Virus record (IMG/VR): IMGVR_UViG_3300037882_000456
Location: 1 to 64,000 of that record
DNA: 64,000 bases
From: a virus
Direction: 5' to 3' (one strand)
Positions 1 through 64,000 of this stretch are shown piece after piece. Within the stretch, counting starts at the first letter, position 1, and every line of letters starts with the position of its first letter. The notes under the pieces are model-generated. The model was not told where the DNA came from and ran no database searches. It saw only the letters and a list, made by a program, of their open reading frames with translations. A program made the position numbers and the translations under genes.

Positions 1-3000
1 GGCCTCCATTCTTTCAATGTTCTTGTCATACGCCGCGCCAAGTTCCTCAGTCGATTGAACTGTCTTTGTAGGCAGTGCAGCAAACTTCGCTGCCATCGCT
101 GTCTGAGCACCCTGAACCTGAGCCTGCATGTTGTGAACAAGTTGGATCCACTCGACTGCTTCCTTCGCGCTGTCAATGTTGAACTGTAGCATTACCTCCT
201 TGGGAATCAGGTTCATTCCGTTAACAATTCCCAGTACGGCCTCATCGACGTTCTTCGCACCCGTAACAACGCCCTTTAGTGGATCCGGTACGCCAGCGGC
301 CATCTCATTCTTGAATGATTCAAAGTTTCCGATGCCCTTCTCTTCCATTTGAATAAAGTAGCGCATAGAGTCAGAAGCGCCTACAAAGGCGTCCTCTGTG
401 CTACCCTCAACAGAGTTCATGGCAGTCGCCCACATCTTACCAGCGTCCATGCTCATCTGATTGATTTCTTCTCGGGTCTTTGTGATATCGGTAGTATAGG
501 CATCTGGATTGGTCAAGCGGCCCATACCGCTTGGATCAGAATACCCACTAACAACGGATTCGGCAGCCCTCTTATACCAAGGCTTATTCTTCTCTTCCTC
601 TTCCACCCTAAACTTCTTGCCTGCTAGCGCAGCAATCTTCTCTTCGGCAGTTTCCTTGTTAGCCTTACCCCACTCAGCGGCGATACCCTTCTGAGCAGCG
701 ATCATCTCGAACTCCTTGTCCTGAGTTAAGATGCGATCCTTTTGATCCTTGCCCGAATACTTAGCCTTGATAGAATTAGTGTTAGCCTCATACTTTCTCT
801 CCATCCAAGCGATCTTTTCTGCTGCCCCATCCTGCTTGTCGATGTCGGCACTAATCTGCTTGTAACCCTCATCCTCGTTGAACTTCTTGTCAAAGGCCGC
901 GTACTCACTGGACTTAGCCTTTCCGCCAGCAGCGGGGAGGGTGTGCCTGTTTGGATCCAGCATGGCAATGCCGGTCATAGATGAGGAGGCATCGCCACCG
1001 CGCTCGTCAGCCTCGCGCTTGTCCTTTGCATCCTTCCAGAACTTATAAGCAATGGCTGCCGCTGCGCCAAGACCGACGATTGCTAGGGTCGCTGGATTAA
1101 TCTTTGTGACAAGTCCAGCAAGCAAGCCGCCCATCTTTCCAAACTTTCCAGAGATGCCGCCAGTAGCCCTGAATGCATCCATAGCCTTCCTAGCAAAGCC
1201 CTTTATTGAGTTGCTGGCGTTCCTCAGTGGGCCTCTCATGGAGTCAAGACCCTGCGCCGCCATACCTGCGGCCATTGTCATTTCGCCAAACTTGCTGACA
1301 TCTTCATTTCCAGTTAGTTGAGCCACGCCGAATGCGCCCATGCCGATACCCATCGAAGCGCCACCAGTCGATCCGAGGAACCTACCCATTCTTTGGCCCT
1401 TAGGTGTTGGCTCACCTCGGCGCAGGCGATCCTCCTCAATTGCCATTCTCTGTGCCGCGTCCCTGTCTGTAACAAAGCCACCCTCACCTCTGCGCGCGTT
1501 TCGTGCATTTGTCCTTGCAACATCCTCTTCAATGGCGGCAGAGTGTGCTTCGCTAATGGCGCTTGCGCGGTTTTCCGCAGCGGTAACTGTCTCCTGTGCC
1601 GCAGTTTTCATGCCAGTCTCGGCAGCGAGAAGATTCGTCTTAGCGGTAGCGAGTTCTCTGTCTGCTGCGGTGAGATTGTTTCTTGCAGCGGCTTGCTGGT
1701 CAAGCGCAGCCTTAGCCTGACCCGAAGCCTTATCCGACAAACCAAGGGCCTTGGCTGCAATCTTCAATTCTGCGGCAGCAGCCTTTAGGGCAGCGCCTTC
1801 CGCAGATTTCGGATCAACGTTCCCCTGTCTGGTCTTGATCTTATCAAGAGCAGTTTGAACACCAGTCGCTGTAAATGGACCCTTTAGAGCGTCATTAATG
1901 GCCTTCTTCGCTGGCGAGTTCGATGAGATCGCACTGGTATTAACATAAGAAAGCCTAGCCATTGCTTGCTTTGCAACGGCCTGCTGCTGTGTGATCGTTG
2001 CCTTGGAGGTCGCAAGAGTTTCCTTTGCGGCGGCTGCTGTATCTTTCGCTGCAACCCTTGCAATATCCCTCTTAGCCTGCGCTGCCTTAACCTCTTCTGC
2101 GACGCCTTCCCTAAGGTGTTGCGCTCGTGCCTCAGAAAGTCCAGTATCAGCCGTGCCCGCATTAGCGGCTGCCACCGACTGCTCGTGGTAAACCTCTTCC
2201 CAGTGAACACCGCGCCTGTCTGCTTCATCAAAGATAGCCCTTAGTCGCTGCTGAGAAGTCTGGTGAGCGGCCTCGACCATCGCCTTTCCCTCGGCGGTGG
2301 CAACCTTGCGCGATTCCCTCAACTGCCCGAGTTCAGCAAGTTCCGCCTCGGACATCTTTTGCCTAGTGTCCCTAGCCTTCTTAGCAAGTTCATCCTCGCG
2401 CGCGCTTGGCGCGGCGTCCCTAAGTGGCTTTCCATCTGGACCCTTTACGGTCTTACCTACAGTTGCGGCGACGCGCGGTGCGCGTGCTGCCGATGCCGCG
2501 TCCTTCTGTGCCTCTGGATTATCAAGCAATTCGGCATCTGTTAGCGCCTGGAAAACAGAGAAGCCTGGGTTGGCTGCGCCAAGTTGCATTGCACGAGCAT
2601 CCGACATTGCCTCTGTGCCTCGGCCCCTGTTTGGTGCGCCCGCCTCCGGTAGCGTCGCTGGGTTTGGGTCCTCGTTACCGTCCTCCATTACAGAATTCTT
2701 GTGACTGCCCTCTAGCCCGCCTGACGCCTCAACGCTTCCACCGCCAGCCACATAAGATGCAACAGCAAGGGTTGGCAGCCCAGTAACCCTCTTTCTCTTT
2801 CCGGTTTTCTTGTCAGTGTAGGAAAGGCGCTCGCCCATTTCACTGACCCTGGCCTGCTCTTCGGGAGTCATTGGCAGGCCACGGCGAGACTTCTCCATTG
2901 TCCTGACGCGCTCGGCCTGTTCCTCTGATCCGCCGTGTGCAGTAACCCTCTCCGCTAGCCAGTCTGGAACGTCCTGATTCTTCAATCCACCAGCGATGGC

Positions 3001-5217
3001 CTGCTGGAACTCTGGCTCAATTAGGCGGGCAAGTTCGCCCTGCTTTGTAAACAAGGTAAGGGTTCTACCAACGGCGTTGTTACCCTTTGTCGCTTCGGTA
3101 ACATACTTTGAAGCCAACTCGGGGCTCGCTGCCAATGCTCGTCGCTCGCGCGTATCCTGAGCAATCCTTTCAACCTCTTCGTTATTCCTCGTCATTCTCT
3201 GAGGAACATAGCCACCGCCTGCGCCAGGAAGTGGTAGGCCAGTGTCCAACATTTCCGCCGGGTTCATTGGAGGCGTCATTCTTCCCGCTGCGTTGTTTGT
3301 TGCATCTGCCGCTGCCATGTGCCCTGCGGCCAGATCCCTTAGAAGCGCGATCTGCTTCTCCATAACGCTGTTGATCTCTAGCAGGGACTGCTTCTCGTTA
3401 AACTGGGCGTTAACCAACTCTCCTGTCGCAGCATTTGCAGCAACCATATCGGTAGTAAGCATGTTGAACACGCCGAACTTCTTGCCTCGCATAAATGCAA
3501 AGCCCTTCATTACCTGGCCGATAAAGTTACCAAAGATACCAGCGATCATTAGCAGTGGCCCGACAAGCGCAGTCAGGCCGACCAGCGATCCAACAATGTT
3601 CTTAATGGGGTCTGGAAGGTCATTGAACACCGACATAACCTTGGTAACAGCATTCAAAACAGAGGTGAAAACCTTCGTGATAACCTCACCGGCGGGGACG
3701 ATCTGCGCCTTGAATCCCTCGACGGCGCGCTTCCACCTTCCGCTTGTGGAGTTTGTTAGGCGCTCCAACTCCTTGTCGGCAATGGCTGCGAGGCTCTGTG
3801 CCGACTCCCCATTCAGTTGCATGGCCTTAATGCTCTGCGACCCTTCACGATTTAGGTTCTCGAACAGAGCAGAGATGCGAGCAAACTGGTACTTACCAAA
3901 GATTGTCTCAATTAACTTGGCGCGCTTAAACGAGTCAAGACCCTTTAGGGCCTTCTGGAACTCTAGCATGGTAGGCATAAGTTCGCCCTGGTTCTTGTCT
4001 ACGATACCCTGTAGGTCAATTCCGTAACCAACTGCCGCTGCCTGCGCTGCCTTCGTTGGGTTAATCATGCTGGCAAGGCCGGACTTAATCGCGTTAGCGC
4101 CTTCGGCTGCTGCGATTCCACCTTCCTTCATGGAAACGAGCATTGTTGCTAGGTCGCCAACGTCTCCACCAAGGGCCTGAACAACCGGACCAGCCTTTGG
4201 AATAGCGACTGAAAGATCTTCTAGGGTGGTGGAGGTCTGGTTTTCAACAGCGTTGAGGAGGTTAACTGATTCAACCAGTTCCTCATTACTCAACTTGAAT
4301 GCAGACTGTAGTGACAGAGTGGCCTTTAGAGCCTCCTGGCGGTCTACCTCACCAAGCACAGAAAGCCTCATGGCCTCACGGGTGGAAATTAGAAGATCTT
4401 CGCCCTCCTTACCCGTAGCAGCAACGTCAGCGGCGAGGCCGATAGTGTCCTTCATCGAAACACCCCAGTCAGTTGCTAGTGATGTTCCTAGCCCCTTTAC
4501 CTGCTCCTTGATGTTATTGACGACACTATCAGAGACGACGCCCACAGTGCCACCATAGACCTTACCCATTCGGGTTAGTTCCGCGTCAACATCCATAAAG
4601 ACATTCTTGGCTGCTGCGCCCATCATAAGGAGAGGCACGGTCATACCGACCATGATCTGACGACCAGCCCACTGAGTGTTCTTACCCCAGTTAACTGTCG
4701 CCTCTGCGTTCTGTGCTAGAACACGGTTGTAAATCTGCATTTCCTGGCGAGCCACGGCGACCTGAGTTGCCTGTGACTTGAAGTTAATGCCCTGAGGAGT
4801 AGAAACCTGCGCTCTACGAGCGCCATTGGCATCATCGTAAAAGTTAACCTGGGAGCGGGACATACGGACCTGCTCCTTAGCAAGTTCTGAAATTGCTCCG
4901 CGAGCACCGACCGCGCCCTGACGATACTCCTTTAGAAGATCCTTCTGGCGAGCCATCGTAAGATGGTTGCGCTCGATACTCTTACCTAGTCGGACAGCGG
5001 CGCTGTCCATGGCAATAGACTGGGTAGACCAGTGCTTCATGCCTTGCAGATTAGCATTGAAGTCGCGGGTTACACCCTGCATTGTCTCGGATGAGATAGC
5101 GCGGGACTTGATGATCGAAGTGTTTAGAGCCTCGATCTCTGTACGCAACTTGCGCGCTGCTGAGGCATACGGCTGGATCGTGGCCGCATACTCAACTATG
5201 ACCTTATGCTTATCCAT
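1..5217 (-). CDS. Tape measure protein, C-terminus cut by window edge
   Basis: Sets tail length and fills the tail tube before DNA ejection. The frame is open from an ATG at 5217 to the left edge, giving at least 1739 residues, by far the longest gene here, with an Ala/Lys/Glu/Gln-rich helical composition typical of the family. A hydrophobic stretch near residue 550 (GSLVGLTALVGPLLMIAGIF) is the membrane-like segment seen in many tape measures. The ATG overlaps the stop of the frameshifted chaperone gene (ATGGATAA), the usual gene order. The C-terminal domains, which could include a peptidase or lysozyme, lie outside the window. Confidence 0.95.
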   Translation of the reverse strand, partial: MDKHKVIVEYAATIQPYASAARKLRTEIEALNTSIIKSRAISSETMQGVTRDFNANLQGMKHWSTQSIAMDSAAVRLGKSIERNHLTMARQKDLLKEYRQGAVGARGAISELAKEQVRMSRSQVNFYDDANGARRAQVSTPQGINFKSQATQVAVARQEMQIYNRVLAQNAEATVNWGKNTQWAGRQIMVGMTVPLLMMGAAAKNVFMDVDAELTRMGKVYGGTVGVVSDSVVNNIKEQVKGLGTSLATDWGVSMKDTIGLAADVAATGKEGEDLLISTREAMRLSVLGEVDRQEALKATLSLQSAFKLSNEELVESVNLLNAVENQTSTTLEDLSVAIPKAGPVVQALGGDVGDLATMLVSMKEGGIAAAEGANAIKSGLASMINPTKAAQAAAVGYGIDLQGIVDKNQGELMPTMLEFQKALKGLDSFKRAKLIETIFGKYQFARISALFENLNREGSQSIKAMQLNGESAQSLAAIADKELERLTNSTSGRWKRAVEGFKAQIVPAGEVITKVFTSVLNAVTKVMSVFNDLPDPIKNIVGSLVGLTALVGPLLMIAGIFGNFIGQVMKGFAFMRGKKFGVFNMLTTDMVAANAATGELVNAQFNEKQSLLEINSVMEKQIALLRDLAAGHMAAADATNNAAGRMTPPMNPAEMLDTGLPLPGAGGGYVPQRMTRNNEEVERIAQDTRERRALAASPELASKYVTEATKGNNAVGRTLTLFTKQGELARLIEPEFQQAIAGGLKNQDVPDWLAERVTAHGGSEEQAERVRTMEKSRRGLPMTPEEQARVSEMGERLSYTDKKTGKRKRVTGLPTLAVASYVAGGGSVEASGGLEGSHKNSVMEDGNEDPNPATLPEAGAPNRGRGTEAMSDARAMQLGAANPGFSVFQALTDAELLDNPEAQKDAASAARAPRVAATVGKTVKGPDGKPLRDAAPSAREDELAKKARDTRQKMSEAELAELGQLRESRKVATAEGKAMVEAAHQTSQQRLRAIFDEADRRGVHWEEVYHEQSVAAANAGTADTGLSEARAQHLREGVAEEVKAAQAKRDIARVAAKDTAAAAKETLATSKATITQQQAVAKQAMARLSYVNTSAISSNSPAKKAINDALKGPFTATGVQTALDKIKTRQGNVDPKSAEGAALKAAAAELKIAAKALGLSDKASGQAKAALDQQAAARNNLTAADRELATAKTNLLAAETGMKTAAQETVTAAENRASAISEAHSAAIEEDVARTNARNARRGEGGFVTDRDAAQRMAIEEDRLRRGEPTPKGQRMGRFLGSTGGASMGIGMGAFGVAQLTGNEDVSKFGEMTMAAGMAAQGLDSMRGPLRNASNSIKGFARKAMDAFRATGGISGKFGKMGGLLAGLVTKINPATLAIVGLGAAAAIAYKFWKDAKDKREADERGGDASSSMTGIAMLDPNRHTLPAAGGKAKSSEYAAFDKKFNEDEGYKQISADIDKQDGAAEKIAWMERKYEANTNSIKAKYSGKDQKDRILTQDKEFEMIAAQKGIAAEWGKANKETAEEKIAALAGKKFRVEEEEKNKPWYKRAAESVVSGYSDPSGMGRLTNPDAYTTDITKTREEINQMSMDAGKMWATAMNSVEGSTEDAFVGASDSMRYFIQMEEKGIGNFESFKNEMAAGVPDPLKGVVTGAKNVDEAVLGIVNGMNLIPKEVMLQFNIDSAKEAVEWIQLVHNMQAQVQGAQTAMAAKFAALPTKTVQSTEELGAAYDKNIERMEA

Positions 5218-5850
5218 TGGCGGTTACGACTTCATGCCCAATTCCTCGAAATGCCAGCCTTTCAGGTTCTGCCATATTCGTTGTTGGATCCGTCTCCCTC
5301 TCAAAAATGTCTTCGAAGGTTGGAGTATCGGCAGGGGCACTATCCCCATACTCGACACCTTGGATCGCGGCGTGGAATTTAAACTGTCGATCCTCCTTCT
5401 TCCTGATGGCGTCTAGAGTGGCAACGAGTTCCTCTAGCGATAAAGCATCTTCTAACTCTTCGTAATTCTTCCAGTGACCTAGAAGAAAGACTTCTGACTC
5501 GACCTCTACGAGGTCAACGTCTCCCCATTTTGTACCTGAGCCGCCGCTGCCGCTATCATTAAATTTTGGTCATCAAAGTCGATTCCCGTACCAACAAAGA
5601 TGATGCGCTTTGCTGTAACCGCGTCAAGTGCATCCTCTAGGTTGTAATCCTCTGGAACCTGACCTCTTACACAAATGCCGGTCAACTTCACTAGAAAGTC
5701 AAGACCGTCAGTGTCTGTTTCGCCATCCTCATCGGGAGCGTCTACATAGGCCATAGCCTCTTTTAGTCTACTAATAACTAGGGGTCTTAGGATGATCTTC
5801 TGACCGTCCTGTAGGACAACCTCTTCTGGTGTAAATACTGTCTTAGCCAA
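5210..5850 (-). CDS. Tail assembly chaperone, -1 frameshift fusion (GT-type)
   Basis: Predicted long chaperone made by a -1 shift at the heptamer A AAU UUA (5566-5560). After the shift the frame reads NDSGSGGSGTKWGDV and then an acidic helical domain to TAA at 5212-5210, about 213 residues in all. The second frame has no start codon or ribosome site of its own, and its stop overlaps the tape measure ATG, the classic arrangement of lambda G/GT and its actinophage relatives. The Gly/Ser-rich linker right after the shift and the Trp after it fit the family. That the shift occurs is inferred from sequence. Confidence 0.85.
5506..5850 (-). CDS. Tail assembly chaperone, short form (G-type)
   Basis: Binds the tape measure protein during tail assembly. 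It lies directly between the tail-tube genes and the tape measure, as expected. An upstream in-frame ATG exists at 5901, but the start chosen is TTG at 5850, which has AGAGGA six bases upstream and gives MAKTVFTPEEV; the segment before it contains a -10-like TATAAT (5884-5879). The 114-aa product ends in an Ala-rich segment and a TAG at 5506. Ribosomes that shift frame at 5566-5560 produce the longer form instead. Confidence 0.85.
   Translation of the reverse strand: MAKTVFTPEEVVLQDGQKIILRPLVISRLKEAMAYVDAPDEDGETDTDGLDFLVKLTGICVRGQVPEDYNLEDALDAVTAKRIIFVGTGIDFDDQNLMIAAAAAQVQNGETLTS
5560..5566 (-). promoter_or_regulatory. Slippery heptamer for -1 frameshift
   Basis: Minus strand reads CAA AAT TTA ATG in the zero frame, so the heptamer A AAT TTA matches X XXY YYZ exactly: both tRNAs can re-pair (AAT to AAA, TTA to TTT). 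It lies 54 bases before the stop of the short chaperone frame and opens directly into the downstream frame. Confidence 0.85.
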
Positions 5851-5949
5851 TGTATTTCCTCTCTGTGGGCATGATCCCATTATATCATTAAACAGGGGCA
5901 AAAGGAAGGGCGGGAGAGTCTAAACTCTCCCGCCCAGCCAATGTCTTAA

Positions 5950-6690
5950 TCAGGCTCCGTAAATTCGGTCAACAATCTTCATGTAACGTCCGTTAGTACC
6001 CGGTAGGCACCTGAACGAAACAGGGAAAGATGTTACCTCGTTGCGCTTTACTGCAACGCCAACCGACTCAACAGAAATGGCCCTGTAAGCCTCGAAGATG
6101 CGCTCAACCGTCTTGGTTCCCGCAGTACGAGGACCGTTAGCAACGGCGATAAGCGACTTCTCCTGAGGGAAAGACCCCAGAGATCCACCTGTGATACCAA
6201 GAGTCTTGGCGTCACCTGGCTCGTCCCATGTTGCAGCGACTGTACCGCTCATCACGACACCGTCTGTTGCTGCTACACCCTCAGAATCCTTCTGACCAAT
6301 TGCGCGAGCAAGGTTAACGAGAGTTGCCTCTGTTAGAGAGGTCTTTGCGCTCACCTTCTGCTTGGTCTTGAAAAGAATAGCAGAGTCAAGCAACTGGTCA
6401 ACCTCTACGTCATTGAACTCAGGCTCAAACGAAAGGTCGAAACCCTCCGATGTGAAACCAACTTCCTTGAACGTGTTGGTCGCTGCTGGGTAAGCATAAA
6501 GACCCTTTAGAAGAGTTCCACCGGTCGCACCGGACTTGAAGCCCTCAATGGTCGAAACTAGGGCGTCTGCGTTGGTTCCCCTAAAGTAACCAGCCGCAAC
6601 GTCGTCATCTAGGAACCCTGCACCGTCAGCATCTGCTGGACCAACAAAGACCCTAGCACCACCAACGATAATGTTGTTTGCTGTAGGCAT
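5950..6690 (-). CDS. Major tail tube protein, copy 1
   Basis: Polymerises into the tail tube. The 246-aa protein aligns closely with its neighbour (6731-7354): both have SEGxDxxFEPxxxDVEVDxLLDSAxLFKTKQKV in the middle and a shared end with ISVESVxVAVKRNE, FPVxFRCLP and KxVDRIYG. This copy carries an insertion near the N-terminus (residues about 20-70). The start is ATG with AGGAGGTGAATTAAGAT before it. Position between tail terminator and chaperones fits a tube protein. Confidence 0.85.
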   Translation of the reverse strand: MPTANNIIVGGARVFVGPADADGAGFLDDDVAAGYFRGTNADALVSTIEGFKSGATGGTLLKGLYAYPAATNTFKEVGFTSEGFDLSFEPEFNDVEVDQLLDSAILFKTKQKVSAKTSLTEATLVNLARAIGQKDSEGVAATDGVVMSGTVAATWDEPGDAKTLGITGGSLGSFPQEKSLIAVANGPRTAGTKTVERIFEAYRAISVESVGVAVKRNEVTSFPVSFRCLPGTNGRYMKIVDRIYGA

Positions 6691-6730
6691 ATCTTAATTC
6701 ACCTCCTTCAAAGTGTATTGTTATTCGGAA

Positions 6731-7354
6731 TCAGGTTCCGTAAATCCTATCTACTACCTTGCCATACTCTGAACCAGTAGAGGCCGAGTCTGGAAGGCAT
6801 CGGAATGTCACTGGGAACATGGTTGCCTCGTTGCGCTTTACAGCAACAGCAACCGACTCCACAGAGATAACCCTAGGTGCGTAGTAAATACGCTCCGCAA
6901 GGTTGCTTGCAACAGTCGCTCCCACATCGCGTGGTGCTGGTCCAACGGCTAGGAGGGACCTCTCTTCGGGAGCAGATCCAAGCGCACCGCCGTCAATGAC
7001 GATCTGCGTGTAATCTCCTGCCGCCGCTGCGCCGACCGCTGTGACGGTGCTAGCCTTCTGACCAAGTACGAATGCTAGGTTAGCAAGCGTCGCCTCGGTA
7101 AACGAAGTTGCGATTGTAACCTTCTGCTTTGTCTTGAACAGAGCCGCAGAGTCAAGTAGTGTATCGACCTCTACATCCAGGTAGTCAGGCTCGAATGTAA
7201 TATCCAAGCCCTCACTGGTGTATCCGACAGAACTGAACCCAGCAACCGAAGTCTTCTGAGAAACGCCAGTACCAACTGCTGGTACAGCCAACTTAGCCGC
7301 TCCCAAGTAAATCTCGGCAGCGCCCTGAATAATGTTGTCTACATTTTGTGCCAT
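6731..7354 (-). CDS. Major tail tube protein, copy 2 (paralogue)
   Basis: Paralogue of the gene just downstream, sharing the central and C-terminal blocks described there. The start chosen is the ATG at 7354 (MAQNVDNIIQG), with AAAGGTAGG upstream; a GTG at 7366 is in frame but sits on that ribosome site. Length 207 aa. A TGCTATGAT extended -10 at 7413-7408 may start a transcript here. Either copy could be the main tube subunit; the other may cap, decorate or mix into the tube. Confidence 0.85.
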   Translation of the reverse strand: MAQNVDNIIQGAAEIYLGAAKLAVPAVGTGVSQKTSVAGFSSVGYTSEGLDITFEPDYLDVEVDTLLDSAALFKTKQKVTIATSFTEATLANLAFVLGQKASTVTAVGAAAAGDYTQIVIDGGALGSAPEERSLLAVGPAPRDVGATVASNLAERIYYAPRVISVESVAVAVKRNEATMFPVTFRCLPDSASTGSEYGKVVDRIYGT

Positions 7355-7425
7355 TTGTTTTTTCACCTACCTTTCAAATTGTGAATTTGGTGGATCGCTT
7401 CTTGCTAATCATAGCATGAAGTTTA

Positions 7426-7929
7426 TCAGGAGAATCTTCCTGAACTGTTTAAGTGTCTAACGTATCTGACACCAATAATCATATCGAATGAGAGCCTGCC
7501 GGTTGTTGACCTTTCAGGCTTGGAATTCCTATTCTCCAATACCGTCAGGTTCAGATACCCAAATGCAGGAGAATTAGCGAATTTGTTAAGATCGTTGGCT
7601 GACTGATCCTGCCTTCTGAATAGATCGACCATCAGAGATCGAATCTGGCTAGCCTTGGCAAAGTCTTCACAGTATACAGTGAATAGAACCTGCTCGTTGT
7701 GGACGTACCATAGCCCTGAATCCACCGCCGACTCTACCTGATCGTACACGATAAAGGGCTTGCCGCCAACCTTATCCACAAGTTCCGGCTGCTGCTGAAC
7801 TGGCACAATAGGTACCAGCGCCAGCGCGCCTACCTGATAATCCGAGGCTGTTAGAATTCCTGTGGATTGCAGTTGCGACCAAAGCCACTTCCTTAGGTCA
7901 GATGTAATAGAAAGAGTGTAGTCTGTCAT
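7426..7929 (-). CDS. Tail terminator protein
   Basis: 167-aa protein in the position of the tail terminator, which ends tube growth and joins tail to neck. Size and order (connector, terminator, tube) match siphoviruses. Sequence features: an N-terminal helix (ITSDLRKWLWSQL), then a mixed alpha/beta body with PFIVYDQVES and SFDMIIGVRYVRHL, consistent with the lambda gpU fold. It overlaps the upstream gene by 4 bases (ATGA). Confidence 0.65.
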   Translation of the reverse strand: MTDYTLSITSDLRKWLWSQLQSTGILTASDYQVGALALVPIVPVQQQPELVDKVGGKPFIVYDQVESAVDSGLWYVHNEQVLFTVYCEDFAKASQIRSLMVDLFRRQDQSANDLNKFANSPAFGYLNLTVLENRNSKPERSTTGRLSFDMIIGVRYVRHLNSSGRFS

Positions 7930-8525
7930 TTCACCCTCCTCAGATCCATAAGCACCTTGTCTTTTTCAGCCTGGACCGCAGCCTGATATGCAGGATTCTT
8001 GATTAGCACGGACGGCCTAAAGTACATCATAAACTCTTCTCGTAATGCATTCTTTACCAAGTCTCCACCTGGATTAGGGATTACTACGGGATTCGCTGTC
8101 ACGACCTGCTCTCCATCAATCTCGAACATCAAGACGGATGCATTCTTCGGAGCCACGGTAACCTCAATTCCCTCTTCCATAATCCTAGCCTTGTCTCTAA
8201 AGATGTGACCGCTGTTGGGAACGGGCAGGTTAGACTCTAGGTACTCGTATGAAATCTCAAAAGCATCTGTTCCAAGGTGACGAGAGATCAGCCTAAATAG
8301 ACGATCACCGCCCGAACCCGTTTTGTCCCACTCATAGAGGTGATGGAACCTGTCCTTGTTCGCCCTCGCGCGTGCGTCTGTGCGTCCGTAGAAGCCGGTT
8401 CTGAGCCCTACAAAAACGTTTCTGCTAAATCTCTCCGCTGATTGCTTAGAAGCCGCCTTAGAGATTACCTTGTTATGAGCATCCAGAATTCTCAAAGGGA
8501 GTTTTGGGTCAGAAAATCGAGCCAT
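7926..8525 (-). CDS. Neck protein, HK97 gp10-like tail completion factor
   Basis: 199-aa protein between head closure and tail terminator genes, the position of HK97 gp10-like proteins that finish the tail end. It has a basic N-terminal half (SKQSAERFSRNVFVGLR) and a mixed C-terminal half. Overlaps both neighbours, indicating translational coupling. Function is from gene order, not a clear motif. Confidence 0.55.
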   Translation of the reverse strand: MARFSDPKLPLRILDAHNKVISKAASKQSAERFSRNVFVGLRTGFYGRTDARARANKDRFHHLYEWDKTGSGGDRLFRLISRHLGTDAFEISYEYLESNLPVPNSGHIFRDKARIMEEGIEVTVAPKNASVLMFEIDGEQVVTANPVVIPNPGGDLVKNALREEFMMYFRPSVLIKNPAYQAAVQAEKDKVLMDLRRVK

Positions 8526-8940
8526 CCTGCACCTCCGAGCGGGTCAACATTGTGACGTATTCGATGATCTTGCCGTCTGCTCCAACAACAGGAACAGAGC
8601 CGTTGCTGTCGAAGATGGTCGGCTCGCCATCATCTTCCCTCCACATTACGCCATTTGCGTCCTTTAGCAGGGACAACTTGTATTCCTTGGACACAGTGTT
8701 TCTTGTGTACATTCGGATAAAGTCCGTAGCAGAGTAAACGCCGCCGCCGGAATAGTTCTCGTACGTTCCAGGGGTGTCCTTACCAGATGCTGCAATACCT
8801 GCTGCATAACACTTTAGATTCTCTTCAAAGGAGTACCCTCTGACAAACTCTCCCGTATCTGGGTCCTGGGTCAGCACCTCTGAATACACGGCGACTGACA
8901 TCGTGTAGCGTGATCCGGTCACGCAACCGAACAGGCTCAT
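8509..8940 (-). CDS. Head closure protein (stopper)
   Basis: 143-aa protein rich in Tyr, Ser and Gly with a beta-type pattern, following the head-tail adaptor. This position and size fit the head-closure/stopper protein that seals the portal after packaging. It overlaps the adaptor gene by 4 bases and the next gene by 17. No diagnostic motif is seen, so the call rests on synteny. Confidence 0.55.
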   Translation of the reverse strand: MSLFGCVTGSRYTMSVAVYSEVLTQDPDTGEFVRGYSFEENLKCYAAGIAASGKDTPGTYENYSGGGVYSATDFIRMYTRNTVSKEYKLSLLKDANGVMWREDDGEPTIFDSNGSVPVVGADGKIIEYVTMLTRSEVQDGSIF

Positions 8941-9818
8941 AGTACCCTAAAGTTACCGATGCGGTAAGGCTCTAGGATCCTGTCTACTGCCATAAGTCCA
9001 GTGCCAGCGAATGCAAGCCTGTTGGCCCTTAGACCAGACTCACCAAACTTAACCTGATCGATGTACTGATTCTGCTTCACAGAATCCTCGCAAAGGTAAT
9101 GAATGGAGAGCATCTTGCAGGCGAGTTCAACATCGTAAGGAACCGAATTCTCTCCATAGATCCCAGTAACTCTGTACCTGTATCCCTCAGGGAAGCCTAG
9201 CGGGCTCTCTCCGTCCTTAACGTATAGTAGGTGGCCTGACGGGGAAATCTCTATCGAGTTGCCGTTCGTCTGCGTGTAGAGAATGTCTCCACCGCCGACC
9301 GAGACTGCGCCCACCCAGGAGAAATGCTCGTCGCTGTAAAGCCTGTCTCTATCCGTGCCATCAAACGTGCGGGCCTCGTAGAATCTACCGAACTGCCTGC
9401 CCGTGTACGCATTGATAACGTGGCGGGCAACCGATTCCATATCCCTAATCAGGCTTGGAGACTTGTAGTTCGCAGCGTTGATGTCTGTAATGCTGATCCC
9501 GCCAGACGCAACAATAGATGCCACTGAAACGTACGGCTGCACAACGGCATAGTAAGACTTAATCACGCGAGGCGTTACGCCATCAAGCATGTTAATTTCG
9601 ACTCTGAACGGAGCAGGCCACGAAGAAAGGCCAGATACATCGACGGTCAGAGTCTTGTCTGTTCCAGAAGTAACAGATGTGTAAAGAAGGGGCGTCATAA
9701 CCTCTTCCGGCATCGAGCGGTCATCGTACAGGGTTTGATACCCTCTGACGTTTTGGATGGTGTATGAGTCTTTTACGATGAAAGAAACATTGATCTCACC
9801 CTCGTAAATCTCAATCAT
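8937..9818 (-). CDS. Head-to-tail adaptor
   Basis: 293-aa protein just after the capsid block, where the ring that connects portal to stopper is encoded. The C-terminal half (IRDMESVARHVINAYTGRQFGRFYE, then VPYDVELACKMLSIHYL) is helical like gp6-type adaptors; the N-terminal 110 residues look like a beta-sandwich that is extra to the usual short adaptor. An extended -10 (TGCTATAAT, -10 at 9855-9850) and a GGGGTGGGCTGA leader precede the ATG. Confidence 0.6.
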   Translation of the reverse strand: MIEIYEGEINVSFIVKDSYTIQNVRGYQTLYDDRSMPEEVMTPLLYTSVTSGTDKTLTVDVSGLSSWPAPFRVEINMLDGVTPRVIKSYYAVVQPYVSVASIVASGGISITDINAANYKSPSLIRDMESVARHVINAYTGRQFGRFYEARTFDGTDRDRLYSDEHFSWVGAVSVGGGDILYTQTNGNSIEISPSGHLLYVKDGESPLGFPEGYRYRVTGIYGENSVPYDVELACKMLSIHYLCEDSVKQNQYIDQVKFGESGLRANRLAFAGTGLMAVDRILEPYRIGNFRVL

Positions 9819-9877
9819 TCAGCCCACCCCTTAAAGTATTCATAGGTTGATTATAGCATGTTTGGGCACATGAGAAA

Positions 9878-9895
9878 GCCCCGCCGAAGCGGGGC
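9878..9895 (-). terminator. Rho-independent terminator
   Basis: GCCCCGC CGAA GCGGGGC stem-loop followed on the minus strand by TTTCTC. It lies between the HeH-like gene and the adaptor, so it separates capsid-gene transcripts from the neck and tail operon, which has its own -10 right after it. Confidence 0.85.
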
Positions 9896-9909
9896 CGTCT
9901 CTAGGTCTT

Positions 9910-10320
9910 TCAGTTGTAGAAAGCCTCAACCTCTGTGTCGCTAGCGACCTCAAACAAACCGGGCATTTCATCGATCATACCATCAGCAACGGACTTCGCT
10001 ACGATGAAGAACGGAGACTTAACGCTCCAGTTTCCGTAGACGTTTCCGTAACTACCCTGGTTAGACCTGTATGCAAGGACAGTATCCTCTCCCTCTACAA
10101 GGCCGTACACGCCGTACTCTCCGACGACCTCCGTGGGCTCGGGTGCAGTTTCGGCTCCCTCATCGTCACCACCGGCCTTTTCTAGGCTCTGATAAAGTTC
10201 AAATGTGACGCCATCTGCTTCTAGTTCTGCAAGGATGGTTTCCTTGGTCCCGGCGCTTGAAACACCAAACTCTTCCGCCACGGCGACCAAGTCCTTCTTG
10301 CTCATTTTCTCAAAAGACAT
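9910..10320 (-). CDS. Small HeH/SAP-like domain protein of the capsid block
   Basis: 136 aa. Residues 1-35 (SKKDLVAVAEEFGV ... GTKETILAELEADG) form a helix-extension-helix pattern as in SAP/HeH/Rho-N domains, followed by an acidic linker and a beta-rich C-terminal domain. Such proteins often sit beside the major capsid gene in actinophages; a capsid-associated or decoration role is possible but not shown. It has its own GAGAGGAGG ribosome site and is bracketed by two terminators, so it may be a separate transcript. Confidence 0.7.
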   Translation of the reverse strand: MSFEKMSKKDLVAVAEEFGVSSAGTKETILAELEADGVTFELYQSLEKAGGDDEGAETAPEPTEVVGEYGVYGLVEGEDTVLAYRSNQGSYGNVYGNWSVKSPFFIVAKSVADGMIDEMPGLFEVASDTEVEAFYN

Positions 10321-10368
10321 TTTAACCTCCTCTCGCTGTCTAGATCAATTCTACCATATAACAGAGAA

Positions 10369-10390
10369 GGAGGGCCGTTTCCGGCCCTCC
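10369..10390 (-). terminator. Rho-independent terminator after the major capsid gene
   Basis: Nine-base-pair stem GGAGGGCCG / CGGCCCTCC with loop TTTC, followed on the minus strand by TTCTCTGTT. It ends the capsid transcript. A TGGTAGAAT extended -10 (10353-10348) directly follows and could start the next gene. Confidence 0.85.
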
Positions 10391-10416
10391 CGCTCCTATT
10401 AAGTTATACCGCCTAA

Positions 10417-11463
10417 TCAGGCAGCCTTGACGCGCACGTTCTTGATAGAGACGTATGCTTCCCAGTTCTCAACCTGGACACCAAAGCGCATGTACATGGT
10501 GTACTCGGTCGAGTCCTTACGAGGCTTAAACTCGTCATAGAACTCGATGTCACGCTTGATACCCCAGATACGGTTACCTGGAACGGTCAACTCCACACGA
10601 CCACGGTAGTCAGTGGTAGGTGCCACGACGGTCGGCTTCTCCTCATCGAAGAGGGGAACCTCAACGATTGGAACACCGAACGCTAGTGGGTACCTGCCGC
10701 CACCTGATCCCTGAGGACCACCGATTGCGCCGCGAAGCACATCAGCGGAGATCTGCTCATTGGTTACACCCTGACCACTCTCAACGAGAGTCATCGAAGA
10801 TAGGTAATCCTGAACAATACCGGAACCAGCATAGAAACGAAGCGCAGAGCGGTTAGCCTTGTACTTACGAGGCAACTGCTTTAGAGCCCTGTCGAAGGTT
10901 GCACGAGTAACGGCAAGATCTCCACCGTCTAGCGTGTTAGCCTTACCAACCGACCTCTTTACGAAGCCGTCGAGGATGTCAAGTCCATCGATAGCCACAG
11001 CAGTGTCACCGTTGATCGCTAGATCCTCGATGTCATTACCTGCCTGTGCAGCGAACAACTGAGCGATGTGCGTGGCAGTGCCTGCACCCTCAATGCTGTC
11101 CTCCTTGGCTTCCGTTGAAACTTCCCAGTCCAAACGAATCTTCTCTGTTACAAGAGAAATCTTCGAGAACACAACTGGGCTTGCAGCACTTGTGTCAGTT
11201 GCCTCAGTTGCCCTGCGGATGATACGCTCACCCACGGCAATCTTGTCAAGGTCCACAGTGTTCGACCTCATGGTGACCTTACGCCCCTCCTTTGCAAGAG
11301 TGGTAGCGTCCCACATGTAATCGATGAATGCTGCTGCCTGCTCTGCGTTAAGTAGACCAGACGACTCAGCCATTGTAGTAATGCCAGCGTTGCCTGTGCC
11401 AAGTCCGTTGAAGCCACCGGCTACAACATTGTCAACAGCCTTTTCTAGAATTTCATCAGCCAT
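10417..11463 (-). CDS. Major capsid protein, HK97 fold
   Basis: 348-aa shell protein located between the protease-scaffold gene and the neck genes. Typical family features: a helical N-terminal delta-like region, then RKVTMRSNTVDLDKI, an E-loop/P-domain block (KISLVTEKIRLDWEVSTEAKEDSIEG), HIAQLFAAQAGNDIEDLAING, and a C-terminal beta strand region ending in VENWEAYVSIKNV. AAAGGAGTT lies before the ATG. Its N-terminus (MADEILEKAVDNV) resembles an internal segment of the protease-scaffold protein. Confidence 0.9.
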   Translation of the reverse strand: MADEILEKAVDNVVAGGFNGLGTGNAGITTMAESSGLLNAEQAAAFIDYMWDATTLAKEGRKVTMRSNTVDLDKIAVGERIIRRATEATDTSAASPVVFSKISLVTEKIRLDWEVSTEAKEDSIEGAGTATHIAQLFAAQAGNDIEDLAINGDTAVAIDGLDILDGFVKRSVGKANTLDGGDLAVTRATFDRALKQLPRKYKANRSALRFYAGSGIVQDYLSSMTLVESGQGVTNEQISADVLRGAIGGPQGSGGGRYPLAFGVPIVEVPLFDEEKPTVVAPTTDYRGRVELTVPGNRIWGIKRDIEFYDEFKPRKDSTEYTMYMRFGVQVENWEAYVSIKNVRVKAA

Positions 11464-11495
11464 TTTGTTTTTTCAACTCCTTTCGTTTTGGTTTT

Positions 11496-12752
11496 TTATA
11501 GTGATCGAACGGTGAAGCGATCCGCCCAAATATCGGACTGCGACTTCTCAATGACAGGGGCTACCTCGTCACGATCCGCAGACTTGCGACCAACGATGGA
11601 CTTTTCCACACTGCCCAAACGCTCGGTGACGGCAGCGAGTGCCTCAACCGATGCTCCCTGTGACTTGGTCACAGTCTCGTTGATTGTTGAACCAAGGGCT
11701 TCAACCTTGGCGTTTGTCTCTGTAGCGTTAAGGGCAAGACCCTCAACTGCCTTGGTGATACTCGAAAGAGTACCGGATAGCGAACCGACAGCCTCAGTGA
11801 GACTTGCTAGTTCGGCCTTCCAATCAATTTCCTCGACCGCAGCCTCGGGAGCGGTTGTCTCTGCGACAACTGCTTCTGCGCCAGCCTCAGCGGTGGCAAC
11901 TACGGTGTCGGAAGTGTCGGACTTCTCTACAACGACCTCTTCGAGTACGGCTACCGTCTCGACGGCCTTTTCTACTGTTTCATCAGCCATAACTTGTTCA
12001 ACACCTTCTTCCTTTTGTACCGCTGGCAATGCGGTCATGTTTTTTAGTAATCCGGCAATTGCTTGTGCCTTTTCTGTGGATGAGCCCTCGGATGCAATCC
12101 AACCGACCTTTTCCCCAGACGTTCCACAAACAGAACAGCCATCTGTCCCAATTGTAGCAAGTTTATCGTCAGAACACCAGAAAACATCCTGAGTTTCGAC
12201 ATCAACTGCAATACCGGAAATCTGTGTGTCACCATTGTCCATCTTTTGAACGGAGAATACGTTCGCAAGATGATTGGCTGGTGAGTCCACCAAACTTAAT
12301 TCGTTAAGGATATACGCCTTGATAATGGTAATCCAGGTATTCAATTCCTCACTGAATACATCTTCCTTTTCAGTAACAAGGCCACCAATGGAGAAACCCG
12401 TGAGCGTCTTGTCTAGAACCTTTTCCCAGGTGGAAGCCGCGCCGCGAGAAACGTAAACATCAACATAGATGCCTTCGTACATCTTCTCTGTGGCTGGATC
12501 GTAGTACATCTTCTCTCTGATAGAAACAACTCGACCGGCTGCGATCTTGTCGTGCATTTCACGAACGTTACCGCCCCATGCTTCGAACGCGGCCTTAGAT
12601 GCAGAGGAAAGGACAATGTCGCCTTGGCGATCCAAATTGTCCAGCGTGGCAAAACCAGAAACGATTCTTCGCTCCTGGTCAACCTTCATAATCGGGACGC
12701 TTAGATTAAGCGCGCCGTCATGGGATTCCCAGTGGCTCTTAGTAATTTCCAT
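11496..12752 (-). CDS. Capsid maturation protease fused to scaffold
   Basis: 418 aa. Residues 1-165 are an XkdF/S78-like prohead protease: His67 in REMH, Ser121 in TGFSIGG, and the ELSLVDSPAN block at 151-160 match the expected catalytic framework. A small Cys-containing insert follows (Cys193, Cys206, Cys209). From about residue 250 to the end the protein is Ala/Glu/Val-rich and predicted coiled, as in scaffolding domains. It would cleave itself and the capsid N-terminus during head maturation. Within it an internal Met starts a segment (MADETVEKAVETV) similar to the capsid protein N-terminus. Confidence 0.85.
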   Translation of the reverse strand: MEITKSHWESHDGALNLSVPIMKVDQERRIVSGFATLDNLDRQGDIVLSSASKAAFEAWGGNVREMHDKIAAGRVVSIREKMYYDPATEKMYEGIYVDVYVSRGAASTWEKVLDKTLTGFSIGGLVTEKEDVFSEELNTWITIIKAYILNELSLVDSPANHLANVFSVQKMDNGDTQISGIAVDVETQDVFWCSDDKLATIGTDGCSVCGTSGEKVGWIASEGSSTEKAQAIAGLLKNMTALPAVQKEEGVEQVMADETVEKAVETVAVLEEVVVEKSDTSDTVVATAEAGAEAVVAETTAPEAAVEEIDWKAELASLTEAVGSLSGTLSSITKAVEGLALNATETNAKVEALGSTINETVTKSQGASVEALAAVTERLGSVEKSIVGRKSADRDEVAPVIEKSQSDIWADRFTVRSL

Positions 12753-12795
12753 TTGATGTCAGTATAACACAATAAGTTTACGAGTTATTCGCAAA

Positions 12796-14370
12796 TTAAG
12801 GTGTTGCTCTTCCCTCACCCTTTGGTTGTCTCGCCTCACCAGAACTATCTGGTGAATTAGCGGAGCGATTAGCAGCGCGTGCGCTACCAGCCGATGGGCC
12901 ACCGCCTGCTGGGGCTGGCTTTAGATCAACGACAGAGTCGCCACCGTCAATTCCAGGCATCCCCTTTCTGGCCCTAACCTCATTAGGAACAATTACCTGC
13001 ATTCTCAAATAACGCTCGTCAATCTTCGACTGAGTATCCTCGTCTGTTAGAGACAATTCATTCAGCGTGAAAACGAATACGTCACTCTTTTCCTTTACGA
13101 TCATATTGATTCTCTTCTCAATAAGATCCTGCAACGGACGGGTTACCTGCTCCTTGAAAGTCTTGTCTGCATCGCGTGCAGCAGCAAGGGATACGCCGGG
13201 GAGCAGGGTGATCTTCGTGATCGGCGTGCGGTGTGCAGCCAAGATCTCGTCCCTGTTGTTGTCCTTATACTTGATGAAGGAAGCGTCTTGAATACCGGCC
13301 TCGATTGGCTTGATCTCAATTTCAACCTTGCGGTCTGGATCATCAGCAGGAAGCGGAACGTAAAGTGTCCTGTGGTGCTTGCCCTTCAACTTAACATCGA
13401 AGAACTCGTACATCGCCTGCTCGGCGGCTGTGGAAAGAGTTGCACCCTTTACCACGATCATGTGACGAGGGACCGCCTTGTTCTCAAAGTAGTCAAGGTT
13501 GAACAGGGTTGCGAAGCGCGAGCCCAGCACAGAGCCTACCGCTGGAATTATGTCGGGGACACCATAGAAGTCGTTGTTTGGAGCGTACTTCTTGAAGTGG
13601 ATAACCTCGTTAGGCTCTGGGTCACCATTAATTGGGTCGGAGTAGTCAGTCTCTCCGAAGTTGCGGAAGAACACAGCCTTATTGCCCTGTGCAATCTGAA
13701 CGTAGCCGTCGCGTAGGCGACGCACTCGCATTGTTGTGGCAGGGATGTGACCAAGGTAAGCAATTTCGCCTCGTGCTGTGCGACCGATTTCTAGATAGCC
13801 ACTACCAAGCGCGTCGTAATCCTTGAAGAACTTAATCAGAATCTCAACGATTGTGTCCTCTTGATTAAGTGCATCGAGCCACTCAAAGTGCTCCTGCTTG
13901 ATTCTCTCCAACTTCTTGCGGAACTTGTTTAGTTGATCCTTCTTGCCCTCTAGGTCATCCAACTTCTGAGTTGTGGCCGAGGTGGGTGCAAAGTCATAGC
14001 CAAGACCAACCGTGTTGTACGTCTTGGCGTTTACTGCTGCGTAGTGGTGGACGTTCTGCTCATAGAAGGATGCTAGCACGGCCATATTGAATGGCGGCTG
14101 CACTACATCAAAGAGCCCGTATGCTGTAAGACCGTTGTCGATCCTGGTAGAGGCAGCGCCTCCTGCACCGATATAACGCTTGTTGAGTGTCGCGGCCTTT
14201 CTCTTCATCTTTGGAGAGCCTGCGGCCTGCTTTAGTTCTTCGCCAGTCATCAAAAAGATGTCGCTTGCTCTTAACGCCGACTCCTTCAAGACTGGGGACT
14301 CAGCGGTGTTTACCCTAACATCTGCAATCTCGTATACGCCATCATCGGGGCGCTCGTCTGCCTTAATCAC
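12796..14370 (-). CDS. Portal protein
   Basis: 524-aa phage portal of the PBSX/SPP1-like type: NMAVLASFYEQNVHHYAAVN near the N-terminus, then YLEIGRTARGEIAYLGHIPATTMRV, NEVIHFKKYAPNNDFYGVPDI and SLAAARDADKTFKEQVTRPLQ, the usual order of portal blocks. The C-terminus is disordered (Pro/Gly/Ser/Ala). It forms the dodecameric DNA gate at one capsid vertex. Overlaps the preceding gene by 4 bases. Confidence 0.9.
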   Translation of the reverse strand: MIKADERPDDGVYEIADVRVNTAESPVLKESALRASDIFLMTGEELKQAAGSPKMKRKAATLNKRYIGAGGAASTRIDNGLTAYGLFDVVQPPFNMAVLASFYEQNVHHYAAVNAKTYNTVGLGYDFAPTSATTQKLDDLEGKKDQLNKFRKKLERIKQEHFEWLDALNQEDTIVEILIKFFKDYDALGSGYLEIGRTARGEIAYLGHIPATTMRVRRLRDGYVQIAQGNKAVFFRNFGETDYSDPINGDPEPNEVIHFKKYAPNNDFYGVPDIIPAVGSVLGSRFATLFNLDYFENKAVPRHMIVVKGATLSTAAEQAMYEFFDVKLKGKHHRTLYVPLPADDPDRKVEIEIKPIEAGIQDASFIKYKDNNRDEILAAHRTPITKITLLPGVSLAAARDADKTFKEQVTRPLQDLIEKRINMIVKEKSDVFVFTLNELSLTDEDTQSKIDERYLRMQVIVPNEVRARKGMPGIDGGDSVVDLKPAPAGGGPSAGSARAANRSANSPDSSGEARQPKGEGRATP

Positions 14371-14723
14371 TTCTTCTTGTCCCTTCTGATGTCATCCTTT
14401 AGCGATCCGAGGTCCCAGTCTGGAACCTGTCCGTTGAGCATCTGCTCGATCTGCACATCATTTTCGGTCGAGGTCAACTGGGTTGCGCCGTCAAGAAAGT
14501 GTGGTGCGCCCTCAGTGATACCGAGTTCCTTGGTCACATACTCTCTGATGCGGGCCATATTACTAATGTCGCCTACGCGGGAGTTGACAGAAAGAACATT
14601 TCCGGCTGAGTCACCAATGATATTGCCATCTGGCATCTTCCAGGTGTATACACCAACGCCAATATTGTCGCTTACCTTACGCCTGCGGTGGTTTACACCG
14701 GGCATGTTGCTGTTAATGGTCAT
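14367..14723 (-). CDS. Unknown protein upstream of portal
   Basis: 118 aa with a basic N-terminus (NHRRRKVSDN) and Asp/Lys-rich end. It overlaps the portal start by 4 bases, so it is coupled to portal translation. Not recognised. The -10 TATACT (14735-14730) ends exactly 6 bases before the ATG, so the mRNA is probably leaderless and this gene heads the head-tail operon. Confidence 0.7.
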   Translation of the reverse strand: MTINSNMPGVNHRRRKVSDNIGVGVYTWKMPDGNIIGDSAGNVLSVNSRVGDISNMARIREYVTKELGITEGAPHFLDGATQLTSTENDVQIEQMLNGQVPDWDLGSLKDDIRRDKKK

Positions 14724-14729
14724 GCTATT

Positions 14730-14735
14730 AGTATA
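14730..14735 (-). promoter_or_regulatory. Extended -10 promoter of the portal operon
   Basis: Minus strand TGCTATACT; the -10 TATACT is followed by 6 bases (AATAGC) and then ATG. Predicts a leaderless transcript for the portal-to-protease genes. Confidence 0.65.
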
Positions 14736-14756
14736 GCATATTGTTACGCCAATGTA

Positions 14757-15509
14757 CTAAAGTTCGATCCAGTCGGCTGGAAGTGTCACTGCGTTGTCAT
14801 TTGGGACCGAAGTAACGCCAGTATCTGTCAAAACAGTCTCAACTGAGGGCTTCCTGTAGAACAACCTTGCATGCGTGGCTGCATCTGTAGCATCCAAAAG
14901 TCTCTGAGTTGCCGAGAACTGGTGCAAATAGAACGATCCGGTGCCAGTAGACATTCCAACGGTTACTGGTGAGGCTGCCTTCGCCGTGTACGCAATAGTG
15001 ACGAGGCGGGAGTATGGAAAGGCTCGTGAGGTTGCGGTTGCCCATACCGCGCCATTTGCGTAAACAGTGGCAGCGCCTGTAACAGTCAGGAGGCCAGCAG
15101 ATGAGATATCTACGGTAATCGCTCCTCGTGCGATCCTGACCGTTCCAGAGACTGGCTTTACCATGAAAGAAACAGAACCAACATCTACCTGATCTTGCCC
15201 TGCGATTAGCGGCTTGCAGAATGCGATTCCAGTTGTGCTAGTTTCCACTAGCACGCCATGCTGGTGCATGAGTTGTGGGCGCTTCTTGGGAACAATGGTT
15301 ATCGTTGACGTTCCAATGTCGTGAGCGCCGCCCGAGGATAGGATGTTGTTTGCCGTAGCACCACCCTGGGCGAAAGCCCTGAATTGTAGGCTCTTGATGT
15401 CGCAGGTGTCACCGGAGAATGTGGACTTCAACGGAATATTCAGGGAGACAACCTTTCCGTCAGCGGGAACCGTATAGTTGCCAGTAATGGTAGTTGACTT
15501 CCTAATCAC
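14757..15509 (-). CDS. Virion-associated protein, beta-rich
   Basis: 250 aa, rich in Thr, Ser, Ala and Val, with repeated beta-strand patterns (GTVRIARGAITVDISSAG). It ends in a segment (SVPNDNAVTLPADWIEL) like other tail-associated proteins. It overlaps the next gene by 4 bases within a run of fibre and LamG-like genes, which suggests a minor tail or decoration protein. No specific family was recognised. Confidence 0.65.
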   Translation of the reverse strand: MIRKSTTITGNYTVPADGKVVSLNIPLKSTFSGDTCDIKSLQFRAFAQGGATANNILSSGGAHDIGTSTITIVPKKRPQLMHQHGVLVETSTTGIAFCKPLIAGQDQVDVGSVSFMVKPVSGTVRIARGAITVDISSAGLLTVTGAATVYANGAVWATATSRAFPYSRLVTIAYTAKAASPVTVGMSTGTGSFYLHQFSATQRLLDATDAATHARLFYRKPSVETVLTDTGVTSVPNDNAVTLPADWIEL

Positions 15510-16993
15510 TGTAGAACCTCCGTGATACCTGAGATTTCTGCATCGATGTAGAAGTAGGGCTGCCTAATGGTCAGTCCCTCACGAAGGGCGACATCAAAGT
15601 TGATCGCCTTTTCAGCACGCACCGGGCGAGACGCTGAGGCGTACTCGGAAGTGAAGAATGTGTGAGCGCCCCAAGACGTAGAGGATACGGTTGGTGCCGC
15701 GTCGTCGAAACTATCCCATAGCCTCAACTGCCAAGTCCAGTTTGCCTGACTCGTGTAGTACGGCTGGTCGAAGGCCCCGTTGGCAGTGGATCGAGTGTTG
15801 CCAAATGTAACCTCGTAGTCTCTAAAGTTAATCCCAGCAGTTCCAGCAACAAGCATCGCGGTGCTTCCATAAACAACGTATAGGCCGTTAGGGTTCCAGC
15901 CAAACCCAACATTTACTGCCGTCGCGTTACCAATCGCTGTAGCCGGTGTCGCTTGCTGAGTTACGGTCACAGAAGATGTGTCGATAAAGTTTGCATCTAC
16001 AGAAAAGACAGTCCTGAGAAGATCCAGCCTATTGCCAGTGTTAAACCTGAGAGCGAACTGGTCAAGCCCTGGCCTTGCCGAGCGCAGATGAACAATGCCT
16101 CTGTTCGTTGCCGATGTGGTGTAGGACGGAATCTGAACGTTTGCGATTCCAGCGTTGGCTCCCCAAAAACCGGATGCACCGACAGTAAAGTAGGAGTTTG
16201 TTGCAGTATCATATTCCTCCACCACGCCAAGATCCAAACCAAGAGCGCCATTCTCAACTGCCAGCCCGCTCACTAGGAACTCTGACCATGGAAGAGCCTT
16301 TGGAATGTCGTACTTAACGGCGTAGTCCTGAGAGAAGTCTGAAATATCGTAATCGACAAAGTCGTATCTTGCGCTGGCGTCAGGCGTTCCAAAGACCGCC
16401 TCTACCTGCCTAGACTGTACGAGAGGATCTGTCTGGAAAGATCGGTACAGGCCAAACGCGCCGAACACAAGTGTGCCTGCGGCAGGAGAGGTCATGGAGA
16501 CAGTTGTGTGCGGCTTGAAATCTAGGTTGGCTACATCCCCTGATGCAACCAAAACTGCATCTACCCAAATTGAGTAGTTAGATCGAGTCATGCTAATCGA
16601 AATCTGAGTCGTATCATCAGGCGTGAACTCTACTGGAACGACTTTCAGGGTAGTGTAAGGAAGTGTAATGTTGGCTAGGCCAGTAGACACGAATTCGATT
16701 AGGTTGTCTGCACCGGCCTTTGCTACCGTGAAGCCTGCCGACCCGGCCATGTACAGATAGAACTCTAGACACACAGAATCGTAAGTGTACAGGGACGGAA
16801 TCGGAATGGACATTGACTTTGATGCCGCTGCGCCGTCAAACAGATATGCAAAATCAGACCCTGATACTATCGGGTCAACCTGCACTGGCGAGCCAGTCAA
16901 AGAAACAGCAGCACCAGATACCGCATCCACTAGAGACGCGTCGTGTAGAACCAGAACGTCGGCATCTACAATGGCTCTATCAAGTAGGGCCAC
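15506..16993 (-). CDS. LamG/concanavalin-like virion protein
   Basis: 495 aa. The first 190 residues resemble a LamG/ConA-like jelly roll (FAYLFDGAAASKSMSIPIPS, then TTQISISMTRSNYSIWVDAVLVASG), a fold often used for glycan binding on phage tails; a second similar domain appears to follow. Probably a receptor-binding or adhesion component. The call is from strand pattern and context. Confidence 0.6.
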   Translation of the reverse strand: MALLDRAIVDADVLVLHDASLVDAVSGAAVSLTGSPVQVDPIVSGSDFAYLFDGAAASKSMSIPIPSLYTYDSVCLEFYLYMAGSAGFTVAKAGADNLIEFVSTGLANITLPYTTLKVVPVEFTPDDTTQISISMTRSNYSIWVDAVLVASGDVANLDFKPHTTVSMTSPAAGTLVFGAFGLYRSFQTDPLVQSRQVEAVFGTPDASARYDFVDYDISDFSQDYAVKYDIPKALPWSEFLVSGLAVENGALGLDLGVVEEYDTATNSYFTVGASGFWGANAGIANVQIPSYTTSATNRGIVHLRSARPGLDQFALRFNTGNRLDLLRTVFSVDANFIDTSSVTVTQQATPATAIGNATAVNVGFGWNPNGLYVVYGSTAMLVAGTAGINFRDYEVTFGNTRSTANGAFDQPYYTSQANWTWQLRLWDSFDDAAPTVSSTSWGAHTFFTSEYASASRPVRAEKAINFDVALREGLTIRQPYFYIDAEISGITEVLQ

Positions 16994-16998
16994 TTAGT

Positions 16999-17295
16999 TC
17001 ATGCCCCTAGAAGTTCCAGAGTCACTGGGGTTGGGATTCCTTCGTCCATACCTCGGATACCTGCGCTTAGTTGAAACTCAGTAAGTGCAGCCCTTACGTC
17101 TGGAAAACTAGAGTCTCCGTCAACATCATATCCAGCCTCAATAAGGCCTGCGAGTGCGGCCTGCCATTCTGGCAACGAGAGCGTGGTTACGCGCGTGGGA
17201 GCCTCCGGTGTCTCATCGACTACAACCTCTAGAACAGTCTCTACTGTCGTCTCGGCGTAATCCTCGAATACCTCATCAAAATTCTTGCTTGCCAT
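16999..17295 (-). CDS. Small protein with peptidoglycan-binding-like repeat
   Basis: 98 aa. An acidic Val/Glu-rich N-terminal half is followed by a segment whose pattern (AGYDVDGDSSFPDVRAALTEFQ, then TPVTLELLG) resembles a PG_binding_1 domain. It may attach a virion part to the cell wall. GAGGAAAC precedes the ATG. Domain assignment is tentative. Confidence 0.55.
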   Translation of the reverse strand: MASKNFDEVFEDYAETTVETVLEVVVDETPEAPTRVTTLSLPEWQAALAGLIEAGYDVDGDSSFPDVRAALTEFQLSAGIRGMDEGIPTPVTLELLGA

Positions 17296-17313
17296 GTTTC
17301 CTCCTAGTTAGTG

Positions 17314-17592
17314 TTATCGACCGATCAGGAAGTGAACCGTAAGCCATGAAAGAAACACAACTATACCCACTCGCCAGAAAATCGCCCAATACAGAGTCTT
17401 GGACCTCGTTCCAAGCCAGATCTGCTCAGATAGTGTATCAAGTTTGCCCGAACGCCTAAGACCGTACCACTCCATTGTACCAAAGATTAGACCCCAGCCT
17501 ACCCAGGCAAGGAAGAAAGCGTCTAGGGCGAAGGCGGTGACGGTAAGCGTACACGCTGCTATTAGAATCAGAACTGAAACCTTCTTAAACAC
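17314..17592 (-). CDS. Small membrane protein
   Basis: 92 aa with three hydrophobic segments (VLILIAACTLTVTAFALDAFF, AWVGWGLIFGT, and IFWRVGIVVFLSWLTVHFLI). The GTG at 17592 is chosen because GGAGGAGG lies four bases upstream, whereas the earlier ATG has none. It overlaps the cupin gene by 8 bases. A membrane protein inside a virion operon is unusual; a holin role is possible but unsupported. Confidence 0.7.
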   Translation of the reverse strand: MFKKVSVLILIAACTLTVTAFALDAFFLAWVGWGLIFGTMEWYGLRRSGKLDTLSEQIWLGTRSKTLYWAIFWRVGIVVFLSWLTVHFLIGR

Positions 17593-17980
17593 TAAACCTC
17601 CTCCTGTAAAACTCATGTGCTTCCATCATTCCCTCATCAGTATATAGCCTTGGGCGGCGGTGCTGATAATTCCAAGTAATAAAGAGTGTCCAGGTACCGG
17701 GCTTTAACTCGCTGATATAGTGTGCGTCAGTATTCTTCATTTTGTGGAATGAAAGTGCGCGGCGCTTGACAAACCTAGAATCGTCCAAGCCCTCTGCCGG
17801 ATTCTTAAACAGCCTCTCTGTGTACCAGCCCCACAGACCAACGGATAGGAAATCGCTCGGATGATCGTGCGGGACCTCGATCATTTCCGAGGCTGGGTCG
17901 AGTCGGTGCAGAGAAAGCGTGAAAAAGCGATTCATCACAAAAAGATACTCTGTGATCTCGCCACGGATGCTCTTTTTCAT
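17585..17980 (-). CDS. Cupin-like protein B
   Basis: 131 aa, paralogue of the gene at 19131-19547. Shared pattern: NRFF, a His cluster followed by SDFLSVGLWGWYTE (HDHPSDF here, HNHGCDF in the paralogue), FHKMKNT and a TLFITWNY segment with basic residues. This resembles small cupins common in phages, where the His cluster binds a metal. The start is the ATG at 17980, 12 bases after the ANL stop. It sits between the ANL gene and a membrane protein. The substrate is unknown. Confidence 0.6.
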   Translation of the reverse strand: MKKSIRGEITEYLFVMNRFFTLSLHRLDPASEMIEVPHDHPSDFLSVGLWGWYTERLFKNPAEGLDDSRFVKRRALSFHKMKNTDAHYISELKPGTWTLFITWNYQHRRPRLYTDEGMMEAHEFYRRRFSV

Positions 17981-17992
17981 AACTTCCAATCT

Positions 17993-19150
17993 CTAGACGG
18001 AGACGAATCTCTCGGGAATAGAATACGACGGCAGACCGTCATTTTCAAGGTACAGACGTAGGGCCTGCTCATCAATTGTACCACGATGGGCGCAGACCAG
18101 AGAGCCCTCCTCGACGTACACGGACTTGACGTTGTACCCGCGAGCGCGAAGCATATTGCAAATCTCTACAGGGAACACAGAAAAGCCACTCACCTTTGCC
18201 TTGCCTCTACCGATCAACTCGATCAAATCGCCATGAGCCTCTATAACGTCGCCGGTATCTACAAAGTCCTTCTTTTGATAACCGGAACCATCAATGGTCC
18301 CGACAGTCATCTCGCTAACAAGTCTGTCGCCAGAGCCCTCTACCATTGGTGCCATCCAAAAGAAAGGCTCGCTCGCCATGCGTGCGCCTAAGATTCCTGC
18401 CTCGGTACACGAGTAAACGTCTACGATCTCTGGGTTGCCGAATACAACCTTGGCTTGCTCAATCGAATCCTCACCTAGTGGGGCCGATGCGGATAGAAAG
18501 CAGCCAAACTTTCGCTGATATCCTGCTGACCACAACTTGCTGACAACCATGCCCTTCGTCATAATAGAAAGGTCATCTGCCTGGACAAATGCGCTCAGGC
18601 TGTCTGCCGTTGGTCTTTCTGTCATCATAGACAGGGGAACCTCTAGGGCAAGTGCGGCGAGATAAGAAAGAACCGTCGTTTGGAGTGGAGCCGTCATAAA
18701 GGCGCGACCGATGAGCAGGGCGGGCATTGTCTTTTCTCCCCAATCAATCATCTTCTCGATCATATCTGGCTGCATGAAATACGGCTCTACGATGTTGATC
18801 TTTGGCGTTCCAGATGTGCCAGACGACACGGACGCAAGAGAGCCGTCAGGAAACCCTGAGGCGTGTGCCAGAAACTGACCAGTGAGGCGATCCGCCACTT
18901 CTCCACGAAAGAAGTTGGGAAGGGCAAAGACCCTTGCGCCGCCTGCGAGAAGCCCTAAAACCTGGGGGATTTGAATAGGGTCGCCCGTAATGGAAAGAAC
19001 AACAGCCTCTCCCTTTACACCTTCCGATGAGCGAAGGGCTGCCGCCTCGAACTCCCTGCCAGACATTGCTTCGCCGTCAAGCCTGATCGGCTCGGGCATC
19101 TGACTAATCTTGTCAATCAGATAAAGAGCATCAAGCGACGGTGGCACCAT
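17993..19150 (-). CDS. ANL-superfamily adenylate-forming enzyme
   Basis: 385 aa. Motifs in order: SSGTSGTPK (109-117), the A3 phosphate loop; YSCTE (246-250), A5; DTGD (298-301), A7; and GRGKAKVSGFSVFPVEI (314-330), A8 hinge. These enzymes activate a carboxylate as acyl-AMP and often pass it to a thiol or amine. The protein stops at YSIPERFVSV, just before the A10 block with the catalytic lysine. The start is the ATG at 19150, overlapping the upstream cupin gene. Finding such an enzyme inside a virion operon is unusual; its substrate cannot be read from sequence. Confidence 0.85.
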   Translation of the reverse strand: MVPPSLDALYLIDKISQMPEPIRLDGEAMSGREFEAAALRSSEGVKGEAVVLSITGDPIQIPQVLGLLAGGARVFALPNFFRGEVADRLTGQFLAHASGFPDGSLASVSSGTSGTPKINIVEPYFMQPDMIEKMIDWGEKTMPALLIGRAFMTAPLQTTVLSYLAALALEVPLSMMTERPTADSLSAFVQADDLSIMTKGMVVSKLWSAGYQRKFGCFLSASAPLGEDSIEQAKVVFGNPEIVDVYSCTEAGILGARMASEPFFWMAPMVEGSGDRLVSEMTVGTIDGSGYQKKDFVDTGDVIEAHGDLIELIGRGKAKVSGFSVFPVEICNMLRARGYNVKSVYVEEGSLVCAHRGTIDEQALRLYLENDGLPSYSIPERFVSV

Positions 19151-19547
19151 GACCGAGTCTCGTGTACATCTCGCCCATCGTTTCAACTTCGCCGTTTGGG
19201 CCGTATGCCAGAGGCGGCTTGTGTGCATAGTTAAACGTGATGAACAGAGTGTACGCTGGGGTGTCAGAAACCGATGCAATCTTGTGCAACTGAGTGTTGT
19301 TCATCCTATGGATGTTAAACCTGCGCCTCATGTGGTTTACAAAGCCATCTTCTACAGCGTCTGCCTTGAAAACATTCTCTGAGTACCAGCCCTTTAGACC
19401 GATGGAGACAAAGTCACATCCATGGTTGTGAGGAAATGCCTCCTCGTCATCAGGAACCGTGATCCTATTAAGCATCACACTAAAGAACCTGTTATGAATG
19501 TACTGCTTGCGAGACATACTTGATCCGCCTCGGTCGTCAAACTTCAC
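19131..19547 (-). CDS. Cupin-like protein A
   Basis: 138 aa, paralogue of cupin B. Contains HNRFFSVMLNRI, PHNHGCDFVSIGLKGWYSE and FNIHRMNNTQLHKI followed by TLFITFNYAHKP, matching a metal-binding cupin. GTG at 19547 is chosen because GGAGG lies eight bases upstream inside the preceding micro-ORF, whose TGA overlaps this GTG (GTGA). It is coupled to the ANL gene by a 20-base overlap. Confidence 0.65.
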   Translation of the reverse strand: MKFDDRGGSSMSRKQYIHNRFFSVMLNRITVPDDEEAFPHNHGCDFVSIGLKGWYSENVFKADAVEDGFVNHMRRRFNIHRMNNTQLHKIASVSDTPAYTLFITFNYAHKPPLAYGPNGEVETMGEMYTRLGHGATVA

Positions 19548-19642
19548 TGTGTCACCTCCGTGTCAATTCCAACGAACGAATCCGCTGGTGCTTCTGCGGG
19601 TGGTGCGTCGAGTGCCACCACCCAAGTCTTTGTGCCCTCCAT
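19544..19642 (-). CDS. 32-aa micro-ORF between GNAT-like and cupin genes
   Basis: Starts at ATG 19642 in a TAATG overlap with the upstream gene, with GGAGGG eight bases before it, and stops at a TGA that overlaps the next GTG. The peptide begins MEGTKTWVVALDAPPAEAP and is Pro/Ala/Asp-rich. Perfect start-stop coupling on both sides argues that it is translated. It may act only to couple translation or be a small partner of the enzymes. Confidence 0.6.
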   Translation of the reverse strand: MEGTKTWVVALDAPPAEAPADSFVGIDTEVTQ

Positions 19643-20076
19643 TACAGAATGCCCTCCAAGAAGATCGCGCGTTCGGCGTCCTTCCTCTGCTCCTGCATTG
19701 CGTTATCAACGGGAGGGAAGTCGTCAATGTTCTTTGGGATAGCGAACCCATACCTGTCAGCAACCAGCCTGCCAGCGGGTGAGGGATCGTGGATGTAGAT
19801 CCTCTTAATTCCTGCGGCCTCTTTGGTGTAGTAGAACAACTTGGTAAAGATGCCCTGCTCCTGGTACATCGGAGATGTCCAAACAATCCCGCCAGTAACA
19901 CACGAGCCAACACAATTATCGCACATGGTCCCTGCGCGCGCGGTCTTAAAGGTCACAATGGAGACGACTTCGCCTGATTCGTTCTGCGCTACGCCGACGA
20001 CTGCGCCACCACCCCATAGGTGAATAGACTGCTGGACCTCGTCCTGCGTAAGTAACCTGTACTGAATTTCACTCAT
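19642..20076 (-). CDS. GNAT-like acetyltransferase
   Basis: 144 aa. The middle and C-terminal part follows the GNAT pattern: a central strand (GGIVWTSPMYQEQGIFTKLF) in place of the acetyl-CoA loop, then a helix, KRIYIHDPSPAGRLVADRYGFAI, typical of the last strand-helix unit. Cys residues (MCDNCVGSC) in the middle are extra. First gene of the enzyme cassette, with a -10 (TATAAT) exactly 6 bases upstream of ATG, so probably leaderless. The acyl donor and substrate are unknown. Confidence 0.6.
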   Translation of the reverse strand: MSEIQYRLLTQDEVQQSIHLWGGGAVVGVAQNESGEVVSIVTFKTARAGTMCDNCVGSCVTGGIVWTSPMYQEQGIFTKLFYYTKEAAGIKRIYIHDPSPAGRLVADRYGFAIPKNIDDFPPVDNAMQEQRKDAERAIFLEGIL

Positions 20077-20082
20077 GGGTCA

Positions 20083-20088
20083 ATTATA
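20083..20088 (-). promoter_or_regulatory. Extended -10 promoter of the enzyme cassette
   Basis: Minus strand TGGTATAAT; TATAAT is followed by TGACCC and then ATG of the GNAT-like gene. It gives the ANL/cupin cassette its own predicted leaderless transcript inside the virion arm. Confidence 0.65.
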
Positions 20089-20109
20089 CCATGGGACAAA
20101 GCAAACTGC

Positions 20110-20628
20110 TTACGGTTCTAGGGCTAGAATGCGCGCTTCAAGGGCATCCATGCGGTCATCTAGGCCCTGTGCTCTCACGTTTAGATTGAGCACGGCATTC
20201 GCCTGAATGCCAGTTGAGCGTGCGCCTGATGCAAGCAGCATACTGTACGCATAAGAAACCTGAGTTAGAACCAGGAAGGCAAGTTTGTCTACGGTGTCAG
20301 ACCTATAGTTGAACGCGCTATAGTTTCTCAGAGCAACCTGGACGGGTGTGTTGGCTGTGGCGAACTCTGTCGGCGTCACAGAACCGTCCTCCGTTGCCAC
20401 CCTAAGCGCCTCTAGTGCGGCCATAAGTTGTCCAGACATAACGCTAATCGCCGTGATCTCTTCTGCGGGGGCAGAAGGGAAGTTTGCTAGATACTCAGCA
20501 AGGTCATCCTGGTTTCGTGGTCGAACGGCTTCGACAATAAGCCTGCTTTGATCCACGACCTGAACCGTTTGTGTAACGGTGTCGTAAACCTTAATGTTGC
20601 CTGTTGGCAACAGCCACTCTCTAATCAT
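20110..20628 (-). CDS. Virion protein with C-terminal coiled coil
   Basis: 172 aa. Starts at the ATG of a TAATG overlap with the upstream gene. N-terminal residues (MIREWLLPTGNIKVYDTVTQ) form strands, the middle is helical, and the end (GLDDRMDALEARILALEP) is a short heptad coiled coil, as in trimeric fibre or whisker parts. Role inferred from context. Confidence 0.65.
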   Translation of the reverse strand: MIREWLLPTGNIKVYDTVTQTVQVVDQSRLIVEAVRPRNQDDLAEYLANFPSAPAEEITAISVMSGQLMAALEALRVATEDGSVTPTEFATANTPVQVALRNYSAFNYRSDTVDKLAFLVLTQVSYAYSMLLASGARSTGIQANAVLNLNVRAQGLDDRMDALEARILALEP

Positions 20629-21581
20629 TACACTCCCGTCCCCTTCTTGATATAAATGTTCGGTCCACCATTTGAAATGCCCGGTGTTCCAGAGTTTGTT
20701 CCCTGTGCTGTAGTCGTGGCAATCGCATTCACGCCAAGTGGAGAGAACCCAATCGTTCCAGATGCAGAAGGATAGTAACAAGGAAGGGTTCTGGCGTACC
20801 TTAGACCATTAACCACAAGTTCAGTCTTGTTTGCAAGTTGTCCTGACTGGTCACCCGAACCGGCGAGATAGTTGTCGCCTGCGAAGAAGCAGTTGTTCAC
20901 TCTACCAATTAACCCACTCGTTCCACCAATTATAACATAGGGCCACAGGATGTCGCCACCAAGAAACTTCTTTGATGGTGCGAGATCTCCAACTGCTGGC
21001 TGATCTTGGATGGCTGGACGCATAGTAGCCAACTCAATTGTTTCCTGGGCGGCGTCCTGATTGATTGCCCTACCGGAAGATGAAAATGCCGCTGTGCCTG
21101 CGGAAGCAGAGGTCCAGGTTCCAGGGTCAGATGAGAATGACGCGAGCATAACCTTGTGGTTCGCGGCATTTGAGTTAGAAGCGGAATACGGAGTGTACTT
21201 GGTAAGCAGCACGAATGAGGACGGCGAGCCATATGTAACATCATTGGCTCCAGTCAATGCCTGTGACGGCCCCATAATCTTTAGGTAGAAGTGGTCCGGG
21301 GAAATAGACAATTCAACTTCCATGTACGAGCCAGAAAAAGTCGTGTTGCCTGAAATAAGATAGAACGAAGCGCCAGAGAAGTCGGGGCTTGTAAACAACA
21401 TCTTTCCGTTGGTACCGAACGCTACCGGAGGAGTAATGCTCAGGGTCGTTCCACCAGATGTAGAAGAGTACGTTCCTGCCGCATTTGTCCAGCCAGATGC
21501 GGCCAGTTGTGTCGTGATGATGTTAAGCAGGGCAGAGCCGTCTGCTGTACCAGAATACGTGCTTGACTTTGTGTACGTCAT
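20628..21581 (-). CDS. Virion-associated fibre/tail protein
   Basis: 317 aa, Ser/Thr/Gly-rich with beta pattern. The N-terminus (SADGSALLNIITTQLAASGWT type segment) resembles tail or fibre proteins that process in tandem with neighbours, and the protein ends in Gly-rich loops (GTPGISNGGPNIYIKKG). Coupled by overlaps to both neighbours. No specific family assigned. Confidence 0.65.
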   Translation of the reverse strand: MTYTKSSTYSGTADGSALLNIITTQLAASGWTNAAGTYSSTSGGTTLSITPPVAFGTNGKMLFTSPDFSGASFYLISGNTTFSGSYMEVELSISPDHFYLKIMGPSQALTGANDVTYGSPSSFVLLTKYTPYSASNSNAANHKVMLASFSSDPGTWTSASAGTAAFSSSGRAINQDAAQETIELATMRPAIQDQPAVGDLAPSKKFLGGDILWPYVIIGGTSGLIGRVNNCFFAGDNYLAGSGDQSGQLANKTELVVNGLRYARTLPCYYPSASGTIGFSPLGVNAIATTTAQGTNSGTPGISNGGPNIYIKKGTGV

Positions 21582-22030
21582 GTTGTTTCACCCACCTCGT
21601 ATATCTTATCAGTTCCTAGATATGGAACGCCGGTCGGGACAAAGTTAGTATTGACAGGGCTTTCGTTGACGCCCGTTTCGTGTTGAGTCGGTGCCCACTT
21701 AAACCCCGAGTCAGCAGAACGAAAGGCCCAGTAATCCTCTAGTGTCCACTCTAACCTATCCCAGTACATAGTGGTCCCCCTCGCAATGATCCCAATGGTA
21801 TCAAACGAGGATCCGCTGACCGCTTCTGTGTGCCACGGGGTATCGGCAGATGTTGGCTTGTTTGTCTGTACATAGATCTTCAAAGTAAGAGAGCCTGTGT
21901 TTGAAGGCGGATAGGACCCTGTGGTGTTTGTGACTCCACCGGGGTCAATAACAAACCAAACCCTCGAAGGATTTGGAAGGTCTGTCTGTGTACTGTATGT
22001 GTACGATGTGCTAACTCCGTTGCCACCCAT
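21578..22030 (-). CDS. Virion-associated protein
   Basis: 150 aa, rich in Thr, Ser, Trp and Tyr, beta type. Overlaps its upstream neighbour by one base and the next by 4, so it is part of the fibre gene block. Not recognised beyond context. Confidence 0.6.
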   Translation of the reverse strand: MGGNGVSTSYTYSTQTDLPNPSRVWFVIDPGGVTNTTGSYPPSNTGSLTLKIYVQTNKPTSADTPWHTEAVSGSSFDTIGIIARGTTMYWDRLEWTLEDYWAFRSADSGFKWAPTQHETGVNESPVNTNFVPTGVPYLGTDKIYEVGETT

Positions 22031-23016
22031 TACGCTGCACCCGACTCGATTGTGATTGCCTTGACGCCGAGGGCAGCGATGTCAGAGTTAAAGTAGATAT
22101 TCTTCATGGCTCCACCAATGGTTAGTTTGATTGCTCCACCACCGCCGTTGTAATCAAGACAGATCATTTGGAATGGGTGGTCAGCCGATACCAAGCCCTT
22201 CGGGGCAGACCTGTTAGATGTCACAATGGAATACCCTGGTGCGGCACCGGTGCAAGTAAGATAAGAAGAGTAGATCGTCTGTGCGCCAGTGATCGCTCCG
22301 TATGGAGTTACGAGTTCTGTATCTCCTGGCGTCGAGGCATTGGCAGTATTGTACTGCGTTGCTGACTCTGGCCCAACAAAGTGATCGCTGAACAGGACTC
22401 TAGGCCCAGGGCCATTGTTGTACACAAGGCCAACGCGGTACATCTTGATCAGATCAAATATCACGCCCGTCTTTGTGGCGAAAACACCTGCATACCTGTT
22501 GTTTCCTGTCATTGAATTGAGCAACTGGCTATACTGAAATGGAGTGCTAAAGTTCAAGTCCATTAACTTCAACCATGTTGCGCCGCTCTTGTAGTGAACT
22601 ACCCAGCCATATTGACCTGGCGACATCTTTATTGTCTGAACGGATCCGCGCGCGAATGGGCATGGAATCTCGGTAACTGACGCAACACCGGGGCCGAGCA
22701 CCGAGGGAGTTGTGCCTGCAAGTTTCAGCGTTAGAAGAGTGTCGCTACCAACATAAGAGATTTCAAACTTCACGCCCGTGGTGAAGTTAAGGCTGTTTGT
22801 GTTTGTAAAGAGGCCAGCACCGTCCTGAATTGCGAACGTGGATTCGACTGTCATTGGGCTAGAGTTGATCACGCTACTTGCGGCTACCATTGCCAAAGTT
22901 CCATTAGCGGAGTTATTGACCACGCCGGTTGCTCCGCTTGTGCCCCACGAACCCGCGATCTCAGTGACGCCTAGGATTCCTGGGACCGAGCCATCAATCA
23001 TAAAGAATGGCTTCAT
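22030..23016 (-). CDS. LamG-like virion protein
   Basis: 328 aa made of two similar beta-sandwich units: residues about 20-190 and 200-320 both have strand patterns such as VKFEISYVGSDTLLTLKLAG and end in a motif binding-like loop. The domain type suggests glycan recognition at the tail. Overlaps the collagen-like gene by 4 bases, which suggests both form one fibre assembly. Confidence 0.6.
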   Translation of the reverse strand: MKPFFMIDGSVPGILGVTEIAGSWGTSGATGVVNNSANGTLAMVAASSVINSSPMTVESTFAIQDGAGLFTNTNSLNFTTGVKFEISYVGSDTLLTLKLAGTTPSVLGPGVASVTEIPCPFARGSVQTIKMSPGQYGWVVHYKSGATWLKLMDLNFSTPFQYSQLLNSMTGNNRYAGVFATKTGVIFDLIKMYRVGLVYNNGPGPRVLFSDHFVGPESATQYNTANASTPGDTELVTPYGAITGAQTIYSSYLTCTGAAPGYSIVTSNRSAPKGLVSADHPFQMICLDYNGGGGAIKLTIGGAMKNIYFNSDIAALGVKAITIESGAA

Positions 23017-24563
23017 GGAGTTGTCCAGTCTAGCCTGAAAGTGACCTTAGTTGGAGCAGTTCCTGTAATCGAGGTTGCGGCGATCTGAATTACGCTGCCT
23101 GCTGTACCTGCATGAGAGACGCTAAATGCCTGATATGTTACACCGGCGGTTACTGTCATCGGTGCTCCAAAGTTTGTTCCATCCTTTACCAACTGGATGT
23201 TAAATGAATCCGAGCCTGCGACTGCGGTGTAAACCACCCTGGTGATTGTGAAAGCATCTGGCATTGGGAGTCTTGCATCATATGTCTTTGACGCTAGCGT
23301 GCCGATGCCGCCGAATTGCGCCGTTACTGCACCGTTAGTGCCGTTGGTTCCAGCAGCGCCATCAGATCCGTCAAGTCCTGGGTCGCCCTGGATACCTTGA
23401 ATACCCTGGATTCCTTGATCACCTTGGATTCCTTGAATGCCCTGAGCGCCGTCGCTGCCATCGAGGCCTGCATCACCCTGAATTCCCTGGATTCCTTGAA
23501 TACCCTGATCGCCTTGATCGCCCTGGGGGCCAGGAACCGTAGAGTCTGCGCCTGGGATGCCCTGAATTCCTTGGATTCCTTGGATTCCTTGATCACCCTC
23601 TGGACCTGGAACTGTAGAGTCTGCGCCGTCAGCGCCATCGACACCTGGAATTCCCTGAATGCCTTGGATTCCCTGGATACCCTGGTCACCTTCTGGTCCC
23701 GGTACGGTCGAGGCAGCGCCAGTCTCACCTTGAATGCCCTGGATTCCCTGAATGCCCTGGATTCCTTGATCTCCGGTGTCACCCTTATCACCTTTGTCAC
23801 CCTTGATTCCCTGGATGCCCTGATCTCCCTGGTTTCCGAGATCGCCCTTTAAGCCCTGAATTCCCTGATTACCCTGGATTCCCTGGATCCCCTGGTCACC
23901 AGTGTCACCCTTAACACCCTGAATGCCTTGATCGCCAGTGTCACCCTTAATGCCCTGAATTCCTTGAATACCCTGAATTCCCTGCTCACCCTGAGGGCCT
24001 CTGATCTGACCAGCGTTCGTCCACTGAGTCCCAGTCCAAACCATACCATCGCCTGCGATGCCGACACCAGACTGAGAAGCAGCAAGGATCCACATATCAC
24101 CTGACTGTGGTGACTCTAGAGCGATTGCAGACCAAGTTGCCGTTCCCTTGACAACAATTCCAGAGCCGTCTTGTCCATCAAGACCATCCACACCGGGCTC
24201 GCCACGGAACGTTCCAACGTCAATCCAAGAAGAACCATCCCAAACCCAAAGGTTATCTCCAACAACATAAGAAACTACGCCGTTTCCAGATGGGTACGCT
24301 GCAATAAGGTCGCCAGAGGTCGGGAATGATCCGCCGATAGTTCCGTAGCCAAGCGTCTTAAGACCATAGGTTCCGTCTGTACGACGGAAAAGAACCTGAT
24401 AAGCGCGGCCACCAGATGTGCTTACATCAGCCAAGTCGTCAAGCGAAATAGTCGCGCCGGTGCTTGTGGTGGGCTGGCCTCCTACTGGGGCCGTTGAAGA
24501 AAACCCTGGAAGGCCTGGGGAAGTTACAATTCCCGATTCTTGGGACTCATCGTATACAGGCAT
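23013..24563 (-). CDS. Collagen-like tail fibre protein
   Basis: 516 aa. Residues about 187-412 are Gly-X-Y triplets (GIQ repeated many times, with GDK, GDT and GPE/GPQ interruptions such as STVPGPEG), expected to form a collagen-type triple helix. The N-terminal part has LDDLADVSTSG and a WxGTQW-type module common in tail fibres; the last 90 residues form a beta-rich C-terminal domain, probably the trimerising tip. The -10 TATAAT ends 6 bases before the ATG, so the mRNA is likely leaderless. Confidence 0.9.
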   Translation of the reverse strand: MPVYDESQESGIVTSPGLPGFSSTAPVGGQPTTSTGATISLDDLADVSTSGGRAYQVLFRRTDGTYGLKTLGYGTIGGSFPTSGDLIAAYPSGNGVVSYVVGDNLWVWDGSSWIDVGTFRGEPGVDGLDGQDGSGIVVKGTATWSAIALESPQSGDMWILAASQSGVGIAGDGMVWTGTQWTNAGQIRGPQGEQGIQGIQGIQGIKGDTGDQGIQGVKGDTGDQGIQGIQGNQGIQGLKGDLGNQGDQGIQGIKGDKGDKGDTGDQGIQGIQGIQGIQGETGAASTVPGPEGDQGIQGIQGIQGIPGVDGADGADSTVPGPEGDQGIQGIQGIQGIPGADSTVPGPQGDQGDQGIQGIQGIQGDAGLDGSDGAQGIQGIQGDQGIQGIQGIQGDPGLDGSDGAAGTNGTNGAVTAQFGGIGTLASKTYDARLPMPDAFTITRVVYTAVAGSDSFNIQLVKDGTNFGAPMTVTAGVTYQAFSVSHAGTAGSVIQIAATSITGTAPTKVTFRLDWTTP

Positions 24564-24569
24564 GAATTC

Positions 24570-24575
24570 ATTATA
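24570..24575 (-). promoter_or_regulatory. Extended -10 promoter of the collagen-like fibre gene
   Basis: Minus strand TGGTATAAT followed by GAATTC and ATG; spacing of 6 bases predicts a leaderless start. Confidence 0.6.
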
Positions 24576-24592
24576 CCATTAAGCCGATCAGA

Positions 24593-26896
24593 TTACACCC
24601 AGGTAGAGCCGTCATACTTCTTAATGCCCGACACCGTTACCCATGAGTTTCCATCCCATGACTTAACGGCCACGGCGGCTACAAAGGAGGAGCCGTTGTG
24701 GAACTTGATCGACACCTGACCGGGGATTCCATTCATGGATTCCGAAGTCTTGATCTTTGCCTGATCAGAAACTGGGATAGATACGGAGATTGTGATTGAC
24801 TCAGTGACCTTTGGACTTATCTGCTCGCTAACAGGAACGTCGATGTTTCCAATTGCTACCGAGGCTGATTCAACAGACTTTGGCTTTGCAGAGTCAGAAA
24901 CTGGAATGCTAGCCGCTACCACTGCGGCGTCTACGGCCTTCGGCCTTGAAGTATCGGATAGCGCGAGGCCTACAGTGGGTACGGCAAAAACTTCGGCAGT
25001 CTTTGGCTTCGCCGTATCCGTCACCGCGACGCTAACAGCGACCGTTATGGACTCAACGGCCTTAGGTGCCAGTCCATCTGAAACCGGAACAGCAGTCTCG
25101 CCCGTAGAAGCGTTAACCGACTCACTTACCTTGCCCAGCAGCGTGTCAGTTAGTGATACAGACGCGGGTGCGCTCAATAACTCAACGGCCTTGGGGCTGG
25201 CTGTATCCGTTAGAGAAATGGATACTTCAATCGTTGCAGAGTCTACCACCTTCGGCTTTGCTGCATCCGAAGTAGGAACAGCGGTTCCTGCACCAGTGTC
25301 TACACTAACAACATCTGCAATCTTTGGCTTAACAAGGTCGGAGACAGGAGCGTTAACCGTTATAGTTATCGATTCCGCTGCCTTCGGCTTTGCGCTGTCA
25401 GATAGAAGGATGGCGACTTCTGTGACAATTGACTCAGAAACCTTGGGCTTAATGGAGTCAGACAGGGATACGGCATTCTCAACGAGTACGGACTCAGCGA
25501 TCTTCGGCTTGGCGAGATCTGAAACCGCCGGTGCGTTTGCGATGGCTACAGATTCGACAACCTTAGGCTTTACATTATCTGCCAATGGCGAGTCGGCGGT
25601 GATCGTAATAGACTCTACGGACTTCGGCTTGGCACCATCGGAGATGTTAGTTCCCCCACCAAGTCCAGTGTCGGTGATGTAGGCGTTCCAGTTTGAGATC
25701 TCCCAGTAACCACCAACTCCATCTCCACGAAGATACAGCCTGACGTACCTTGCCTCGGCTGGCAGGGTGAAAGTTTCTGTCTCTACAACTGTCTGGGTTG
25801 GGGTAATGTTCCCATACCTAAGATCAAGGTAATTGATGTCCGTGGTGTTGGTGTACGAAACGTTGGCGTTCGTCGCTGACCACACACCAGTAAGAAGTGA
25901 AGTTAGGTTGTTTACATTCGAGCCATCGTTGCGATAGTCAGCCTGAACAACAAGGTTTCTTCCAAGACCATTGGTGTCAACAACGTAGCCCGCAAAGGCG
26001 GTCATTTCAGATGCTGATGTAAGAACTCCTAGCCTGTCATCGGGCTGGGTGTTCGAATACCATGTAGTTGTTGCATTAGAAGTGTGAACCCAATCGCTTT
26101 GACCTGGGCTTCCTAGCCACGGTGGAGGAAAGAACCTTGGCCCCTGGTTAGCGTACTCAACCGCCTTGGGCTTGATCGTATCAGAAACGCTGATACTTCT
26201 ATTGGCGGGCTGTAGCCTGAGTGCGATACCTGAGAAGTCCTTGGCGGTACCATAATCGCTAGCATACTCTGCGCTGCCGCCAGGAAGACTTGTGTGAAAA
26301 CCAACATCAAGGCAAACATTCGATGCCGCGCCGCCGCTGATTGTTGAAACGCGGTTGGCTGTCCAGCCAGTTGTGGGATTGTTCGTGTAACTTACCCAGT
26401 CGGAATCTGGCGCTTCTACTGCCAGGGCTACGAGGGCGGCGTCGCCGGTGTTGGCACCGGACCCTGAGTAAATACCGGCAAAGGTCGGATCGAATGAGCC
26501 GCTATTAGACTCGCTAGTTACTACCCCTACACCGGAGAAAACAAAATAGCGCATCGCCTTAGCGGTGATGGATGGAGAAAAGGTCGCTGTCAGGATGCCG
26601 ATATTTCCGGCGGCTGTAACTGTAGCGTACGCTATGTTAACTTGCGCGGAGTTGCCTGCCGAGGCATTGCCGTTCGCGCCGACGACATACGTCCAGGCGC
26701 TCAACGTCGCCAACCCCGAGCCAGATTGCGTTATGGCAATGGTTGGGGTTGACGCTGAGGCGTTGTCAGAAGACGTTGAAACAATTACTACGTCGCCAAT
26801 TGCCGATGGGGCATCCGTGCCAGCGCCATCCGATAAAGTAGTACCGGCAGCCTTAAGCGAAATTCCGCCCGAAACAAAAGTGTTTAGAATAGCCAT
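24593..26896 (-). CDS. Large virion protein with SD-xx-KPK repeats
   Basis: 767 aa. The N-terminal third is a beta-rich domain like tail-attached carbohydrate-binding proteins. After a first copy near residue 235, a tandem run from about residue 419 to 722 repeats a 20-24-aa unit, consensus SDxxKPKxxESxxxxxxxxx; sixteen copies in all. The last 35 residues (SWDGNSWVTVSGIKKYDGSTW) are a short module seen at fibre tips. The repeats probably form an extended rod that sets fibre length. Confidence 0.8.
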   Translation of the reverse strand: MAILNTFVSGGISLKAAGTTLSDGAGTDAPSAIGDVVIVSTSSDNASASTPTIAITQSGSGLATLSAWTYVVGANGNASAGNSAQVNIAYATVTAAGNIGILTATFSPSITAKAMRYFVFSGVGVVTSESNSGSFDPTFAGIYSGSGANTGDAALVALAVEAPDSDWVSYTNNPTTGWTANRVSTISGGAASNVCLDVGFHTSLPGGSAEYASDYGTAKDFSGIALRLQPANRSISVSDTIKPKAVEYANQGPRFFPPPWLGSPGQSDWVHTSNATTTWYSNTQPDDRLGVLTSASEMTAFAGYVVDTNGLGRNLVVQADYRNDGSNVNNLTSLLTGVWSATNANVSYTNTTDINYLDLRYGNITPTQTVVETETFTLPAEARYVRLYLRGDGVGGYWEISNWNAYITDTGLGGGTNISDGAKPKSVESITITADSPLADNVKPKVVESVAIANAPAVSDLAKPKIAESVLVENAVSLSDSIKPKVSESIVTEVAILLSDSAKPKAAESITITVNAPVSDLVKPKIADVVSVDTGAGTAVPTSDAAKPKVVDSATIEVSISLTDTASPKAVELLSAPASVSLTDTLLGKVSESVNASTGETAVPVSDGLAPKAVESITVAVSVAVTDTAKPKTAEVFAVPTVGLALSDTSRPKAVDAAVVAASIPVSDSAKPKSVESASVAIGNIDVPVSEQISPKVTESITISVSIPVSDQAKIKTSESMNGIPGQVSIKFHNGSSFVAAVAVKSWDGNSWVTVSGIKKYDGSTWV

Positions 26897-26915
26897 AACT
26901 TATAGGCTACTAGAC

Positions 26916-27305
26916 TTATGCTCCGACAGAGAACGTAATAGTTGCAGTTACAGTCCAAGTCTGACCGGCTGACTTTGTACCCAGAGCCTCAACCTTGCGG
27001 CAAAGCATTGTCGCGCCGGAAGCGGAGTTAAAGACTCCCCACTCGTTCCAAACGTAGTTTGCTTCGGCAGAGCCGAATACACTCTTGAACTGAGTTGCGC
27101 TTGCTGTGAGTGCGGTTGGGAAGGTTGCTTCCATAATTCTACGGAACTTGTTGGTTGCAGCCTGTAGGTCAACATAGGTTAGAGGGGTCGCATTGGTTGT
27201 GCTGTCACCGACGCCAATTCTTGCGTTCGCGTTGTTGAAAAACGTAACAGCCTCTCCAAGCACAGCCTTAGCCATGATATCTGAACCAGCATTAACTAGT
27301 GGCAT
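26916..27305 (-). CDS. Small virion/fibre-associated protein
   Basis: 129 aa, with AVTFFNNANARIGVGDST at the N-terminus and YVWNEWGVFNSASGATMLCRKVE before a beta-type C-terminus, a pattern found in phage tail-fibre accessory proteins. AGGAGGT precedes the ATG. It leads the block of fibre genes after four small proteins. Confidence 0.65.
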   Translation of the reverse strand: MPLVNAGSDIMAKAVLGEAVTFFNNANARIGVGDSTTNATPLTYVDLQAATNKFRRIMEATFPTALTASATQFKSVFGSAEANYVWNEWGVFNSASGATMLCRKVEALGTKSAGQTWTVTATITFSVGA

Positions 27306-27307
27306 TA

Positions 27308-27481
27308 CTAGACCTCCTTCCCATTTACAGTATGTTCTACTAGTATACCATCAACATAGGTAAGAACATGCTCTTCGTAAGGAGTTGCACCCTCGCCTAG
27401 TTCGTCGTAATCGTCAGAAATGTACTTCTTGAATTCGTACACCTCTTTTGCGATTCCAATCTTAGTCTCTTCGGTTTCCAT
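27308..27481 (-). CDS. Small acidic protein
   Basis: 57 aa, acidic, starting METEETKIGIAKEVYEF. The ATG at 27481 follows the TAA of the upstream gene within a few bases; an upstream in-frame extension lies over the neighbouring gene and is rejected. Function unknown. Confidence 0.6.
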   Translation of the reverse strand: METEETKIGIAKEVYEFKKYISDDYDELGEGATPYEEHVLTYVDGILVEHTVNGKEV

Positions 27482-27483
27482 TA

Positions 27484-27702
27484 TTATCCTGTCTGAATCC
27501 AAATATCGTTTGTGGCCGGTGCTAGCGGGGTGCCAGAAGATGGGCCAATGTAAACCTTTGTGCCTGTTGCTGCCATTCCTGTGCCGGTGCCCTTTTGCCA
27601 TCCAGTCTGCACTGCACCCGTGGCGACGACCTTGATCACCGCTGGGGCCGAGACTCTGATGACTGGCTTTGCCACCACGGAAACCTTAATAACATCAGCC
27701 AT
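27484..27702 (-). CDS. Small virion-associated protein
   Basis: 72 aa, Val/Ala/Thr-rich strands (KPVIRVSAPAVIKVVATG) and a C-terminus PATNDIWIQTG, typical of proteins beside fibre genes in actinophages. It overlaps the upstream gene by one base. Not recognised further. Confidence 0.6.
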   Translation of the reverse strand: MADVIKVSVVAKPVIRVSAPAVIKVVATGAVQTGWQKGTGTGMAATGTKVYIGPSSGTPLAPATNDIWIQTG

Positions 27703-28058
27703 TAGGAAGCATATCCCTTAGACACAACGATCTCGCCTTTGAGAATAACATCCTTCTCTGTTGCCGCGTTGGTCGTTAGAATGTCGAAGTAGTATGAGCC
27801 CACAGCCCACCCTGCGGTTGTAGCCGAGGGGACTGTTACTCCGATGGTGCCTCCGGTTAGCGGGGCTGTGTAGGACGCGTATGAGTTCGATGCATTGTTA
27901 ACACCTGGAACCGCAGTTCCGGTGTTATCCACAATACCGATGCGTACAGCCGTGAAGCCAGTAAAGTTTACCGGCGTGGCCTCTGTCTCATCCGTATAGA
28001 GGACTACAGAGAACTTAAGGGTCGCCCCTGTGCTGGCATATACGATAACGTCACTCAT
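27702..28058 (-). CDS. Ig/BppU-like virion protein
   Basis: 118 aa with an immunoglobulin-like strand pattern: ATLKFSVVLYTDETEATPVNFTG, then VRIGIVDNTG and SYYFDILTTNA, as in the N-terminal domain of baseplate upper proteins. The start overlaps the end of nrdJ by 4 bases, but a TATAAT -10 exactly 6 bases before the ATG offers a separate leaderless start. Confidence 0.65.
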   Translation of the reverse strand: MSDVIVYASTGATLKFSVVLYTDETEATPVNFTGFTAVRIGIVDNTGTAVPGVNNASNSYASYTAPLTGGTIGVTVPSATTAGWAVGSYYFDILTTNAATEKDVILKGEIVVSKGYAS

Positions 28059-30106
28059 ACTAGGATTATATCACTTTCTACCATCTCATCCACGGAACCC
28101 AGGCCTGGAATCTCACAGACATCGGTGGTGCAATACTTGTCGCCTTCTGCTTCCTTGCCATTGGCGTAGAGCAGCGAGTGATCAACCCTCTGCAACTTTC
28201 CGATGTACGACTCGTACTGCTCTTGTGTTATTTGGGTATAGGGCTGCTGCTTGTACACCCCGCCCATTGGCAGGAAGGAAACCGTCTTTAGTTTGCCTTC
28301 GTACATCTTTAGGACCGTGGCGATGTGCTTACCCTCGGTTTCAGGATCAAACGAGACGGTAACCGAAACGGAGTTGTCTGCCCAATAACGCTGAGTCTCA
28401 GAGGCTAGAGCAATCTTCTCGAAGATCGTAACCTCGCGCTCGCTGCGCTTGTTGTCAGAGTGAATCGGGAAGTACGCAACCTTTGTGTTAGCGGAAACGA
28501 GATCGTCCTCTACCGTGTACCCTGCGCCTTCAAGCGCGTGAACGATTGGCTCATCCTTAGAGAATCGGACGGCGCGGAGGAAGTATTCACCACCGGGCGT
28601 CCAGTGAACACCAGGGGAAGCGCCAGATAGCAGCGAGACAGTCCCAGACGGCTTCACAGTGGTCGTTTTAATTGACTCGCGGATTCCTAGCCATTCCGAA
28701 TACTTCTTGTCTAGAATCTGAACGTAGTCGTACCCCTCGTTAAACCACTCGCGCAGAGTTGTCAGCCCGTGAATATCGGAGAACTGAGAAATGCCAGTCA
28801 TTGAAGTTCCAATGCGGCGGTTGCGCTGAATGACAGCGTTCGTCTCGGGCCAGTGTGTCGGCAAGAGGGTGATCGACTTGGCGTAGAGGTACGCGAACTT
28901 TAGCGTGCGCTGCAAGTCCTCTGCGTCATCGATGTTGTTCAAATGGATCTCAACGAGGTTGCACAACTCGTATGACTCCAAGGTAATCTCAGCGCAAGGG
29001 TTCGTGCCCTTCGCGCGGGAATCCTTGTAGTTGGGAGGATCAACCATGCGACCATACTCCTGCGATGTGTCCAGCCACATAAAGCCCGGTTCGCCATTAT
29101 TCAGGATTCTCTCTGCTGCGTCCTCGTAGTTCGGGACAGAGTCCTTGTCTAGGCTGAGAGTGTTGTTAGACATCCAGCCCCAGCCTGTCTTGAAGTGATT
29201 GCGCTCAGGGAAAACCTCTTCGCTTTTCAAGTCGATGAAGTAGGTGTCTGCCGTAGAACCAAGGGCAATCGTAGCCGAGCGGCGAACGTTGCCAGCAACG
29301 ACACAGGTTCCAATGAGGTTCACCGTGTCAACGATTGCACGCGAGTCGAAACGCTCGCCTACACGACCACCGATAACCCTACGAAGATCTTCGTGCAACT
29401 TGTACAGGGGCTCCATGCCAGAAGAGGTTCCACCGAATCCGCGAATGGGCGCACCCGCTGGGCGGATCAAGGAGTAATCAAATTCCTGTGGGCGACCATC
29501 GGTACGAAGCAAAGAGTTCACCAGGAGGCGCACGCTCTCAGCCCAACCCTCACGAGAGTCAGGGATCACATAGGTCTGAACTTCACCCTCAGGCTTGCGA
29601 ATCGTAATGTTCTTGTTCTCGCCGCGAGTGTCGAAACCGACACCGATTCCGCACATGAGAGCATCTGCAACCCAGCCAAAGATAGCGCCAGGATCGTTGC
29701 GCGTCATATCGTCAGTGGAAATAAAAGAGCAGTTGTAGAGGGCAGCGGTCAGGCCACGCTCGTGTACCGCTTCGGTGCCAGTAACCCACAAGCCTCTTCC
29801 GGGCGGGGTCCACTTTAGGTTGAACATCCTGTCGAATGCTTCCTGCGCGCTAGCCTGCGCCTTCCTGTCGTTCCAGGGTAGTCGATTGGACTTACACCAG
29901 TCCTTTTGGATCGAGTACATTCCTTCGATCACTCGGCGGCACACCTCAGGCCACGTTTCCTTCGTTCCATCGGCCTTTACACGGGAATATGTCCTGATGA
30001 AGATCAGTTCTCCGACAGAGTTTCCTCCTGCGTCCGTATTGCCCCACGGTGTCTCGATTACCCCGTAAGGGGCCATAAATTCGTCAGAGAGTCTGAAAGT
30101 CAACAA
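28055..30106 (-). CDS. nrdJ: Adenosylcobalamin-dependent (class II) ribonucleotide reductase
   Basis: 683 aa. Reduces ribonucleotides to deoxyribonucleotides using vitamin B12. It has the monomeric class II layout: active-site block NPCAEITLESYELCNLVEI near residue 367 (Cys for radical transfer, Glu), ALYNCSF for the first redox Cys, and a C-terminal KYCTTDVCEIPG with the external Cys pair. Initiated at TTG 30106 with AAAGGAA upstream; a second TTG follows directly. It is the first gene of the minus arm, behind a promoter at 30191-30163 and a leader with a GCCCTG CGTA CAGGGC hairpin. With ThyX it supplies precursors for DNA synthesis. Confidence 0.95.
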   Translation of the reverse strand: MLTFRLSDEFMAPYGVIETPWGNTDAGGNSVGELIFIRTYSRVKADGTKETWPEVCRRVIEGMYSIQKDWCKSNRLPWNDRKAQASAQEAFDRMFNLKWTPPGRGLWVTGTEAVHERGLTAALYNCSFISTDDMTRNDPGAIFGWVADALMCGIGVGFDTRGENKNITIRKPEGEVQTYVIPDSREGWAESVRLLVNSLLRTDGRPQEFDYSLIRPAGAPIRGFGGTSSGMEPLYKLHEDLRRVIGGRVGERFDSRAIVDTVNLIGTCVVAGNVRRSATIALGSTADTYFIDLKSEEVFPERNHFKTGWGWMSNNTLSLDKDSVPNYEDAAERILNNGEPGFMWLDTSQEYGRMVDPPNYKDSRAKGTNPCAEITLESYELCNLVEIHLNNIDDAEDLQRTLKFAYLYAKSITLLPTHWPETNAVIQRNRRIGTSMTGISQFSDIHGLTTLREWFNEGYDYVQILDKKYSEWLGIRESIKTTTVKPSGTVSLLSGASPGVHWTPGGEYFLRAVRFSKDEPIVHALEGAGYTVEDDLVSANTKVAYFPIHSDNKRSEREVTIFEKIALASETQRYWADNSVSVTVSFDPETEGKHIATVLKMYEGKLKTVSFLPMGGVYKQQPYTQITQEQYESYIGKLQRVDHSLLYANGKEAEGDKYCTTDVCEIPGLGSVDEMVESDIILV
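28065..28070 (-). promoter_or_regulatory. -10 promoter inside the end of nrdJ
   Basis: Minus strand TGATATAAT followed by CCTAGT and ATG of the next gene. It separates fibre-gene transcription from nrdJ. Confidence 0.55.
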
Positions 30107-30125
30107 GTTGTCACGTTCCTTTTCT

Positions 30126-30141
30126 GCCCTGTACGCAGGGC
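30126..30141 (-). other. Leader hairpin upstream of nrdJ
   Basis: Perfect six-base-pair stem GCCCTG / CAGGGC with loop CGTA, about 20 bases before the nrdJ ribosome site. It could protect the mRNA 5' end or modulate translation. It is much too small to be a cobalamin riboswitch. Confidence 0.5.
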
Positions 30142-30162
30142 GACGGTAAGAGTAATGTAACC

Positions 30163-30191
30163 ATCATACCATCACTCTTTCCTGAGTGCAA
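30163..30191 (-). promoter_or_regulatory. Promoter of nrdJ (minus arm)
   Basis: Minus strand TTGCAC (30191-30186), 17-base spacer, TATGAT (30168-30163) preceded by TGG. Drives the left arm from the divergent region and gives an untranslated leader of roughly 50 bases. Confidence 0.7.
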
Positions 30192-30294
30192 GTAGTTCGT
30201 GCGTGGCGAAAGATGGCTGAATGTAACGATTGTGTAACGCCGCGGCGACGGCGGGCGGCCTGGAAAGAAGCATTCGAAAAGCAGCAATAAGGAC

Positions 30295-30323
30295 TTGACA
30301 TCGAGAAACCACTGTGCTACAAT
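30295..30323 (+). promoter_or_regulatory. Strong promoter of the rightward arm
   Basis: Consensus TTGACA (30295-30300), 17-base spacer ending in TGTGC, TACAAT (30318-30323). It starts plus-strand transcription from the divergent region towards 30453. Confidence 0.85.
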
Positions 30324-30340
30324 CTTCTTTATAAGAAGCA

Positions 30341-30379
30341 CTTAGGATCCTAAGGATCTAAACAAAGATCATAATGATC
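30341..30379. repeat. Palindromes in the divergent regulatory region
   Basis: CTTAGGATCCTAAG (30341-30354) is a perfect palindrome and GATCATAATGATC (30367-30379) a second; further AAGATC/AGGATC copies follow to 30410. All lie just downstream of the predicted start site of the rightward promoter, a position suited to operators or a structured leader. Otherwise 30107-30452 holds no gene. Confidence 0.55.
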
Positions 30380-30452
30380 TACTAGAATCAGATAGGATCT
30401 TACCATTAGATTACGAGTAAATACGCCAGACGTTCTCAGAGCCTTCAACACT

Positions 30453-30635
30453 GTGAAGGCAACTCTATCATGCCCTATGGACGAAGGTCAACTTGAACCG
30501 CGCGTCACATACGAGGATGATGTGGAGATCTACTGCCTCTCTTGCTCATGGAAGCAGACGCTGGGCCTTGATGCTGTCCACAACCTCGTCAACCTTGCCG
30601 ATGTGACCTCCGTCACGCCCTTGACTTCTGACTGA
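30453..30635 (+). CDS. Small zinc-ribbon-like protein
   Basis: 60 aa with CPMDEG near the N-terminus and YCLSCSW later, the pattern of small phage proteins with a Cys-based zinc site. The only standard start is GTG 30453, which lacks a clear ribosome site; the frame stays open upstream to an ATT at about 30408 that has AGGA nearby, so the N-terminus is uncertain. Confidence 0.6.
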   Translation: MKATLSCPMDEGQLEPRVTYEDDVEIYCLSCSWKQTLGLDAVHNLVNLADVTSVTPLTSD

Positions 30636-30649
30636 ATCCATGGTAGGAT
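30621..30649 (+). promoter_or_regulatory. Promoter of the secreted transglycosylase-like gene
   Basis: TTGACT (30621-30626), 17-base spacer ending in TGG, TAGGAT (30644-30649). The predicted start site gives a leader of about 27 bases holding AAGGGAGG before ATG 30683. Confidence 0.75.
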
Positions 30650-30682
30650 AGATCCCATGTTCCCAAACATAAGGGAGGTAAC

Positions 30683-31306
30683 ATGCGATATGAGAAAACT
30701 AGACAGGCATTCGTCACCATCACGGCCAGCGCACTTATTGCTGCTGGTCTTGTTAGTTTCGGGCCTGCGACGACAGCGACACCAGTTGAGCCAAACGCAC
30801 CGATCCAGTCCGTCAGGGCTGCGACACACGAGGGGCACCAAAGGGTTTCGCGTTCATCTACCCGCGTAGCACCGCCGCAAGTGAAGAAGAACATTGTGGT
30901 GAAAAAGAAGGCTGTGAAGCCTACTAAAAAGGTCGTCAAGAAGAAGAAGTCTATCAGCAAGTCGAGCGCAACCCACACGGCAAGCGGTAGGAAGATGACG
31001 ACAAGTTCTGCTGGCAACAGGGCGTTGGGTAAAAAGATGGCAGCATCCAGAGGTTGGACGGGCAGGCAGTGGTATTGCCTAGAAGATCTTTGGAGCCACG
31101 AGTCTCAGTGGTCTACTACGTCGGGTTCGACAAGTAAGGCCTATGGGATTCCTCAGGCACTTCCAGGTACGAAGATGGCTACAGCCGGATCAGACTGGAA
31201 GAGCAACCCTGCTACACAGATCAAGTGGGGCTTTAAGTACATCAGTGGCCGATACGGGACTCCTTGCGGAGCCTGGGGTCATTTCCAGTCACACGGCTGG
31301 TACTGA
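30683..31306 (+). CDS. Secreted transglycosylase-like protein
   Basis: 207 aa. Residues 1-32 form a signal peptide (RQAFVTITASALIAAGLVSFG). A Lys-rich, Pro-containing linker (KKNIVVKKKAVKPTKKVVKKKK) follows. The last 85 residues match the lysozyme-like fold of actinobacterial transglycosylases: WYCLEDLWSHESQWSTTSG with the catalytic-type Glu, AYGIPQALPGTKM, then WGFKYISGRYGTPCGAWGHF. AAGGGAGG precedes the ATG. Located at the start of the early arm, not with the endolysin, it may remodel the host wall from outside during infection. Confidence 0.8.
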   Translation: MRYEKTRQAFVTITASALIAAGLVSFGPATTATPVEPNAPIQSVRAATHEGHQRVSRSSTRVAPPQVKKNIVVKKKAVKPTKKVVKKKKSISKSSATHTASGRKMTTSSAGNRALGKKMAASRGWTGRQWYCLEDLWSHESQWSTTSGSTSKAYGIPQALPGTKMATAGSDWKSNPATQIKWGFKYISGRYGTPCGAWGHFQSHGWY

Positions 31307-31309
31307 TGC

Positions 31310-31315
31310 TATAAT
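31310..31315 (+). promoter_or_regulatory. Extended -10 promoter before the Ntn hydrolase gene
   Basis: TGCTATAAT with TATAAT at 31310-31315; no convincing -35. The short leader holds GAGAGGAAA before the TTG start at 31339. Confidence 0.6.
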
Positions 31316-31338
31316 CGTATAGACCGAGAGGAAATGCG

Positions 31339-31929
31339 TTGACCATCATTGTCGCCGTCGAACATAAGGACGGCGTAGTAGTTGCCTGCGACAGTCAAGT
31401 TACCGATACGGGAACGTCGTTCTTGATGCATAAGTCGCAGAAGAAGGTCGGCCACCGAGGTCCATACATTATCGGAACGGCAGGTCGTTTGCGTACTGGG
31501 CAAGTCCTATTGAACGCAGACGATCTGCCTGTTCCTGATGAGAACCTAAACGATGACGAACTTAACCGATTTATGATCACGAAGTTCGCGCACGCAGCAC
31601 AGGAAGCCATGAAGGATTCGGGAACCGAGCAGGTTCTTGATCACGAGCGCCTGCTGACTGAATCCGAATTGATCGTCTGTGTACAGGGCCGCTCCTACAT
31701 GATTGGTGAGGATTACTCTGTCATGCGCGCAGGAGACGAGTCGAAGGTAGCCAACGGTATTGCTATTGCTGGCTCTGGGTTCAAGTTTGCTCTTGGAGCC
31801 TACTACGCACTCTCCCTCCGCAATCGAAAGATGGATCCTGTTGAGGTTGCTACGACGATGGTTGAGGCTGCTTTACGCTGGGATCAGTATTGTGGCGGCG
31901 ACATTGAGGTTCACGAACAGCCGAAGTGA
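31339..31929 (+). CDS. HslV/proteasome-beta-like Ntn hydrolase
   Basis: 196 aa. The sequence after the initiator Met is TIIVAVEHKDGVVVACDSQV, which follows the N-terminal nucleophile pattern of HslV and 20S beta subunits: Thr1 once Met is removed, Asp at position 17 from that Thr, and Lys residues at 34/35 (one off the usual Lys33). AGSGFKFALGAYYAL further on matches the family GSG block, and the C-terminus (GGDIEVHE) aligns with the usual last strand. TTG start with GAGAGGAAATGCG. No chaperone ATPase is encoded nearby; it might act alone or with host factors. Confidence 0.8.
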   Translation: MTIIVAVEHKDGVVVACDSQVTDTGTSFLMHKSQKKVGHRGPYIIGTAGRLRTGQVLLNADDLPVPDENLNDDELNRFMITKFAHAAQEAMKDSGTEQVLDHERLLTESELIVCVQGRSYMIGEDYSVMRAGDESKVANGIAIAGSGFKFALGAYYALSLRNRKMDPVEVATTMVEAALRWDQYCGGDIEVHEQPK

Positions 31930-31930
31930 C

Positions 31931-31959
31931 TTGACAGATCTTTTTCTGTCGTGTACGAT
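31931..31959 (+). promoter_or_regulatory. Promoter with leaderless start
   Basis: TTGACA (31931-31936), 17-base spacer, TACGAT (31954-31959), then 6 bases and ATG 31966. Confidence 0.75.
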
Positions 31960-31965
31960 GGTCGC

Positions 31966-32373
31966 ATGAAACAATACTTCCTGATCACAGGTTCACGGGA
32001 CTGGCCGAACGATCCAGTCAGCGTGAAGATCATTACAGACAAACTTGACTCTCATCTGCGCTGGCATCCAGACACGGTGATGATTAACGGTCGGTGCCCA
32101 ACGGGTGTCGATCAGATCTGCTACGAGTGGGCCATTCTCAATAAGGTTGAACTGCTGACGTACCCTGCCGAGTGGGAGAAGTACGGGAAGGCAGCAGGCC
32201 CTAAGCGCAACATGGAGATGTTGCAAATGCTTATGTCCAAGAAGTCGTCCATTGTTTACGCGTTCTTCTACGGCGATCCTGCGACCTCTCGCGGTACTGC
32301 CAACATGGTTCGCGCCTGCCGAATGCAGGGAATCGAGCCAACAGAGAAGGTGCTACCTCGTGTACAAGTATAA
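31966..32373 (+). CDS. SLOG-like (DUF2493) nucleotide-binding protein
   Basis: 135 aa. The N-terminus KQYFLITGSRDWPNDP and later MINGRCPTGVDQICYEWA with PKRNMEML match the YspA/DUF2493 group of the SLOG superfamily, Rossmann-like proteins thought to bind nucleotides. ATG 31966 is chosen because it lies 6 bases after the -10; an ATG at 31951 overlaps that promoter. Its C-terminus overlaps the thermonuclease start. Confidence 0.8.
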   Translation: MKQYFLITGSRDWPNDPVSVKIITDKLDSHLRWHPDTVMINGRCPTGVDQICYEWAILNKVELLTYPAEWEKYGKAAGPKRNMEMLQMLMSKKSSIVYAFFYGDPATSRGTANMVRACRMQGIEPTEKVLPRVQV

Positions 32374-32719
32374 GGCTAAGTTAGTTAGAGTTGTAGATGG
32401 CGACACAATCATTCTAAACTTCGATCTGGGATTTCAGATCCATGTGGAGAAGCGAGTTCGACTGGCAGAGATTGACGCTGTTGAGCGCAAGGACGATCCC
32501 GAGCGACTCGCCACGATTGCTGTGCAAAAGTGGTTTGAGGGTACGAATAACGAGTGCTTCGTCTCAACAACCCTTGACAAGACTGACAAGTATGGTCGGG
32601 TGATTGGTGTTGTCACTCAGACGTACATCGGCAAGGACAATATCGCTGACCAACCGAACCTTAGTTACCATATGGTTGATCTTGGCTACGCCTCATTTAA
32701 GGATTACGGCATCGTCTGA
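32360..32719 (+). CDS. Thermonuclease-like (SNase) protein
   Basis: 119 aa. Matches the staphylococcal nuclease fold: KLVRVVDGDTIILNFDLGF, VRLAEIDAVE (catalytic-type Arg and Glu region), DKTDKYGRVIG, and a C-terminal VDLGYASF. Degrades or processes nucleic acid with Ca2+. GTG 32360 is chosen since the domain begins right there; it overlaps the previous gene by 14 bases. No signal peptide, so it acts inside the cell. Confidence 0.85.
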   Translation: MYKYKAKLVRVVDGDTIILNFDLGFQIHVEKRVRLAEIDAVERKDDPERLATIAVQKWFEGTNNECFVSTTLDKTDKYGRVIGVVTQTYIGKDNIADQPNLSYHMVDLGYASFKDYGIV

Positions 32720-32904
32720 TGGATATGACACCCGCCGAAGAAGATCTTTGGACTTGGACAGATAAGCAGGGCTTGGAGGTTCTCCAGTCTGCCTTTCTCA
32801 AACTAGAACTTGGGATGGCGACCTCAGAAGAACAGATCGTTATGGCAGAGTTTATGAAGAAGTTAAGGAATCTACTTAGAGAGGGCTCTGATGCCGAAAT
32901 TTAG
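32719..32904 (+). CDS. Small unknown protein
   Basis: 61 aa, helical and acidic (TPAEEDLWTWTDKQGLEVLQ). Start overlaps the thermonuclease stop by one base (TGATGG), so it belongs to the same operon. Not recognised. Confidence 0.65.
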   Translation: MDMTPAEEDLWTWTDKQGLEVLQSAFLKLELGMATSEEQIVMAEFMKKLRNLLREGSDAEI

Positions 32905-33232
32905 AAAGCGCCCGGTGGTTATCGAGGCTGTTCAACTACGTTGGGACAACTGGAACGAAATGTGCGAGTTTGCCAATGTTGGTCATCTCGAAGCCGGTCA
33001 ACCTCAGGGTTGCTACGTTCAAGAGGACGGCACTGGAAGTATCGACTCCGTTACGGATACCATTGGCCTCCACATCCCCACCCTTGAAGGCCTCATGCTG
33101 GGTATTGAGAACGATTGGATCATTCGCGGGGTGCAGGGTGAACTTTACCCCTGTAAGCCAGACATCTTTGAGCAAACGTACGAGGCTGTAGACGAGAGCA
33201 AGATCCTTGGTAAGGCAGAGGTTCGTGGCTAA
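32891..33232 (+). CDS. Conserved phage protein of unknown function
   Basis: 113 aa beginning PKFRKRPVVIEAVQLRWDNW, the signature of a widespread phage family whose members carry KKPVVIEA near the start and a WIIRGVQGELYPCKPDIF-type end. The role of the family is not known. Overlaps both neighbours. Confidence 0.8.
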   Translation: MPKFRKRPVVIEAVQLRWDNWNEMCEFANVGHLEAGQPQGCYVQEDGTGSIDSVTDTIGLHIPTLEGLMLGIENDWIIRGVQGELYPCKPDIFEQTYEAVDESKILGKAEVRG

Positions 33233-33560
33233 GAAAAAGTCTGAGAAAGAATCTGCAAAGTCCTTTTGGGAGGACATTAAGCGCACCGCCGACGAGTTTG
33301 ACAAGCAGAACCCAGTCGTTGACACGAAGTACATCGTGGTTGAGGGCTGGTATGCGGGAAACGAGTACGACTACAACATTGACTGGTTCAAGTGGAAAGA
33401 ATACGAATTTGACTCGCTTGATGCCCGCGAAGAGTGGGTTGGTGAGCACGAGCCAGACAGAGGACACGAGTTTCGTCTAGCAAAGCAAGACGTTCGTAAG
33501 TTTCACCCGAAGCCCTACACAAGCCGAACGCCTATGACCTGGGAGCGCACGAATGACTAA
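33225..33560 (+). CDS. Unknown charged protein
   Basis: 111 aa, strongly charged, with a Lys/Glu-rich N-terminus (KKKSEKESAKSFWEDIK) and many Trp/Tyr/Glu in the middle. GTG 33225 is chosen because AGAGG lies five bases before; earlier starts lie deep in the upstream gene. Not recognised. Confidence 0.6.
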   Translation: MAKKKSEKESAKSFWEDIKRTADEFDKQNPVVDTKYIVVEGWYAGNEYDYNIDWFKWKEYEFDSLDAREEWVGEHEPDRGHEFRLAKQDVRKFHPKPYTSRTPMTWERTND

Positions 33561-34248
33561 GATTGATGTTCTTGACAAGGGGTATGTCCGTCTGGTAGAC
33601 TCCATGGGCGATGACCTCCGTATCGTCAACGCAGCCCGTGTGTCCTACGACAAGGCCTCAACTAATTGGGGTGACCGAGACGCTAGCCTACTTTCTTTCC
33701 TCATGCGAGAGGGGCACACAAGCGTCCTGAGGCATGCATCGTTTACCTTTGAGTGCTACGCACCGCTCATGGTTGCTCGTCAATGGTATAAGCATGCTGT
33801 CGGATCGACGTATCTGGAAGATCAGAACGGTTGGAACGAATCTAGTCGCAGGTATGTGACTGAGAATGAGGAATTCTACGTTCCTACCGAGTGGCGATCC
33901 AAGCCAGAGAACTCCAAGCAGGGTTCCGGCTTTGGAGAGATTGCAGAGTCTGATATGGTAGAAAACTGGACAGGCGTTTTGGAGTCGTATCAGAGGTTCG
34001 GTACCAGTCTTTACGAAGAGGCTATGCGAGTTGGCATCGCTCCCGAGCAGGCAAGGCTGTTTCTACCCGCTAATGGGCTGTATGTCCGATTCTACTGGAC
34101 AACCAGCCTAGCAGCACTCATCCATTTTCTGAATCTTCGAGACGAAAGTCATGCACAGTACGAAATTCAACTATACGCGAAGGCACTCCGTGAACTTTCG
34201 GAGCCCATCTTCCCTGAAACCTTCAAGGCGGTGTTTGGTGAAGGTTAA
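33553..34248 (+). CDS. thyX: Flavin-dependent thymidylate synthase
   Basis: 231 aa. Makes dTMP from dUMP using FAD. Features: NAARVSYDKAS near the N-terminus, EGHTSVLRHASFTFE, the signature region ARQWYKHAVGSTYLEDQNGWNESSRRY, and AALIHFLNLRDESHAQYEI. In the classic motif RHRxxSxNExSxR the first RHR is KHA here and a longer loop separates it from NESSRR. Overlaps the previous gene by 8 bases. Complements the nearby nrdJ in supplying DNA precursors. Confidence 0.9.
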   Translation: MTKIDVLDKGYVRLVDSMGDDLRIVNAARVSYDKASTNWGDRDASLLSFLMREGHTSVLRHASFTFECYAPLMVARQWYKHAVGSTYLEDQNGWNESSRRYVTENEEFYVPTEWRSKPENSKQGSGFGEIAESDMVENWTGVLESYQRFGTSLYEEAMRVGIAPEQARLFLPANGLYVRFYWTTSLAALIHFLNLRDESHAQYEIQLYAKALRELSEPIFPETFKAVFGEG

Positions 34249-34588
34249 ACTGATGGGTGGCCCTTCGATGGGAAAGGTTGTCGAACTCCCAAACTCGTCC
34301 GTGAGAGATCAGAGGTTCTACGTTGCATGGTCGAATCCTGCTGCGGCGCAGTGGAGTCGGTTCGATATTGCGCCCACCACAGACATTTTGGTGCAGCGAG
34401 GCTACTATAAGCCCTCTCGCGTGCGCGGGGTGTGGACATTTGTAGGCGACTACAAGGCTGACCCCTGGGTTTCCTTTGACAGGAGGTACAAGAAGTGGAA
34501 AAGAGAAGTCAATCGTCTTTCTAAAGACGGCGTTTTCGCTGATACCGTCATTCCACCACGACCAATTCCACCTGGGAGGAACCCATGA
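34238..34588 (+). CDS. Unknown basic protein
   Basis: 116 aa, basic and Pro-ended (VIPPRPIPPG). Two starts are possible: GTG 34238 in an overlap with thyX, or ATG 34253 with GAAGG eight bases upstream. Contains RFDIAPTTDILVQRGYYKP; no family recognised. Confidence 0.6.
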   Translation: MKVKLMGGPSMGKVVELPNSSVRDQRFYVAWSNPAAAQWSRFDIAPTTDILVQRGYYKPSRVRGVWTFVGDYKADPWVSFDRRYKKWKREVNRLSKDGVFADTVIPPRPIPPGRNP

Positions 34589-34776
34589 GAGAAGCAATAG
34601 GTAGTATCACGTATTTCGTCGTCATTTTGCTGATGTCGCTGATCCTAACTGTGACATTGGTCACTTATTTGTGGCTAGTTGTCCTTATGGCAGCAGCACT
34701 TGGCATCTGGACGCTCATTCCTGCGATCCTGTTCCCCGCCGGGTGCATTTGGGCAGCGTATAAGGTTGCTCAGTGA
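34585..34776 (+). CDS. Small membrane protein
   Basis: 63 aa, almost entirely hydrophobic, with two or three helices (YFVVILLMSLILTVTLVTYL, then AAALGIWTLIPAILFPAG). GGGAGGAACCC precedes the ATG. Part of the thyX operon. Function unknown. Confidence 0.7.
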   Translation: MREAIGSITYFVVILLMSLILTVTLVTYLWLVVLMAAALGIWTLIPAILFPAGCIWAAYKVAQ

Positions 34777-35003
34777 TAGAAACCAAGACCGCTCTCATTG
34801 GTCAGCACAGTAGCGCCCTGCATTGGTGCCGTGAGCACGATATCAATCCAAGGGACAGAAGCATCATCATGGTTACGTCTGTAAGAGACGTTCAAGGGTA
34901 CGCCTGCAAGATCGAGCCGATCTTCCTGACGCCTCCGCTCCCTAGCGTGATCGAAGCCGAAGTATACTGGCAGATCCAGACGATCAACGCGAGATATAGG
35001 TGA
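34773..35003 (+). CDS. Unknown protein
   Basis: 76 aa, GTG start overlapping the upstream stop (GTGATAG). Contains LHWCREHDINPRDRSIIMVTS, an alpha/beta pattern. Not recognised. Confidence 0.6.
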   Translation: MIETKTALIGQHSSALHWCREHDINPRDRSIIMVTSVRDVQGYACKIEPIFLTPPLPSVIEAEVYWQIQTINARYR

Positions 35004-35269
35004 ACACAGCGGTCCAGTTCCTCCTTGCGGCAGGGTCCATCTACGGGCTCTGGCTTGTGTCGAAGAATCCTAAGGCTGGATGGCGCTGGTGTGCTGTCAT
35101 GGAGATTCCTTGGACCATCTGGGCCATATCGGTTGACGCATGGGGGTTCATGGTGCTATGCTGGGTCTATGGCGGCATCTACGTCCACAACCTAGTGAAG
35201 GCGTCCCGTCCCCAACCGCGAACATGGCGTGAAACCACACCCGAAGAAGAGGAGGCCGACGTATGGTAA
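35000..35269 (+). CDS. Small membrane protein
   Basis: 89 aa with hydrophobic segments (VQFLLAAGSIYGLWLV, then IPWTIWAISVDAWGFMVLCWVYG) and an acidic, Arg-rich tail. Start overlaps the previous stop by 4 bases (GTGA). Function unknown. Confidence 0.65.
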   Translation: MNTAVQFLLAAGSIYGLWLVSKNPKAGWRWCAVMEIPWTIWAISVDAWGFMVLCWVYGGIYVHNLVKASRPQPRTWRETTPEEEEADVW

Positions 35270-35418
35270 AGTCCCGCGAAAGTAGGGCATCCTGTGCATC
35301 CTGTGGGCATGATAAGGAGATTCATCTTCACTATCGGAACGGTACAGACTGTTCTACCCTTGGATGCAACTGTTTTAGATATCGAAAAATAGGGTGGTGG
35401 AAGCGACTATGGCGTTAA
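35263..35418 (+). CDS. Small Cys/His zinc-binding-like protein
   Basis: 51 aa. CASCGHDKEIHLHYR and DCSTLGCNCFRY give a Cys/His arrangement typical of small actinophage zinc proteins. GAGGAGG lies before the ATG, which overlaps the previous stop (ATGGTAA). Too short for usual gene callers but supported by motif and ribosome site. Confidence 0.7.
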   Translation: MVKSRESRASCASCGHDKEIHLHYRNGTDCSTLGCNCFRYRKIGWWKRLWR

Positions 35419-35696
35419 CGACAAGATCTCGTAGAATCGACTACATGGTAGTCGGAAGTCATATGTGGGATGCGGAACGGTGGGTTAAGACCCGTCTAGG
35501 CGAAACTAAGGTGACCACTGATGGCAAAGCCATTACTGTCTATGACACTACGCGCATACCGTATACCTTCGGTGAAATTGTCGGTAACGTTTGGGCCACA
35601 GCGCGCACAGGAGACTATATCTTGCATAACGGCTATGGTCAGTTCAGAATTCTGAATAAGGCTCAATTCGACTATTGGTATGAGGAAAAAGAATGA
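35409..35696 (+). CDS. Unknown protein
   Basis: 95 aa; ATG 35409 is chosen with GGAAG upstream, inside the previous gene end. Mixed alpha/beta, ending in DYWYEEKE. Not recognised. Confidence 0.65.
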   Translation: MALTTRSRRIDYMVVGSHMWDAERWVKTRLGETKVTTDGKAITVYDTTRIPYTFGEIVGNVWATARTGDYILHNGYGQFRILNKAQFDYWYEEKE

Positions 35697-35956
35697 TCAC
35701 ATTGACTACGAATGAAGATGGAACCGTAACCTATGAGTGGCCTGAGGGTCTAGTCTCGGCACCTATCTCAGAAGAACTGTTTGCCCTGCTCGTAAAGGCC
35801 CACAACCAAAACATCAAGTTAACTAGGGATTCTATCCGACTTAACTCTGCTGGATGGAAAATCGCGGAGGCGCTCGGAAAAGTAGGACCCGACGATGATG
35901 AAATTGAAACAGACCTAGAAGAAGATTTAGACGAACTGATTAGGAGAGCACAGTGA
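35693..35956 (+). CDS. Unknown acidic protein
   Basis: 87 aa; begins with strands (ITLTTNEDGTVTYEWPEG) and ends with a very acidic helix (DDDEIETDLEEDLDELIRR). Overlaps both neighbours by 4 bases. Not recognised. Confidence 0.65.
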   Translation: MITLTTNEDGTVTYEWPEGLVSAPISEELFALLVKAHNQNIKLTRDSIRLNSAGWKIAEALGKVGPDDDEIETDLEEDLDELIRRAQ

Positions 35957-36129
35957 AATTCGTTATTAACCTAGAGCAGGATGACCTTGTAGATGACCTA
36001 AAGGTTGCTTTGGATCAATTGACGGAACTTGGCTTTGATCTAGACAGCATCACTATCAACAGTTTTAAGTTCAACACTGGCGGAATCATTCGTCCGAACA
36101 CGACCGTAACATCCATTCGTAACGGCTGA
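35953..36129 (+). CDS. Small unknown protein
   Basis: 58 aa from GTG 35953 (overlap GTGA) to a TGA that lies within a short hairpin (AACGGC TGAC GCCGTT, 36121-36136). Starts MKFVINLEQDDLVDDLK. Not recognised. Confidence 0.6.
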   Translation: MKFVINLEQDDLVDDLKVALDQLTELGFDLDSITINSFKFNTGGIIRPNTTVTSIRNG

Positions 36130-36156
36130 CGCCGTTGGACCGCAATAAGGATGAGC

Positions 36157-36432
36157 ATGAATCAAATGCAGGATCTGCGCGACGAATTAGACGAACTTCA
36201 ACGCGCATTTGACCACCTATGGGAAGAGCATCAGCACTGTGGCTACTCCATGGACTCACCTGAGGTTACCATTGAGGTTAATACGCTAGAGCCTAGGTGG
36301 GAATTTGCACCTGGACTGGATACCGCCCTGATTTCTACAGCCTCACGCTCAGAAGCGACTGTCACCATTGTTCAAAATGGCACAAGGTGGACTCTCACCA
36401 CAGATAGATGGACAGTGGAGAAACTCTCGTAA
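36157..36432 (+). CDS. Unknown protein with coiled N-terminus
   Basis: 91 aa; ATG 36157 has AAGG six bases upstream, better spaced than ATG 36151. N-terminal helix (DLRDELDELQRAFDHLWEEH) then beta segments. Last gene of this operon, followed by a hairpin. Not recognised. Confidence 0.6.
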   Translation: MNQMQDLRDELDELQRAFDHLWEEHQHCGYSMDSPEVTIEVNTLEPRWEFAPGLDTALISTASRSEATVTIVQNGTRWTLTTDRWTVEKLS

Positions 36433-36448
36433 TATCACACCCGTGATA
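36433..36448 (+). terminator. Hairpin after the operon
   Basis: TATCAC ACCC GTGATA, a perfect six-base-pair stem just after the stop; no run of T follows, so termination is uncertain. The rest of 36449-36598 holds a TTAGAAT -10-like element and the next promoter. Confidence 0.45.
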
Positions 36449-36563
36449 CATTACTTGTATTGGAAATGTTAGAATATTTTGTTGATGTATGATGACAGTT
36501 TAGGGCACCCTTACCCATTCCAGAATAGTGCGCCCTTCGTTATCATTCCGTTACCTAATGGGC

Positions 36564-36592
36564 TTGACTCTGTCGGTGCCTCATGCTATGGT
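36564..36592 (+). promoter_or_regulatory. Promoter with leaderless start
   Basis: TTGACT (36564-36569), 17-base spacer, TATGGT (36587-36592), then TACACC and ATG 36599. Confidence 0.7.
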
Positions 36593-36598
36593 TACACC

Positions 36599-36751
36599 AT
36601 GAACAACATCGAGAACGTCATCAGGAACATCGAAGCGGCAGACCGTATCGAGCGCGAGTGCGCCGAACGTGTCTCGTCGATCCTCCGTACTGCGGTTGAG
36701 GAACTTCAATCGCTACAGGATCGCATCGACGCTGGTGAGTTCAATGTCTGA
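36599..36751 (+). CDS. Small helical protein
   Basis: 50 aa, wholly helical (NNIENVIRNIEAADRIE), probably a coiled coil. The start is set by the promoter 6 bases upstream; a longer frame from 36485 would read through that promoter. Not recognised. Confidence 0.65.
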   Translation: MNNIENVIRNIEAADRIERECAERVSSILRTAVEELQSLQDRIDAGEFNV

Positions 36752-36860
36752 TAAGCCTTGCGCTACCGTACGCGGTATGCTACGCTCATCGAAAGGCTAC
36801 ATCGAGTGCCCCTGCTGTGGTGCATGGGTATACACAATCAAAGGAATTGAATCATGCTAG
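36744..36860 (+). CDS. Small Cys-rich (zinc-finger-like) protein
   Basis: 38 aa, with KPCATVRG and IECPCCGAWVY. The CPCCG knuckle occurs in several small genes of this window. Overlaps neighbours by 8 and 7 bases. Confidence 0.6.
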   Translation: MSDKPCATVRGMLRSSKGYIECPCCGAWVYTIKGIESC

Positions 36861-37036
36861 ATGCTATTGAGGCCCGCGACCTGTCCACTGGTGACTACCT
36901 CACTGCTGGTGTGGTGACTGACATCACCACTGGCCCTACTGGTCTGCTCATGGTAGAGTGTGCTGCCTACCCTGGTAGTGTCATCACCAACACTGTCACC
37001 CTGTCCCCTGTAGATGTGGTGTACATCACATCCTAG
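36854..37036 (+). CDS. Small unknown beta-type protein
   Basis: 60 aa, no charged C-terminus, predicted strands (DYLTAGVVTDITTGPTGLLM). The GGAATT before the ATG is a weak ribosome site. Not recognised. Confidence 0.55.
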   Translation: MLDAIEARDLSTGDYLTAGVVTDITTGPTGLLMVECAAYPGSVITNTVTLSPVDVVYITS

Positions 37037-37040
37037 GGTA

Positions 37041-37069
37041 TTGACATACCCACCCACCCATGCTACCCT
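37041..37069 (+). promoter_or_regulatory. Promoter
   Basis: TTGACA (37041-37046), 17-base spacer ending CATGC, TACCCT (37064-37069). A leader with TAAGGA precedes ATG 37105. Confidence 0.65.
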
Positions 37070-37104
37070 ATGGGTACAAGGTCAAACGAACTAAGGAATA
37101 CACC

Positions 37105-37266
37105 ATGGTACACACTCTCACCCACACCGCCCAGGCTAGTGCTGCCAATGGGTACATGGATACGCTCTCATGCTCCTGTGGCTGGTCCTACACCGACCCC
37201 ACCTTCCCATGGCTGGTGTCCTACGCGCGTCAGCACGCCGCCCGTGGTAACGCAGAGTGGGCCTGA
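37105..37266 (+). CDS. Small Cys-containing protein
   Basis: 53 aa with LSCSCGWSYTD, a pattern found in many actinobacterial small proteins of unknown role (CxCGW). TAAGGAATACACC precedes the ATG. Likely real. Confidence 0.65.
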   Translation: MVHTLTHTAQASAANGYMDTLSCSCGWSYTDPTFPWLVSYARQHAARGNAEWA

Positions 37267-37267
37267 T

Positions 37268-37375
37268 ATGCGCCTCACCCGTAGGGCATATGTGCTCATC
37301 TACGGTACTGCCCTCATGGTGGGCATGTGGTTCCCATGGGAGAGCATGCCCTGGTATGGGCTAGACCTTAGGTAA
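37268..37375 (+). CDS. Very small membrane-type protein
   Basis: 35 aa, one hydrophobic segment (AYVLIYGTALMVGMWFPW). It starts two bases after the previous stop, so it may be translationally coupled. Moderate support only. Confidence 0.45.
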   Translation: MRLTRRAYVLIYGTALMVGMWFPWESMPWYGLDLR

Positions 37376-37425
37376 CAATATCGTTACCTAACCATCGGCG
37401 TGTCGCCTTGACATACCGGCCCTAG

Positions 37426-37443
37426 CGGGCAAGACCTTGCCCG
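37426..37443. repeat. Inverted repeat CGGGCAAG/CTTGCCCG, copy 1
   Basis: CGGGCAAG AC CTTGCCCG. First of 13 related palindromes found only between genes of the plus arm (37.4-50.5 kb). It lies in the 300-base gap 37376-37676, which otherwise holds iteron-like repeats and a promoter. Confidence 0.8.
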
Positions 37444-37489
37444 AGTGTACACGCGTACACTGTCTTAAGAAGGTCACTCAGGGTCACCG

Positions 37490-37559
37490 GAGAATCTGTT
37501 GCTCTGTATAGGGATACTCACCCTATACCGAGTATCTGTTGCTATATATAGGGATTCTC
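37490..37559. repeat. Pair of 30-bp iteron-like repeats (forward)
   Basis: Two 30-bp units, 37490-37519 and 37530-37559, 40 bases apart start to start: GAGAATC...TGTTGCT...TATAGGGAT...CTC. Ends vary in a matched way (GAGAATC/GATACTC, then GAGTATC/GATTCTC), so the inner and outer arms of the pair are complementary. The same unit occurs inverted at 38239-38308. Confidence 0.8.
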
Positions 37560-37641
37560 ACCTTCGCATATGGTCACACAGGGTAGCATCTAGCGTTACA
37601 CAAACGTTACATAAAATGTCCGGTATATGCCCATTCTAGAG

Positions 37642-37670
37642 TTGATTCTGTCAGACCCCCATGCTATGAT
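37642..37670 (+). promoter_or_regulatory. Promoter with TGTCAGACCC element, leaderless start
   Basis: TTGATT (37642-37647), 17-base spacer containing TGTCAGACCC (37649-37658), TATGAT (37665-37670), then CATTCC and ATG 37677. Confidence 0.7.
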
Positions 37671-37676
37671 CATTCC

Positions 37677-37946
37677 ATGATAGAGATTAGCAAGCAAGCA
37701 AGCACCCTAGCGGTGGCCCTCCCCTCATCGTGCGAGATCATGGTGAAGGGCGTTCCTACCCTAGTCCGTATCCACAACGCAAAGCGCGTTGGTCAGATTT
37801 GGGCCTTTGGTATGGACCCCGCCGTGGAAACGGTAGCCATTGTGGACGGCGTTCACTATGGAAAGATCGTCGGGAAGGTCGGCCCCATCGCGCGGTTCGA
37901 TTACCTTGACGTTGTGGAAATGCTCATTCCTGAGGGGGTGATTTGA
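37677..37946 (+). CDS. Unknown protein, likely leaderless mRNA
   Basis: 89 aa, alpha/beta, with CEIMVKGVPTLVRIHNAKRVG and VETVAIVDGVHYGKIVG. ATG lies 6 bases after the -10 and has no ribosome site. Not recognised. Confidence 0.65.
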   Translation: MIEISKQASTLAVALPSSCEIMVKGVPTLVRIHNAKRVGQIWAFGMDPAVETVAIVDGVHYGKIVGKVGPIARFDYLDVVEMLIPEGVI

Positions 37947-37948
37947 TA

Positions 37949-38128
37949 ATGGCAAAGAATATCGCATTCGAATGCGGTGAATGCAATTCCGGCGTCGTCC
38001 TTTGGGACGGTTGGAAAGAATCCATCTTTGATGAGTCGGAAATCGACGAATTCGAAGAAATTGTTTCTGAATTCGGAATTCCGATGGATATCGGAATGTG
38101 TTCACCGTGTGACCTTAGGTACAACTAA
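37949..38128 (+). CDS. Small zinc-binding-like acidic protein
   Basis: 59 aa. FECGECNSG at the N-terminus and MCSPCDLRY at the C-terminus make a four-Cys site; the middle is acidic (DESEIDEFEEIVSEFG). GAGGGGGTGAT precedes the ATG at 37949. Confidence 0.65.
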   Translation: MAKNIAFECGECNSGVVLWDGWKESIFDESEIDEFEEIVSEFGIPMDIGMCSPCDLRYN

Positions 38129-38174
38129 GGTTTACCAAATCGTTACCTGAATGTCCTTGACATCTCAGGGCGAG

Positions 38175-38192
38175 CGGGCAAGATCTTACCCG
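38175..38192. repeat. Inverted repeat copy 2, with downstream TGTCAAG box
   Basis: CGGGCAAG AT CTTACCCG, followed by a GC-rich stretch and TGTCAAG at 38205-38211. In the gap 38129-38425, which parallels the gap at 37376-37676. Confidence 0.75.
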
Positions 38193-38238
38193 CGCGGGCG
38201 CGCGTGTCAAGTCTTACGAGTGTCACAGAAAGTCACGG

Positions 38239-38308
38239 GACTTTCCCCTTATATACCAACAGATTCTCGCCTCGTGCCGAGAATCCCCTTATATAGCAAC
38301 AGATTCTC
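38239..38308. repeat. Pair of 30-bp iteron-like repeats (inverted)
   Basis: Units 38239-38268 and 38279-38308, again 40 bases apart, are the reverse complement of the 37.5-kb units (GAGAATCCCCTTATATAGCA... in this orientation). The left unit is degenerate at its outer end. TCACGGGAC lies just before (38233-38241). Confidence 0.8.
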
Positions 38309-38397
38309 GCCATCACTTTCGGTCACTCTCAGTGAGAAATCCCGTTACACAACCGTTACATTAGATGTCCGTTTTGCACCCCTAAAACGGCCTCGAC

Positions 38398-38419
38398 TGT
38401 CAGACCCCTATGGTACGCT
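38398..38419 (+). promoter_or_regulatory. Promoter with TGTCAGACCC element
   Basis: TGTCAGACCC (38398-38407), 6 bases, TACGCT (38414-38419), then TACACT and ATG 38426. No good -35 hexamer is present. Confidence 0.6.
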
Positions 38420-38425
38420 TACACT

Positions 38426-38629
38426 ATGAAAGAGAAGGGAGAAAGCATGATGATCAACAAGACTTACGCGATTGGCGCATGGTCGGCACCTTGCACCGTG
38501 TCCTATGGACACCCTGTAAATGTCACCCGCTATGAGCGCGTGCGCGTCGGTATCAAGAATGATACCTACGTTGCCACTTGTGAATGCGGCGCTACTCAGC
38601 GTCGGTTCTCATACGCAAAGCGTAAGTGA
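38426..38629 (+). CDS. Small Cys-containing protein
   Basis: 67 aa from the leaderless ATG 38426; an internal ATG at 38447 has AAGGGAG upstream and could be the real start. Contains TYVATCECGATQRRFSYAKRK at the C-terminus. Confidence 0.55.
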   Translation: MKEKGESMMINKTYAIGAWSAPCTVSYGHPVNVTRYERVRVGIKNDTYVATCECGATQRRFSYAKRK

Positions 38630-38639
38630 ATTCAGCCGA

Positions 38640-38695
38640 CTAGGGCGGGATATCCCCTAGCCACAATAGGACCGGTGCCTATTCAAATCCACCGG
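38640..38695 (+). ncRNA. Structured leader with mutually exclusive hairpins
   Basis: Three stems: CTAGGG/CCCTAG (38640-38645 with 38655-38660), AATAGG/CCTATT (38665-38670 with 38678-38683) and CCGGTG/CACCGG (38672-38677 with 38690-38695). The last two overlap and cannot form together, as in attenuators. The region lies between the stop at 38629 and ATG 38725, and no tRNA cloverleaf fits. Confidence 0.5.
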
Positions 38696-38724
38696 CAGCA
38701 AATCTAAGCAGTAAGGAAAGTGAA

Positions 38725-38943
38725 ATGGCTCGTTCAGTAAAGCAAGTGCCGGTAAAGTCCCTCAATTCGTGGGATCGAATTCAGATTGACGGTTTCGGTC
38801 GTCAGACTTTCACCATCATTAGCATTCGTGAGGATGCCGCTAATCAAATGCGATTCTTCCGAATTGCAGGATACAATGAGGGCGCGTTGCCGTCGCCCGT
38901 GGGAATTGCTTATGGTTCAATGGTTCGGAAGGTGAATTCATAA
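38725..38943 (+). CDS. Unknown protein
   Basis: 72 aa with strands (DRIQIDGFGRQTFTIISI). TAAGGAAAGTGAA precedes the ATG; overlaps the next start (TAATGG). Preceded by the structured leader. Not recognised. Confidence 0.65.
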   Translation: MARSVKQVPVKSLNSWDRIQIDGFGRQTFTIISIREDAANQMRFFRIAGYNEGALPSPVGIAYGSMVRKVNS

Positions 38944-39116
38944 TGGCTCGCACCACGCCTTGCAGCGATGCAAAGAAAAGCCTTCGCAATATTGCTACCG
39001 CTGCGGTGGAATGCAATTGCTGCGGAATGTGGGTCAAGGAAAGGCGCACTAACGCTCACCGTGAATTGCAATTGTTCGCGGTGAATGAAGATACTAGAAA
39101 GGCGGTGCGTCTCTAA
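38943..39116 (+). CDS. Small zinc-knuckle protein
   Basis: 57 aa, basic, with VECNCCGMWVKERR, matching the CxCCG pattern of other small genes here. Coupled by TAATG overlaps on both sides. Confidence 0.65.
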   Translation: MARTTPCSDAKKSLRNIATAAVECNCCGMWVKERRTNAHRELQLFAVNEDTRKAVRL

Positions 39117-39232
39117 TGGGATACATCGAAGTACAAAATGATCAGGGTGAATTCGTTCCGTTCGAATTCATCGACGCTAGCGTTCGCATTGATATCGAAT
39201 GGGCGCTAATGAATATTGAGAAAGGAGAATGA
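39116..39232 (+). CDS. Very small acidic protein
   Basis: 38 aa, acidic (GYIEVQNDQGEFVPFEFI). Start and stop overlap both neighbours' boundaries, and its end holds the AAAGGAG used by the next gene. Confidence 0.5.
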   Translation: MGYIEVQNDQGEFVPFEFIDASVRIDIEWALMNIEKGE

Positions 39233-39233
39233 A

Positions 39234-39419
39234 ATGGAATTCATCATGGTAGATGGAAAGCCTGCGGATATTGCTAAGTCATATTCGCGCTTTGACACCT
39301 ATTCGCCATTCCGTTACCGCGTATTGCGTAATGGTCGGCTAATCGGTAATGGCGTTACTAGGGAATTGGCAATTGCCGATACCAATAAGCGACTAACCCA
39401 AATGGGTTATGCAAAGTAA
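39234..39419 (+). CDS. Small unknown protein
   Basis: 61 aa, ATG 39234 with AAAGGAG nine bases upstream. Contains FRYRVLRNGRLIGNGVTREL, a strand-turn-strand and helix pattern of several small phage proteins. Not recognised. Confidence 0.6.
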   Translation: MEFIMVDGKPADIAKSYSRFDTYSPFRYRVLRNGRLIGNGVTRELAIADTNKRLTQMGYAK

Positions 39420-39437
39420 TGCAATTGTTACACACAG

Positions 39438-39462
39438 GGTTATCCACACCCTGTGGATAACC
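39438..39462. repeat. Inverted pair of DnaA boxes
   Basis: GGTTATCCACA CCC TGTGGATAACC: two perfect TTATCCACA boxes (39440-39448 and 39452-39460) facing each other. As RNA it makes an 11-base-pair stem and could end transcription after 39419. Confidence 0.65.
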
Positions 39463-39479
39463 GGGCAGGGTCTTGCCCG
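39462..39479. repeat. Inverted repeat copy 3
   Basis: CGGGCA gggtct TGCCCG, directly beside the DnaA-box pair. Confidence 0.7.
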
Positions 39480-39507
39480 CTGTTACCAAAACGTTATTTA
39501 AGATGGC

Positions 39508-39536
39508 TTGACAACCTCACGGGGATCTGGTAGGGT
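39508..39536 (+). promoter_or_regulatory. Promoter
   Basis: TTGACA (39508-39513), 17-base spacer holding TCACGGGGA, TAGGGT (39531-39536). Leader has CACCAACCAAGGAG before ATG 39564. Confidence 0.75.
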
Positions 39537-39563
39537 GGTGCTAACACCAACCAAGGAGTGACC

Positions 39564-39764
39564 ATGTTCTACGTTTTCGCTGAGTTCGACGGTGACTTTG
39601 GCCGTAACCGCATCTCGCGTGGCTTTGCCACCGCCGAGGAGCGCGCAGCGTTCGCGTCCACGCTCGCCCCGGCCCCTGGTGAGGGCTGGTCGGACTACGA
39701 GGAGTGGGAGGCCCCTCAGAGTGAGTGGCCCCATACCCCCATCGGCTTCCCTCGGGGCTGGTGA
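39564..39764 (+). CDS. Small unknown protein
   Basis: 66 aa, aromatic and acidic (FYVFAEFDGDFGRNRISRGF, then GWSDYEEWEAP). AAGGAG precedes the ATG; single-gene unit between promoter and palindrome. Not recognised. Confidence 0.65.
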   Translation: MFYVFAEFDGDFGRNRISRGFATAEERAAFASTLAPAPGEGWSDYEEWEAPQSEWPHTPIGFPRGW

Positions 39765-39782
39765 CGGGCAAGATCTTGCCCG
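39765..39782. repeat. Inverted repeat copy 4
   Basis: CGGGCAAGA TCTTGCCCG, perfect, overlapping the TGA of the previous gene; TGTCAAT follows at 39795 and TCACGGGAA at 39821. Confidence 0.8.
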
Positions 39783-39833
39783 CGCAGCGGGAAATGTCAA
39801 TTTAAGAAGATCTGAAATACTCACGGGAAACGC

Positions 39834-39862
39834 TTGACAACCCTTGCCCATGCTGGTAGGCT
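39834..39862 (+). promoter_or_regulatory. Promoter
   Basis: TTGACA (39834-39839), 17-base spacer, TAGGCT (39857-39862). Leader has GCCAACCAGAGAGG before ATG 39894. Confidence 0.75.
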
Positions 39863-39893
39863 GGCGGTACGCCAACCAGAGAGGAACCACCAC

Positions 39894-40091
39894 ATGCCCC
39901 CCTTCGACCCCGACTTCGACGCTGACAACCCGTACATCACCGACATTCCCGCGCGCTTCGTGTCCCCCGAGGACGAGGACGCTGACTTCGAGGACGCCTA
40001 CGGCGTGTTCGCTGAGGCCACCTACGACCCCGATGGCGACTGGGGTGGCGAGGACGCTGGCATGGAGTTCGGCCTCTTCGGAGACTGCTGA
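39894..40091 (+). CDS. Highly acidic small protein
   Basis: 65 aa with about a third Asp/Glu, a single Arg and no Lys (PPFDPDFDADNPYITDIPAR, then EDEDADFEDAYGVFAE). Own promoter and terminator. The charge and size resemble DNA-mimic proteins that block DNA-binding enzymes, but nothing specific proves this. Confidence 0.65.
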   Translation: MPPFDPDFDADNPYITDIPARFVSPEDEDADFEDAYGVFAEATYDPDGDWGGEDAGMEFGLFGDC

Positions 40092-40098
40092 CCCCAAC

Positions 40099-40118
40099 GC
40101 TACCCCTTCGGGGGTAGC
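40099..40118 (+). terminator. Strong hairpin terminator
   Basis: GCTACCCC TTCG GGGGTAGC, eight base pairs with a stable UUCG loop, eight bases after the stop. No T run; followed directly by the next palindrome. Confidence 0.7.
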
Positions 40119-40138
40119 GCGGGCATGATCTTGCCCGC
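40119..40138. repeat. Inverted repeat copy 5
   Basis: GCGGGCA tgatct TGCCCGC. TGTCAAG follows at 40150-40156 and TCACGGGAA at 40177-40185. Confidence 0.8.
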
Positions 40139-40185
40139 CTGCGGGCGGTTGTCAAGTTAAGATCATATGCTGAGACTCACGGGAA

Positions 40186-40207
40186 TGTCAGACCCATGTG
40201 CTAGGAT
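40186..40207 (+). promoter_or_regulatory. Promoter with TGTCAGACCC element, leaderless start
   Basis: TGTCAGACCC (40186-40195), 6 bases, TAGGAT (40202-40207), then GTCTCT and ATG 40214. The usual -35 place holds CGGGAA, not TTGACA. Confidence 0.65.
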
Positions 40208-40213
40208 GTCTCT

Positions 40214-40405
40214 ATGAGACGAACCAAGCAAGCAGGAAATGATCACGGTATGCGTGCGATCTTCGACCGTGATGATCACACGATCACCCTGACTACACAC
40301 GGTAGCGGTGATGACCTGTTCATGTGGACCGAGCCGCAGGAACCGACTAACAAGCAACTGAAAAACATTCTGGAAAGTCACCCCTGTACGGCGTGTCGCG
40401 TGTAG
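40214..40405 (+). CDS. Small unknown protein, likely leaderless mRNA
   Basis: 63 aa; basic start (RRTKQAGNDH), beta middle (MRAIFDRDDHTITLTTHG), and ESHPCTACRV at the end. Not recognised. Confidence 0.6.
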   Translation: MRRTKQAGNDHGMRAIFDRDDHTITLTTHGSGDDLFMWTEPQEPTNKQLKNILESHPCTACRV

Positions 40406-40408
40406 GAC

Positions 40409-40430
40409 TGTCGGACCCCTGTGCTACAAT
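40409..40430 (+). promoter_or_regulatory. Promoter with TGTCGGACCC element
   Basis: TGTCGGACCC (40409-40418), 6 bases, TACAAT (40425-40430). Leader has CAACCAAACGAAAGG before ATG 40460. Confidence 0.65.
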
Positions 40431-40459
40431 GGCATCATCAACCAAACGAAAGGCACGAA

Positions 40460-40681
40460 ATGCTCACTCCATGCCAGTCTCTCGCCGCGAACGAGGGTCA
40501 CGACGTTGTGGACAAGTTGCTGTTCACGACCAAGCGCCGCGCTCTGATCGCCATTGAGTCACTCTGTGACCGATGCCCCGATGAGGCCAAGTCGGACTGT
40601 GGCAAGCGTGCTCAGTCCATCGTCACGCCTGCCGGTGTGATCCCTGCCGAAGGCGTGTTCGGCGGTGTCTATTATGCGTGA
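40460..40681 (+). CDS. WhiB-like regulator 1
   Basis: 73 aa. Four cysteines in WhiB order: Cys5, Cys36, Cys39 (CDRCP) and Cys47, followed by a GVFGGV motif near residue 64, the usual turn before the basic tail. These would bind a 4Fe-4S cluster and contact the host sigma factor. Short for the family, with almost no basic tail after GVFGG. GAAAGG precedes the ATG. Confidence 0.8.
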   Translation: MLTPCQSLAANEGHDVVDKLLFTTKRRALIAIESLCDRCPDEAKSDCGKRAQSIVTPAGVIPAEGVFGGVYYA

Positions 40682-40895
40682 GATCGAAATGGCGCTAGAC
40701 ACCATCGAGCATATTGCTGGGCAAATGCGGATCGCTGCCCCGATGTTCGAGCAGTTTCCGTTCCTCAACTCCATCAACGTGATGCGCGAAGAGGAATGTC
40801 TCGGTCAGATTGAGCGATGCGATGACTTCGTTGAGGGTTGCCGCTTCGTTCTAAACGCTTACTTCTTCGAGGTGCCCAATGAGTTCAGGATTTGA
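40674..40895 (+). CDS. Unknown helical protein
   Basis: 73 aa from ATG 40674 overlapping the WhiB stop; GTG 40665 is an alternative. Helical (EIEMALDTIEHIAGQMRIAA). Not recognised; coupled to the regulator gene. Confidence 0.6.
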   Translation: MREIEMALDTIEHIAGQMRIAAPMFEQFPFLNSINVMREEECLGQIERCDDFVEGCRFVLNAYFFEVPNEFRI

Positions 40896-41088
40896 GAACT
40901 ACGATGACGAAACGCTCCGTATCATCGAGGCTAATCTCTTGCGTGGATTGGATCGCGTTGCAGATTCTATTGCCAACGGCACGTTCACGCTGGTAGGCGA
41001 AAAGGGGTCAGCACCTCCCTGTGAGGGAGGGCAAATTACCCTCATCCTTCTCAGAGGCGTTCAAGCAGAACTTGACTCGCGCCTCTGA
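40879..41088 (+). CDS. Unknown protein
   Basis: 69 aa, helical start (DDETLRIIEANLLRGLDRVA). ATG overlaps the end of the previous gene by 17 bases. Its end forms a stem (CAGAGGCG / CGCCTCTG, 41053-41087). Not recognised. Confidence 0.6.
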   Translation: MSSGFENYDDETLRIIEANLLRGLDRVADSIANGTFTLVGEKGSAPPCEGGQITLILLRGVQAELDSRL

Positions 41089-41090
41089 GT

Positions 41091-41107
41091 CGGGCAAGTT
41101 CTGCCCG
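41091..41107. repeat. Inverted repeat copy 6
   Basis: CGGGCA agttc TGCCCG just after the stop codon. No TGTCAAG box here; the next promoter contains TCACGGGAA. Confidence 0.7.
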
Positions 41108-41138
41108 CTGATCGTTATCTTCCTGTTATGACGAGGGC

Positions 41139-41167
41139 TTGACTTCACGGGAAATCCTTGATAGTAT
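41139..41167 (+). promoter_or_regulatory. Promoter with leaderless start
   Basis: TTGACT (41139-41144), 17-base spacer beginning TCACGGGAA, TAGTAT (41162-41167), then CGCGTC and ATG 41174. Confidence 0.75.
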
Positions 41168-41173
41168 CGCGTC

Positions 41174-41539
41174 ATGCGAGTTTACAGGATTCAACATGAG
41201 GCCCGAGGTCATGGACCGTACATCATCCCGTTCTTTGAGGGTGACTACGATGACGAGAATGACAATGCGTACGACGATCTCACTTCGCTGGCATACTGCC
41301 TGATCCGTGATCACCAAGACGATGACCACAAGGCACCTGACGTTATCCCTTCGCGCAAGGTGTGCGGGTTCGATTCTATGGCAGCACTTGAAACTTGGTT
41401 CGAGGGTTATCTCTCGGAGTTGTTCGAGGCTGGCTATGTTGTCATGGAGTTCGAGGGCGTGGACGTTCGCGTGCATGGTAACGGTCAGGTAACGTTCGAT
41501 AAAGAGTTGAGTATTCGCTTGACTTCCGCTGCGATCTAG
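41174..41539 (+). CDS. Conserved actinophage protein, likely leaderless mRNA
   Basis: 121 aa. The N-terminus VYRIQHEARGHGPYIIPF resembles a family found in several actinophages; the middle is very acidic (EGDYDDENDNAYDD). No function known. The next promoter overlaps its 3' end. Confidence 0.7.
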   Translation: MRVYRIQHEARGHGPYIIPFFEGDYDDENDNAYDDLTSLAYCLIRDHQDDDHKAPDVIPSRKVCGFDSMAALETWFEGYLSELFEAGYVVMEFEGVDVRVHGNGQVTFDKELSIRLTSAAI

Positions 41540-41547
41540 GATACAAT
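41519..41547 (+). promoter_or_regulatory. Promoter inside the 3' end of a gene, leaderless start
   Basis: TTGACT (41519-41524), 17-base spacer, TACAAT (41542-41547), then CATCCC and ATG 41554. Confidence 0.75.
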
Positions 41548-41553
41548 CATCCC

Positions 41554-41706
41554 ATGAAGAAAAACAAGCGTCCCCAGAGTCCGAAGTCCAACGCACGCGT
41601 TCAGCGTGTCCAAGAGTTGAGGCAGGGTAGCACCACCAGCCCTCACCGCTCTGCGGCAGACTATCGCCGCAAGCCGAAGCACGTTGGGCGTGGTTGGGAT
41701 GAGTGA
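41554..41706 (+). CDS. Small very basic protein
   Basis: 50 aa with about a third Lys/Arg (KKNKRPQSPKSNARVQRVQE). Probably binds nucleic acid. ATG 6 bases after the -10, no ribosome site. Confidence 0.65.
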   Translation: MKKNKRPQSPKSNARVQRVQELRQGSTTSPHRSAADYRRKPKHVGRGWDE

Positions 41707-41860
41707 TCGCAAGATGTCCCACGTTGATGTGCTCACCCGTGGAATGGAGCAGGGCCTCTCGTATGAGGATGCCGAGGCACTGGCCTTTCACCTTTGCCCC
41801 GAGTACCGCATGTGCTCCACCGCCCGCTATGTGAATGCGATCAACCGCATCCTCTCATAA
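41699..41860 (+). CDS. Small helical protein
   Basis: 53 aa, ATG overlapping the previous stop (ATGAGTGA). Contains LSYEDAEALAFHLCPEYRMC. Not recognised; pairs with the basic protein. Confidence 0.6.
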   Translation: MSDRKMSHVDVLTRGMEQGLSYEDAEALAFHLCPEYRMCSTARYVNAINRILS

Positions 41861-41885
41861 ACCTGTGTTGGCGCTTAGGGTCCGT

Positions 41886-41905
41886 CCCCATCATCCACGA
41901 TGGGG
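41886..41905 (+). terminator. Hairpin terminator
   Basis: CCCCATC ATCCAC GATGGGG, seven base pairs, a few bases before the next palindrome. Confidence 0.65.
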
Positions 41906-41908
41906 GTA

Positions 41909-41928
41909 GCGGGCAAGATCTTGCCCGC
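41909..41928. repeat. Inverted repeat copy 7, perfect palindrome
   Basis: GCGGGCAAGATCTTGCCCGC, with TGTCAAG at 41940-41946. Confidence 0.85.
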
Positions 41929-42021
41929 GCCAGCGGGCTTGTCAAGGTCTTTATGATAACGATTTGATATCACGGAAGTTACCTAACCGTTACCTAATCC
42001 CCTGCCGTATGGCTTGCGCTA

Positions 42022-42043
42022 TGTCGGTCCCCTATGCTAGAAT
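42022..42043 (+). promoter_or_regulatory. Promoter with TGTCGGTCCC element, leaderless start
   Basis: TGTCGGTCCC (42022-42031), 6 bases, TAGAAT (42038-42043), then CATCCC and ATG 42050. Confidence 0.65.
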
Positions 42044-42049
42044 CATCCC

Positions 42050-42805
42050 ATGATGACAACGACGAACACCCTAGGCCTGCGCCGCTCCACCGACCGTAAG
42101 ACCACCCCCTCCGCTAACAAGGCTGGCAAGGTTGCCAATATCGCTAACGCCTTCGGAATGCTCTCAGGGCGCGATTTCTCGTGTCCTGGTCAGACTGCCG
42201 CGTGCGAGGCTGTTTGCTATGCGGGGAAACTCGAACGCATCTTCGGCGGCTTTCGTGCCGTAATGACCGATAACTGGAATGCGCTTAGTAATGCGTCGTA
42301 TTCCGATATGGTCGCGTCCCTTGATGCTATTGTCAAGGATTTCATTGTGGACGCGGATAAGCGGGAATGCGATAAGGTATTCCGCATTCACCACGATGGG
42401 GATTTCTTTAGCCGTGATTACGCGAGCGCGTGGGCTAATGTCGTGAAGCGTAATCCGTCCGTTCATTTCTGGGCCTACACGCGCTCATTCATTCCTGGCT
42501 GTAATGTCGTGGATATCCTTGCGGATATTCCCAATCTCACGCTTTACCTTTCGGTGGACGTCAATAACCTGGAATGGGCTAAGGTTATTACTGCGGAATA
42601 CAATAGCGTCAAGGTCGCAACGCTTACCGATACCGCCGATGAGGGAACGGATATGATGCTTTCATTCCGTGAGCGTAAGGGTGGCGCGTGCCCCGAGGTT
42701 ATGGGCCGTATCGAACTCATTACACCCGAGGGTGGCGCGTGCGTTACTTGTGCGCTTTGTGTATTCGGCAAGGCCGATATCCGTTTCGCTGCGAAGGGAA
42801 AGTAA
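42050..42805 (+). CDS. GP88-family protein
   Basis: 251 aa. Matches the GP88 family of mycobacteriophages and relatives: SCPGQTAACEAVCYAGKLER near residue 45, FRIHHDGDFFSRDYASAW, VHFWAYTRSF, and a late Cys cluster GGACVTCALCVFG. The conserved Cys residues suggest a metal or Fe-S centre. Function is unknown. ATG 6 bases after the -10, no ribosome site. Confidence 0.8.
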   Translation: MMTTTNTLGLRRSTDRKTTPSANKAGKVANIANAFGMLSGRDFSCPGQTAACEAVCYAGKLERIFGGFRAVMTDNWNALSNASYSDMVASLDAIVKDFIVDADKRECDKVFRIHHDGDFFSRDYASAWANVVKRNPSVHFWAYTRSFIPGCNVVDILADIPNLTLYLSVDVNNLEWAKVITAEYNSVKVATLTDTADEGTDMMLSFRERKGGACPEVMGRIELITPEGGACVTCALCVFGKADIRFAAKGK

Positions 42806-42807
42806 TC

Positions 42808-43038
42808 ATGGAACTCGGAACTATTGTTATGGCGACCGTTAGCCTAATGATTGCCGGAATGCTGACGGGATTGTTTATCTGGCTAACCGATGGTTGGTTT
42901 AGTCCTGGTATTGCCGTCGTGCTAATGGGGATTAGCGTCGTGTTTCTATTCACCGTATTCGGGTGGATTCTGCTAATCGGTTTGGGCGTTATCTGCGCCG
43001 CATTTGCCGGTATTCTATTCACAGATTCCGAGGGGTGA
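42808..43038 (+). CDS. Small membrane protein
   Basis: 76 aa with two or three membrane segments (TIVMATVSLMIAGMLTGLFI, then GIAVVLMGISVVFLF and WILLIGLGVICAAFAGILF). AAGGGAAAG precedes the ATG. Immediately follows GP88, likely same transcript. Confidence 0.7.
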   Translation: MELGTIVMATVSLMIAGMLTGLFIWLTDGWFSPGIAVVLMGISVVFLFTVFGWILLIGLGVICAAFAGILFTDSEG

Positions 43039-43062
43039 TAAAGGCTGCCCACGCCGAAAGGC

Positions 43063-43081
43063 GCGGGCAGGTTTTGCCCGC
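43063..43081. repeat. Inverted repeat copy 8
   Basis: CGGGCA ggttt TGCCCG core at 43064-43080; TGTCAAG at 43094-43100, TTACGAAGATC and TCACGGGAA (43120-43128) follow. Confidence 0.8.
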
Positions 43082-43134
43082 TGGGCAAAGCCTTGTCAAG
43101 TTACGAAGATCCTGAAAACTCACGGGAATTCCAC

Positions 43135-43163
43135 TTGACATCCTAGCAGTTTGCTGGTAAGAT
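43135..43163 (+). promoter_or_regulatory. Promoter with leaderless start
   Basis: TTGACA (43135-43140), 17-base spacer, TAAGAT (43158-43163), then CATGGC and ATG 43170. Confidence 0.75.
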
Positions 43164-43169
43164 CATGGC

Positions 43170-43319
43170 ATGAACCTGATGAGGAAGCAAACGGCCAGAG
43201 CAGCGTCAAAGAATTCCCGTTTCACGGGCTGTGAGTGCTGCAATCCGTTGCCGTCCGTAAAGGTTCTTCGCAAGCGTGAGGAAAGAAAATGGAGAAAGGA
43301 CTGGACAACCAGCCCATAG
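43170..43319 (+). CDS. Small basic Cys-containing protein
   Basis: 49 aa, basic, with TGCECCNPLPS; a zinc-knuckle-like motif. ATG 6 bases after the -10. The next promoter overlaps its end. Confidence 0.6.
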   Translation: MNLMRKQTARAASKNSRFTGCECCNPLPSVKVLRKREERKWRKDWTTSP

Positions 43320-43330
43320 TCTGCTAGACT
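43302..43330 (+). promoter_or_regulatory. Promoter
   Basis: TGGACA (43302-43307), 17-base spacer, TAGACT (43325-43330). Leader has CACCAACCGAAAGG before ATG 43361. Confidence 0.65.
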
Positions 43331-43360
43331 AGCATCTCCACCAACCGAAAGGACAGCATC

Positions 43361-43516
43361 ATGCTGGGTTACACCGAGGCCACCATTGAGCGTAAGGCCA
43401 CCGCTCGCAACCTGACCGTCGATGAGTACAAGGCGGTTCTCATCACCAAGCGCAAGACTCGCGCGGAGCGTTCGCGCAAGGCTCGTGCAGAGCGCAAGGC
43501 GGCAGCCAATGCCTAA
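43361..43516 (+). CDS. Small basic helical protein
   Basis: 51 aa, C-terminal half Arg/Lys/Ala-rich (KRKTRAERSRKARAERKAAA), probably nucleic-acid-binding. GAAAGG before the ATG. Confidence 0.65.
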   Translation: MLGYTEATIERKATARNLTVDEYKAVLITKRKTRAERSRKARAERKAAANA

Positions 43517-43703
43517 GCCCATCCGTGTCAGGGTCACCGACTCCAATGGTAAGGCGTACCTCTACATTGGTACGCTCTCCGACTGGCGTGGTGAGAATCC
43601 TCACTTTGATCCGGTCGTGTATGGGTCAGGCGTATTCGTCCTGAACTGCGATCAGATCGTGAGCGTTGAGGTTCTTTACCCTGGACACCTTGACAACTCG
43701 TAA
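43509..43703 (+). CDS. Small beta-type protein
   Basis: 64 aa, PIRVRVTDSNGKAYLYIGTL and VVYGSGVFVLNCDQIVSVEV. ATG overlaps the previous stop by 8 bases. Its 3' end carries the tRNA promoter. Not recognised. Confidence 0.65.
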   Translation: MPKPIRVRVTDSNGKAYLYIGTLSDWRGENPHFDPVVYGSGVFVLNCDQIVSVEVLYPGHLDNS

Positions 43704-43718
43704 CTAGTGTGCTACACT
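43690..43718 (+). promoter_or_regulatory. Promoter of the plus-strand tRNA cluster
   Basis: TTGACA (43690-43695), 17-base spacer, TACACT (43713-43718). Confidence 0.75.
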
Positions 43719-43739
43719 AGTTAGATAACTTCACAGAGT

Positions 43740-43810
43740 TTACGGTTGGTCTTAGTTCGTACTTGCTCGCCAACCGTCAAGCGATGGGGAAGATAAGATA
43801 AGCCCATCAT
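43740..43810 (+). other. Two hairpins in the tRNA-operon leader
   Basis: ACGGTTGG / CCAACCGT with a 20-base loop, then GATGGG / CCCATC, upstream of tRNA-Asp. No T-loop is present, so not a tRNA; possibly a processing signal or a small RNA. Confidence 0.4.
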
Positions 43811-43814
43811 TCTA

Positions 43815-43886
43815 GGTCGATTAGTGTAGAGGTTCGCACAGGTCCCTGTCAAGGATCTAGTACGGGATCGTTCCCCGTATCGACCG
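43815..43886 (+). tRNA. tRNA-Asp (GTC)
   Basis: Acceptor GGTCGAT/ATCGACC, anticodon stem GGTCC/GGATC with loop CTGTCAA, T stem ACGGG/CCCGT. The T loop ATCGTTC departs from the usual TTCRANY. No encoded CCA. Confidence 0.85.
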
Positions 43887-43897
43887 CGTAAGTTCGA

Positions 43898-43979
43898 GCG
43901 TCGTGGCTCATGGAGAGCAGGGAGGTTGTAACCCTTCCGTCGTTAGACAAAGGTGGTTCGATTCCATCACGGCGCACCA
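43898..43979 (+). tRNA. tRNA-Tyr (GTA)
   Basis: Acceptor GCGTCGT/ACGGCGC, anticodon loop TTGTAAC, long variable arm (GTC/GAC stem), T loop TTCGATT, encoded CCA. Confidence 0.9.
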
Positions 43980-43980
43980 C

Positions 43981-44055
43981 ACCGCCATCGTATAATGGAC
44001 AATACGGGAGACTTTCAATCTTCTAATCGGGGTTCAATTCCCCGTGGCGGTACCA
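43981..44055 (+). tRNA. tRNA-Glu (TTC)
   Basis: Acceptor ACCGCCA/TGGCGGT, anticodon loop CTTTCAA, T loop TTCAATT, encoded CCA. Confidence 0.9.
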
Positions 44056-44056
44056 T

Positions 44057-44130
44057 GGGAGTATGGTGTAGTGGTAACACAGAAGATTCCAAACCTTCTG
44101 CCTGAGGTTCGATTCCTTGTACTCCCGCCA
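44057..44130 (+). tRNA. tRNA-Trp (CCA)
   Basis: Acceptor GGGAGTA/TACTCCC, anticodon loop TTCCAAA closed by an A-C mismatch, T loop TTCGATT, encoded CCA. Confidence 0.85.
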
Positions 44131-44139
44131 CCGCCCTAT

Positions 44140-44157
44140 CGGGCAAGGGTTTGCCCG
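44140..44157. repeat. Inverted repeat copy 9
   Basis: CGGGCAA gggt TTGCCCG, ten bases after tRNA-Trp, then a GCGCG AAG CGCG stem and TGTCAAG (44170-44176). Confidence 0.8.
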
Positions 44158-44221
44158 CGCGAAGCGCGGTGTCAAGCCCTTTAAGAACTTCAAACAAACT
44201 TCACCGGATCCTGAGAATCGC

Positions 44222-44250
44222 TTGACTTCGAGGCCACATGCTGCTAGACT
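44222..44250 (+). promoter_or_regulatory. Promoter
   Basis: TTGACT (44222-44227), 17-base spacer, TAGACT (44245-44250). Leader has CACCAACAAGGAAGAAGG before ATG 44282. Confidence 0.75.
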
Positions 44251-44281
44251 AGCATCACACCAACAAGGAAGAAGGATTCAA

Positions 44282-45256
44282 ATGCCTGCTCTTATCGATT
44301 CATTCGCCTCGCGTGCTCAGGTCGCGTGGCATGGCCTCGGCACCGTGTTCGATGCCGATGAGAACGTGAACACCTCCAAGATGCTCGAACTGTCCGGTCT
44401 GGATTGGACCGTTGACCTCGTGCCGCTCGTCACCAACGACGCAACCAAGATGGACGCTGGCGCGTTCGCCTCTGTCCGTACCAACAAGGACGGCGCTCAG
44501 GCTGTCCTCGGTGTCGTGGGTGAGCGTTACACCGTGGTTCAGAACTCGGACGCTCTCGCGTTCGCTGACAACATCCTCGATGGTGGTGGCCGATGGGAAA
44601 CTGCCGGTGGCCTAAAGGGTGGCGCTGTCGTGTTCGGCTCCATGGCTGTCCTCGATGACATTGTGCTCGACCCGCAGGGTGCGGCTGACAAGATCAAGAC
44701 GTACCTGCTCATCAGCACTTCTCACGATGGTTCGTCTGCCATTCAGGTGTCCTCGACTCCTGTTCGCGTGGTTTGCTCGAACACTCTCAACATGGCCCTA
44801 AAGGGTACCAAGAACTCCGTCAAGTTCCGCCACACGGCGAGCATTGAGGGCAAGGTTCTTCACGCTCGCCAGTCGCTCGGCATGGCTTCGACGTACTTCG
44901 ATGCGTTCGAGGTTGAGGCTCAGGCGCTGTTCGCTCAGGCTGTCACGAACGACAAGTTCGACAAGATCGTGAAAGCGATCTACCCTGAGCCCAACCGCGT
45001 CGATGCTGCCAAGGTCGCCGTGACCAAGTGGGACAACCGCCGTGAGCGTCTGTTTGGCCTGTGGAATGGCCCGACCAACGCCAACATCAGCGGCACCGCT
45101 TGGGCTGCGCTCAACGCTGTGACCGAGGAAAACCAGTGGTACCGTCAGGTTCGCGGTGGCAACACTGAGAACGGTCTGGCTGCTGGTGCTGGCTTCGATG
45201 ACGCTACCAACGCGTTCCGCTCGAAGGCCCTGAGCGTCGTCAAGGCGTTCGCCTAG
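44282..45256 (+). CDS. DUF932 / TIGR03299 phage-plasmid protein
   Basis: 324 aa. Typical blocks: AWHGLGTVFDADENV near the N-terminus, GVVGERYTVVQNSDALAFAD, GGRWETAGGLKGGAVVFGSM, VRVVCSNTLNMAL, and a C-terminal WYRQVRGGNTENGLAAGAGF. The family is common on phages and plasmids; function unknown. AAGAAGG before the ATG. Confidence 0.9.
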   Translation: MPALIDSFASRAQVAWHGLGTVFDADENVNTSKMLELSGLDWTVDLVPLVTNDATKMDAGAFASVRTNKDGAQAVLGVVGERYTVVQNSDALAFADNILDGGGRWETAGGLKGGAVVFGSMAVLDDIVLDPQGAADKIKTYLLISTSHDGSSAIQVSSTPVRVVCSNTLNMALKGTKNSVKFRHTASIEGKVLHARQSLGMASTYFDAFEVEAQALFAQAVTNDKFDKIVKAIYPEPNRVDAAKVAVTKWDNRRERLFGLWNGPTNANISGTAWAALNAVTEENQWYRQVRGGNTENGLAAGAGFDDATNAFRSKALSVVKAFA

Positions 45257-45314
45257 TCTCCGGTGGGGGCACCTGGGAAGATCCCCTCGTGTCCCCACTG
45301 GTTTCACCTTGACA

Positions 45315-45343
45315 GCCCGCCTGCGGCGGGCAGTCTTTGCCCG
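45315..45343 (+). terminator. Double hairpin, includes inverted repeat copy 10
   Basis: GCCCGC CTGCG GCGGGC (45315-45331), overlapping CGGGCA gtctt TGCCCG (45327-45343); only one can form at a time. TGTCAAA follows at 45345. Confidence 0.7.
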
Positions 45344-45371
45344 ATGTCAAACTCTTCTAATTACGAACCCC

Positions 45372-45400
45372 TTGACATTTCACGGGAGTTCTGGTAGGCT
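45372..45400 (+). promoter_or_regulatory. Promoter
   Basis: TTGACA (45372-45377), 17-base spacer holding TCACGGGAG, TAGGCT (45395-45400). Leader CCCAACAAACAAGGG. Confidence 0.75.
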
Positions 45401-45426
45401 GTGCCCAACAAACAAGGGAGCGAATC

Positions 45427-45792
45427 ATGGACAAGCGAGCATATCTCGTATCGGCTGGGCTAGCACAAGGAACTCGTGGCAGGTTTTCTGCTGAGGCTGA
45501 GGCTGCTTGGACTGCTCATCTGATCGAGCAGGGTAATGATGAGATCACGCCTAGTGACTCAGAGGTTCCTGACCTCCCTCGTGATGGATTCCATCTTGCC
45601 ACGCTCCCTCCTGTTTATAACATTGTAAGAGAGCAAGAGAGCGCGTACACGGTGGATGAGCAGGGTCATCTTATTGGTCACAGCGCATGTGGTGACTGTA
45701 AGCGACAGATCCGCAACTGTGAGTGTGCTGGTGGGCCTTGGGGCTTGTCATACATCGCTCCCCGTCAGAAGGCCTACCTAGTGTCCAACTAG
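45427..45792 (+). CDS. Unknown protein with RGRFS motif and zinc site
   Basis: 121 aa. The N-terminus LVSAGLAQGTRGRFSAEAEAAW resembles the RGR-helix element of Lsr2-type and related actinobacterial proteins. The C-terminal half holds ACGDCKRQIRNCECAGG, a likely four-Cys zinc site. Possibly nucleic-acid-binding. CAAGGGAGCG before the ATG. Confidence 0.65.
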   Translation: MDKRAYLVSAGLAQGTRGRFSAEAEAAWTAHLIEQGNDEITPSDSEVPDLPRDGFHLATLPPVYNIVREQESAYTVDEQGHLIGHSACGDCKRQIRNCECAGGPWGLSYIAPRQKAYLVSN

Positions 45793-45813
45793 GGCGGGCA
45801 ACATCTGCCCGCC
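45793..45813. repeat. Inverted repeat copy 11
   Basis: GGCGGGCA acatc TGCCCGCC right after the stop; TGTCAAG at 45823-45829, TTTACGAAGATCGCGGGAA at 45842-45860. Confidence 0.8.
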
Positions 45814-45874
45814 AGGGCCAGATGTCAAGCCATTACGAACCTTTACGAAGATCGCGGGAATCCACCTGAATCAC

Positions 45875-45903
45875 TTGACATACACCCCGCCTGCTGGTAG
45901 ACT
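45875..45903 (+). promoter_or_regulatory. Promoter of the rIIA/rIIB-like operon
   Basis: TTGACA (45875-45880), 17-base spacer, TAGACT (45898-45903). Leader CACCAACAGAAAGG before ATG 45935. Confidence 0.75.
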
Positions 45904-45934
45904 TACCTCACACCAACAGAAAGGAACCACCCGC

Positions 45935-53399: not shown

Positions 53400-53677
53400 C
53401 TCTTGGGTGGCGAGCCCAGCACCTTTTCTAGAGAGCAGGAGACGCCATAACCCCTGAGAATGCTCTGCATGAGATTCATTCGGTCGATAACCTTCATCTT
53501 ATCGGGAAGGTCAAGTGGTGCGATCTGATCAAGGTAAACTCTGATTCCAATGTGCTGCATTTCAGGCATTTCAATAAGGTCGATTGTCACCGGCACCTTT
53601 AAGCCGATGGGACCAAGGTTGTGAATCGCTCTGCGTGCTGCAATAGGAACATTGACGGTACTAGCAAAGGGATTCAA
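53396..53677 (-). CDS. Unknown protein
   Basis: 93 aa from TTG 53677, which has GGAGAG seven bases upstream and overlaps the WhiB stop; the longer frame back to 53746 would lie wholly inside the WhiB gene. Contains KVPVTIDLIEMPEMQHIGIR. Not recognised. Confidence 0.65.
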   Translation of the reverse strand: MNPFASTVNVPIAARRAIHNLGPIGLKVPVTIDLIEMPEMQHIGIRVYLDQIAPLDLPDKMKVIDRMNLMQSILRGYGVSCSLEKVLGSPPKR

Positions 53678-54002
53678 TGTTATCTCTCCAAACCTTCCAG
53701 TCGTCCTCGGACTTATGCTTATTAAGTTTACCATCGATTGAGCCATCTGTCAAATAGACACCGCCCCACACGCCCCACCGCTTCTCTTTAACCCCAACCT
53801 CGTGACAGTCAAGATTCACAGGGCAGGAGAGGCAAACCTGATCAACCGCTGAGGCTGTCACAGAATCACTGTATGTCAGCGAGCCCTCAGGAGCGTCCGT
53901 GTCGTCAAAGAAAAGGTTCGGGTCCATCCGATTGCACGAGGCCATCGCTTCCCAACGAAGATCGTCAGGGTCAATCCCTAGTTCATCTAGAATTGACGAC
54001 AT
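53661..54002 (-). CDS. WhiB-like regulator 2
   Basis: 113 aa. Cys23, Cys57, Cys60 (CLSCP) and Cys66 for the Fe-S cluster, then WGVWGGVYL at 76-84, the canonical WhiB motif, and a short charged tail. Probably binds the host main sigma factor and redirects transcription, or antagonises host WhiB proteins. More canonical than the copy at 40460. Confidence 0.9.
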   Translation of the reverse strand: MSSILDELGIDPDDLRWEAMASCNRMDPNLFFDDTDAPEGSLTYSDSVTASAVDQVCLSCPVNLDCHEVGVKEKRWGVWGGVYLTDGSIDGKLNKHKSEDDWKVWRDNIESLC

Positions 54003-54213
54003 TTACATCCCTGTCATCAAAGATCCATCTGCCCTGAGTGTCACACGAGACGCGCTTCTGTGTATGCCAGAAGCCATCAACCTGAACACCGGCCTTCTTC
54101 ATCCACCCAGCATAATCCTTACGAGTGATGAGAACGTCCCAGCCCTCAAAGGCCATGTTGGGCTGCTTCTCAACGAATTGATCAATCTCATCATAGATTA
54201 CGAAGTGAGACAT
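53983..54213 (-). CDS. Unknown protein upstream of WhiB
   Basis: 76 aa, aromatic and charged (SHFVIYDEIDQFVEKQPN). Overlaps the WhiB start by 20 bases, so both are translated together. Not recognised. Confidence 0.6.
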   Translation of the reverse strand: MSHFVIYDEIDQFVEKQPNMAFEGWDVLITRKDYAGWMKKAGVQVDGFWHTQKRVSCDTQGRWIFDDRDVNVVNSR

Positions 54214-54214
54214 C

Positions 54215-54547
54215 TTAATACTCCAATACAGTTAACTTGCGATTCGCCTTGGCCTCTTTGACCTTGGCCTTGTATGGGTAATAGGATAGCGGGTTAATAG
54301 CAACCACTGTGGTGATGTCCCTCAGAACAGAATCCTTGCGCCTCACAACAACGCGGTACAAGGTCGTGTATTCATTTGTGATATCTGCCAACTGGTATAG
54401 TTGATCGGTCAAACGCTTATTGTCATAGGCAGCGACGAACACCCTGCCCACTTCATCGCGTCGTTCGCCTTCGATAGCGACCATAAACGCGCGAGTGAGC
54501 AGGGTGAAGTCGTTAAACGACCGATCCGCTACAAAAAGAATGCTCAT
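54215..54547 (-). CDS. Unknown alpha/beta protein, likely leaderless mRNA
   Basis: 110 aa, SILFVADRSFNDFTLLTRAF at the start and a basic Lys-rich end. The opening strand-loop pattern resembles SLOG-like proteins, tentatively. ATG 6 bases after TAGAAT (54559-54554). Confidence 0.6.
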   Translation of the reverse strand: MSILFVADRSFNDFTLLTRAFMVAIEGERRDEVGRVFVAAYDNKRLTDQLYQLADITNEYTTLYRVVVRRKDSVLRDITTVVAINPLSYYPYKAKVKEAKANRKLTVLEY

Positions 54548-54551
54548 GTAT

Positions 54552-54734
54552 CTATTCTACCTTCCCAATGAGCGAATTGTCAAGCGAAAATGCACTATCA
54601 CGCCCAATTAGTGCATAACGTGACTCACAATCCTCACTTCCACAGAGCGACAGTATGATTAGCGTTCCATCACCAGTGTCAGCAAGAACCTCAAACTTCC
54701 ATTTGTTGCGCTTGCAGATATCACACTTATCCAC
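54552..54734 (-). CDS. Small zinc-binding-like protein
   Basis: 60 aa with CDICKRNKW and CGSEDCESRY, a four-Cys pattern. AGGAGGTGCCC precedes the ATG. Follows the HNH gene. Confidence 0.65.
   Translation of the reverse strand: MDKCDICKRNKWKFEVLADTGDGTLIILSLCGSEDCESRYALIGRDSAFSLDNSLIGKVE
54554..54559 (-). promoter_or_regulatory. -10 promoter, leaderless start
   Basis: Minus strand TAGAAT followed by AGATAC and ATG 54547. It lies inside the end of the next gene. Confidence 0.55.
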
Positions 54735-54744
54735 AGGGCACCTC

Positions 54745-55257
54745 CTAGTATTCGATATAGCGTGTGGTTCTAGGCATTACGCCTGGGCCACCACACATCC
54801 AGCACCAACTGTGAGCATCGTGCCCACACTCATCTGCTGACCTTCTGGCCCACCAGGGCCACTTCTGAGGACCAGCCTCGTGACCACAGACAGGACAGAA
54901 GCAGTCCTTTTGCAGCATTCTACCGTTCATACACGTTTCGCAAACCTGCTCGCGCTCTGCCTTGGGAACCTTCGGCCTACGGCTGTTAGCCTTAGGCTCT
55001 AGCGTACCGTCTGGAAGAAAAAGCCTGTTGTCCTTCTCCTGGTTGCAGGGAAAGTGCGCCAACTTGTAGTTATCAACGTGGTCAAGACCACCGCGAGAGC
55101 GGGGCAAAACGTGGTCAATTGTGTAATCTGAGTAGTCATCCTCGGAGTCCCTCTCGAAAGGTTCAGGACAGAGATAGCAAAAGTCGCCATCCCTTTCAAC
55201 AAGGAACTGAACAACTTGGACTCTCGTAGTCAGCAGGCTAGTTTGATCTAACAACAT
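54745..55257 (-). CDS. HNH endonuclease
   Basis: 170 aa. FCYLCPEPF, then TIDHVLPRSRGGLDHVDNYKLAHFPCNQEKDNR is a complete HNH core (His-Asn-His with flanking Cys pairs). The C-terminal 70 residues add two zinc ribbons (CETC...CPVCG and CGHDAH...CWMCG). May cut DNA in packaging, mobility or host takeover. Not next to a terminase here, so a free-standing role is likely. Confidence 0.85.
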   Translation of the reverse strand: MLLDQTSLLTTRVQVVQFLVERDGDFCYLCPEPFERDSEDDYSDYTIDHVLPRSRGGLDHVDNYKLAHFPCNQEKDNRLFLPDGTLEPKANSRRPKVPKAEREQVCETCMNGRMLQKDCFCPVCGHEAGPQKWPWWARRSADECGHDAHSWCWMCGGPGVMPRTTRYIEY

Positions 55258-55269
55258 GATCTAGCCTTT

Positions 55270-55419
55270 CTACTTGGGAGTTAGGGTAAACTCCTTGCCA
55301 ATGGATTCGATAACTGCAAGTGCCTCTTCGGTTGTTTCAATGTCTGCGGCGAGGTTGATCAAAAGAATGGTGCCGCCATCCTCGTCAAGACTGAATGATG
55401 CGTCTAGCAGGGTAAACAT
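55270..55419 (-). CDS. Small acidic protein
   Basis: 49 aa (FTLLDASFSLDEDGGTILLI), ATG 55419 with AAGGAG. Too short for usual gene finding but well placed between the tRNA-Gly and HNH genes. Confidence 0.55.
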   Translation of the reverse strand: MFTLLDASFSLDEDGGTILLINLAADIETTEEALAVIESIGKEFTLTPK

Positions 55420-55438
55420 TGATTCTCCTTATAGGTTA

Positions 55439-55515
55439 TGGAGCGAGTACGGGGATTCGAACCCCGACTAAATGATTGGAAGTCACTTGTGCTGACCATT
55501 GAACACTACACTCGC
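55439..55515 (-). tRNA. tRNA-Gly (TCC)
   Basis: Acceptor GCGAGTG/TACTCGC, anticodon loop CTTCCAA, T stem CGGGG/CCCCG with TTCGAAT, encoded CCA. Confidence 0.9.
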
Positions 55516-55550
55516 GTGAGTCTCTATTGTAGCACGTTTGAGCGTGGCTG

Positions 55551-55769
55551 TCAAGCCGATGTAACGTTCCCACAGCGACAGCAGTGACCGCCCTGGCTCT
55601 TCCAAACCCACACATGACCACCACTAAACAAGCAGTCCATGGAGTCAATGTAGTCATTTCGCCAGCGGTACTGCGTCTCAACACCCTGGTGATCGCCCTC
55701 GTGGAACACAGGGAACGTACACCAAATGTCATTAGCGTTAAGCGAGGGGCAGCGTTGTGGCCTACTCAT
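55551..55769 (-). CDS. Small Cys/Trp-rich protein
   Basis: 72 aa, CPSLNANDIWCTFPVFHEGDH in the first half and HCCRCGNVTSA at the end, a four-Cys zinc site. ATG 55769 overlaps the previous stop (ATGAGTAG). Confidence 0.65.
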   Translation of the reverse strand: MSRPQRCPSLNANDIWCTFPVFHEGDHQGVETQYRWRNDYIDSMDCLFSGGHVWVWKSQGGHCCRCGNVTSA

Positions 55770-55929
55770 CAACACCACCGACAAGTTCAATCAGAGTATC
55801 GAGTTCGGGTTCGTCACCGAAAGCGTTGCATTCACCAACATACTGACGAATTGCGTTGAACTTGTCCTTGTATTCAGCAATCATGGCGTCAATCTCTGAC
55901 TCTCTCAGGGTCCAAAGGTCGTCACTCAT
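55762..55929 (-). CDS. Small acidic helical protein
   Basis: 55 aa (SDDLWTLRESEIDAMIAEYK). Overlaps both neighbours by 8 bases; GAGAGGAAAAGAC upstream. Not recognised. Confidence 0.6.
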   Translation of the reverse strand: MSDDLWTLRESEIDAMIAEYKDKFNAIRQYVGECNAFGDEPELDTLIELVGGVDE

Positions 55930-56059
55930 TGTCTTTTCCTCTCAGCCAAGCCCACACAGCAACAGCGGTGCCAGCAATTGCTAGCCAGATAGCGTGCCAG
56001 TGGATCAGAAGGTGTAAATTGTGTGTAACCCATTCAGGTAGCGTGACATTCGCATTCAC
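55922..56059 (-). CDS. Single-pass membrane protein
   Basis: 45 aa from GTG 56059: a short outside part, one membrane helix (HAIWLAIAGTAVAVWAWL), and a basic end. Supported by overlaps with both neighbours. Confidence 0.55.
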   Translation of the reverse strand: MNANVTLPEWVTHNLHLLIHWHAIWLAIAGTAVAVWAWLRGKDNE

Positions 56060-56168
56060 AGGTTAAAATCCTATCTCCGATGTCCCTGCCATTCCAGCAC
56101 TTCTTGTGGTTACCGTCCAGGCACCACCCAAGTTTATGAGTGGTGCCTGGACTTGGCCTTCGTGCCAA
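56034..56168 (-). CDS. Small Cys/His-rich protein
   Basis: 44 aa ending in LGWCLDGNHKKCWNG ... LTCECECHAT, a pattern like small actinobacterial CxxGxHxxC...CxCxCH proteins. TTG 56168 is the best start (AAGAAG upstream). A 13-base-pair hairpin (stems 56117-56129 and 56142-56154) lies within the start of the gene, so the N-terminus is uncertain. Confidence 0.5.
   Translation of the reverse strand: MARRPSPGTTHKLGWCLDGNHKKCWNGRDIGDRILTCECECHAT
56117..56154 (-). terminator. Large hairpin after the lipoprotein gene
   Basis: GTCCAGGCACCAC / GTGGTGCCTGGAC, 13 perfect base pairs with a 12-base loop, starting about 16 bases after the lipoprotein stop. Confidence 0.6.
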
Positions 56169-56169
56169 C

Positions 56170-56724
56170 TTACTTCTTGCTGTTGAGGCGCGGCACATCA
56201 ATCGGCAGCGGCTGGTCAGCGTAGATGTAATCGAGGTTGGTAGCAACGTACGCACCCTCGGTGGTGAAGAAGAATACGCCATCTTCGTTAGGACCGTACG
56301 AGCCGTCATCACCAGGAGCATTCACAACGGTCGGGCAGCGACCATCGCCACCACCAGGGCAACCATCGATCACGAGGCTGTCAGTGGTCATCTGCGAGCC
56401 GTTGGACGAAACCTTGCCCTTAACGGCGTAGTATCCAACAATGTTTCCGTAGTTCATCACATAAACATAGCCAAGTAGGTTCGGCTTGTTCGTGCGGAGC
56501 AGACGCTCCTTGATGTTGCGACGCTCCTGAGAGTCCTTCAACTGCGCGACAGGATACGGAACGGCGTCCGACTGCTGCTTAAAGGCAGTCTCAGTCTGCT
56601 TCTGGCCTTCGCCCTGAGCAGTGTTGGGCTTTACCTCGTCCATGCAAGCGGTCAGGGGAAGCATCAGGGCGAGAGCACCGATGGCGAGGCCGATCTTACG
56701 CTTGTTGTTTGAAAAGATATTCAT
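56170..56724 (-). CDS. Predicted lipoprotein
   Basis: 184 aa. N-terminus NNKRKIGLAIGALALMLPLTAC is a lipoprotein signal with lipobox LTAC, so the mature protein begins at that Cys on the outer face of the membrane. The rest is soluble with a GYVYVMNYGNIVGYYAVKGKV strand block and a Cys pair. Phage lipoproteins often block superinfection; this is inference. Preceded by a membrane-anchored gene and ends in a strong hairpin. Confidence 0.75.
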   Translation of the reverse strand: MNIFSNNKRKIGLAIGALALMLPLTACMDEVKPNTAQGEGQKQTETAFKQQSDAVPYPVAQLKDSQERRNIKERLLRTNKPNLLGYVYVMNYGNIVGYYAVKGKVSSNGSQMTTDSLVIDGCPGGGDGRCPTVVNAPGDDGSYGPNEDGVFFFTTEGAYVATNLDYIYADQPLPIDVPRLNSKK

Positions 56725-56745
56725 GTTTATCCTAACGTTTGTGGA

Positions 56746-57177
56746 CTACTTGCAGTCCGTGGCTGGGTCTTGGTCATCGATGACCTGGGGAAGATCAGTC
56801 GAGCGGAAATCCTCACGACTGTACTTGCGAGCATCAGCGTTGTAGGTTTCTACAGCACCGACACAGAACTGCTGGACGCCTGTGTAGTTGGTACGCAGGG
56901 TCGGATCAGTAGGATCGAGGTCAAGAGCCTCCTTAGCGATGGCAACCTTCTTGTCTGCTGCCTTGATGTCAGCGTAGGACTGCTCGAAAGCCTCCTGCGC
57001 TTGAATGCGGTTATTGGCCGTGTTCTTCTGCTTGATAGCATTTCCCTTGCCCGCTACGTTCGACGTAGCAACGCCGATGTACCAAATGACAGCGGGAAGA
57101 ATGATGATCACGATAACGGCAACAACGATGGCAACGACGACGCCAGCACTACCAGCGTCTCTGCGATTCTTAAGCAT
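56746..57177 (-). CDS. LemA-like membrane-anchored protein
   Basis: 143 aa. One N-terminal membrane helix (AGVVVAIVVAVIVIIILPAV), then a helical domain (NNRIQAQEAFEQSYADIKAA) resembling LemA-type proteins. ATG 57177 has AGGAG four bases upstream and follows the phosphoesterase stop directly. Function unknown. Confidence 0.65.
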   Translation of the reverse strand: MLKNRRDAGSAGVVVAIVVAVIVIIILPAVIWYIGVATSNVAGKGNAIKQKNTANNRIQAQEAFEQSYADIKAADKKVAIAKEALDLDPTDPTLRTNYTGVQQFCVGAVETYNADARKYSREDFRSTDLPQVIDDQDPATDCK

Positions 57178-57184
57178 ATTGCTC

Positions 57185-57796
57185 CTAGTCATTGTAGTCT
57201 GAGTTGAATAGATCAGTTAGCGTTTGTGCTTCAACAGGGAACCAGTCCCAAACATCAACGCCAACGTTTACATCCGTACCACGCTTTTTCCACATGCTGT
57301 GAACGTGGCCGTGAATTGTGGGGCCAGTAGGTCGGTACTCAGCGAACCTATCTGGCTCGTACTCAAAGTCCTGACCAGTCTTGTCCCTAGCCTGCCTGCG
57401 GAAATCGCATTGAGCAGGGAAGTGACTGAGCCAAACCTTTTTCGTTCCAAGGAAGTGAGGCACCGGACCTTGCTGAATCTCTAGACCAGCATCCTGATAA
57501 CGCTCAACAAACTTGGCGTACTTCTTGTTACCAATCCAACATTCGTCATGGTTGCCAGGGATGAAGGTCTTGATACCCTTCATCTTCTCGACCCAACTGA
57601 GAGCGTTGGTCACCGAGCCAAGGGACAGGTCGCCTACAATGTAGACGCTGTCATTCTCTTGAACTCTGTCGTTGTACCGAGCCACCAGTTCACGATCCAT
57701 CTGCTCAACGCTGTTCCACGGGCGGTCAGGCTCGTGGCGCAGGATGTTCTTGTGACCGAAGTGCTGGTCTGCGGTGTACCAAGTCGTTGTCGTCAT
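57185..57796 (-). CDS. Calcineurin-like phosphoesterase
   Basis: 203 aa. Metal-binding motifs in order: ADQHFGH, VGDLSLG, GNHDE, LSHFP and HGHVH, the full set for a two-metal metallophosphatase. Likely a phosphodiesterase acting on nucleotides or nucleic acid; substrate unknown. ATG 6 bases after TAGGAT (57808-57803), so probably leaderless. Confidence 0.9.
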   Translation of the reverse strand: MTTTTWYTADQHFGHKNILRHEPDRPWNSVEQMDRELVARYNDRVQENDSVYIVGDLSLGSVTNALSWVEKMKGIKTFIPGNHDECWIGNKKYAKFVERYQDAGLEIQQGPVPHFLGTKKVWLSHFPAQCDFRRQARDKTGQDFEYEPDRFAEYRPTGPTIHGHVHSMWKKRGTDVNVGVDVWDWFPVEAQTLTDLFNSDYND

Positions 57797-57802
57797 AGGA
57801 GT

Positions 57803-57808
57803 ATCCTA
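57803..57808 (-). promoter_or_regulatory. Extended -10 promoter, leaderless start
   Basis: Minus strand TGGTAGGAT followed by ACTCCT and ATG 57796. Confidence 0.6.
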
Positions 57809-57827
57809 CCAGAGTCGGGGCTGTGTG

Positions 57828-58925
57828 TCAAGAGGTTCGTACTGCGTCTACCCAGGTCTGAGGAACCCTTGTGGCAGGCCAACCTGTGCCCCACCAGTCA
57901 TGCTGCTCAGTATAAACCCAGGCGTACTTATCTGACGTTTGCTTGGCGAGGGTGATCGTGGGACCGAACTGTGTAACGTCCATCGTGACACCGCGATATC
58001 CAAGATCGAACACTCCATGACTTACAGACACGCCAGGAGATAGCGTGCGCTGCCAACTAGATGTAGACTGGAATTGAGACAGGGTGCGCTCTGTATAAAG
58101 TTCTCCACCATCAACAAGGTTCACTCCAACATCTAGGCCAGATACGAATGGACCGTGATCCTCATTGGCCCATGAGACATCATTGTAGTTGGCCGTTACA
58201 TTGTTGATTGTCCTAGGATCACTAATCCATGGACCAAAGGTGGAGAGCACCGTTACACCGGGCCAGCCTGCTGCAAACCCAGCGCCCACCTGTGAGCCTC
58301 TATCAAATGCTGCGGCCTGACAGATGGCTACCGTGGAATTGCAACCGTTAGGAACGTCCCACGAGCCTCCAAAGTAACGCTCTCCGTCATAGAAGATGCC
58401 CTCAAAGCCAGCATCCTTAGCGGCTGCGGCCAGATTCTTAGCATTCTGTGCTGGAATCGTCCAGTCACCTAAAACGCCAGGGTCGTTTCCAGCATAAACC
58501 ATTACGAAGTTATGCTTTACCTTCTGGAACGGCGCGCCCTTCATTGGTGCAAGTGCGGTAGCGTACTGTGCTTGACTAACCGGAGTGTTCGTCAGAACAG
58601 TCGAAGATAGATTCGGCATTGTTACAACAACACCATCAAACGGCATTTGATCCATGCTCGCAACGTGGGAGCCCGCAAATGCCACAGATGGAATATCCCA
58701 CCCGTGCTTGATTAGCAACTTCCCACTAGACGTAGCGGTAGGAGTTGGCGTGGAGGTTGTAGTTGGCGTAGGAGTTGGCGTCGTGGTAGGTGTCGGAGTT
58801 GCTGTTGCAGTAGGCGTTGGCTTAGGCTTTGGGCCGCGGCCCCTACCTGCCTCTGCCGGTGAGGACAGCAAGAAGAATCCAACTACAAGAATAGCAGAGG
58901 CGAGAACTGCGATTACCTTTCTCAT
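57828..58925 (-). CDS. Secreted glycoside-hydrolase-like protein
   Basis: 365 aa. Signal peptide (AVLASAILVVGFFLLSSPAEA), a Pro/Thr linker of repeated TPTP units (residues about 34-68), then a domain with a barrel-like strand-helix order, FEGIFYDGERYFGGSW with acidic residues at a strand end, GWPGVTVLSTFGPWI, and a last strand DYAWVYTEQHDWW-type. The layout is that of exported polysaccharide-degrading enzymes. No family could be named. A phage gene for an exported enzyme with such a linker is unusual and suggests capture from a bacterium. Confidence 0.7.
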   Translation of the reverse strand: MRKVIAVLASAILVVGFFLLSSPAEAGRGRGPKPKPTPTATATPTPTTTPTPTPTTTSTPTPTATSSGKLLIKHGWDIPSVAFAGSHVASMDQMPFDGVVVTMPNLSSTVLTNTPVSQAQYATALAPMKGAPFQKVKHNFVMVYAGNDPGVLGDWTIPAQNAKNLAAAAKDAGFEGIFYDGERYFGGSWDVPNGCNSTVAICQAAAFDRGSQVGAGFAAGWPGVTVLSTFGPWISDPRTINNVTANYNDVSWANEDHGPFVSGLDVGVNLVDGGELYTERTLSQFQSTSSWQRTLSPGVSVSHGVFDLGYRGVTMDVTQFGPTITLAKQTSDKYAWVYTEQHDWWGTGWPATRVPQTWVDAVRTS

Positions 58926-59344
58926 TCCTCTACATCCTCAACCATGATCGTGAATCCATAGCCGTAGTAGAATGGGTTTCCACATGACCAGCCAACAGTC
59001 AGTTTAAGGATGTCTCCCATATCTGCGTAGATGTGCCACGTTGAGTAACCGTCTGTCGTACCGACGCCTGTGATCAAGTGACCGACCATTTCAGGGTTCA
59101 AGAGGAACGCCTGAACTTCGGTGAACGCACAGCAGTCAGCCTCACCAATCAACTTGACGCGCTTGCCGTTGTCAAGGGTAATGATCGTAGCCTGATCCGT
59201 GCCGTAATACTGTCTCTGTGCCTCGCCTCTTTCAACACTGACGATCTTATGACCGACCAGTACGCTCTCTAGGCTGTCACGGCTTTCAACCATGGTGCCG
59301 TCATCTTCCCATTCGTCAAGAATTTCAGGTTCGTAGATCGTCAT
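58922..59344 (-). CDS. Conserved actinophage protein
   Basis: 140 aa, with LVGHKIVSVERGEA, ATIITLDNGKRVKLIGEADCCAFTEV, and GYSTWHIYADMGDILKLTVGW, matching an unnamed family (DUF7448-like) frequent in actinophages. Role unknown. Overlaps the secreted-protein gene by 4 bases. Confidence 0.75.
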   Translation of the reverse strand: MTIYEPEILDEWEDDGTMVESRDSLESVLVGHKIVSVERGEAQRQYYGTDQATIITLDNGKRVKLIGEADCCAFTEVQAFLLNPEMVGHLITGVGTTDGYSTWHIYADMGDILKLTVGWSCGNPFYYGYGFTIMVEDVEE

Positions 59345-59366
59345 TAGTTTCTCCTAAGTTTGTAGG

Positions 59367-59442
59367 TGGTACCCCTTGTCGGATTCGAACCGACACCGTA
59401 ACGGGCTTAAACCGTCTGCCTCTACCGTTGGGCTAAAGGGGC
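59367..59442 (-). tRNA. tRNA with anticodon TAA (Leu by anticodon)
   Basis: Acceptor GCCCCTT/AAGGGGT, anticodon stem GACGG/CCGTT with loop TTTAAGC, T stem GTCGG/CCGAC, encoded CCA. The variable loop is only five bases, though bacterial tRNA-Leu normally has a long arm. Confidence 0.75.
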
Positions 59443-59518
59443 TTGTGCATAGGGGGCCTGGGTCCATCGACCAGCAGAGTGCGACTCTACCTGTAGGCCT
59501 ATCCTCGGCTACCCTTTG
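59443..59518 (-). pseudogene. tRNA-like sequence, probably degenerate
   Basis: Between two real tRNAs and a small gene: a D-arm-like GTAG/CTAC stem and an anticodon-like arm GTAGA GTCGCAC TCTGC (would read CGC), but no proper T arm or acceptor pairing. Confidence 0.35.
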
Positions 59519-59689
59519 TCATCTGTTGCCGCAACCCACGAAGTTTGCTTTAACATCTGAGTCATCTGGAATTATTGTTACGGCCATCCAGCCTATGCGT
59601 ACCCCGCCAAGGTATCGATCCCTGTTCCATCGGTTAAAAGCCGATTGCATCAACCTTAAATGCTTGCGAGGCTTACTGATAACGTCCAT
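59519..59689 (-). CDS. Small basic protein between tRNAs
   Basis: 56 aa (DVISKPRKHLRLMQSAFNRW), ATG 59689 with GAGGG upstream. It fits exactly between tRNA-Arg and the tRNA-like element. Moderate support. Confidence 0.5.
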   Translation of the reverse strand: MDVISKPRKHLRLMQSAFNRWNRDRYLGGVRIGWMAVTIIPDDSDVKANFVGCGNR

Positions 59690-59728
59690 TTCTAGGCCCT
59701 CGTGCGCGGCTGTCGTTATCTGCACCAG

Positions 59729-59801
59729 TGCCCCTGGCTGGAATCGAACCAGCGTATAACACTTTAGAAGAGTGCCGCGTCATCCACTACGCTACAGGGG
59801 C
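59729..59801 (-). tRNA. tRNA-Arg (TCT)
   Basis: Acceptor GCCCCTG/CAGGGGC, anticodon stem GCACT/AGTGT, loop CTTCTAA, T stem GCTGG/CCAGC. No encoded CCA. Confidence 0.9.
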
Positions 59802-59834
59802 GTATAACTATACTACCACAGTCGCTTGGTGGTG

Positions 59835-60548
59835 TCAAGCAACCTTGGCTGCGGCTTTAACCCTGGTGACGTAGTTGGCTGCCTGAGTCGTTGGGTAAAC
59901 GCCTGAGACTACGAACTTCCTGGCATTTACAGGAGAGTTGTGAGACAGGATCGCGGCGTCCCAAGCCCTATCTGAGTCAGTCGTCATCGTACGGTACTCA
60001 TTGTATCGAGTACGAAGGCGCTTGGCAGACAGAGGGATAACAAATAGCGGATCAGTCATTTGATCAACGCTAAGAGACTGGTTGTAGTAGGTGTTGAACT
60101 GGCAGATGCCAATGTCCTTGGGAGTGTAATAGCCAACAGCACCCATATCCCAGTTTGCCTCGGCACCGATCTGACCCCATAGGAATCGACCAGGAATACC
60201 GTTAACCTTCTCGTGCTCTGCGATGAATGCACGCAATAGGGCCTTCGATGTAGTTGGGCCAACAACTCCGTCAGCGGGTGCTGCATAAACAGCCTGGAAC
60301 GCACGAACGTTCTTGTCTGTAAGAGGACCGAATACACCAGGGTTAGTCGAATACTCAAACGTATACCCGGCCTTATTCAGCATCTTCTGAATAGCAAAGA
60401 CAGCGCGGTTAACCGCCCACTTGTCCTGCGTTTCGCATGACGCCAAGCCTGCGGAACTTCCGGCAACGTACATGCTCTTGCCGAGCAGGTTACCTCTCTT
60501 TGTCCAGGCTCCACGACCAGTGGGCCCAGGTGTTGGCATTACGCTCAT
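59835..60548 (-). CDS. Endolysin: peptidoglycan-binding plus lysozyme-like domain
   Basis: 237 aa. Residues about 40-110 form a peptidoglycan-binding domain (NRAVFAIQKMLNKAGY, then VFGPLTDKNVRAFQAVYAAP and GVVGPTTSKALL). The C-terminal part resembles a transglycosylase/lysozyme fold: RFLWGQIGAEANWDMGAVG with a catalytic-type Glu, then DIGICQFNTYYNQ. ATG 60548 is chosen for TTTGGAGGAATT upstream. No signal peptide, so it needs a holin; no obvious holin is adjacent, though four membrane genes lie at 51-53 kb. Confidence 0.8.
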   Translation of the reverse strand: MSVMPTPGPTGRGAWTKRGNLLGKSMYVAGSSAGLASCETQDKWAVNRAVFAIQKMLNKAGYTFEYSTNPGVFGPLTDKNVRAFQAVYAAPADGVVGPTTSKALLRAFIAEHEKVNGIPGRFLWGQIGAEANWDMGAVGYYTPKDIGICQFNTYYNQSLSVDQMTDPLFVIPLSAKRLRTRYNEYRTMTTDSDRAWDAAILSHNSPVNARKFVVSGVYPTTQAANYVTRVKAAAKVA

Positions 60549-60624
60549 TCTAATTCCTCCAAAGTATGTTGGGCCGTTTATACTCATGCCCAGGAGATAT
60601 TGCTTCCCTGATATAACCAGTATA

Positions 60625-60810
60625 TCAGAGGTTGAGGTAGGATGCCCACAGAATCTTGTTCGCTGCTTCGCGCTCTGCCTGTGCCTTGCGGCGGGCTTCC
60701 TTCCTCTTTTCGCCCCTTGCCCAGCACCTTGCTCGACGTGCCTTGCGGTTCGGGTTGCTCATGCGGGTTGAAGCGGGATTTCCCTTCAACCCATTAGGAC
60801 TGCTTGCCAT
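60625..60810 (-). CDS. Small very basic protein
   Basis: 61 aa, Lys/Arg/Ala-rich (NPNRKARRARCWARGEKRKE). AGGAGGTGACTATAC before the ATG. Likely nucleic-acid-binding. Confidence 0.6.
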   Translation of the reverse strand: MASSPNGLKGNPASTRMSNPNRKARRARCWARGEKRKEARRKAQAEREAANKILWASYLNL

Positions 60811-60861
60811 GTATAGTCACCTCCTCAGGTTACCTATAACATGGCAGTCCTCCAATTGAAT

Positions 60862-61032
60862 TCATCGCTTTCCTTCCGTCTTGCCTGTGTAAAGCCTGCC
60901 TCGATTTCGCAGATGGTCGCGCTTACGCAACCTTACGAAATACGTGCCGACTAGGTTGTTGTGCCTTTCGGCCCAGACCCAACCATACACCAACGACCTG
61001 TCCCCATTTGGGGCAGAATTTGGTCCTGGCAT
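60862..61032 (-). CDS. Small basic protein
   Basis: 56 aa (YGWVWAERHNNLVGTYFVRL), strong AGGAGGTGATTTAC site. Not recognised. Confidence 0.6.
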   Translation of the reverse strand: MPGPNSAPNGDRSLVYGWVWAERHNNLVGTYFVRLRKRDHLRNRGRLYTGKTEGKR

Positions 61033-61064
61033 GTAAATCACCTCCTAACAGTATCGTTAGAAAG

Positions 61065-61196
61065 TTAAGTCATGGTTTGATCCTTTCTCCACGCGCGATT
61101 CTCGCGCTGGCGGTCGATTTTCTTAGTGATACGCTTGTGACGCTTGCCTCCACAGATAGGGCAGCCATACGTCCAAGACTTCGGAACCTTTATCAT
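61065..61196 (-). CDS. Small zinc-finger-like protein
   Basis: 43 aa, basic, with YGCPICGGKRHKR. It starts right after tRNA-Gly(GCC) on the same transcript, without a clear ribosome site. Confidence 0.5.
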   Translation of the reverse strand: MIKVPKSWTYGCPICGGKRHKRITKKIDRQRENRAWRKDQTMT

Positions 61197-61199
61197 AAG

Positions 61200-61271
61200 T
61201 GCGGTAGACGAGAATCGAACTCGCTTGACAACGTTGGCAACGTCGCATAATATCCAGTATATGACTACCAC
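61200..61271 (-). tRNA. tRNA-Gly (GCC)
   Basis: Acceptor GTGGTAG/CTACCGC, anticodon stem CGACG/CGTTG, loop TTGCCAA, T loop TTCGATT. Confidence 0.85.
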
Positions 61272-61275
61272 TGAG

Positions 61276-61346
61276 AGCCAAGGGAGAGAATCGAACTCTC
61301 TTTGAATGCGTACCATGCACTCGTAATACCATTATACTACCCTGGC
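61276..61346 (-). tRNA. tRNA-Thr (GGT)
   Basis: Acceptor GCCAGGG/CCTTGGC, anticodon stem AGTGC/GCATT, loop ATGGTAC, T stem GAGAG/CTCTC. Confidence 0.85.
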
Positions 61347-61348
61347 GG

Positions 61349-61419
61349 GGTGACTAGTGGGAATCGAACCCACACTGATTGGGACACAACCAATCGTGAT
61401 ACCATTTCACTATAGTCAC
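61349..61419 (-). tRNA. tRNA-His (GTG)
   Basis: Acceptor GTGACTA/TAGTCAC, anticodon stem ATTGG/CCAAT, loop TTGTGTC, discriminator C as expected for His. Confidence 0.88.
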
Positions 61420-61421
61420 AG

Positions 61422-61492
61422 TGACCCGTGGGGGTATCGATCCCCCGCCTTTTGGTTGAGAACCAAAGGGACTACCTTTATCCTAACGGGCC
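61422..61492 (-). tRNA. tRNA-Glu (CTC)
   Basis: Acceptor GGCCCGT/ACGGGTC, anticodon stem TTTGG/CCAAA, loop TTCTCAA; second Glu tRNA besides the plus-strand TTC one. T loop is ATCGATA. Confidence 0.8.
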
Positions 61493-61572
61493 TTACGATT
61501 TCACTGAACGAGGAGTGTCGCAGTCCTGGCCTAGTTCACAAATCTCTGCTGGCGCGTAGTTCCAACAGCGAG

Positions 61573-61643
61573 TGCCGATGTAGGGAATCGAACCCCAGCC
61601 ACTTGATTACGAAACAAGCGTACTACCACTATACTACAAAGGC
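61573..61643 (-). tRNA. tRNA-Thr (CGT)
   Basis: Anticodon loop TTCGTAA closed by a T-T mismatch in stem CTTGT/TCAAG; T stem around TTCGATT; acceptor GCCTTTG/CATCGGC has two mismatches. Possibly weak or edited. The 80-base gap 61493-61572 has no clear gene. Confidence 0.65.
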
Positions 61644-61689
61644 GGGTGTGGGCTTAGAATTCACATCGCGCGATGCTTCATCCGTTGTT

Positions 61690-61744
61690 CCCCTAATATC
61701 CCACCAGGGACCGGAATCGAACCATACTAGGGAATGACCCAACG
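61690..61744 (-). pseudogene. Truncated tRNA remnant
   Basis: Minus strand holds a GGGTCATTCCC arm-like piece and a T-arm-like GGTTCGATTCC but no 5' half; it directly follows tRNA-Thr(TGT). Confidence 0.35.
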
Positions 61745-61815
61745 AGCCTCGTGACGTAATCGAAACGTCGCCAATGCTTTACAAGAGCATCGCACTACCA
61801 CTATGCTAACGAGGC
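61745..61815 (-). tRNA. tRNA-Thr (TGT)
   Basis: Acceptor GCCTCGT/ACGAGGC, anticodon stem ATGCT/AGCAT, loop CTTGTAA, T stem GACGT/ACGTC. Confidence 0.88.
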
Positions 61816-61886
61816 AAGATAACCTAGCCGTGAGTCCAGAGGACTAGGTGTTTATGTAACAACTATACCACAAGAGAAACCTTGTG

Positions 61887-62480
61887 TCAAGCAGATCTGG
61901 CCTTTCGTGCTGCCATGATCTTAGCAAACGCATCGCTGTTGTCAGGGATGCTCAACTGAATCTTGCGAGAAATCGGTGCTGGTGCGAAGATATGTTCCCT
62001 GCCTCGCAGACCATATGTTGTAGACATTAGGGGCTCATCAATAACAGGAGAGTTGAACTCAACAATGTCTAGGATGATGTAGGCGGCGAGGTCCGTCGTT
62101 GTAACAGAGTTGTATCGGCAGATCATGGACTGGAATGCTTCCTTTAGCACACCGTCCCCACGAACCTCCCAGGGCATCCTAGCATCCCTGTCTGTGTGAT
62201 TGTTAAAGTGATTGCCTAGAAACGAAATAGTCTCTAGTTCATCTTCATTGTGCTCTATGTAGTTAAGCGTACACCCACCGTTGTTCTTGATGTTGCGGAA
62301 CGTTCTAGAGCCCACCTGTGTAGACAGAACCACCTGCGGCGTTCCATCAACACGATAAGGAAGGGCCAATTGATACGGCCTCACGTTCCAGGTGCCGTCT
62401 GTGTTCTTTGAAGAAATGATCGCGTAAGAGGAAGCAAAGAAGATATCCCTCTGCAACCAGTTCTTATGAGGAGAACTCAT
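61887..62480 (-). CDS. Flavin-reductase-like FMN-binding protein
   Basis: 197 aa. The split-barrel pattern of flavin reductases: YAIISSKNTDGTWNVRPYQL, PQVVLSTQVGSRTFRNIKNN, and GCTLNYI. Expected to bind FMN and supply reduced flavin or act as an oxidoreductase. It sits inside the tRNA array. Reduced flavin could serve ThyX, but no direct link is shown. Confidence 0.7.
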   Translation of the reverse strand: MSSPHKNWLQRDIFFASSYAIISSKNTDGTWNVRPYQLALPYRVDGTPQVVLSTQVGSRTFRNIKNNGGCTLNYIEHNEDELETISFLGNHFNNHTDRDARMPWEVRGDGVLKEAFQSMICRYNSVTTTDLAAYIILDIVEFNSPVIDEPLMSTTYGLRGREHIFAPAPISRKIQLSIPDNSDAFAKIMAARKARSA

Positions 62481-62500
62481 TGAATCTCTTTCTACTAAAG

Positions 62501-62571
62501 TGGGAAGCCATGGAATCGAACCATGTTTCGTAGGACTTCACTCTACTGTAATACCAATATACGAGCAACCC
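62501..62571 (-). tRNA. tRNA-Phe (GAA)
   Basis: Anticodon loop GTGAAGT in stem GTAGA/CCTAC (A-C closing mismatch), T stem CATGG/CCATG, acceptor GGGTTGC/GCTTCCC with two central mismatches. Confidence 0.7.
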
Positions 62572-62585
62572 TTAGGTAAATCAAG

Positions 62586-62659
62586 TCGAGATACAAGGAT
62601 TTGAACCTTGATCGGGTGCGTATCAGACACCTGTTCTAACCAGATTGAACTATATCTCG
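62586..62659 (-). tRNA. tRNA-Ile (GAT)
   Basis: Acceptor CGAGATA/TATCTCG, anticodon stem GGTGT/GCACC, loop CTGATAC, T stem CAAGG/CCTTG. Confidence 0.9.
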
Positions 62660-62807
62660 TGGCCCCTAAGTACAGTCAACACTTCCTAGAGGGAACTGGC
62701 TTGGCGAATGCGACAACCGCCGCTCTGTTGAACCAGCCTCCATACTATCTCACTCCCGCCAAGAAGTGATACCCTTTGGAGTAATTAGGGATCCAATCCC
62801 CAACTTG
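62660..62807 (-). other. Gap in the tRNA array without a clear gene
   Basis: 148 bases with no complete tRNA. A 25-codon frame (MEAGSTERRLSHSPSQFP...) and tRNA-like fragments occur; neither is convincing. Confidence 0.3.
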
Positions 62808-62878
62808 TACCGGGTGAGGGAATCGAACCCCCGCTAAGTGGATGTAAGCCACACGCCCTACCATTAGACTAACCCGGC
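62808..62878 (-). tRNA. tRNA-Val (TAC)
   Basis: Acceptor GCCGGGT/ACCCGGT, anticodon stem with CTTACAT loop, T stem around TTCGATT. The gap 62879-62976 has tRNA-like debris only. Confidence 0.82.
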
Positions 62879-62976
62879 CTATGATCTTTTCCGCACGCGC
62901 GATTGGAGGGTGATCAAACCCAGTCCCGTTTTGTAAGGCGCGAACTAAATCCGCCGTTGGAATCAGGACCAACACG

Positions 62977-63047
62977 TACCCCTAGATCGTACCGACCGAT
63001 CTTCCCTTGGTTAAGAGCCAAGTGCATCACCTTAATGCTTTAGGGGC
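62977..63047 (-). tRNA. tRNA-Lys (CTT)
   Basis: Acceptor GCCCCTA/TAGGGGT, anticodon stem CTTGG/CCAAG, loop CTCTTAA, T stem GATCG/CGATC with an unusual loop GTCGGTA. Confidence 0.85.
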
Positions 63048-63058
63048 CTAACTCTGCG

Positions 63059-63140
63059 TACTCTCGGTCGGATTCGAACCGACAAGCCTCTCGGCGTTGC
63101 GTTCTAAGCGCAGTGCGTTTACCAGTTTCACCACGAGAGC
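63059..63140 (-). tRNA. tRNA-Leu (TAG)
   Basis: 82 bases with a long variable arm. Acceptor GCTCTCG/CGAGAGT, anticodon loop CTTAGAA, T stem GTCGG/CCGAC. Confidence 0.9.
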
Positions 63141-63141
63141 G

Positions 63142-63212
63142 TGGACCCGAGGGGAATCGAACCCCTTACAGTTTCCTTGCAAAAGAAACCCGCTACCTTA
63201 GCAGTCAAGCCC
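63142..63212 (-). tRNA. tRNA-Ala (TGC)
   Basis: Anticodon loop TTTGCAA in stem TTTCT/GGAAA, T stem AGGGG/CCCCT; acceptor GGGCTTG/CGGGTCC relies on three G-T pairs. One base from tRNA-Leu. Confidence 0.72.
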
Positions 63213-63281
63213 TAGTACGCCCGAGGAACGCAATCGCCTCCCTCGGGGTACTTACTACTATACACTATTCGGTTCTGTGTG

Positions 63282-63641
63282 TCAAGCAGTTTCCTTGGTT
63301 TCCCAGAATCCTTCTACTCGACCATCTGCGTAGTGAACGAAAATCTCTGCGCCATCCATCCACTTCCACTTGTTGCCTACGCCGAACGTAGCAACGGGCT
63401 CGTCGTAAATCTTAGGCTCTTCGTCACCCTTGTCAGCGCCCCAGTACGAATCTGCTGCGCTCCAACGATCACCGCAACACGAGCAGTCGCCATCACCATC
63501 GAAGTACAGACCGATCATTTCTGCTCGCTCGTCTGCTTCCTTGGCGGTGTCTGCCTCAACTACAACGTAGTGTGAGATTCCACGGCCAGGGTTGAAATCG
63601 AACGATCCACCACTGTTGTTCTGATTGTAAGTGTAAAACAT
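63282..63641 (-). CDS. Conserved actinophage protein with zinc site
   Basis: 119 aa. YNQNNSGGSFDFN, ISHYVVVEADTAKEADERAE and GLYFDGDGDCSCCGDRWS are the hallmarks of an unnamed family common in actinophages. The CSCCGD knuckle may bind zinc. AGGAGGGGTC before the ATG. Function unknown. Confidence 0.8.
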   Translation of the reverse strand: MFYTYNQNNSGGSFDFNPGRGISHYVVVEADTAKEADERAEMIGLYFDGDGDCSCCGDRWSAADSYWGADKGDEEPKIYDEPVATFGVGNKWKWMDGAEIFVHYADGRVEGFWETKETA

Positions 63642-63729
63642 AATGACCCCTCCTTGGAATCTGTAGGTTACCTCTTTTAGGTAAGTAGATTAGTCTATCA
63701 GATCCAAGTGCTGGTGTCAAGCGGTTTCG

Positions 63730-64000
63730 CTACTTCCTCGTTACCGCTGTAACCTCAATGTCCTTGGTCGCACCAAAGACGCCATCAAGGATATAGGTCA
63801 CACGCTCCCACTCTAGCCCACCGATGCCACAGCCAATTCTTGGGAGGCCAATGGAGCGAACGTTATTTCTCAAAGCATGATCCCACATATTGTGAGCAGC
63901 AAGGGCGACTAGAACGTAGTTAGCGTTGCGGCCCTGCTTGACCTGGGTGGCACAGTTATAAATCCACCTAGGCTTTGCGTTCTCCGCGAACTCCCAGGCC
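63730..64000 (-). CDS. Macro-domain protein, N-terminus cut by window edge
   Basis: At least 89 residues are visible, ending at TAG 63730. SIGLPRIGCGIGGLEWERV matches the ADP-ribose-binding loop of macro domains (PrIGcGxGGLxWxxV), closest to single-domain hydrolases that remove ADP-ribose. It could clear ADP-ribose from proteins or nucleic acid, or bind NAD-derived signals used in phage defence. The upstream part lies outside the window. Confidence 0.85.
   Translation of the reverse strand, partial: AWEFAENAKPRWIYNCATQVKQGRNANYVLVALAAHNMWDHALRNNVRSIGLPRIGCGIGGLEWERVTYILDGVFGATKDIEVTAVTRK

Follow-up and report, generated by a model that had tools for sequence, protein, structure and literature searches.

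Linked genes for enzymes lying amid the virion genes of a phage raise the question of whether they form a functional unit and, if so, what the encoded proteins might act on. We asked this of a cassette in a freshwater-type phage, using a 64,000-nucleotide stretch of DNA (hereafter the window) that comes from a 71,881-base virus record, IMGVR_UViG_3300037882_000456. Elsewhere in the window, adjoining genes at 45875-48792 match the rIIA and rIIB families, and 19 tRNA genes lie in two regions (43815-44130 and 55439-63212).

Results

Five of six linked open reading frames recur together in a second phage

The cassette consists of six open reading frames, all located on the minus strand between positions 17314 and 20076. 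In the direction of transcription these are a GNAT-like protein (19642..20076, 144 aa), a micro-ORF (19544..19642, 32 aa), cupin A (19131..19547, 138 aa, GTG start), an ANL-superfamily protein (17993..19150, 385 aa), cupin B (17585..17974, 129 aa, ~38-40% identical to cupin A), and a small hydrophobic, probably membrane protein (17314..17592, 92 aa) of PHROG 3555, a family with no assigned function. These coordinates include three corrected start sites: the ANL gene begins at the ATG at 19150, the listed 428-aa open reading frame being over-extended, and the genes for cupin B and the membrane protein begin at the ATG at 17974 and the GTG at 17592, respectively. An earlier reading of the sequence alone (the sequence-only reading) had described the six genes as an enzyme cassette within the virion operon, joined by overlapping starts and stops. 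The genes lie where that reading placed them, and the overlaps are present from the GNAT-like gene through to the ANL gene (1 nt between GNAT and micro-ORF, 4 nt between micro-ORF and cupin A, 20 nt between cupin A and ANL) and between cupin B and the membrane protein (8 nt); the ANL and cupin B genes do not overlap and are separated by an 18-nt gap.

A second phage, represented by IMG/VR contig 3300031857_000945 (L001), carries the GNAT, micro-ORF, cupin A, ANL and membrane protein genes in the same order, with 1-, 4- and 20-nt overlaps identical to those of the window. As in the window, the L001 cassette adjoins collagen-like, 317-aa-type, PG-binding-like and 495-aa-type genes together with the portal gene. 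The N-terminal extension of the listed ANL reading frame has no counterpart in L001, and cupin B was not found anywhere on the L001 contig, which places it outside the conserved core. The recurrence of gene order, overlaps and in-frame indels at 36-73% protein identity means that the cassette is real and more than a product of chance.

Comparison of the two phages gave pN/pS ratios, which are rough because synonymous sites are near saturation, of 0.23 for the ANL protein (73% identity), 0.30 for cupin A (69%), 0.25 for the portal (77%), 0.35 for the 495-aa protein (60%), 0.58 for the GNAT-like protein (36-37%), 0.63 for the 172-aa protein encoded upstream (37%), 0.59 for the membrane protein (36%), and 0.58 for the micro-ORF (56%; 36 aa in L001), whose indels are whole codons. 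Because the identities and ratios of the ANL protein and cupin A are close to those of the portal, these two proteins form a strongly constrained core within a variable region, in which the GNAT-like protein, the membrane protein and the flanking fibre proteins are merely 36-60% identical. The comparison thus indicates that the cassette is maintained by selection in this second, diverged phage.

The cassette is predicted to be read together with virion genes

Immediately upstream of the GNAT-like gene, at 20077..20091 on the minus strand, lies an extended -10 promoter sequence, TGGTATAAT-N6-ATG, the ATG being that at 20076. The class to which it belongs, TGnTAnA(A/C)T-N6-ATG, occurs 8 times in the window, compared to 0.23 occurrences expected under a first-order Markov model, and includes sites at 42050+, 52936-, 28058-, 24563-, 20076- and 14723-. 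Given the six-base spacing to the ATG, transcripts from these sites would begin on the start codon or immediately beside it and so be leaderless. A sigma-70 scan alone did not rise above chance in this stretch, and an Rfam scan for structured RNA gave no match. L001 has sites of the same class at 3443, 4519, 11568 and 14192; those at the collagen-like gene (24563) and at 14723 in the window recur there, and one L001 site precedes the PG-binding-like gene, with none at the GNAT-like gene. The proposal that the cassette is headed by its own promoter therefore holds for the window, with an over-represented class of site, and does not extend to L001. The predicted transcripts couple the cassette to the second set of fibre genes in the window and to the collagen unit in L001.

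Downstream, on the same predicted transcript, are a 98-aa protein (16999..17295, minus strand) with weak PG_binding_1 similarity, a variable acidic N-terminus and 56-59% identity to its L001 counterpart, and the 495-aa probable fibre protein (15506..16993, minus strand). Upstream, the 172-aa protein (20110..20628, minus strand) is the last gene of the collagen-fibre transcript, at the head of which lies the collagen-like fibre gene (23013..24563, minus strand) with its own leaderless promoter. The description of the flanks as fibre-type is borne out for the collagen-like protein (PF01391); no other flanking virion-type protein scored above the Pfam cut-off.

The ANL proteins of both phages end before motif A10

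Several lines of evidence make membership of the ANL superfamily well supported at the level of sequence. Although the Pfam AMP-binding match falls below the Pfam cut-off (E 0.009), TIGR02372 matches the protein at 1e-4, and hhalign aligned the ANL profile with three bacterial ANL proteins over residues 23-384 (P 97.5%, E 6e-12). Foldseek returned ANL structures in all 50 matches listed, from a poor input model (pLDDT 42), and all five marginal tblastn matches in plasmids are annotated as ANL-type proteins. The A3 P-loop is present in the two phages as SSGTSGTPK and SSGTSGMPK (consensus (T/S)SG(T/S)TGxPK), and A5 (YSCTEAG), A7 (DTGD) and A8 (GRxKAKVSGF) are retained in both, with an A8 hinge loop 2 residues short. 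The phage protein is ~21-25% identical to bacterial ANL proteins and most resembles compact acyl/aryl-CoA ligases such as TIGR02372 and MenE: its 385 residues run in register with the 386-position TIGR02372 model and share A3, A5, A7 and A8. It differs from those ligases in its shortened hinge loop, its location in a phage virion operon, and its C-terminus.

Both phage proteins terminate at IP(E/R)RFV-(S/P)-V(D), template position 446 of 475, ahead of the GK of motif A10 (Px4GK), and thus lack the A10 catalytic lysine. We saw no frameshift that would extend the protein to an A10; both reach a stop codon, and the next frames encode cupin B or the membrane protein. Because the stop falls at the same point in two phages at 73% identity, in a constrained gene, the loss is a fixed trait and not decay or sequencing error. 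In a comparison of class I adenylate-forming enzymes by Clark et al., the A10 lysine is fully conserved, and mutating it reduces adenylation (PMC6122825); the passage of PMC8388817 that cites this comparison puts it at 374 sequences. It follows that the phage protein is an ANL homolog by sequence and not a demonstrated adenylating enzyme. Hence the earlier assignment to the ANL family stands, whereas carboxylate activation, proposed with the missing A10 overlooked, cannot be assumed.

Cupins, the GNAT-like protein and the micro-ORF

Both window cupins match PHROG 4786 (E 3e-14 and 2e-11) and align with diverse phage cupins by hhalign (P 98.8%), supporting their assignment, as first read, to this widespread phage cupin family. 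The H-x-H...H metal triad (H40, H42 and H88 in cupin A) is invariant in 8 of 8 diverse phage cupins, as are G-x-Y-x-E and one threonine; a TLFIT core is also shared. The cassette cupins differ from other family members in being shorter, in lacking the WGF tail motif, in their linkage to an ANL gene and, in the window, in occurring as two copies. The label "cysteine dioxygenase" is that of PHROG 4786 only, and the thiol-oxidising activity and Cys-Tyr cofactor that go with it are putative. Searches of the cupins against PDB sequences gave no meaningful match, and a fold search with the cupin model gave E above 0.5 and was not usable; the AlphaFold models were poor.

Phages of Pseudomonas, Burkholderia, Brevundimonas and others also encode PHROG 4786-type cupins, beside unrelated genes and with no ANL. 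The cupin family at large is therefore found apart from such a cluster; in the lineage studied here, the linkage of cupin A to the ANL gene is kept. In one such phage, Pseudomonas phage SC_8_H2H8_2017 (4547-6309 of the locus analysed), an unannotated cupin lies downstream of a reverse-transcriptase-like gene and also follows proteins with similar C-terminal ends, an arrangement that looks like a diversity-generating system.

The GNAT assignment is weak. The Pfam match has an E of 0.16, and hhalign against RimI, SpeG and YhhY gave P 34% and E 4e-4, the alignment covering the CoA-binding segment alone. In that weak alignment the Q/RxxGxG/A loop reads QEQGIF in one phage and RSLGIF in the other; the protein shares the Q/R-x-x-G motif and the ensuing helix-strand-GF pattern with GNAT acetyltransferases but has F in place of G/A as the sixth loop residue. 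It also differs from them in a CxxCxxxC motif (19877-19925), conserved in both phages, which is possibly a metal site. We considered whether the micro-ORF might encode an acyl-carrier protein and rejected this: the DSF of the window is DGF in L001, so the serine that phosphopantetheine would need is not conserved, and 32-36 aa is too short for the four helices of a carrier protein.

The cassette has been found in two phages

Searches of ~80 portal-related viral loci by blastp or HMM gave no match to ANL or cupin besides L001 and its overlaps, and tblastn of ANL and cupin A against 50,697 phage records gave none. GTDB contigs were also scanned and yielded no relative, and a profile search of IMG/VR and genome contigs together with an A8 DNA pattern recovered L001 and otherwise no homolog beyond the superfamily level. 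A pattern scan for the cupin gave one match, in an unrelated phage context, and a scan by fibre genes for an empty site yielded, besides L001, a single contig that ends ahead of the cassette. Across IMG/VR, the 50,697 phage records, plasmids and the bacteria sampled, the searches thus turned up no further ANL of this kind, although drawing a blank in a fragment or a genome sample does not prove absence. Typical ANL queries match 37-56 of the 50,697 phage records, and the matches listed resemble host DNA, judging by names such as fadD and acsA and by short unannotated records; ANL enzymes in genuine phages therefore look very rare.

Two relatives of the portal lie in genome assemblies: a cyanobacterial MAG, whose bin includes the 110-kb contig encoding one of them (51%), and an Actinomycetota MAG, in which the other is found. 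In the phylum to which the Actinomycetota MAG belongs, 396 genomes gave two ANL matches, at the superfamily level. One of these, the nearest bacterial fragment (E 2e-6), has an intact A10 and is followed by an SDR gene and an acyltransferase-like gene.

Discussion

Taken together, our findings lead us to favour, tentatively and at somewhat below an even chance, a selected cassette of translation-coupled enzyme genes for acyl-type chemistry, read with virion genes and with a target handled late in infection. Its conserved core is cupin A and the compact, C-terminally shortened ANL protein, accompanied by the micropeptide and the GNAT-like protein. The ANL protein may bind a nucleotide along with an acyl or acyl-adenylate group and hand the acyl group to a nucleophile, adenylation being slow or carried out by another residue or by a partner; the 3-His cupin might oxidise or isomerise a small group, which the GNAT-like protein could complete or transfer. 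The likeliest target would be either one of the fibre proteins or a polymer of the host envelope. The bacterial ANL-SDR-acyltransferase-like cluster supports this explanation; against it are the absent A10 lysine, the presence of the set in only two phages (with cupin B in one), the occurrence of the cupin family elsewhere without ANL, the weak GNAT call and the poor AlphaFold models. It is plausible that the proteins form one acyl-chemistry pathway whose targets are fibres or the host envelope, and a chemical link to the collagen-like fibre, suggested in the sequence-only reading, is a guess from position. The fuller version, in which the A10-less ANL protein, 3-His cupin and GNAT-like protein build a non-standard acyl group while virions are being assembled and attach it to a tail fibre or to the host envelope, seems to us unlikely as a whole.

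The missing A10 could instead mean that the ANL protein is a pseudoenzyme, partnered by the cupin, that does not adenylate and serves as a sensor, decoy or scaffold by binding nucleotide or acyl-adenylate. The identical end point in both phages and the loss of 2 residues from the A8 hinge loop fit this idea, as does the lysine being invariant in the 374 enzymes of the cited comparison and its mutation lowering adenylation (PMC6122825). Nevertheless, the A3, A5, A7 and A8 residues are retained, and no other cassette gene is as constrained as that for the ANL protein. Moreover, A10 mutants of known enzymes can retain the second half-reaction. We regard a pseudoenzyme as on balance unlikely, with an appreciable chance of being right. 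Another reading, also unlikely in our judgement, is that the cassette is auxiliary metabolic cargo unrelated to the virion, which alters a host metabolite and sits beside the fibre genes because the site is variable. Fibre regions are indeed the most variable, cupin B was gained or lost between the two phages, and ~80 portal relatives gave no match to the cassette; strong constraint, overlapping genes, the same site in two phages and reading with virion genes speak against mere cargo.

Modification of the host envelope for superinfection exclusion or release, in which the product is put on a surface polymer with the small membrane protein helping, would account for that protein in both cassettes, for the peptidoglycan-binding-like neighbour and for the cluster around the best bacterial fragment. 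We consider it distinctly improbable, however, since the membrane protein is weakly conserved (36%), in a family of no assigned function, and no membrane-bound O-acyltransferase gene was seen in the cassette. Least probable, and very much so, is a RiPP-like system in which the cupin, ANL and GNAT-like proteins would act on the peptide encoded by the micro-ORF: conservation of the micro-ORF, whose overlaps are identical in both phages and whose indels span whole codons, favours it, but this rests on 2 sequences, the cassette shows no leader-binding domain or protease, and the micro-ORF may serve translational coupling only. A role in anti-phage defence was also considered and was dropped, PADLOC giving no match.

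A selected ANL protein that lacks A10 and is encoded in a virion operon would provide a natural test of whether ANL chemistry can proceed in the absence of the adenylation lysine, and would suggest that phage particles or host surfaces undergo a chemical modification so far undescribed.

Follow-up and report, generated by a model that had tools for sequence, protein, structure and literature searches.

The window analysed here, the first 64,000 of the 71,881 bases of an IMG/VR virus record that is possibly a fragment (GC of approximately 52%), encodes a conserved and, judging from sequence and model, probably active proteasome-like hydrolase of an actinophage (Table 1). We propose that it is a threonine hydrolase, putatively ATPase-free, that acts before virion assembly in the takeover of the host, and put the probability of this explanation as a whole at roughly 60%. 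A first-pass annotation had proposed a phage-encoded proteasome/HslV-like protease at this locus, and the sequence, the predicted fold and the genome context all bear this out.

Table 1. Coordinates of the hydrolase gene, its key residues and associated features. Positions are those of the window unless a locus is named.
Feature	Position	Strand	Remarks
Proteasome-like (HslV/BPH-type) Ntn hydrolase ORF	31339..31929	+	196 aa, TTG start, without propeptide
AGAGGA, Shine-Dalgarno-like	31327..31332	+	6 bases before TTG; read by eye
Promoter-like site with TGCTATAAT (extended -10)	31288..31315	+	10/12 match; consensus only
Thr2 codon, catalytic Thr1 after Met removal	31342..31344	+	T in 113/113
Asp18 codon, Asp17	31390..31392	+	D in 111/113, E in 2
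Lys36 codon, Lys33 position	31444..31446	+	K in 113/113
G-S-G block, G145-S146-G147	31771..31779	+	both Gly 113/113, middle Ser 84/113
Asp182 codon, D166-like Asp	31882..31884	+	D in 106/113
Upstream neighbour, transglycosylase-like protein	30683..31306	+	phrog_12661, E 5.8e-35
Downstream neighbour, YspA/SLOG-like protein	31951..32373	+	PF10686, E 1.9e-12
Separate head maturation protease	11496..12752	-	phrog_9427, E 3.2e-91
WhiB-family regulator match	53757..53954	-	PF02467, E 1.7e-12, above cut-off
CDC48/PAN-like AAA ATPases	L179:793-2394, L180:876-2480, L181:766-2352		~10 kb before protease

Family, predicted fold and active site

The profile phrog_1040, "peptidase HslV family", matched residues 1-194 of the hydrolase with an E-value of 2.8e-23. 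PF00227 passed its curated cut-off narrowly and over residues 3-46 only (E 3.6e-5, 23.9 bits, cut-off 22.4), and in a six-frame search it reached 19.3 bits, below the cut-off. The cut-offs of the HslV equivalogs were missed (NF003964, 32.0 against 137 bits; TIGR03692, 31.4 against 157.75 bits), as was that of the archaeal proteasome beta profile (26.6 against 224 bits), and no match to TIGR03690, the bacterial proteasome beta profile, was listed at E≤1. A direct search of the sequences of solved structures gave weak matches to proteasomes and BPH, the best with an E-value of 0.01, and the hydrolase is therefore a distant member of the family.

An AlphaFold2 monomer model, for which the input was an alignment of the hydrolase with 27 viral relatives, had a mean pLDDT of 87.5 and a pTM of 0.85, with helices at residues 51-58 and 72-93. 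The top solved match by Foldseek was BPH (5ovs, E 2.2e-10), and VIA-align gave Z-scores of 19.5 for BPH (5ovs/5ovt/5ovu; 175 residues, rmsd 2.7-2.9), 17.9 for HslV (168 residues, rmsd 3.1), 17.1 for yeast beta5 and 16.9 for the M. tuberculosis proteasome. Residues 2-196 of the model align to residues 1-188 of the BPH chain, placing Thr2 on the catalytic Thr1. Among predicted viral structures, 28 proteins matched the model at E≤0.001, one of them from Gordonia phage Daredevil. The fold predicted for the product is that of a proteasome-type Ntn hydrolase.

The translation begins M-T-I-I-V-A-V, and since no in-frame ATG, GTG or TTG is found between the upstream stop and the TTG start, the protein has no propeptide. 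The TTG start is ordinary in this family, being used by 12 of 75 relatives with a placed N-terminus, next to ATG in 56 and GTG in seven. The features on which the first-pass annotation relied, Thr after Met, Asp17, the GSG block and the missing propeptide, are thus all present; it did not mention the lysine at the Lys33 position or the use of TTG.

Conservation was assessed over 113 distinct aligned proteins, namely the window protein, 10 from named phages, two from Streptomyces and 100 from viral contigs, with identical proteins counted once and one row that runs off its contig (L072) dropped before counting. The Asp at what we take to be the Asp166 position, Asp182 of the hydrolase, is absent in seven of them, five from phages that infect Gram-negative bacteria and both chromosomal copies from Streptomyces. 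The window protein is unusual in having Cys185, where most aligned relatives have Thr. Eighty loci came from a search in which one pattern includes Met-Thr, and their Thr is therefore present partly by construction; a second IMG/VR search used patterns outside the N-terminus, and 80 of at least 561 loci were fetched. Thr was found in all 75 N-termini that were placed without requiring it, and the other five of the 80 also read Thr. A homologue without the Thr nucleophile, or a fold other than Ntn hydrolase, had been named beforehand as evidence against the assignment; Thr is invariant among the 113 proteins and the model shows the proteasome fold. In each of 13 close pairs of relatives dN was 0.09-0.38 and dS was higher, a sign of purifying selection as measured on these relatives. 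Taken together, phrog_1040, PF00227, the predicted fold, the invariance across 113 proteins and the purifying selection in close relatives show that family membership of the hydrolase is not due to chance.

Relatives, host and known systems

By tblastn against 50,697 phage records the window protein matched 28 at E≤10, mostly weakly, the best being Actinomycetia phage DSL-LC01 (2e-14); Microbacterium phage Pumpernickel matched at 1e-7. With a relative as query, 250 phage records matched, mostly Salmonella and Escherichia phages, with seven of Microbacterium. In IMG/VR, one pattern set gave 157 relatives and the other, described above, at least 561. Close relatives of the window protein itself were looked for and not found, and megablast of window positions 20000-44000 matched no phage record. 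A bacterial genome scan revealed two Streptomyces loci carrying homologs, and in a profile search of Actinomycetota 2 of 296 genomes matched, one weakly; homologs therefore look rare on chromosomes. One of the Streptomyces loci (L092:3225-9840) also contains D-Ala-D-Ala dipeptidase, NUDIX and radical SAM/B12 genes, as well as ABC transporter and HAD genes read by eye, and is perhaps a small biosynthetic cluster.

With support of 100/98, a midpoint-rooted tree groups the window protein with 105 proteins of named actinophages and viral contigs and leaves the Streptomyces pair and the phages of Gram-negative hosts outside this clade. Its exact place is unsure because of its long branch (2.35) and an identity of at most 35% to any aligned relative. 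These sequences suggest that the enzyme belongs to a large clade mainly of viruses of actinobacteria, mostly WhiB-bearing where tested.

The record itself carries a WhiB-family regulator, a type that according to the available part of the DSL-LC01 paper (PMC10611076) occurs only in actinobacteria and the phages that infect them, and the host is therefore very probably an actinobacterium. Of 41 related records, drawn from the 90 loci L002-L091 and used again for PF07724 below, 27 had WhiB, and among 14 control genomes only Corynebacterium did; at a looser E≤10 the profile matched in five controls, in one of them above the cut-off. Among 40 representative loci, of which the window is one, WhiB follows on the same strand in 10, its start 601-1233 bases past that of the protease, and lies somewhere within the fetched stretch in 18, as counted by BLAST linkage and with related phages among the 40 that are not independent; loci with WhiB close behind the protease gene include L012, L013 and L002. 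In the window the two genes are 22 kb apart on opposite strands and this link is absent.

Phage-encoded proteasome homologs, PPH and AAH, were published by Fuchs, Alva and Lupas in 2021 (PMC8665760) and such genes are annotated in many phages, so that the novelty implied by the first-pass annotation was too high. As far as the available sections of that survey go, propeptides are absent outside beta and HslV, no AAA+ partners were found, and PPH and AAH resemble the window enzyme in being phage-borne, without a propeptide and without a co-occurring AAA+ partner. PPH, however, are described there as having about 140 residues and no helix H2, whereas the window enzyme has 196 residues and two helices ahead of its second half (51-58 and 72-93), and it is not a PPH by this description. 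In the same sections, Actinobacteria-specific phages yielded no AAH, whereas the window clade has actinobacterial markers, AAH (KEGG OC.661151) being compared here by description; the two Streptomyces chromosomal homologs outside the phage clade are possibly AAH. BPH, the best solved match, is likewise described in that survey as without a known unfoldase or propeptide, but it is bacterial, forms a double heptamer with a long acidic pore loop and is 17-18% identical to the window enzyme, for which we have a monomer model.

The profile phrog_1040 is named after HslV, and HslV, like the window enzyme, starts with Met-Thr; unlike HslV, the window enzyme falls below the curated cut-offs and has no HslU in the 71.9-kb record. 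Kin annotated as "protease" or "HslV family" occur in DSL-LC01, in Microbacterium phages Pumpernickel, LeeroyJenkins and WaterT and in Arthrobacter phages Hum25 and Pitbull. A Met-Thr start was read in the homologs of DSL-LC01, Pumpernickel, Hum25 and Pitbull, none of which exceeds about 35% identity with the window protein. Other phage papers, in the portions available, mention a "proteasome-like" or BPH gene as an annotation (PMC7289586, PMC8953757), and the words protease and HslV do not occur in the available part of the DSL-LC01 paper. In the titles and passages found by our literature searches, no phage proteasome homolog came with a function demonstrated by experiment.

Genomic context and the search for an ATPase

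The hydrolase gene lies at the start of a non-structural half of the window with many promoter-like sites. Past the YspA/SLOG-like gene, which has its own promoter-like site at 31931-31959, are genes for a nuclease and ThyX, with a ribonucleotide reductase with class II-type domains on the other strand, and the separate head maturation protease adjoins the portal and a head/packaging structural gene. The motif TTGACA-N16-18-TANNNT occurs at 23 sites in the window against 1.22 expected, all within 30295-63720 and none in the structural 1-30 kb, a one-sided placement with a chance of about 4e-7 by position alone. The promoter-like site of the hydrolase ends 23 bases before its start codon; TGNTATAAT was counted eight times in the window against 0.99 expected, and the looser promoter-like sites as a class 14 times against 8.8, slightly above chance. 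These consensus promoters suggest that the hydrolase is expressed before virion assembly. At some of the TTGACA-type sites the -10 precedes a start codon by just 7 bases, a spacing like that of leaderless genes.

Other features of the window were observed in passing. The tail region encodes a 428-aa protein (17993-19279, minus strand) that by eye looks like an AMP-forming ligase, with an SSGTSGTPK stretch and no Pfam match at 0.001, and a protein with long collagen-like repeats (23013-24563, minus strand; PF01391, E 1.4e-32). RIIA- and RIIB-like genes are found at 45875-48792 on the plus strand, in an actinophage-type record, and 19 tRNA genes within 43815-63212.

Neither PF07724 (ClpX/HslU-type, AAA_2) nor PF00004 (AAA) had a match in the 71,881-base record. 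The earlier statement that no HslU-like ATPase is seen therefore holds for this record, as weak evidence because the record may be incomplete. A search of neighbouring phages for an ATPase partner, also proposed at first pass, came out divided, with PF07724 matching none of 41 related records and PF00004 above its cut-off in 20 of 34. The strongest AAA group was in five large related records and looked CDC48/PAN-like when three of them were scanned, with Walker-type motifs read in the alignment consensus of this ATPase. After exclusion of 2 of 31 ATPase loci with too little downstream sequence, 22 of the remaining 29 had the ATPase 9.6-11.0 kb upstream of the protease and seven had no protease; the ATPase also occurred without it in 4 of 20 records searched whole. 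No pair is therefore claimed. AAA proteins similar to this ATPase occur in mycobacteriophages, which were not among the records matching the window protein with fair coverage by tblastn. The co-occurrence is at least as well explained by the gene order of one phage lineage, and a partnership is possible.

Proposed function and alternatives

Methionine aminopeptidase removes Met before Thr, and in our proposal the host enzyme would strip the initiator Met of the hydrolase and expose Thr1, which would cut peptide bonds. The subunits would assemble in the manner of HslV or BPH, into a single or double ring with a chamber that restricts access. Lacking its own ATPase, the enzyme may take proteins that are unfolded, small or specifically docked, or it may borrow a host unfoldase. 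Its synthesis would precede virion assembly and rely on promoters that resemble those of host sigma-70, and in the takeover it would remove or process proteins of the host or early proteins of the phage. The first-pass annotation had suggested that it could degrade host defence proteins or form a ring by itself. That it acts as a protease is not certain, since proteasome-like folds include the ligase connectase, as described in the available sections of the 2021 survey (PMC8665760).

Indeed, the enzyme could be a specific processing enzyme, an amidase or a protein ligase like connectase, a reading that is doubtful but deserves some weight: the family includes this monomeric ligase, and the window protein is small and has no ATPase partner. 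Connectase, however, is described in the same survey as lacking helices H1-H2, whereas the model has the two helices noted above, and it is absent among the 50 Foldseek matches listed, which does not exclude it. A partnership with an AAA+ unfoldase of the phage, after the model of HslV and HslU, we consider unlikely; the position of the CDC48/PAN-like ATPase upstream of the protease in large related records speaks for it, but the two genes are not adjacent, the ATPase also occurs without the protease, mycobacteriophages with similar AAA proteins were not among the protease matches of fair coverage, and the window record has no match to such an ATPase.

The suggestion at first pass that the protein replaces a host proteasome subunit did not fare well. 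Actinobacteria have 20S proteasomes, and the M. tuberculosis proteasome is among the fold matches, but no TIGR03690 match was listed, the archaeal beta score is far below its cut-off, a propeptide is missing, and the closest folds, BPH and HslV, form no alpha-beta assembly according to the sections of the survey cited above. On this profile, propeptide and fold evidence we rejected a substitute beta subunit entering the host 20S proteasome as very improbable. We give a similarly small chance to a degenerate, inactive copy: the TTG start, the long branch and Cys185 would fit one, but the key residues are all kept in the 113-protein alignment, the frame is open and TTG is shared with other relatives, and a pseudoenzyme was rejected. 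Capsid (prohead) maturation is hardly credible and was likewise rejected. Phages need a head protease, and some annotators write just "protease", but here a separate head maturation protease is encoded beside the head genes, and the hydrolase gene lies in the opposite half, on the plus strand, amid nucleotide-metabolism genes; the separate enzyme and the many promoter-like sites in that half both point away from a role in capsid maturation.

The proteasome-like hydrolase proposed here thus belongs to what is new in this analysis, a large clade with at least 561 IMG/VR loci, mostly WhiB-bearing where tested, in which the D166-like Asp is kept. The clade extends the 2021 survey, in the available sections of which no AAH was found in Actinobacteria-specific phages (PMC8665760). 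We also entertain, as an unlikely extension, that a separate branch of self-compartmentalised, ATPase-free Thr proteases has evolved in actinobacterial viruses, made early, often encoded beside whiB, and clearing or processing host regulators, WhiB-type regulators among them; if true, such a branch of viral Thr proteases would now be very common in environmental viruses. This large and little-studied clade merits a biochemical test, and its hundreds of environmental members, the kept active site and the kin in cultured Microbacterium and Arthrobacter phages offer a direct route to testing viral proteasome-like function.

Follow-up and report, generated by a model that had tools for sequence, protein, structure and literature searches.

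Duplicated intergenic regions of an uncultivated phage as probable early promoter/operator regions with PafBC-type promoters

Two intergenic regions that share the same succession of short elements, and that carry pairs of 30-bp repeats in opposite orientation, raise the question of what such a duplicated arrangement does in a phage genome. In the window, i.e. the whole 64,000-nucleotide stretch of the IMG/VR virus record IMGVR_UViG_3300037882_000456 that was analysed, control region A (37376..37676, + strand) lies upstream of an 89-aa ORF (37677-37946), and control region B (38129..38425, + strand), the paralogue of A at +749 bp, lies upstream of a 67-aa ORF (38426-38629). A sequence-only reading of the locus had proposed a replication origin with iterons or a paired regulatory switch. 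Here we argue, with moderate confidence, that A and B are duplicated early promoter/operator regions with PafBC-type DNA-damage promoters, and not an origin.

That the two gaps are paralogous, as had been claimed, is borne out by an exact 749-bp register. Region A and the stretch 749 bp further on are identical at 177 of 301 positions (59%) in a gap-free comparison, and the right flanks of A and B agree at 72 of 117 positions, where shuffled sequences gave a mean of 29.9 and a maximum of 46 (n=2000). Every element listed in the earlier reading is present in both regions, among them CGTTACC (37382 in A, 38141 in B), the CGGGCAAG..CTTGCCCG palindrome (37426, 38175), the GTCAC blocks (37473, 37483 and 37573 in A; 38222, 38232 and 38322 in B), GTTACACAA[A/C]CGTTACAT (37595, 38344), TGTCC (37617, 38366) and TGTCAGACCC (37649, 38398). 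A palindrome, TTAGGTAAC..GTTACCTAA (GTAAC/GTTAC, 37368..37391), marks the left edge of A. A DNA search of annotated phages gave no match, i.e. no direct relative was found; no relative of the two proteins downstream of A and B was found in IMG/VR, and the ORFs adjoining the two regions had no PHROG or Pfam match. Elsewhere in the record, ORF 31339-31929 weakly matches a proteasome subunit family (PF00227, E 3.6e-5), and an HslV-like gene is also annotated in the lake phage DSL-LC01.

The TGTCAGACCC element had been described as a promoter. The element is indeed present, and it turns out to be the first half of TGTCRG-N10-TAnnnT, a promoter class that had been missed. Seven matches to this pattern were observed in the window against 0.83 expected (maximum of 3 in 100 shuffles), six of which cluster on the + strand at 36.5-42.1 kb, either intergenic or directly before an ORF. 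The cluster is headed by TGTCGG-N10-TATGGT at 36571..36592 (leaderless ATG at 36599, GTTAC at -21), followed by the promoter of A (TGTCAG-N10-TATGAT, 37649..37670, ATG at 37677), that of B (TGTCAG-N10-TACGCT, 38398..38419, ATG at 38426), and sites at 40186..40207 (leaderless), 40409..40430 (not leaderless) and 42022..42043 (GTTAC at -44 and -33; leaderless ATG at 42050, belonging to a Gp88 family gene). Five of the six clustered sites, among them A and B, have the ATG exactly 6 nt past the -10 element. Leaderless mRNAs are therefore expected, and TGTCAG of A and B would be located at -28 to -23 if transcription starts at the ATG. When spacers of 4-16 were scanned, the main peak was at 10 in the window and in five other phage loci, L004, L005 and L010-L012, with a lesser second peak at 12 in L011.

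RecA-NDp, a LexA-independent DNA-damage promoter, has the consensus tTGTCRgtg-8 nt-TannnT (PMC5656591), and its motif has been linked to the regulator PafBC (PMC8223512), which is activated by ssDNA, binds sigma A-RNA polymerase and has its motif at -26 (PMC11804915). At A, B and four more sites, the TGTCR core is found together with TAnnnT 10 bp after TGTCRG. The weakly conserved gtg after TGTCR is absent, A and B reading GAC, and we therefore call them RecA-NDp-type rather than proven members. The GAC variant also occurs at actinobacterial chromosomal sites, and the phage sites usually have ACC after TGTCRG, where the published consensus has tg. It is conceivable, though unlikely, that the sites are ordinary sigma-A or extended -10 promoters, or that a phage-encoded activator reads TGTCRG in place of PafBC. 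TG precedes many of the -10 elements, A has a weak -35 element (TTGATT, 17 bp), housekeeping-like TTGACA promoters are also found in the region, and the departure from the published consensus after TGTCRG points the same way. However, the exact 10-bp spacing and the predicted position near -26 match PafBC promoters, and near-identical promoters precede bacterial DNA-metabolism genes, where a phage activator is not expected. A phage-encoded activator is the strongest remaining rival for the promoter.

The PafBC-type reading can be compared with the distribution of the promoter in other genomes. Relatives were found via the Gp88-family gene at 42050 or via the recurring upstream module described below. 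Several uncultivated relatives carry 5-18 promoter copies per record, with almost all of the copies sharing a strand. Forward/reverse matches over whole records were 2/16 in G013, 13/1 in G010, 1/12 in G012, 13/0 in G006, 0/14 in G007 and 0/10 in G005, and 8/1 and 1/5 in two further relatives; the reversed pattern, used as control, gave 0-2 in the six named records and 0-4 across all eight relatives. In 20 comparison phages, comprising cultured phages of Mycobacterium, Streptomyces, Gordonia, Nocardia, Arthrobacter, Microbacterium and Brevibacterium, phages of other phyla and one lake metagenome phage, matches were at background (0-5 per record).

When TGTCRGWCCCC-N3-GSTAGNAT was searched in ~85,000 bacterial and archaeal genomes, ~71 of 80 among the loci listed were from Actinomycetota, as counted from titles, and a start codon was found 4-8 nt past the -10 element at 28 of 80 loci among the matches listed. 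Ten of the genes with such a start codon were scanned, and they included dnaX, DNA polymerase I and six DUF222 genes, of which five also have HNH. A stricter chromosomal promoter pattern gave no match in the genome search. That the ACC variant is also one chromosomal form of promoter before DNA-metabolism genes supports the involvement of a host factor, without being proof of PafBC. A host PafBC is our assumption, as no pafBC/WYL gene was found in the phage records. Saccharothrix genomes (L054, L065, L084, L085) have many TGTCGGACCCC promoters, several of them before near-identical copies of one gene (MEPISVTALSFTEYV...).

What, then, is the role of the 30-bp repeats, which lie between the upstream module and the GTTAC boxes in A and B only? 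Repeats A1 (37490..37519) and A2 (37530..37559) are on the + strand, and B1 (38239..38268) and B2 (38279..38308) on the - strand, inverted with the register kept. The start-to-start spacing is 40 bp in both pairs, and these coordinates and strands confirm the earlier description of repeats 40 bp apart with the second pair inverted. Identity is 26/30 within each pair and 23-27/30 between A and B after inversion. Over the whole 70-bp repeat block, A and B agree at 50/70 positions when one is inverted and at 38/70 in direct orientation (shuffles: mean 17.7, maximum 32), which makes the block the best conserved part once inverted, the flanks being ~62% identical. The remaining elements of A and B keep both their direct orientation and their exact register, so that only the block is inverted in place; template switching between short inverted ends may account for such an inversion. 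A fifth repeat copy is absent from the 71.9-kb record, where the next best site (18/30) is at background level, and the repeat-core pattern had no exact match in IMG/VR.

Matched changes that keep the repeat ends complementary had also been described. At the inner ends they are found in A (GATACTC/GAGTATC) as well as in B (GATTCTC/GAGAATC), but at the outer ends in A only, since copy 1 of B (GACTTTC) breaks the complementarity there. As they amount to a single coupled change, which affects one inner-end base pair, the matched changes are weak evidence by themselves. That the block is inverted and yet best conserved fits a DNA site rather than an RNA, and the repeats are probably orientation-independent protein-binding sites, a role that we read from their layout since they have no relatives. 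L005 has one region with its own repeats, 33 bp apart, in the same place, and L029 has an 11-bp tandem in the corresponding place, suggesting that the position is a changeable operator slot. Repeats of another kind, long 9-bp tandem-repeat runs at 23386-23994, lie inside a 516-aa minus-strand ORF (23013-24563).

Could the repeats act as RNA, by folding in a leader or a small RNA so as to regulate the gene that follows? A(+), B(+) and B(-) do fold better than shuffled sequences (z -3.3, -3.4 and -4.0, respectively), but the block precedes a leaderless promoter, Rfam gave no matching family, and the B block is the reverse complement of that of A, so that a sense-strand RNA is not kept. We regard an RNA element as a very remote prospect. 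The notion of a paired regulatory switch holds insofar as A and B are two paralogous promoter/operator regions. It is highly improbable, though, that the opposed repeat pairs are the crossover sites of an invertible ~700-bp segment carrying promoter A and its genes. The A and B pairs are mutually inverted and each repeat has quasi-palindromic ends, in keeping with inversion, whereas neither a serine recombinase (PF00239) nor a tyrosine integrase (PF00589) was found in the 71.9-kb record, which is possibly a fragment. Since the other elements of A and B are direct and in exact register, inversion of the 70-bp block in place is simpler than a switch.

The paired direct 30-bp repeats and the GTCAC/GTTAC blocks would also suit iterons to which a phage initiator binds, and mycobacterial oriC is a known target of MtrA (PMC6265350). 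Nevertheless, each region has two copies only and not an array of several phased iterons, and their 40-bp spacing corresponds to 3.6-3.8 helical turns, which is off register. The blocks are 41-46% GC without an AT-rich unwinding stretch, the lowest-GC 200-bp windows being non-coding ones at 50.5-51.2 kb instead. Neither a GC-skew extremum at 37-38.4 kb nor a DnaA box inside either gap was found, and no initiator family was recognised among the neighbouring ORFs, of which those without a family could hide an unrecognised initiator. Conservation of the repeats was checked in relatives, and no copy was found. Copy number, spacing, composition, skew, DnaA boxes and protein families thus fail to support the origin proposed earlier, and we consider it improbable. 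The AT-rich non-coding stretch at 50800-51200, with tandem TTATCCACAGT at 51025 and 51036, ranks among the record's windows of lowest GC and is a better origin candidate than A/B. Two perfect DnaA-box-like 9-mers facing each other (TTATCCACA ccc TGTGGATAA) are located at 39440-39460, in a longer palindrome between two genes.

Promoter/operator regions would be expected to hold further regulatory sites, and the GTTAC boxes are candidates. The GTTAC-N6-GTTAC boxes of A (37595..37610, + strand) and B (38344..38359, + strand) have their half-sites at -54 and -43 from TGTCAG, with TGTCC at -32 and GTCAC at -76. GlnR sites are of the form GTnAC-n6-GTnAC (PMC10704036) and MtrA sites are GTnAC-like repeats (PMC5650626, PMC6265350); the GTnAC-n6-GTnAC form of such OmpR-type boxes is found at 37595, 38344 and 41978. 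GTTAC pairs with a spacer of 6 number 5, 3 and 3 in the window, L004 and L005, compared with 2 in all for the other spacers from 1 to 19. In the window, L004, L027 and L029, the half-sites nearest to TGTCRG lie at -21, -32/33, -43/45 and -54/55, while L005 and L031 show exceptions. This phasing gave a Rayleigh p of ~0.004 at a period of 11, with 11.5 fitting equally well, for n=11 promoters of which some are possibly orthologous. L005 likewise has TGTCC at -32 and -21, and L029 has it at -33. We suggest that the boxes are putative MtrA- or GlnR-type sites in approximate helical phase with the promoter; no phage-borne OmpR-type regulator was found in our search. The 115-kb relative L005 has its own paralogous promoter-gap pair (L005:6060-6260 and L005:7280-7480), with TGACTAGTCA-like elements in the GTTAC-box slot.

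Further upstream, A and B carry the palindromes CGGGCAAGACCTTGCCCG (37426..37443) and CGGGCAAGATCTTACCCG (38175..38192). Nine CGGGCAAG-N2-CTTGCCCG palindromes are found in the window between 37426 and 50458 (0.24 expected), and TGTCAAG, TTACGA and TCACGGGAA commonly come after them, ahead of the next promoter; TTACGA..TCACGGGAA is also present in the IMG/VR phages L027-L031. As the palindromes come after stop codons and beside ttcg hairpins, they are more likely candidate terminators than repressor operators, that of A being a probable terminator of the upstream gene. The upstream module of A (37461..37489, + strand) reads TTAAGA-GTCAC-GTCACCGGA, a variant of the recurring TTACGA-N13-TCACGGGAA, and that of B (38209..38239, + strand) reads TTACGA-GTCAC-GTCACGGGA; these variants account for the first two GTCAC blocks of each region. 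The remainder of the module (TGTCAAG-TTACGA-TCACGGGAA) is read as a putative site for a further regulator.

How could these elements work together? Each region would comprise, in order, a hairpin ending the previous gene, the module, the 30-bp pair, the GTNAC boxes, TGTCC and the promoter, and would start a short leaderless mRNA for a small, probably early phage protein. Infection could generate single-stranded DNA, via breakdown of host DNA or via phage replication, and the ssDNA-sensing host PafBC would turn on a battery of phage genes, to which the upstream boxes and the 30-bp repeats could add a second input. We infer the early timing, the PafBC dependence and the identity of the box-binding regulator from sequence. 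There is about an even chance, in our view, that a group of uncultivated actinophages runs an early-gene battery from copies of a PafBC promoter, triggered by ssDNA through the host activator, and that two copies here carry an extra 30-bp pair for a further regulator. Work on PafBC has so far treated it as a regulator of repair in actinobacteria, and our literature search found no paper tying it to phage gene expression. The 10-bp spacing signature would be a marker for such phages, and for their early regions, in metagenomes.

A and B are ordinary in kind, being early promoter regions, and unusual in make-up. Iteron origins of plasmids and phages likewise have short direct repeats in non-coding DNA, but here there are two copies per region and no recognised initiator gene, AT-rich stretch or DnaA box. 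The boxes share with MtrA/GlnR boxes (PMC10704036, PMC5650626, PMC6265350) the GTnAC-n6-GTnAC direct repeats and the 11-bp period, whereas here they are phage-borne and approximately phased with a PafBC-type promoter, their binder being putative. With RecA-NDp/PafBC promoters (PMC5656591, PMC11804915), the sites have in common the TGTCR core, the 10-bp spacing, a weak or absent -35 element and, in Actinobacteria, a location before DNA-metabolism genes, and their predicted position would fit -26. They differ in being carried by phages in dense one-strand batteries (up to 16 per strand in a 40-kb record) before small orphan genes, with ACC after TGTCRG and with extra upstream boxes and repeats; PafBC dependence is here a prediction from the DNA. 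GIL01 also ties phage genes to the host DNA-damage response (PMC4551915), but this temperate phage is repressed by LexA, while here the site is of the activator type and the record yielded no integrase. The CtrA-box phages of Alphaproteobacteria (PMC9437464) similarly concentrate sites of a host global regulator in their promoter regions, making the host state readable; here the host phylum is another one, and the main site is of a DNA-damage activator class, accompanied by GTTAC-N6-GTTAC OmpR-type boxes. If phages do use PafBC as an activator, DNA-damage signalling would be an infection cue, in parallel to CtrA in the alphaproteobacterial phages.
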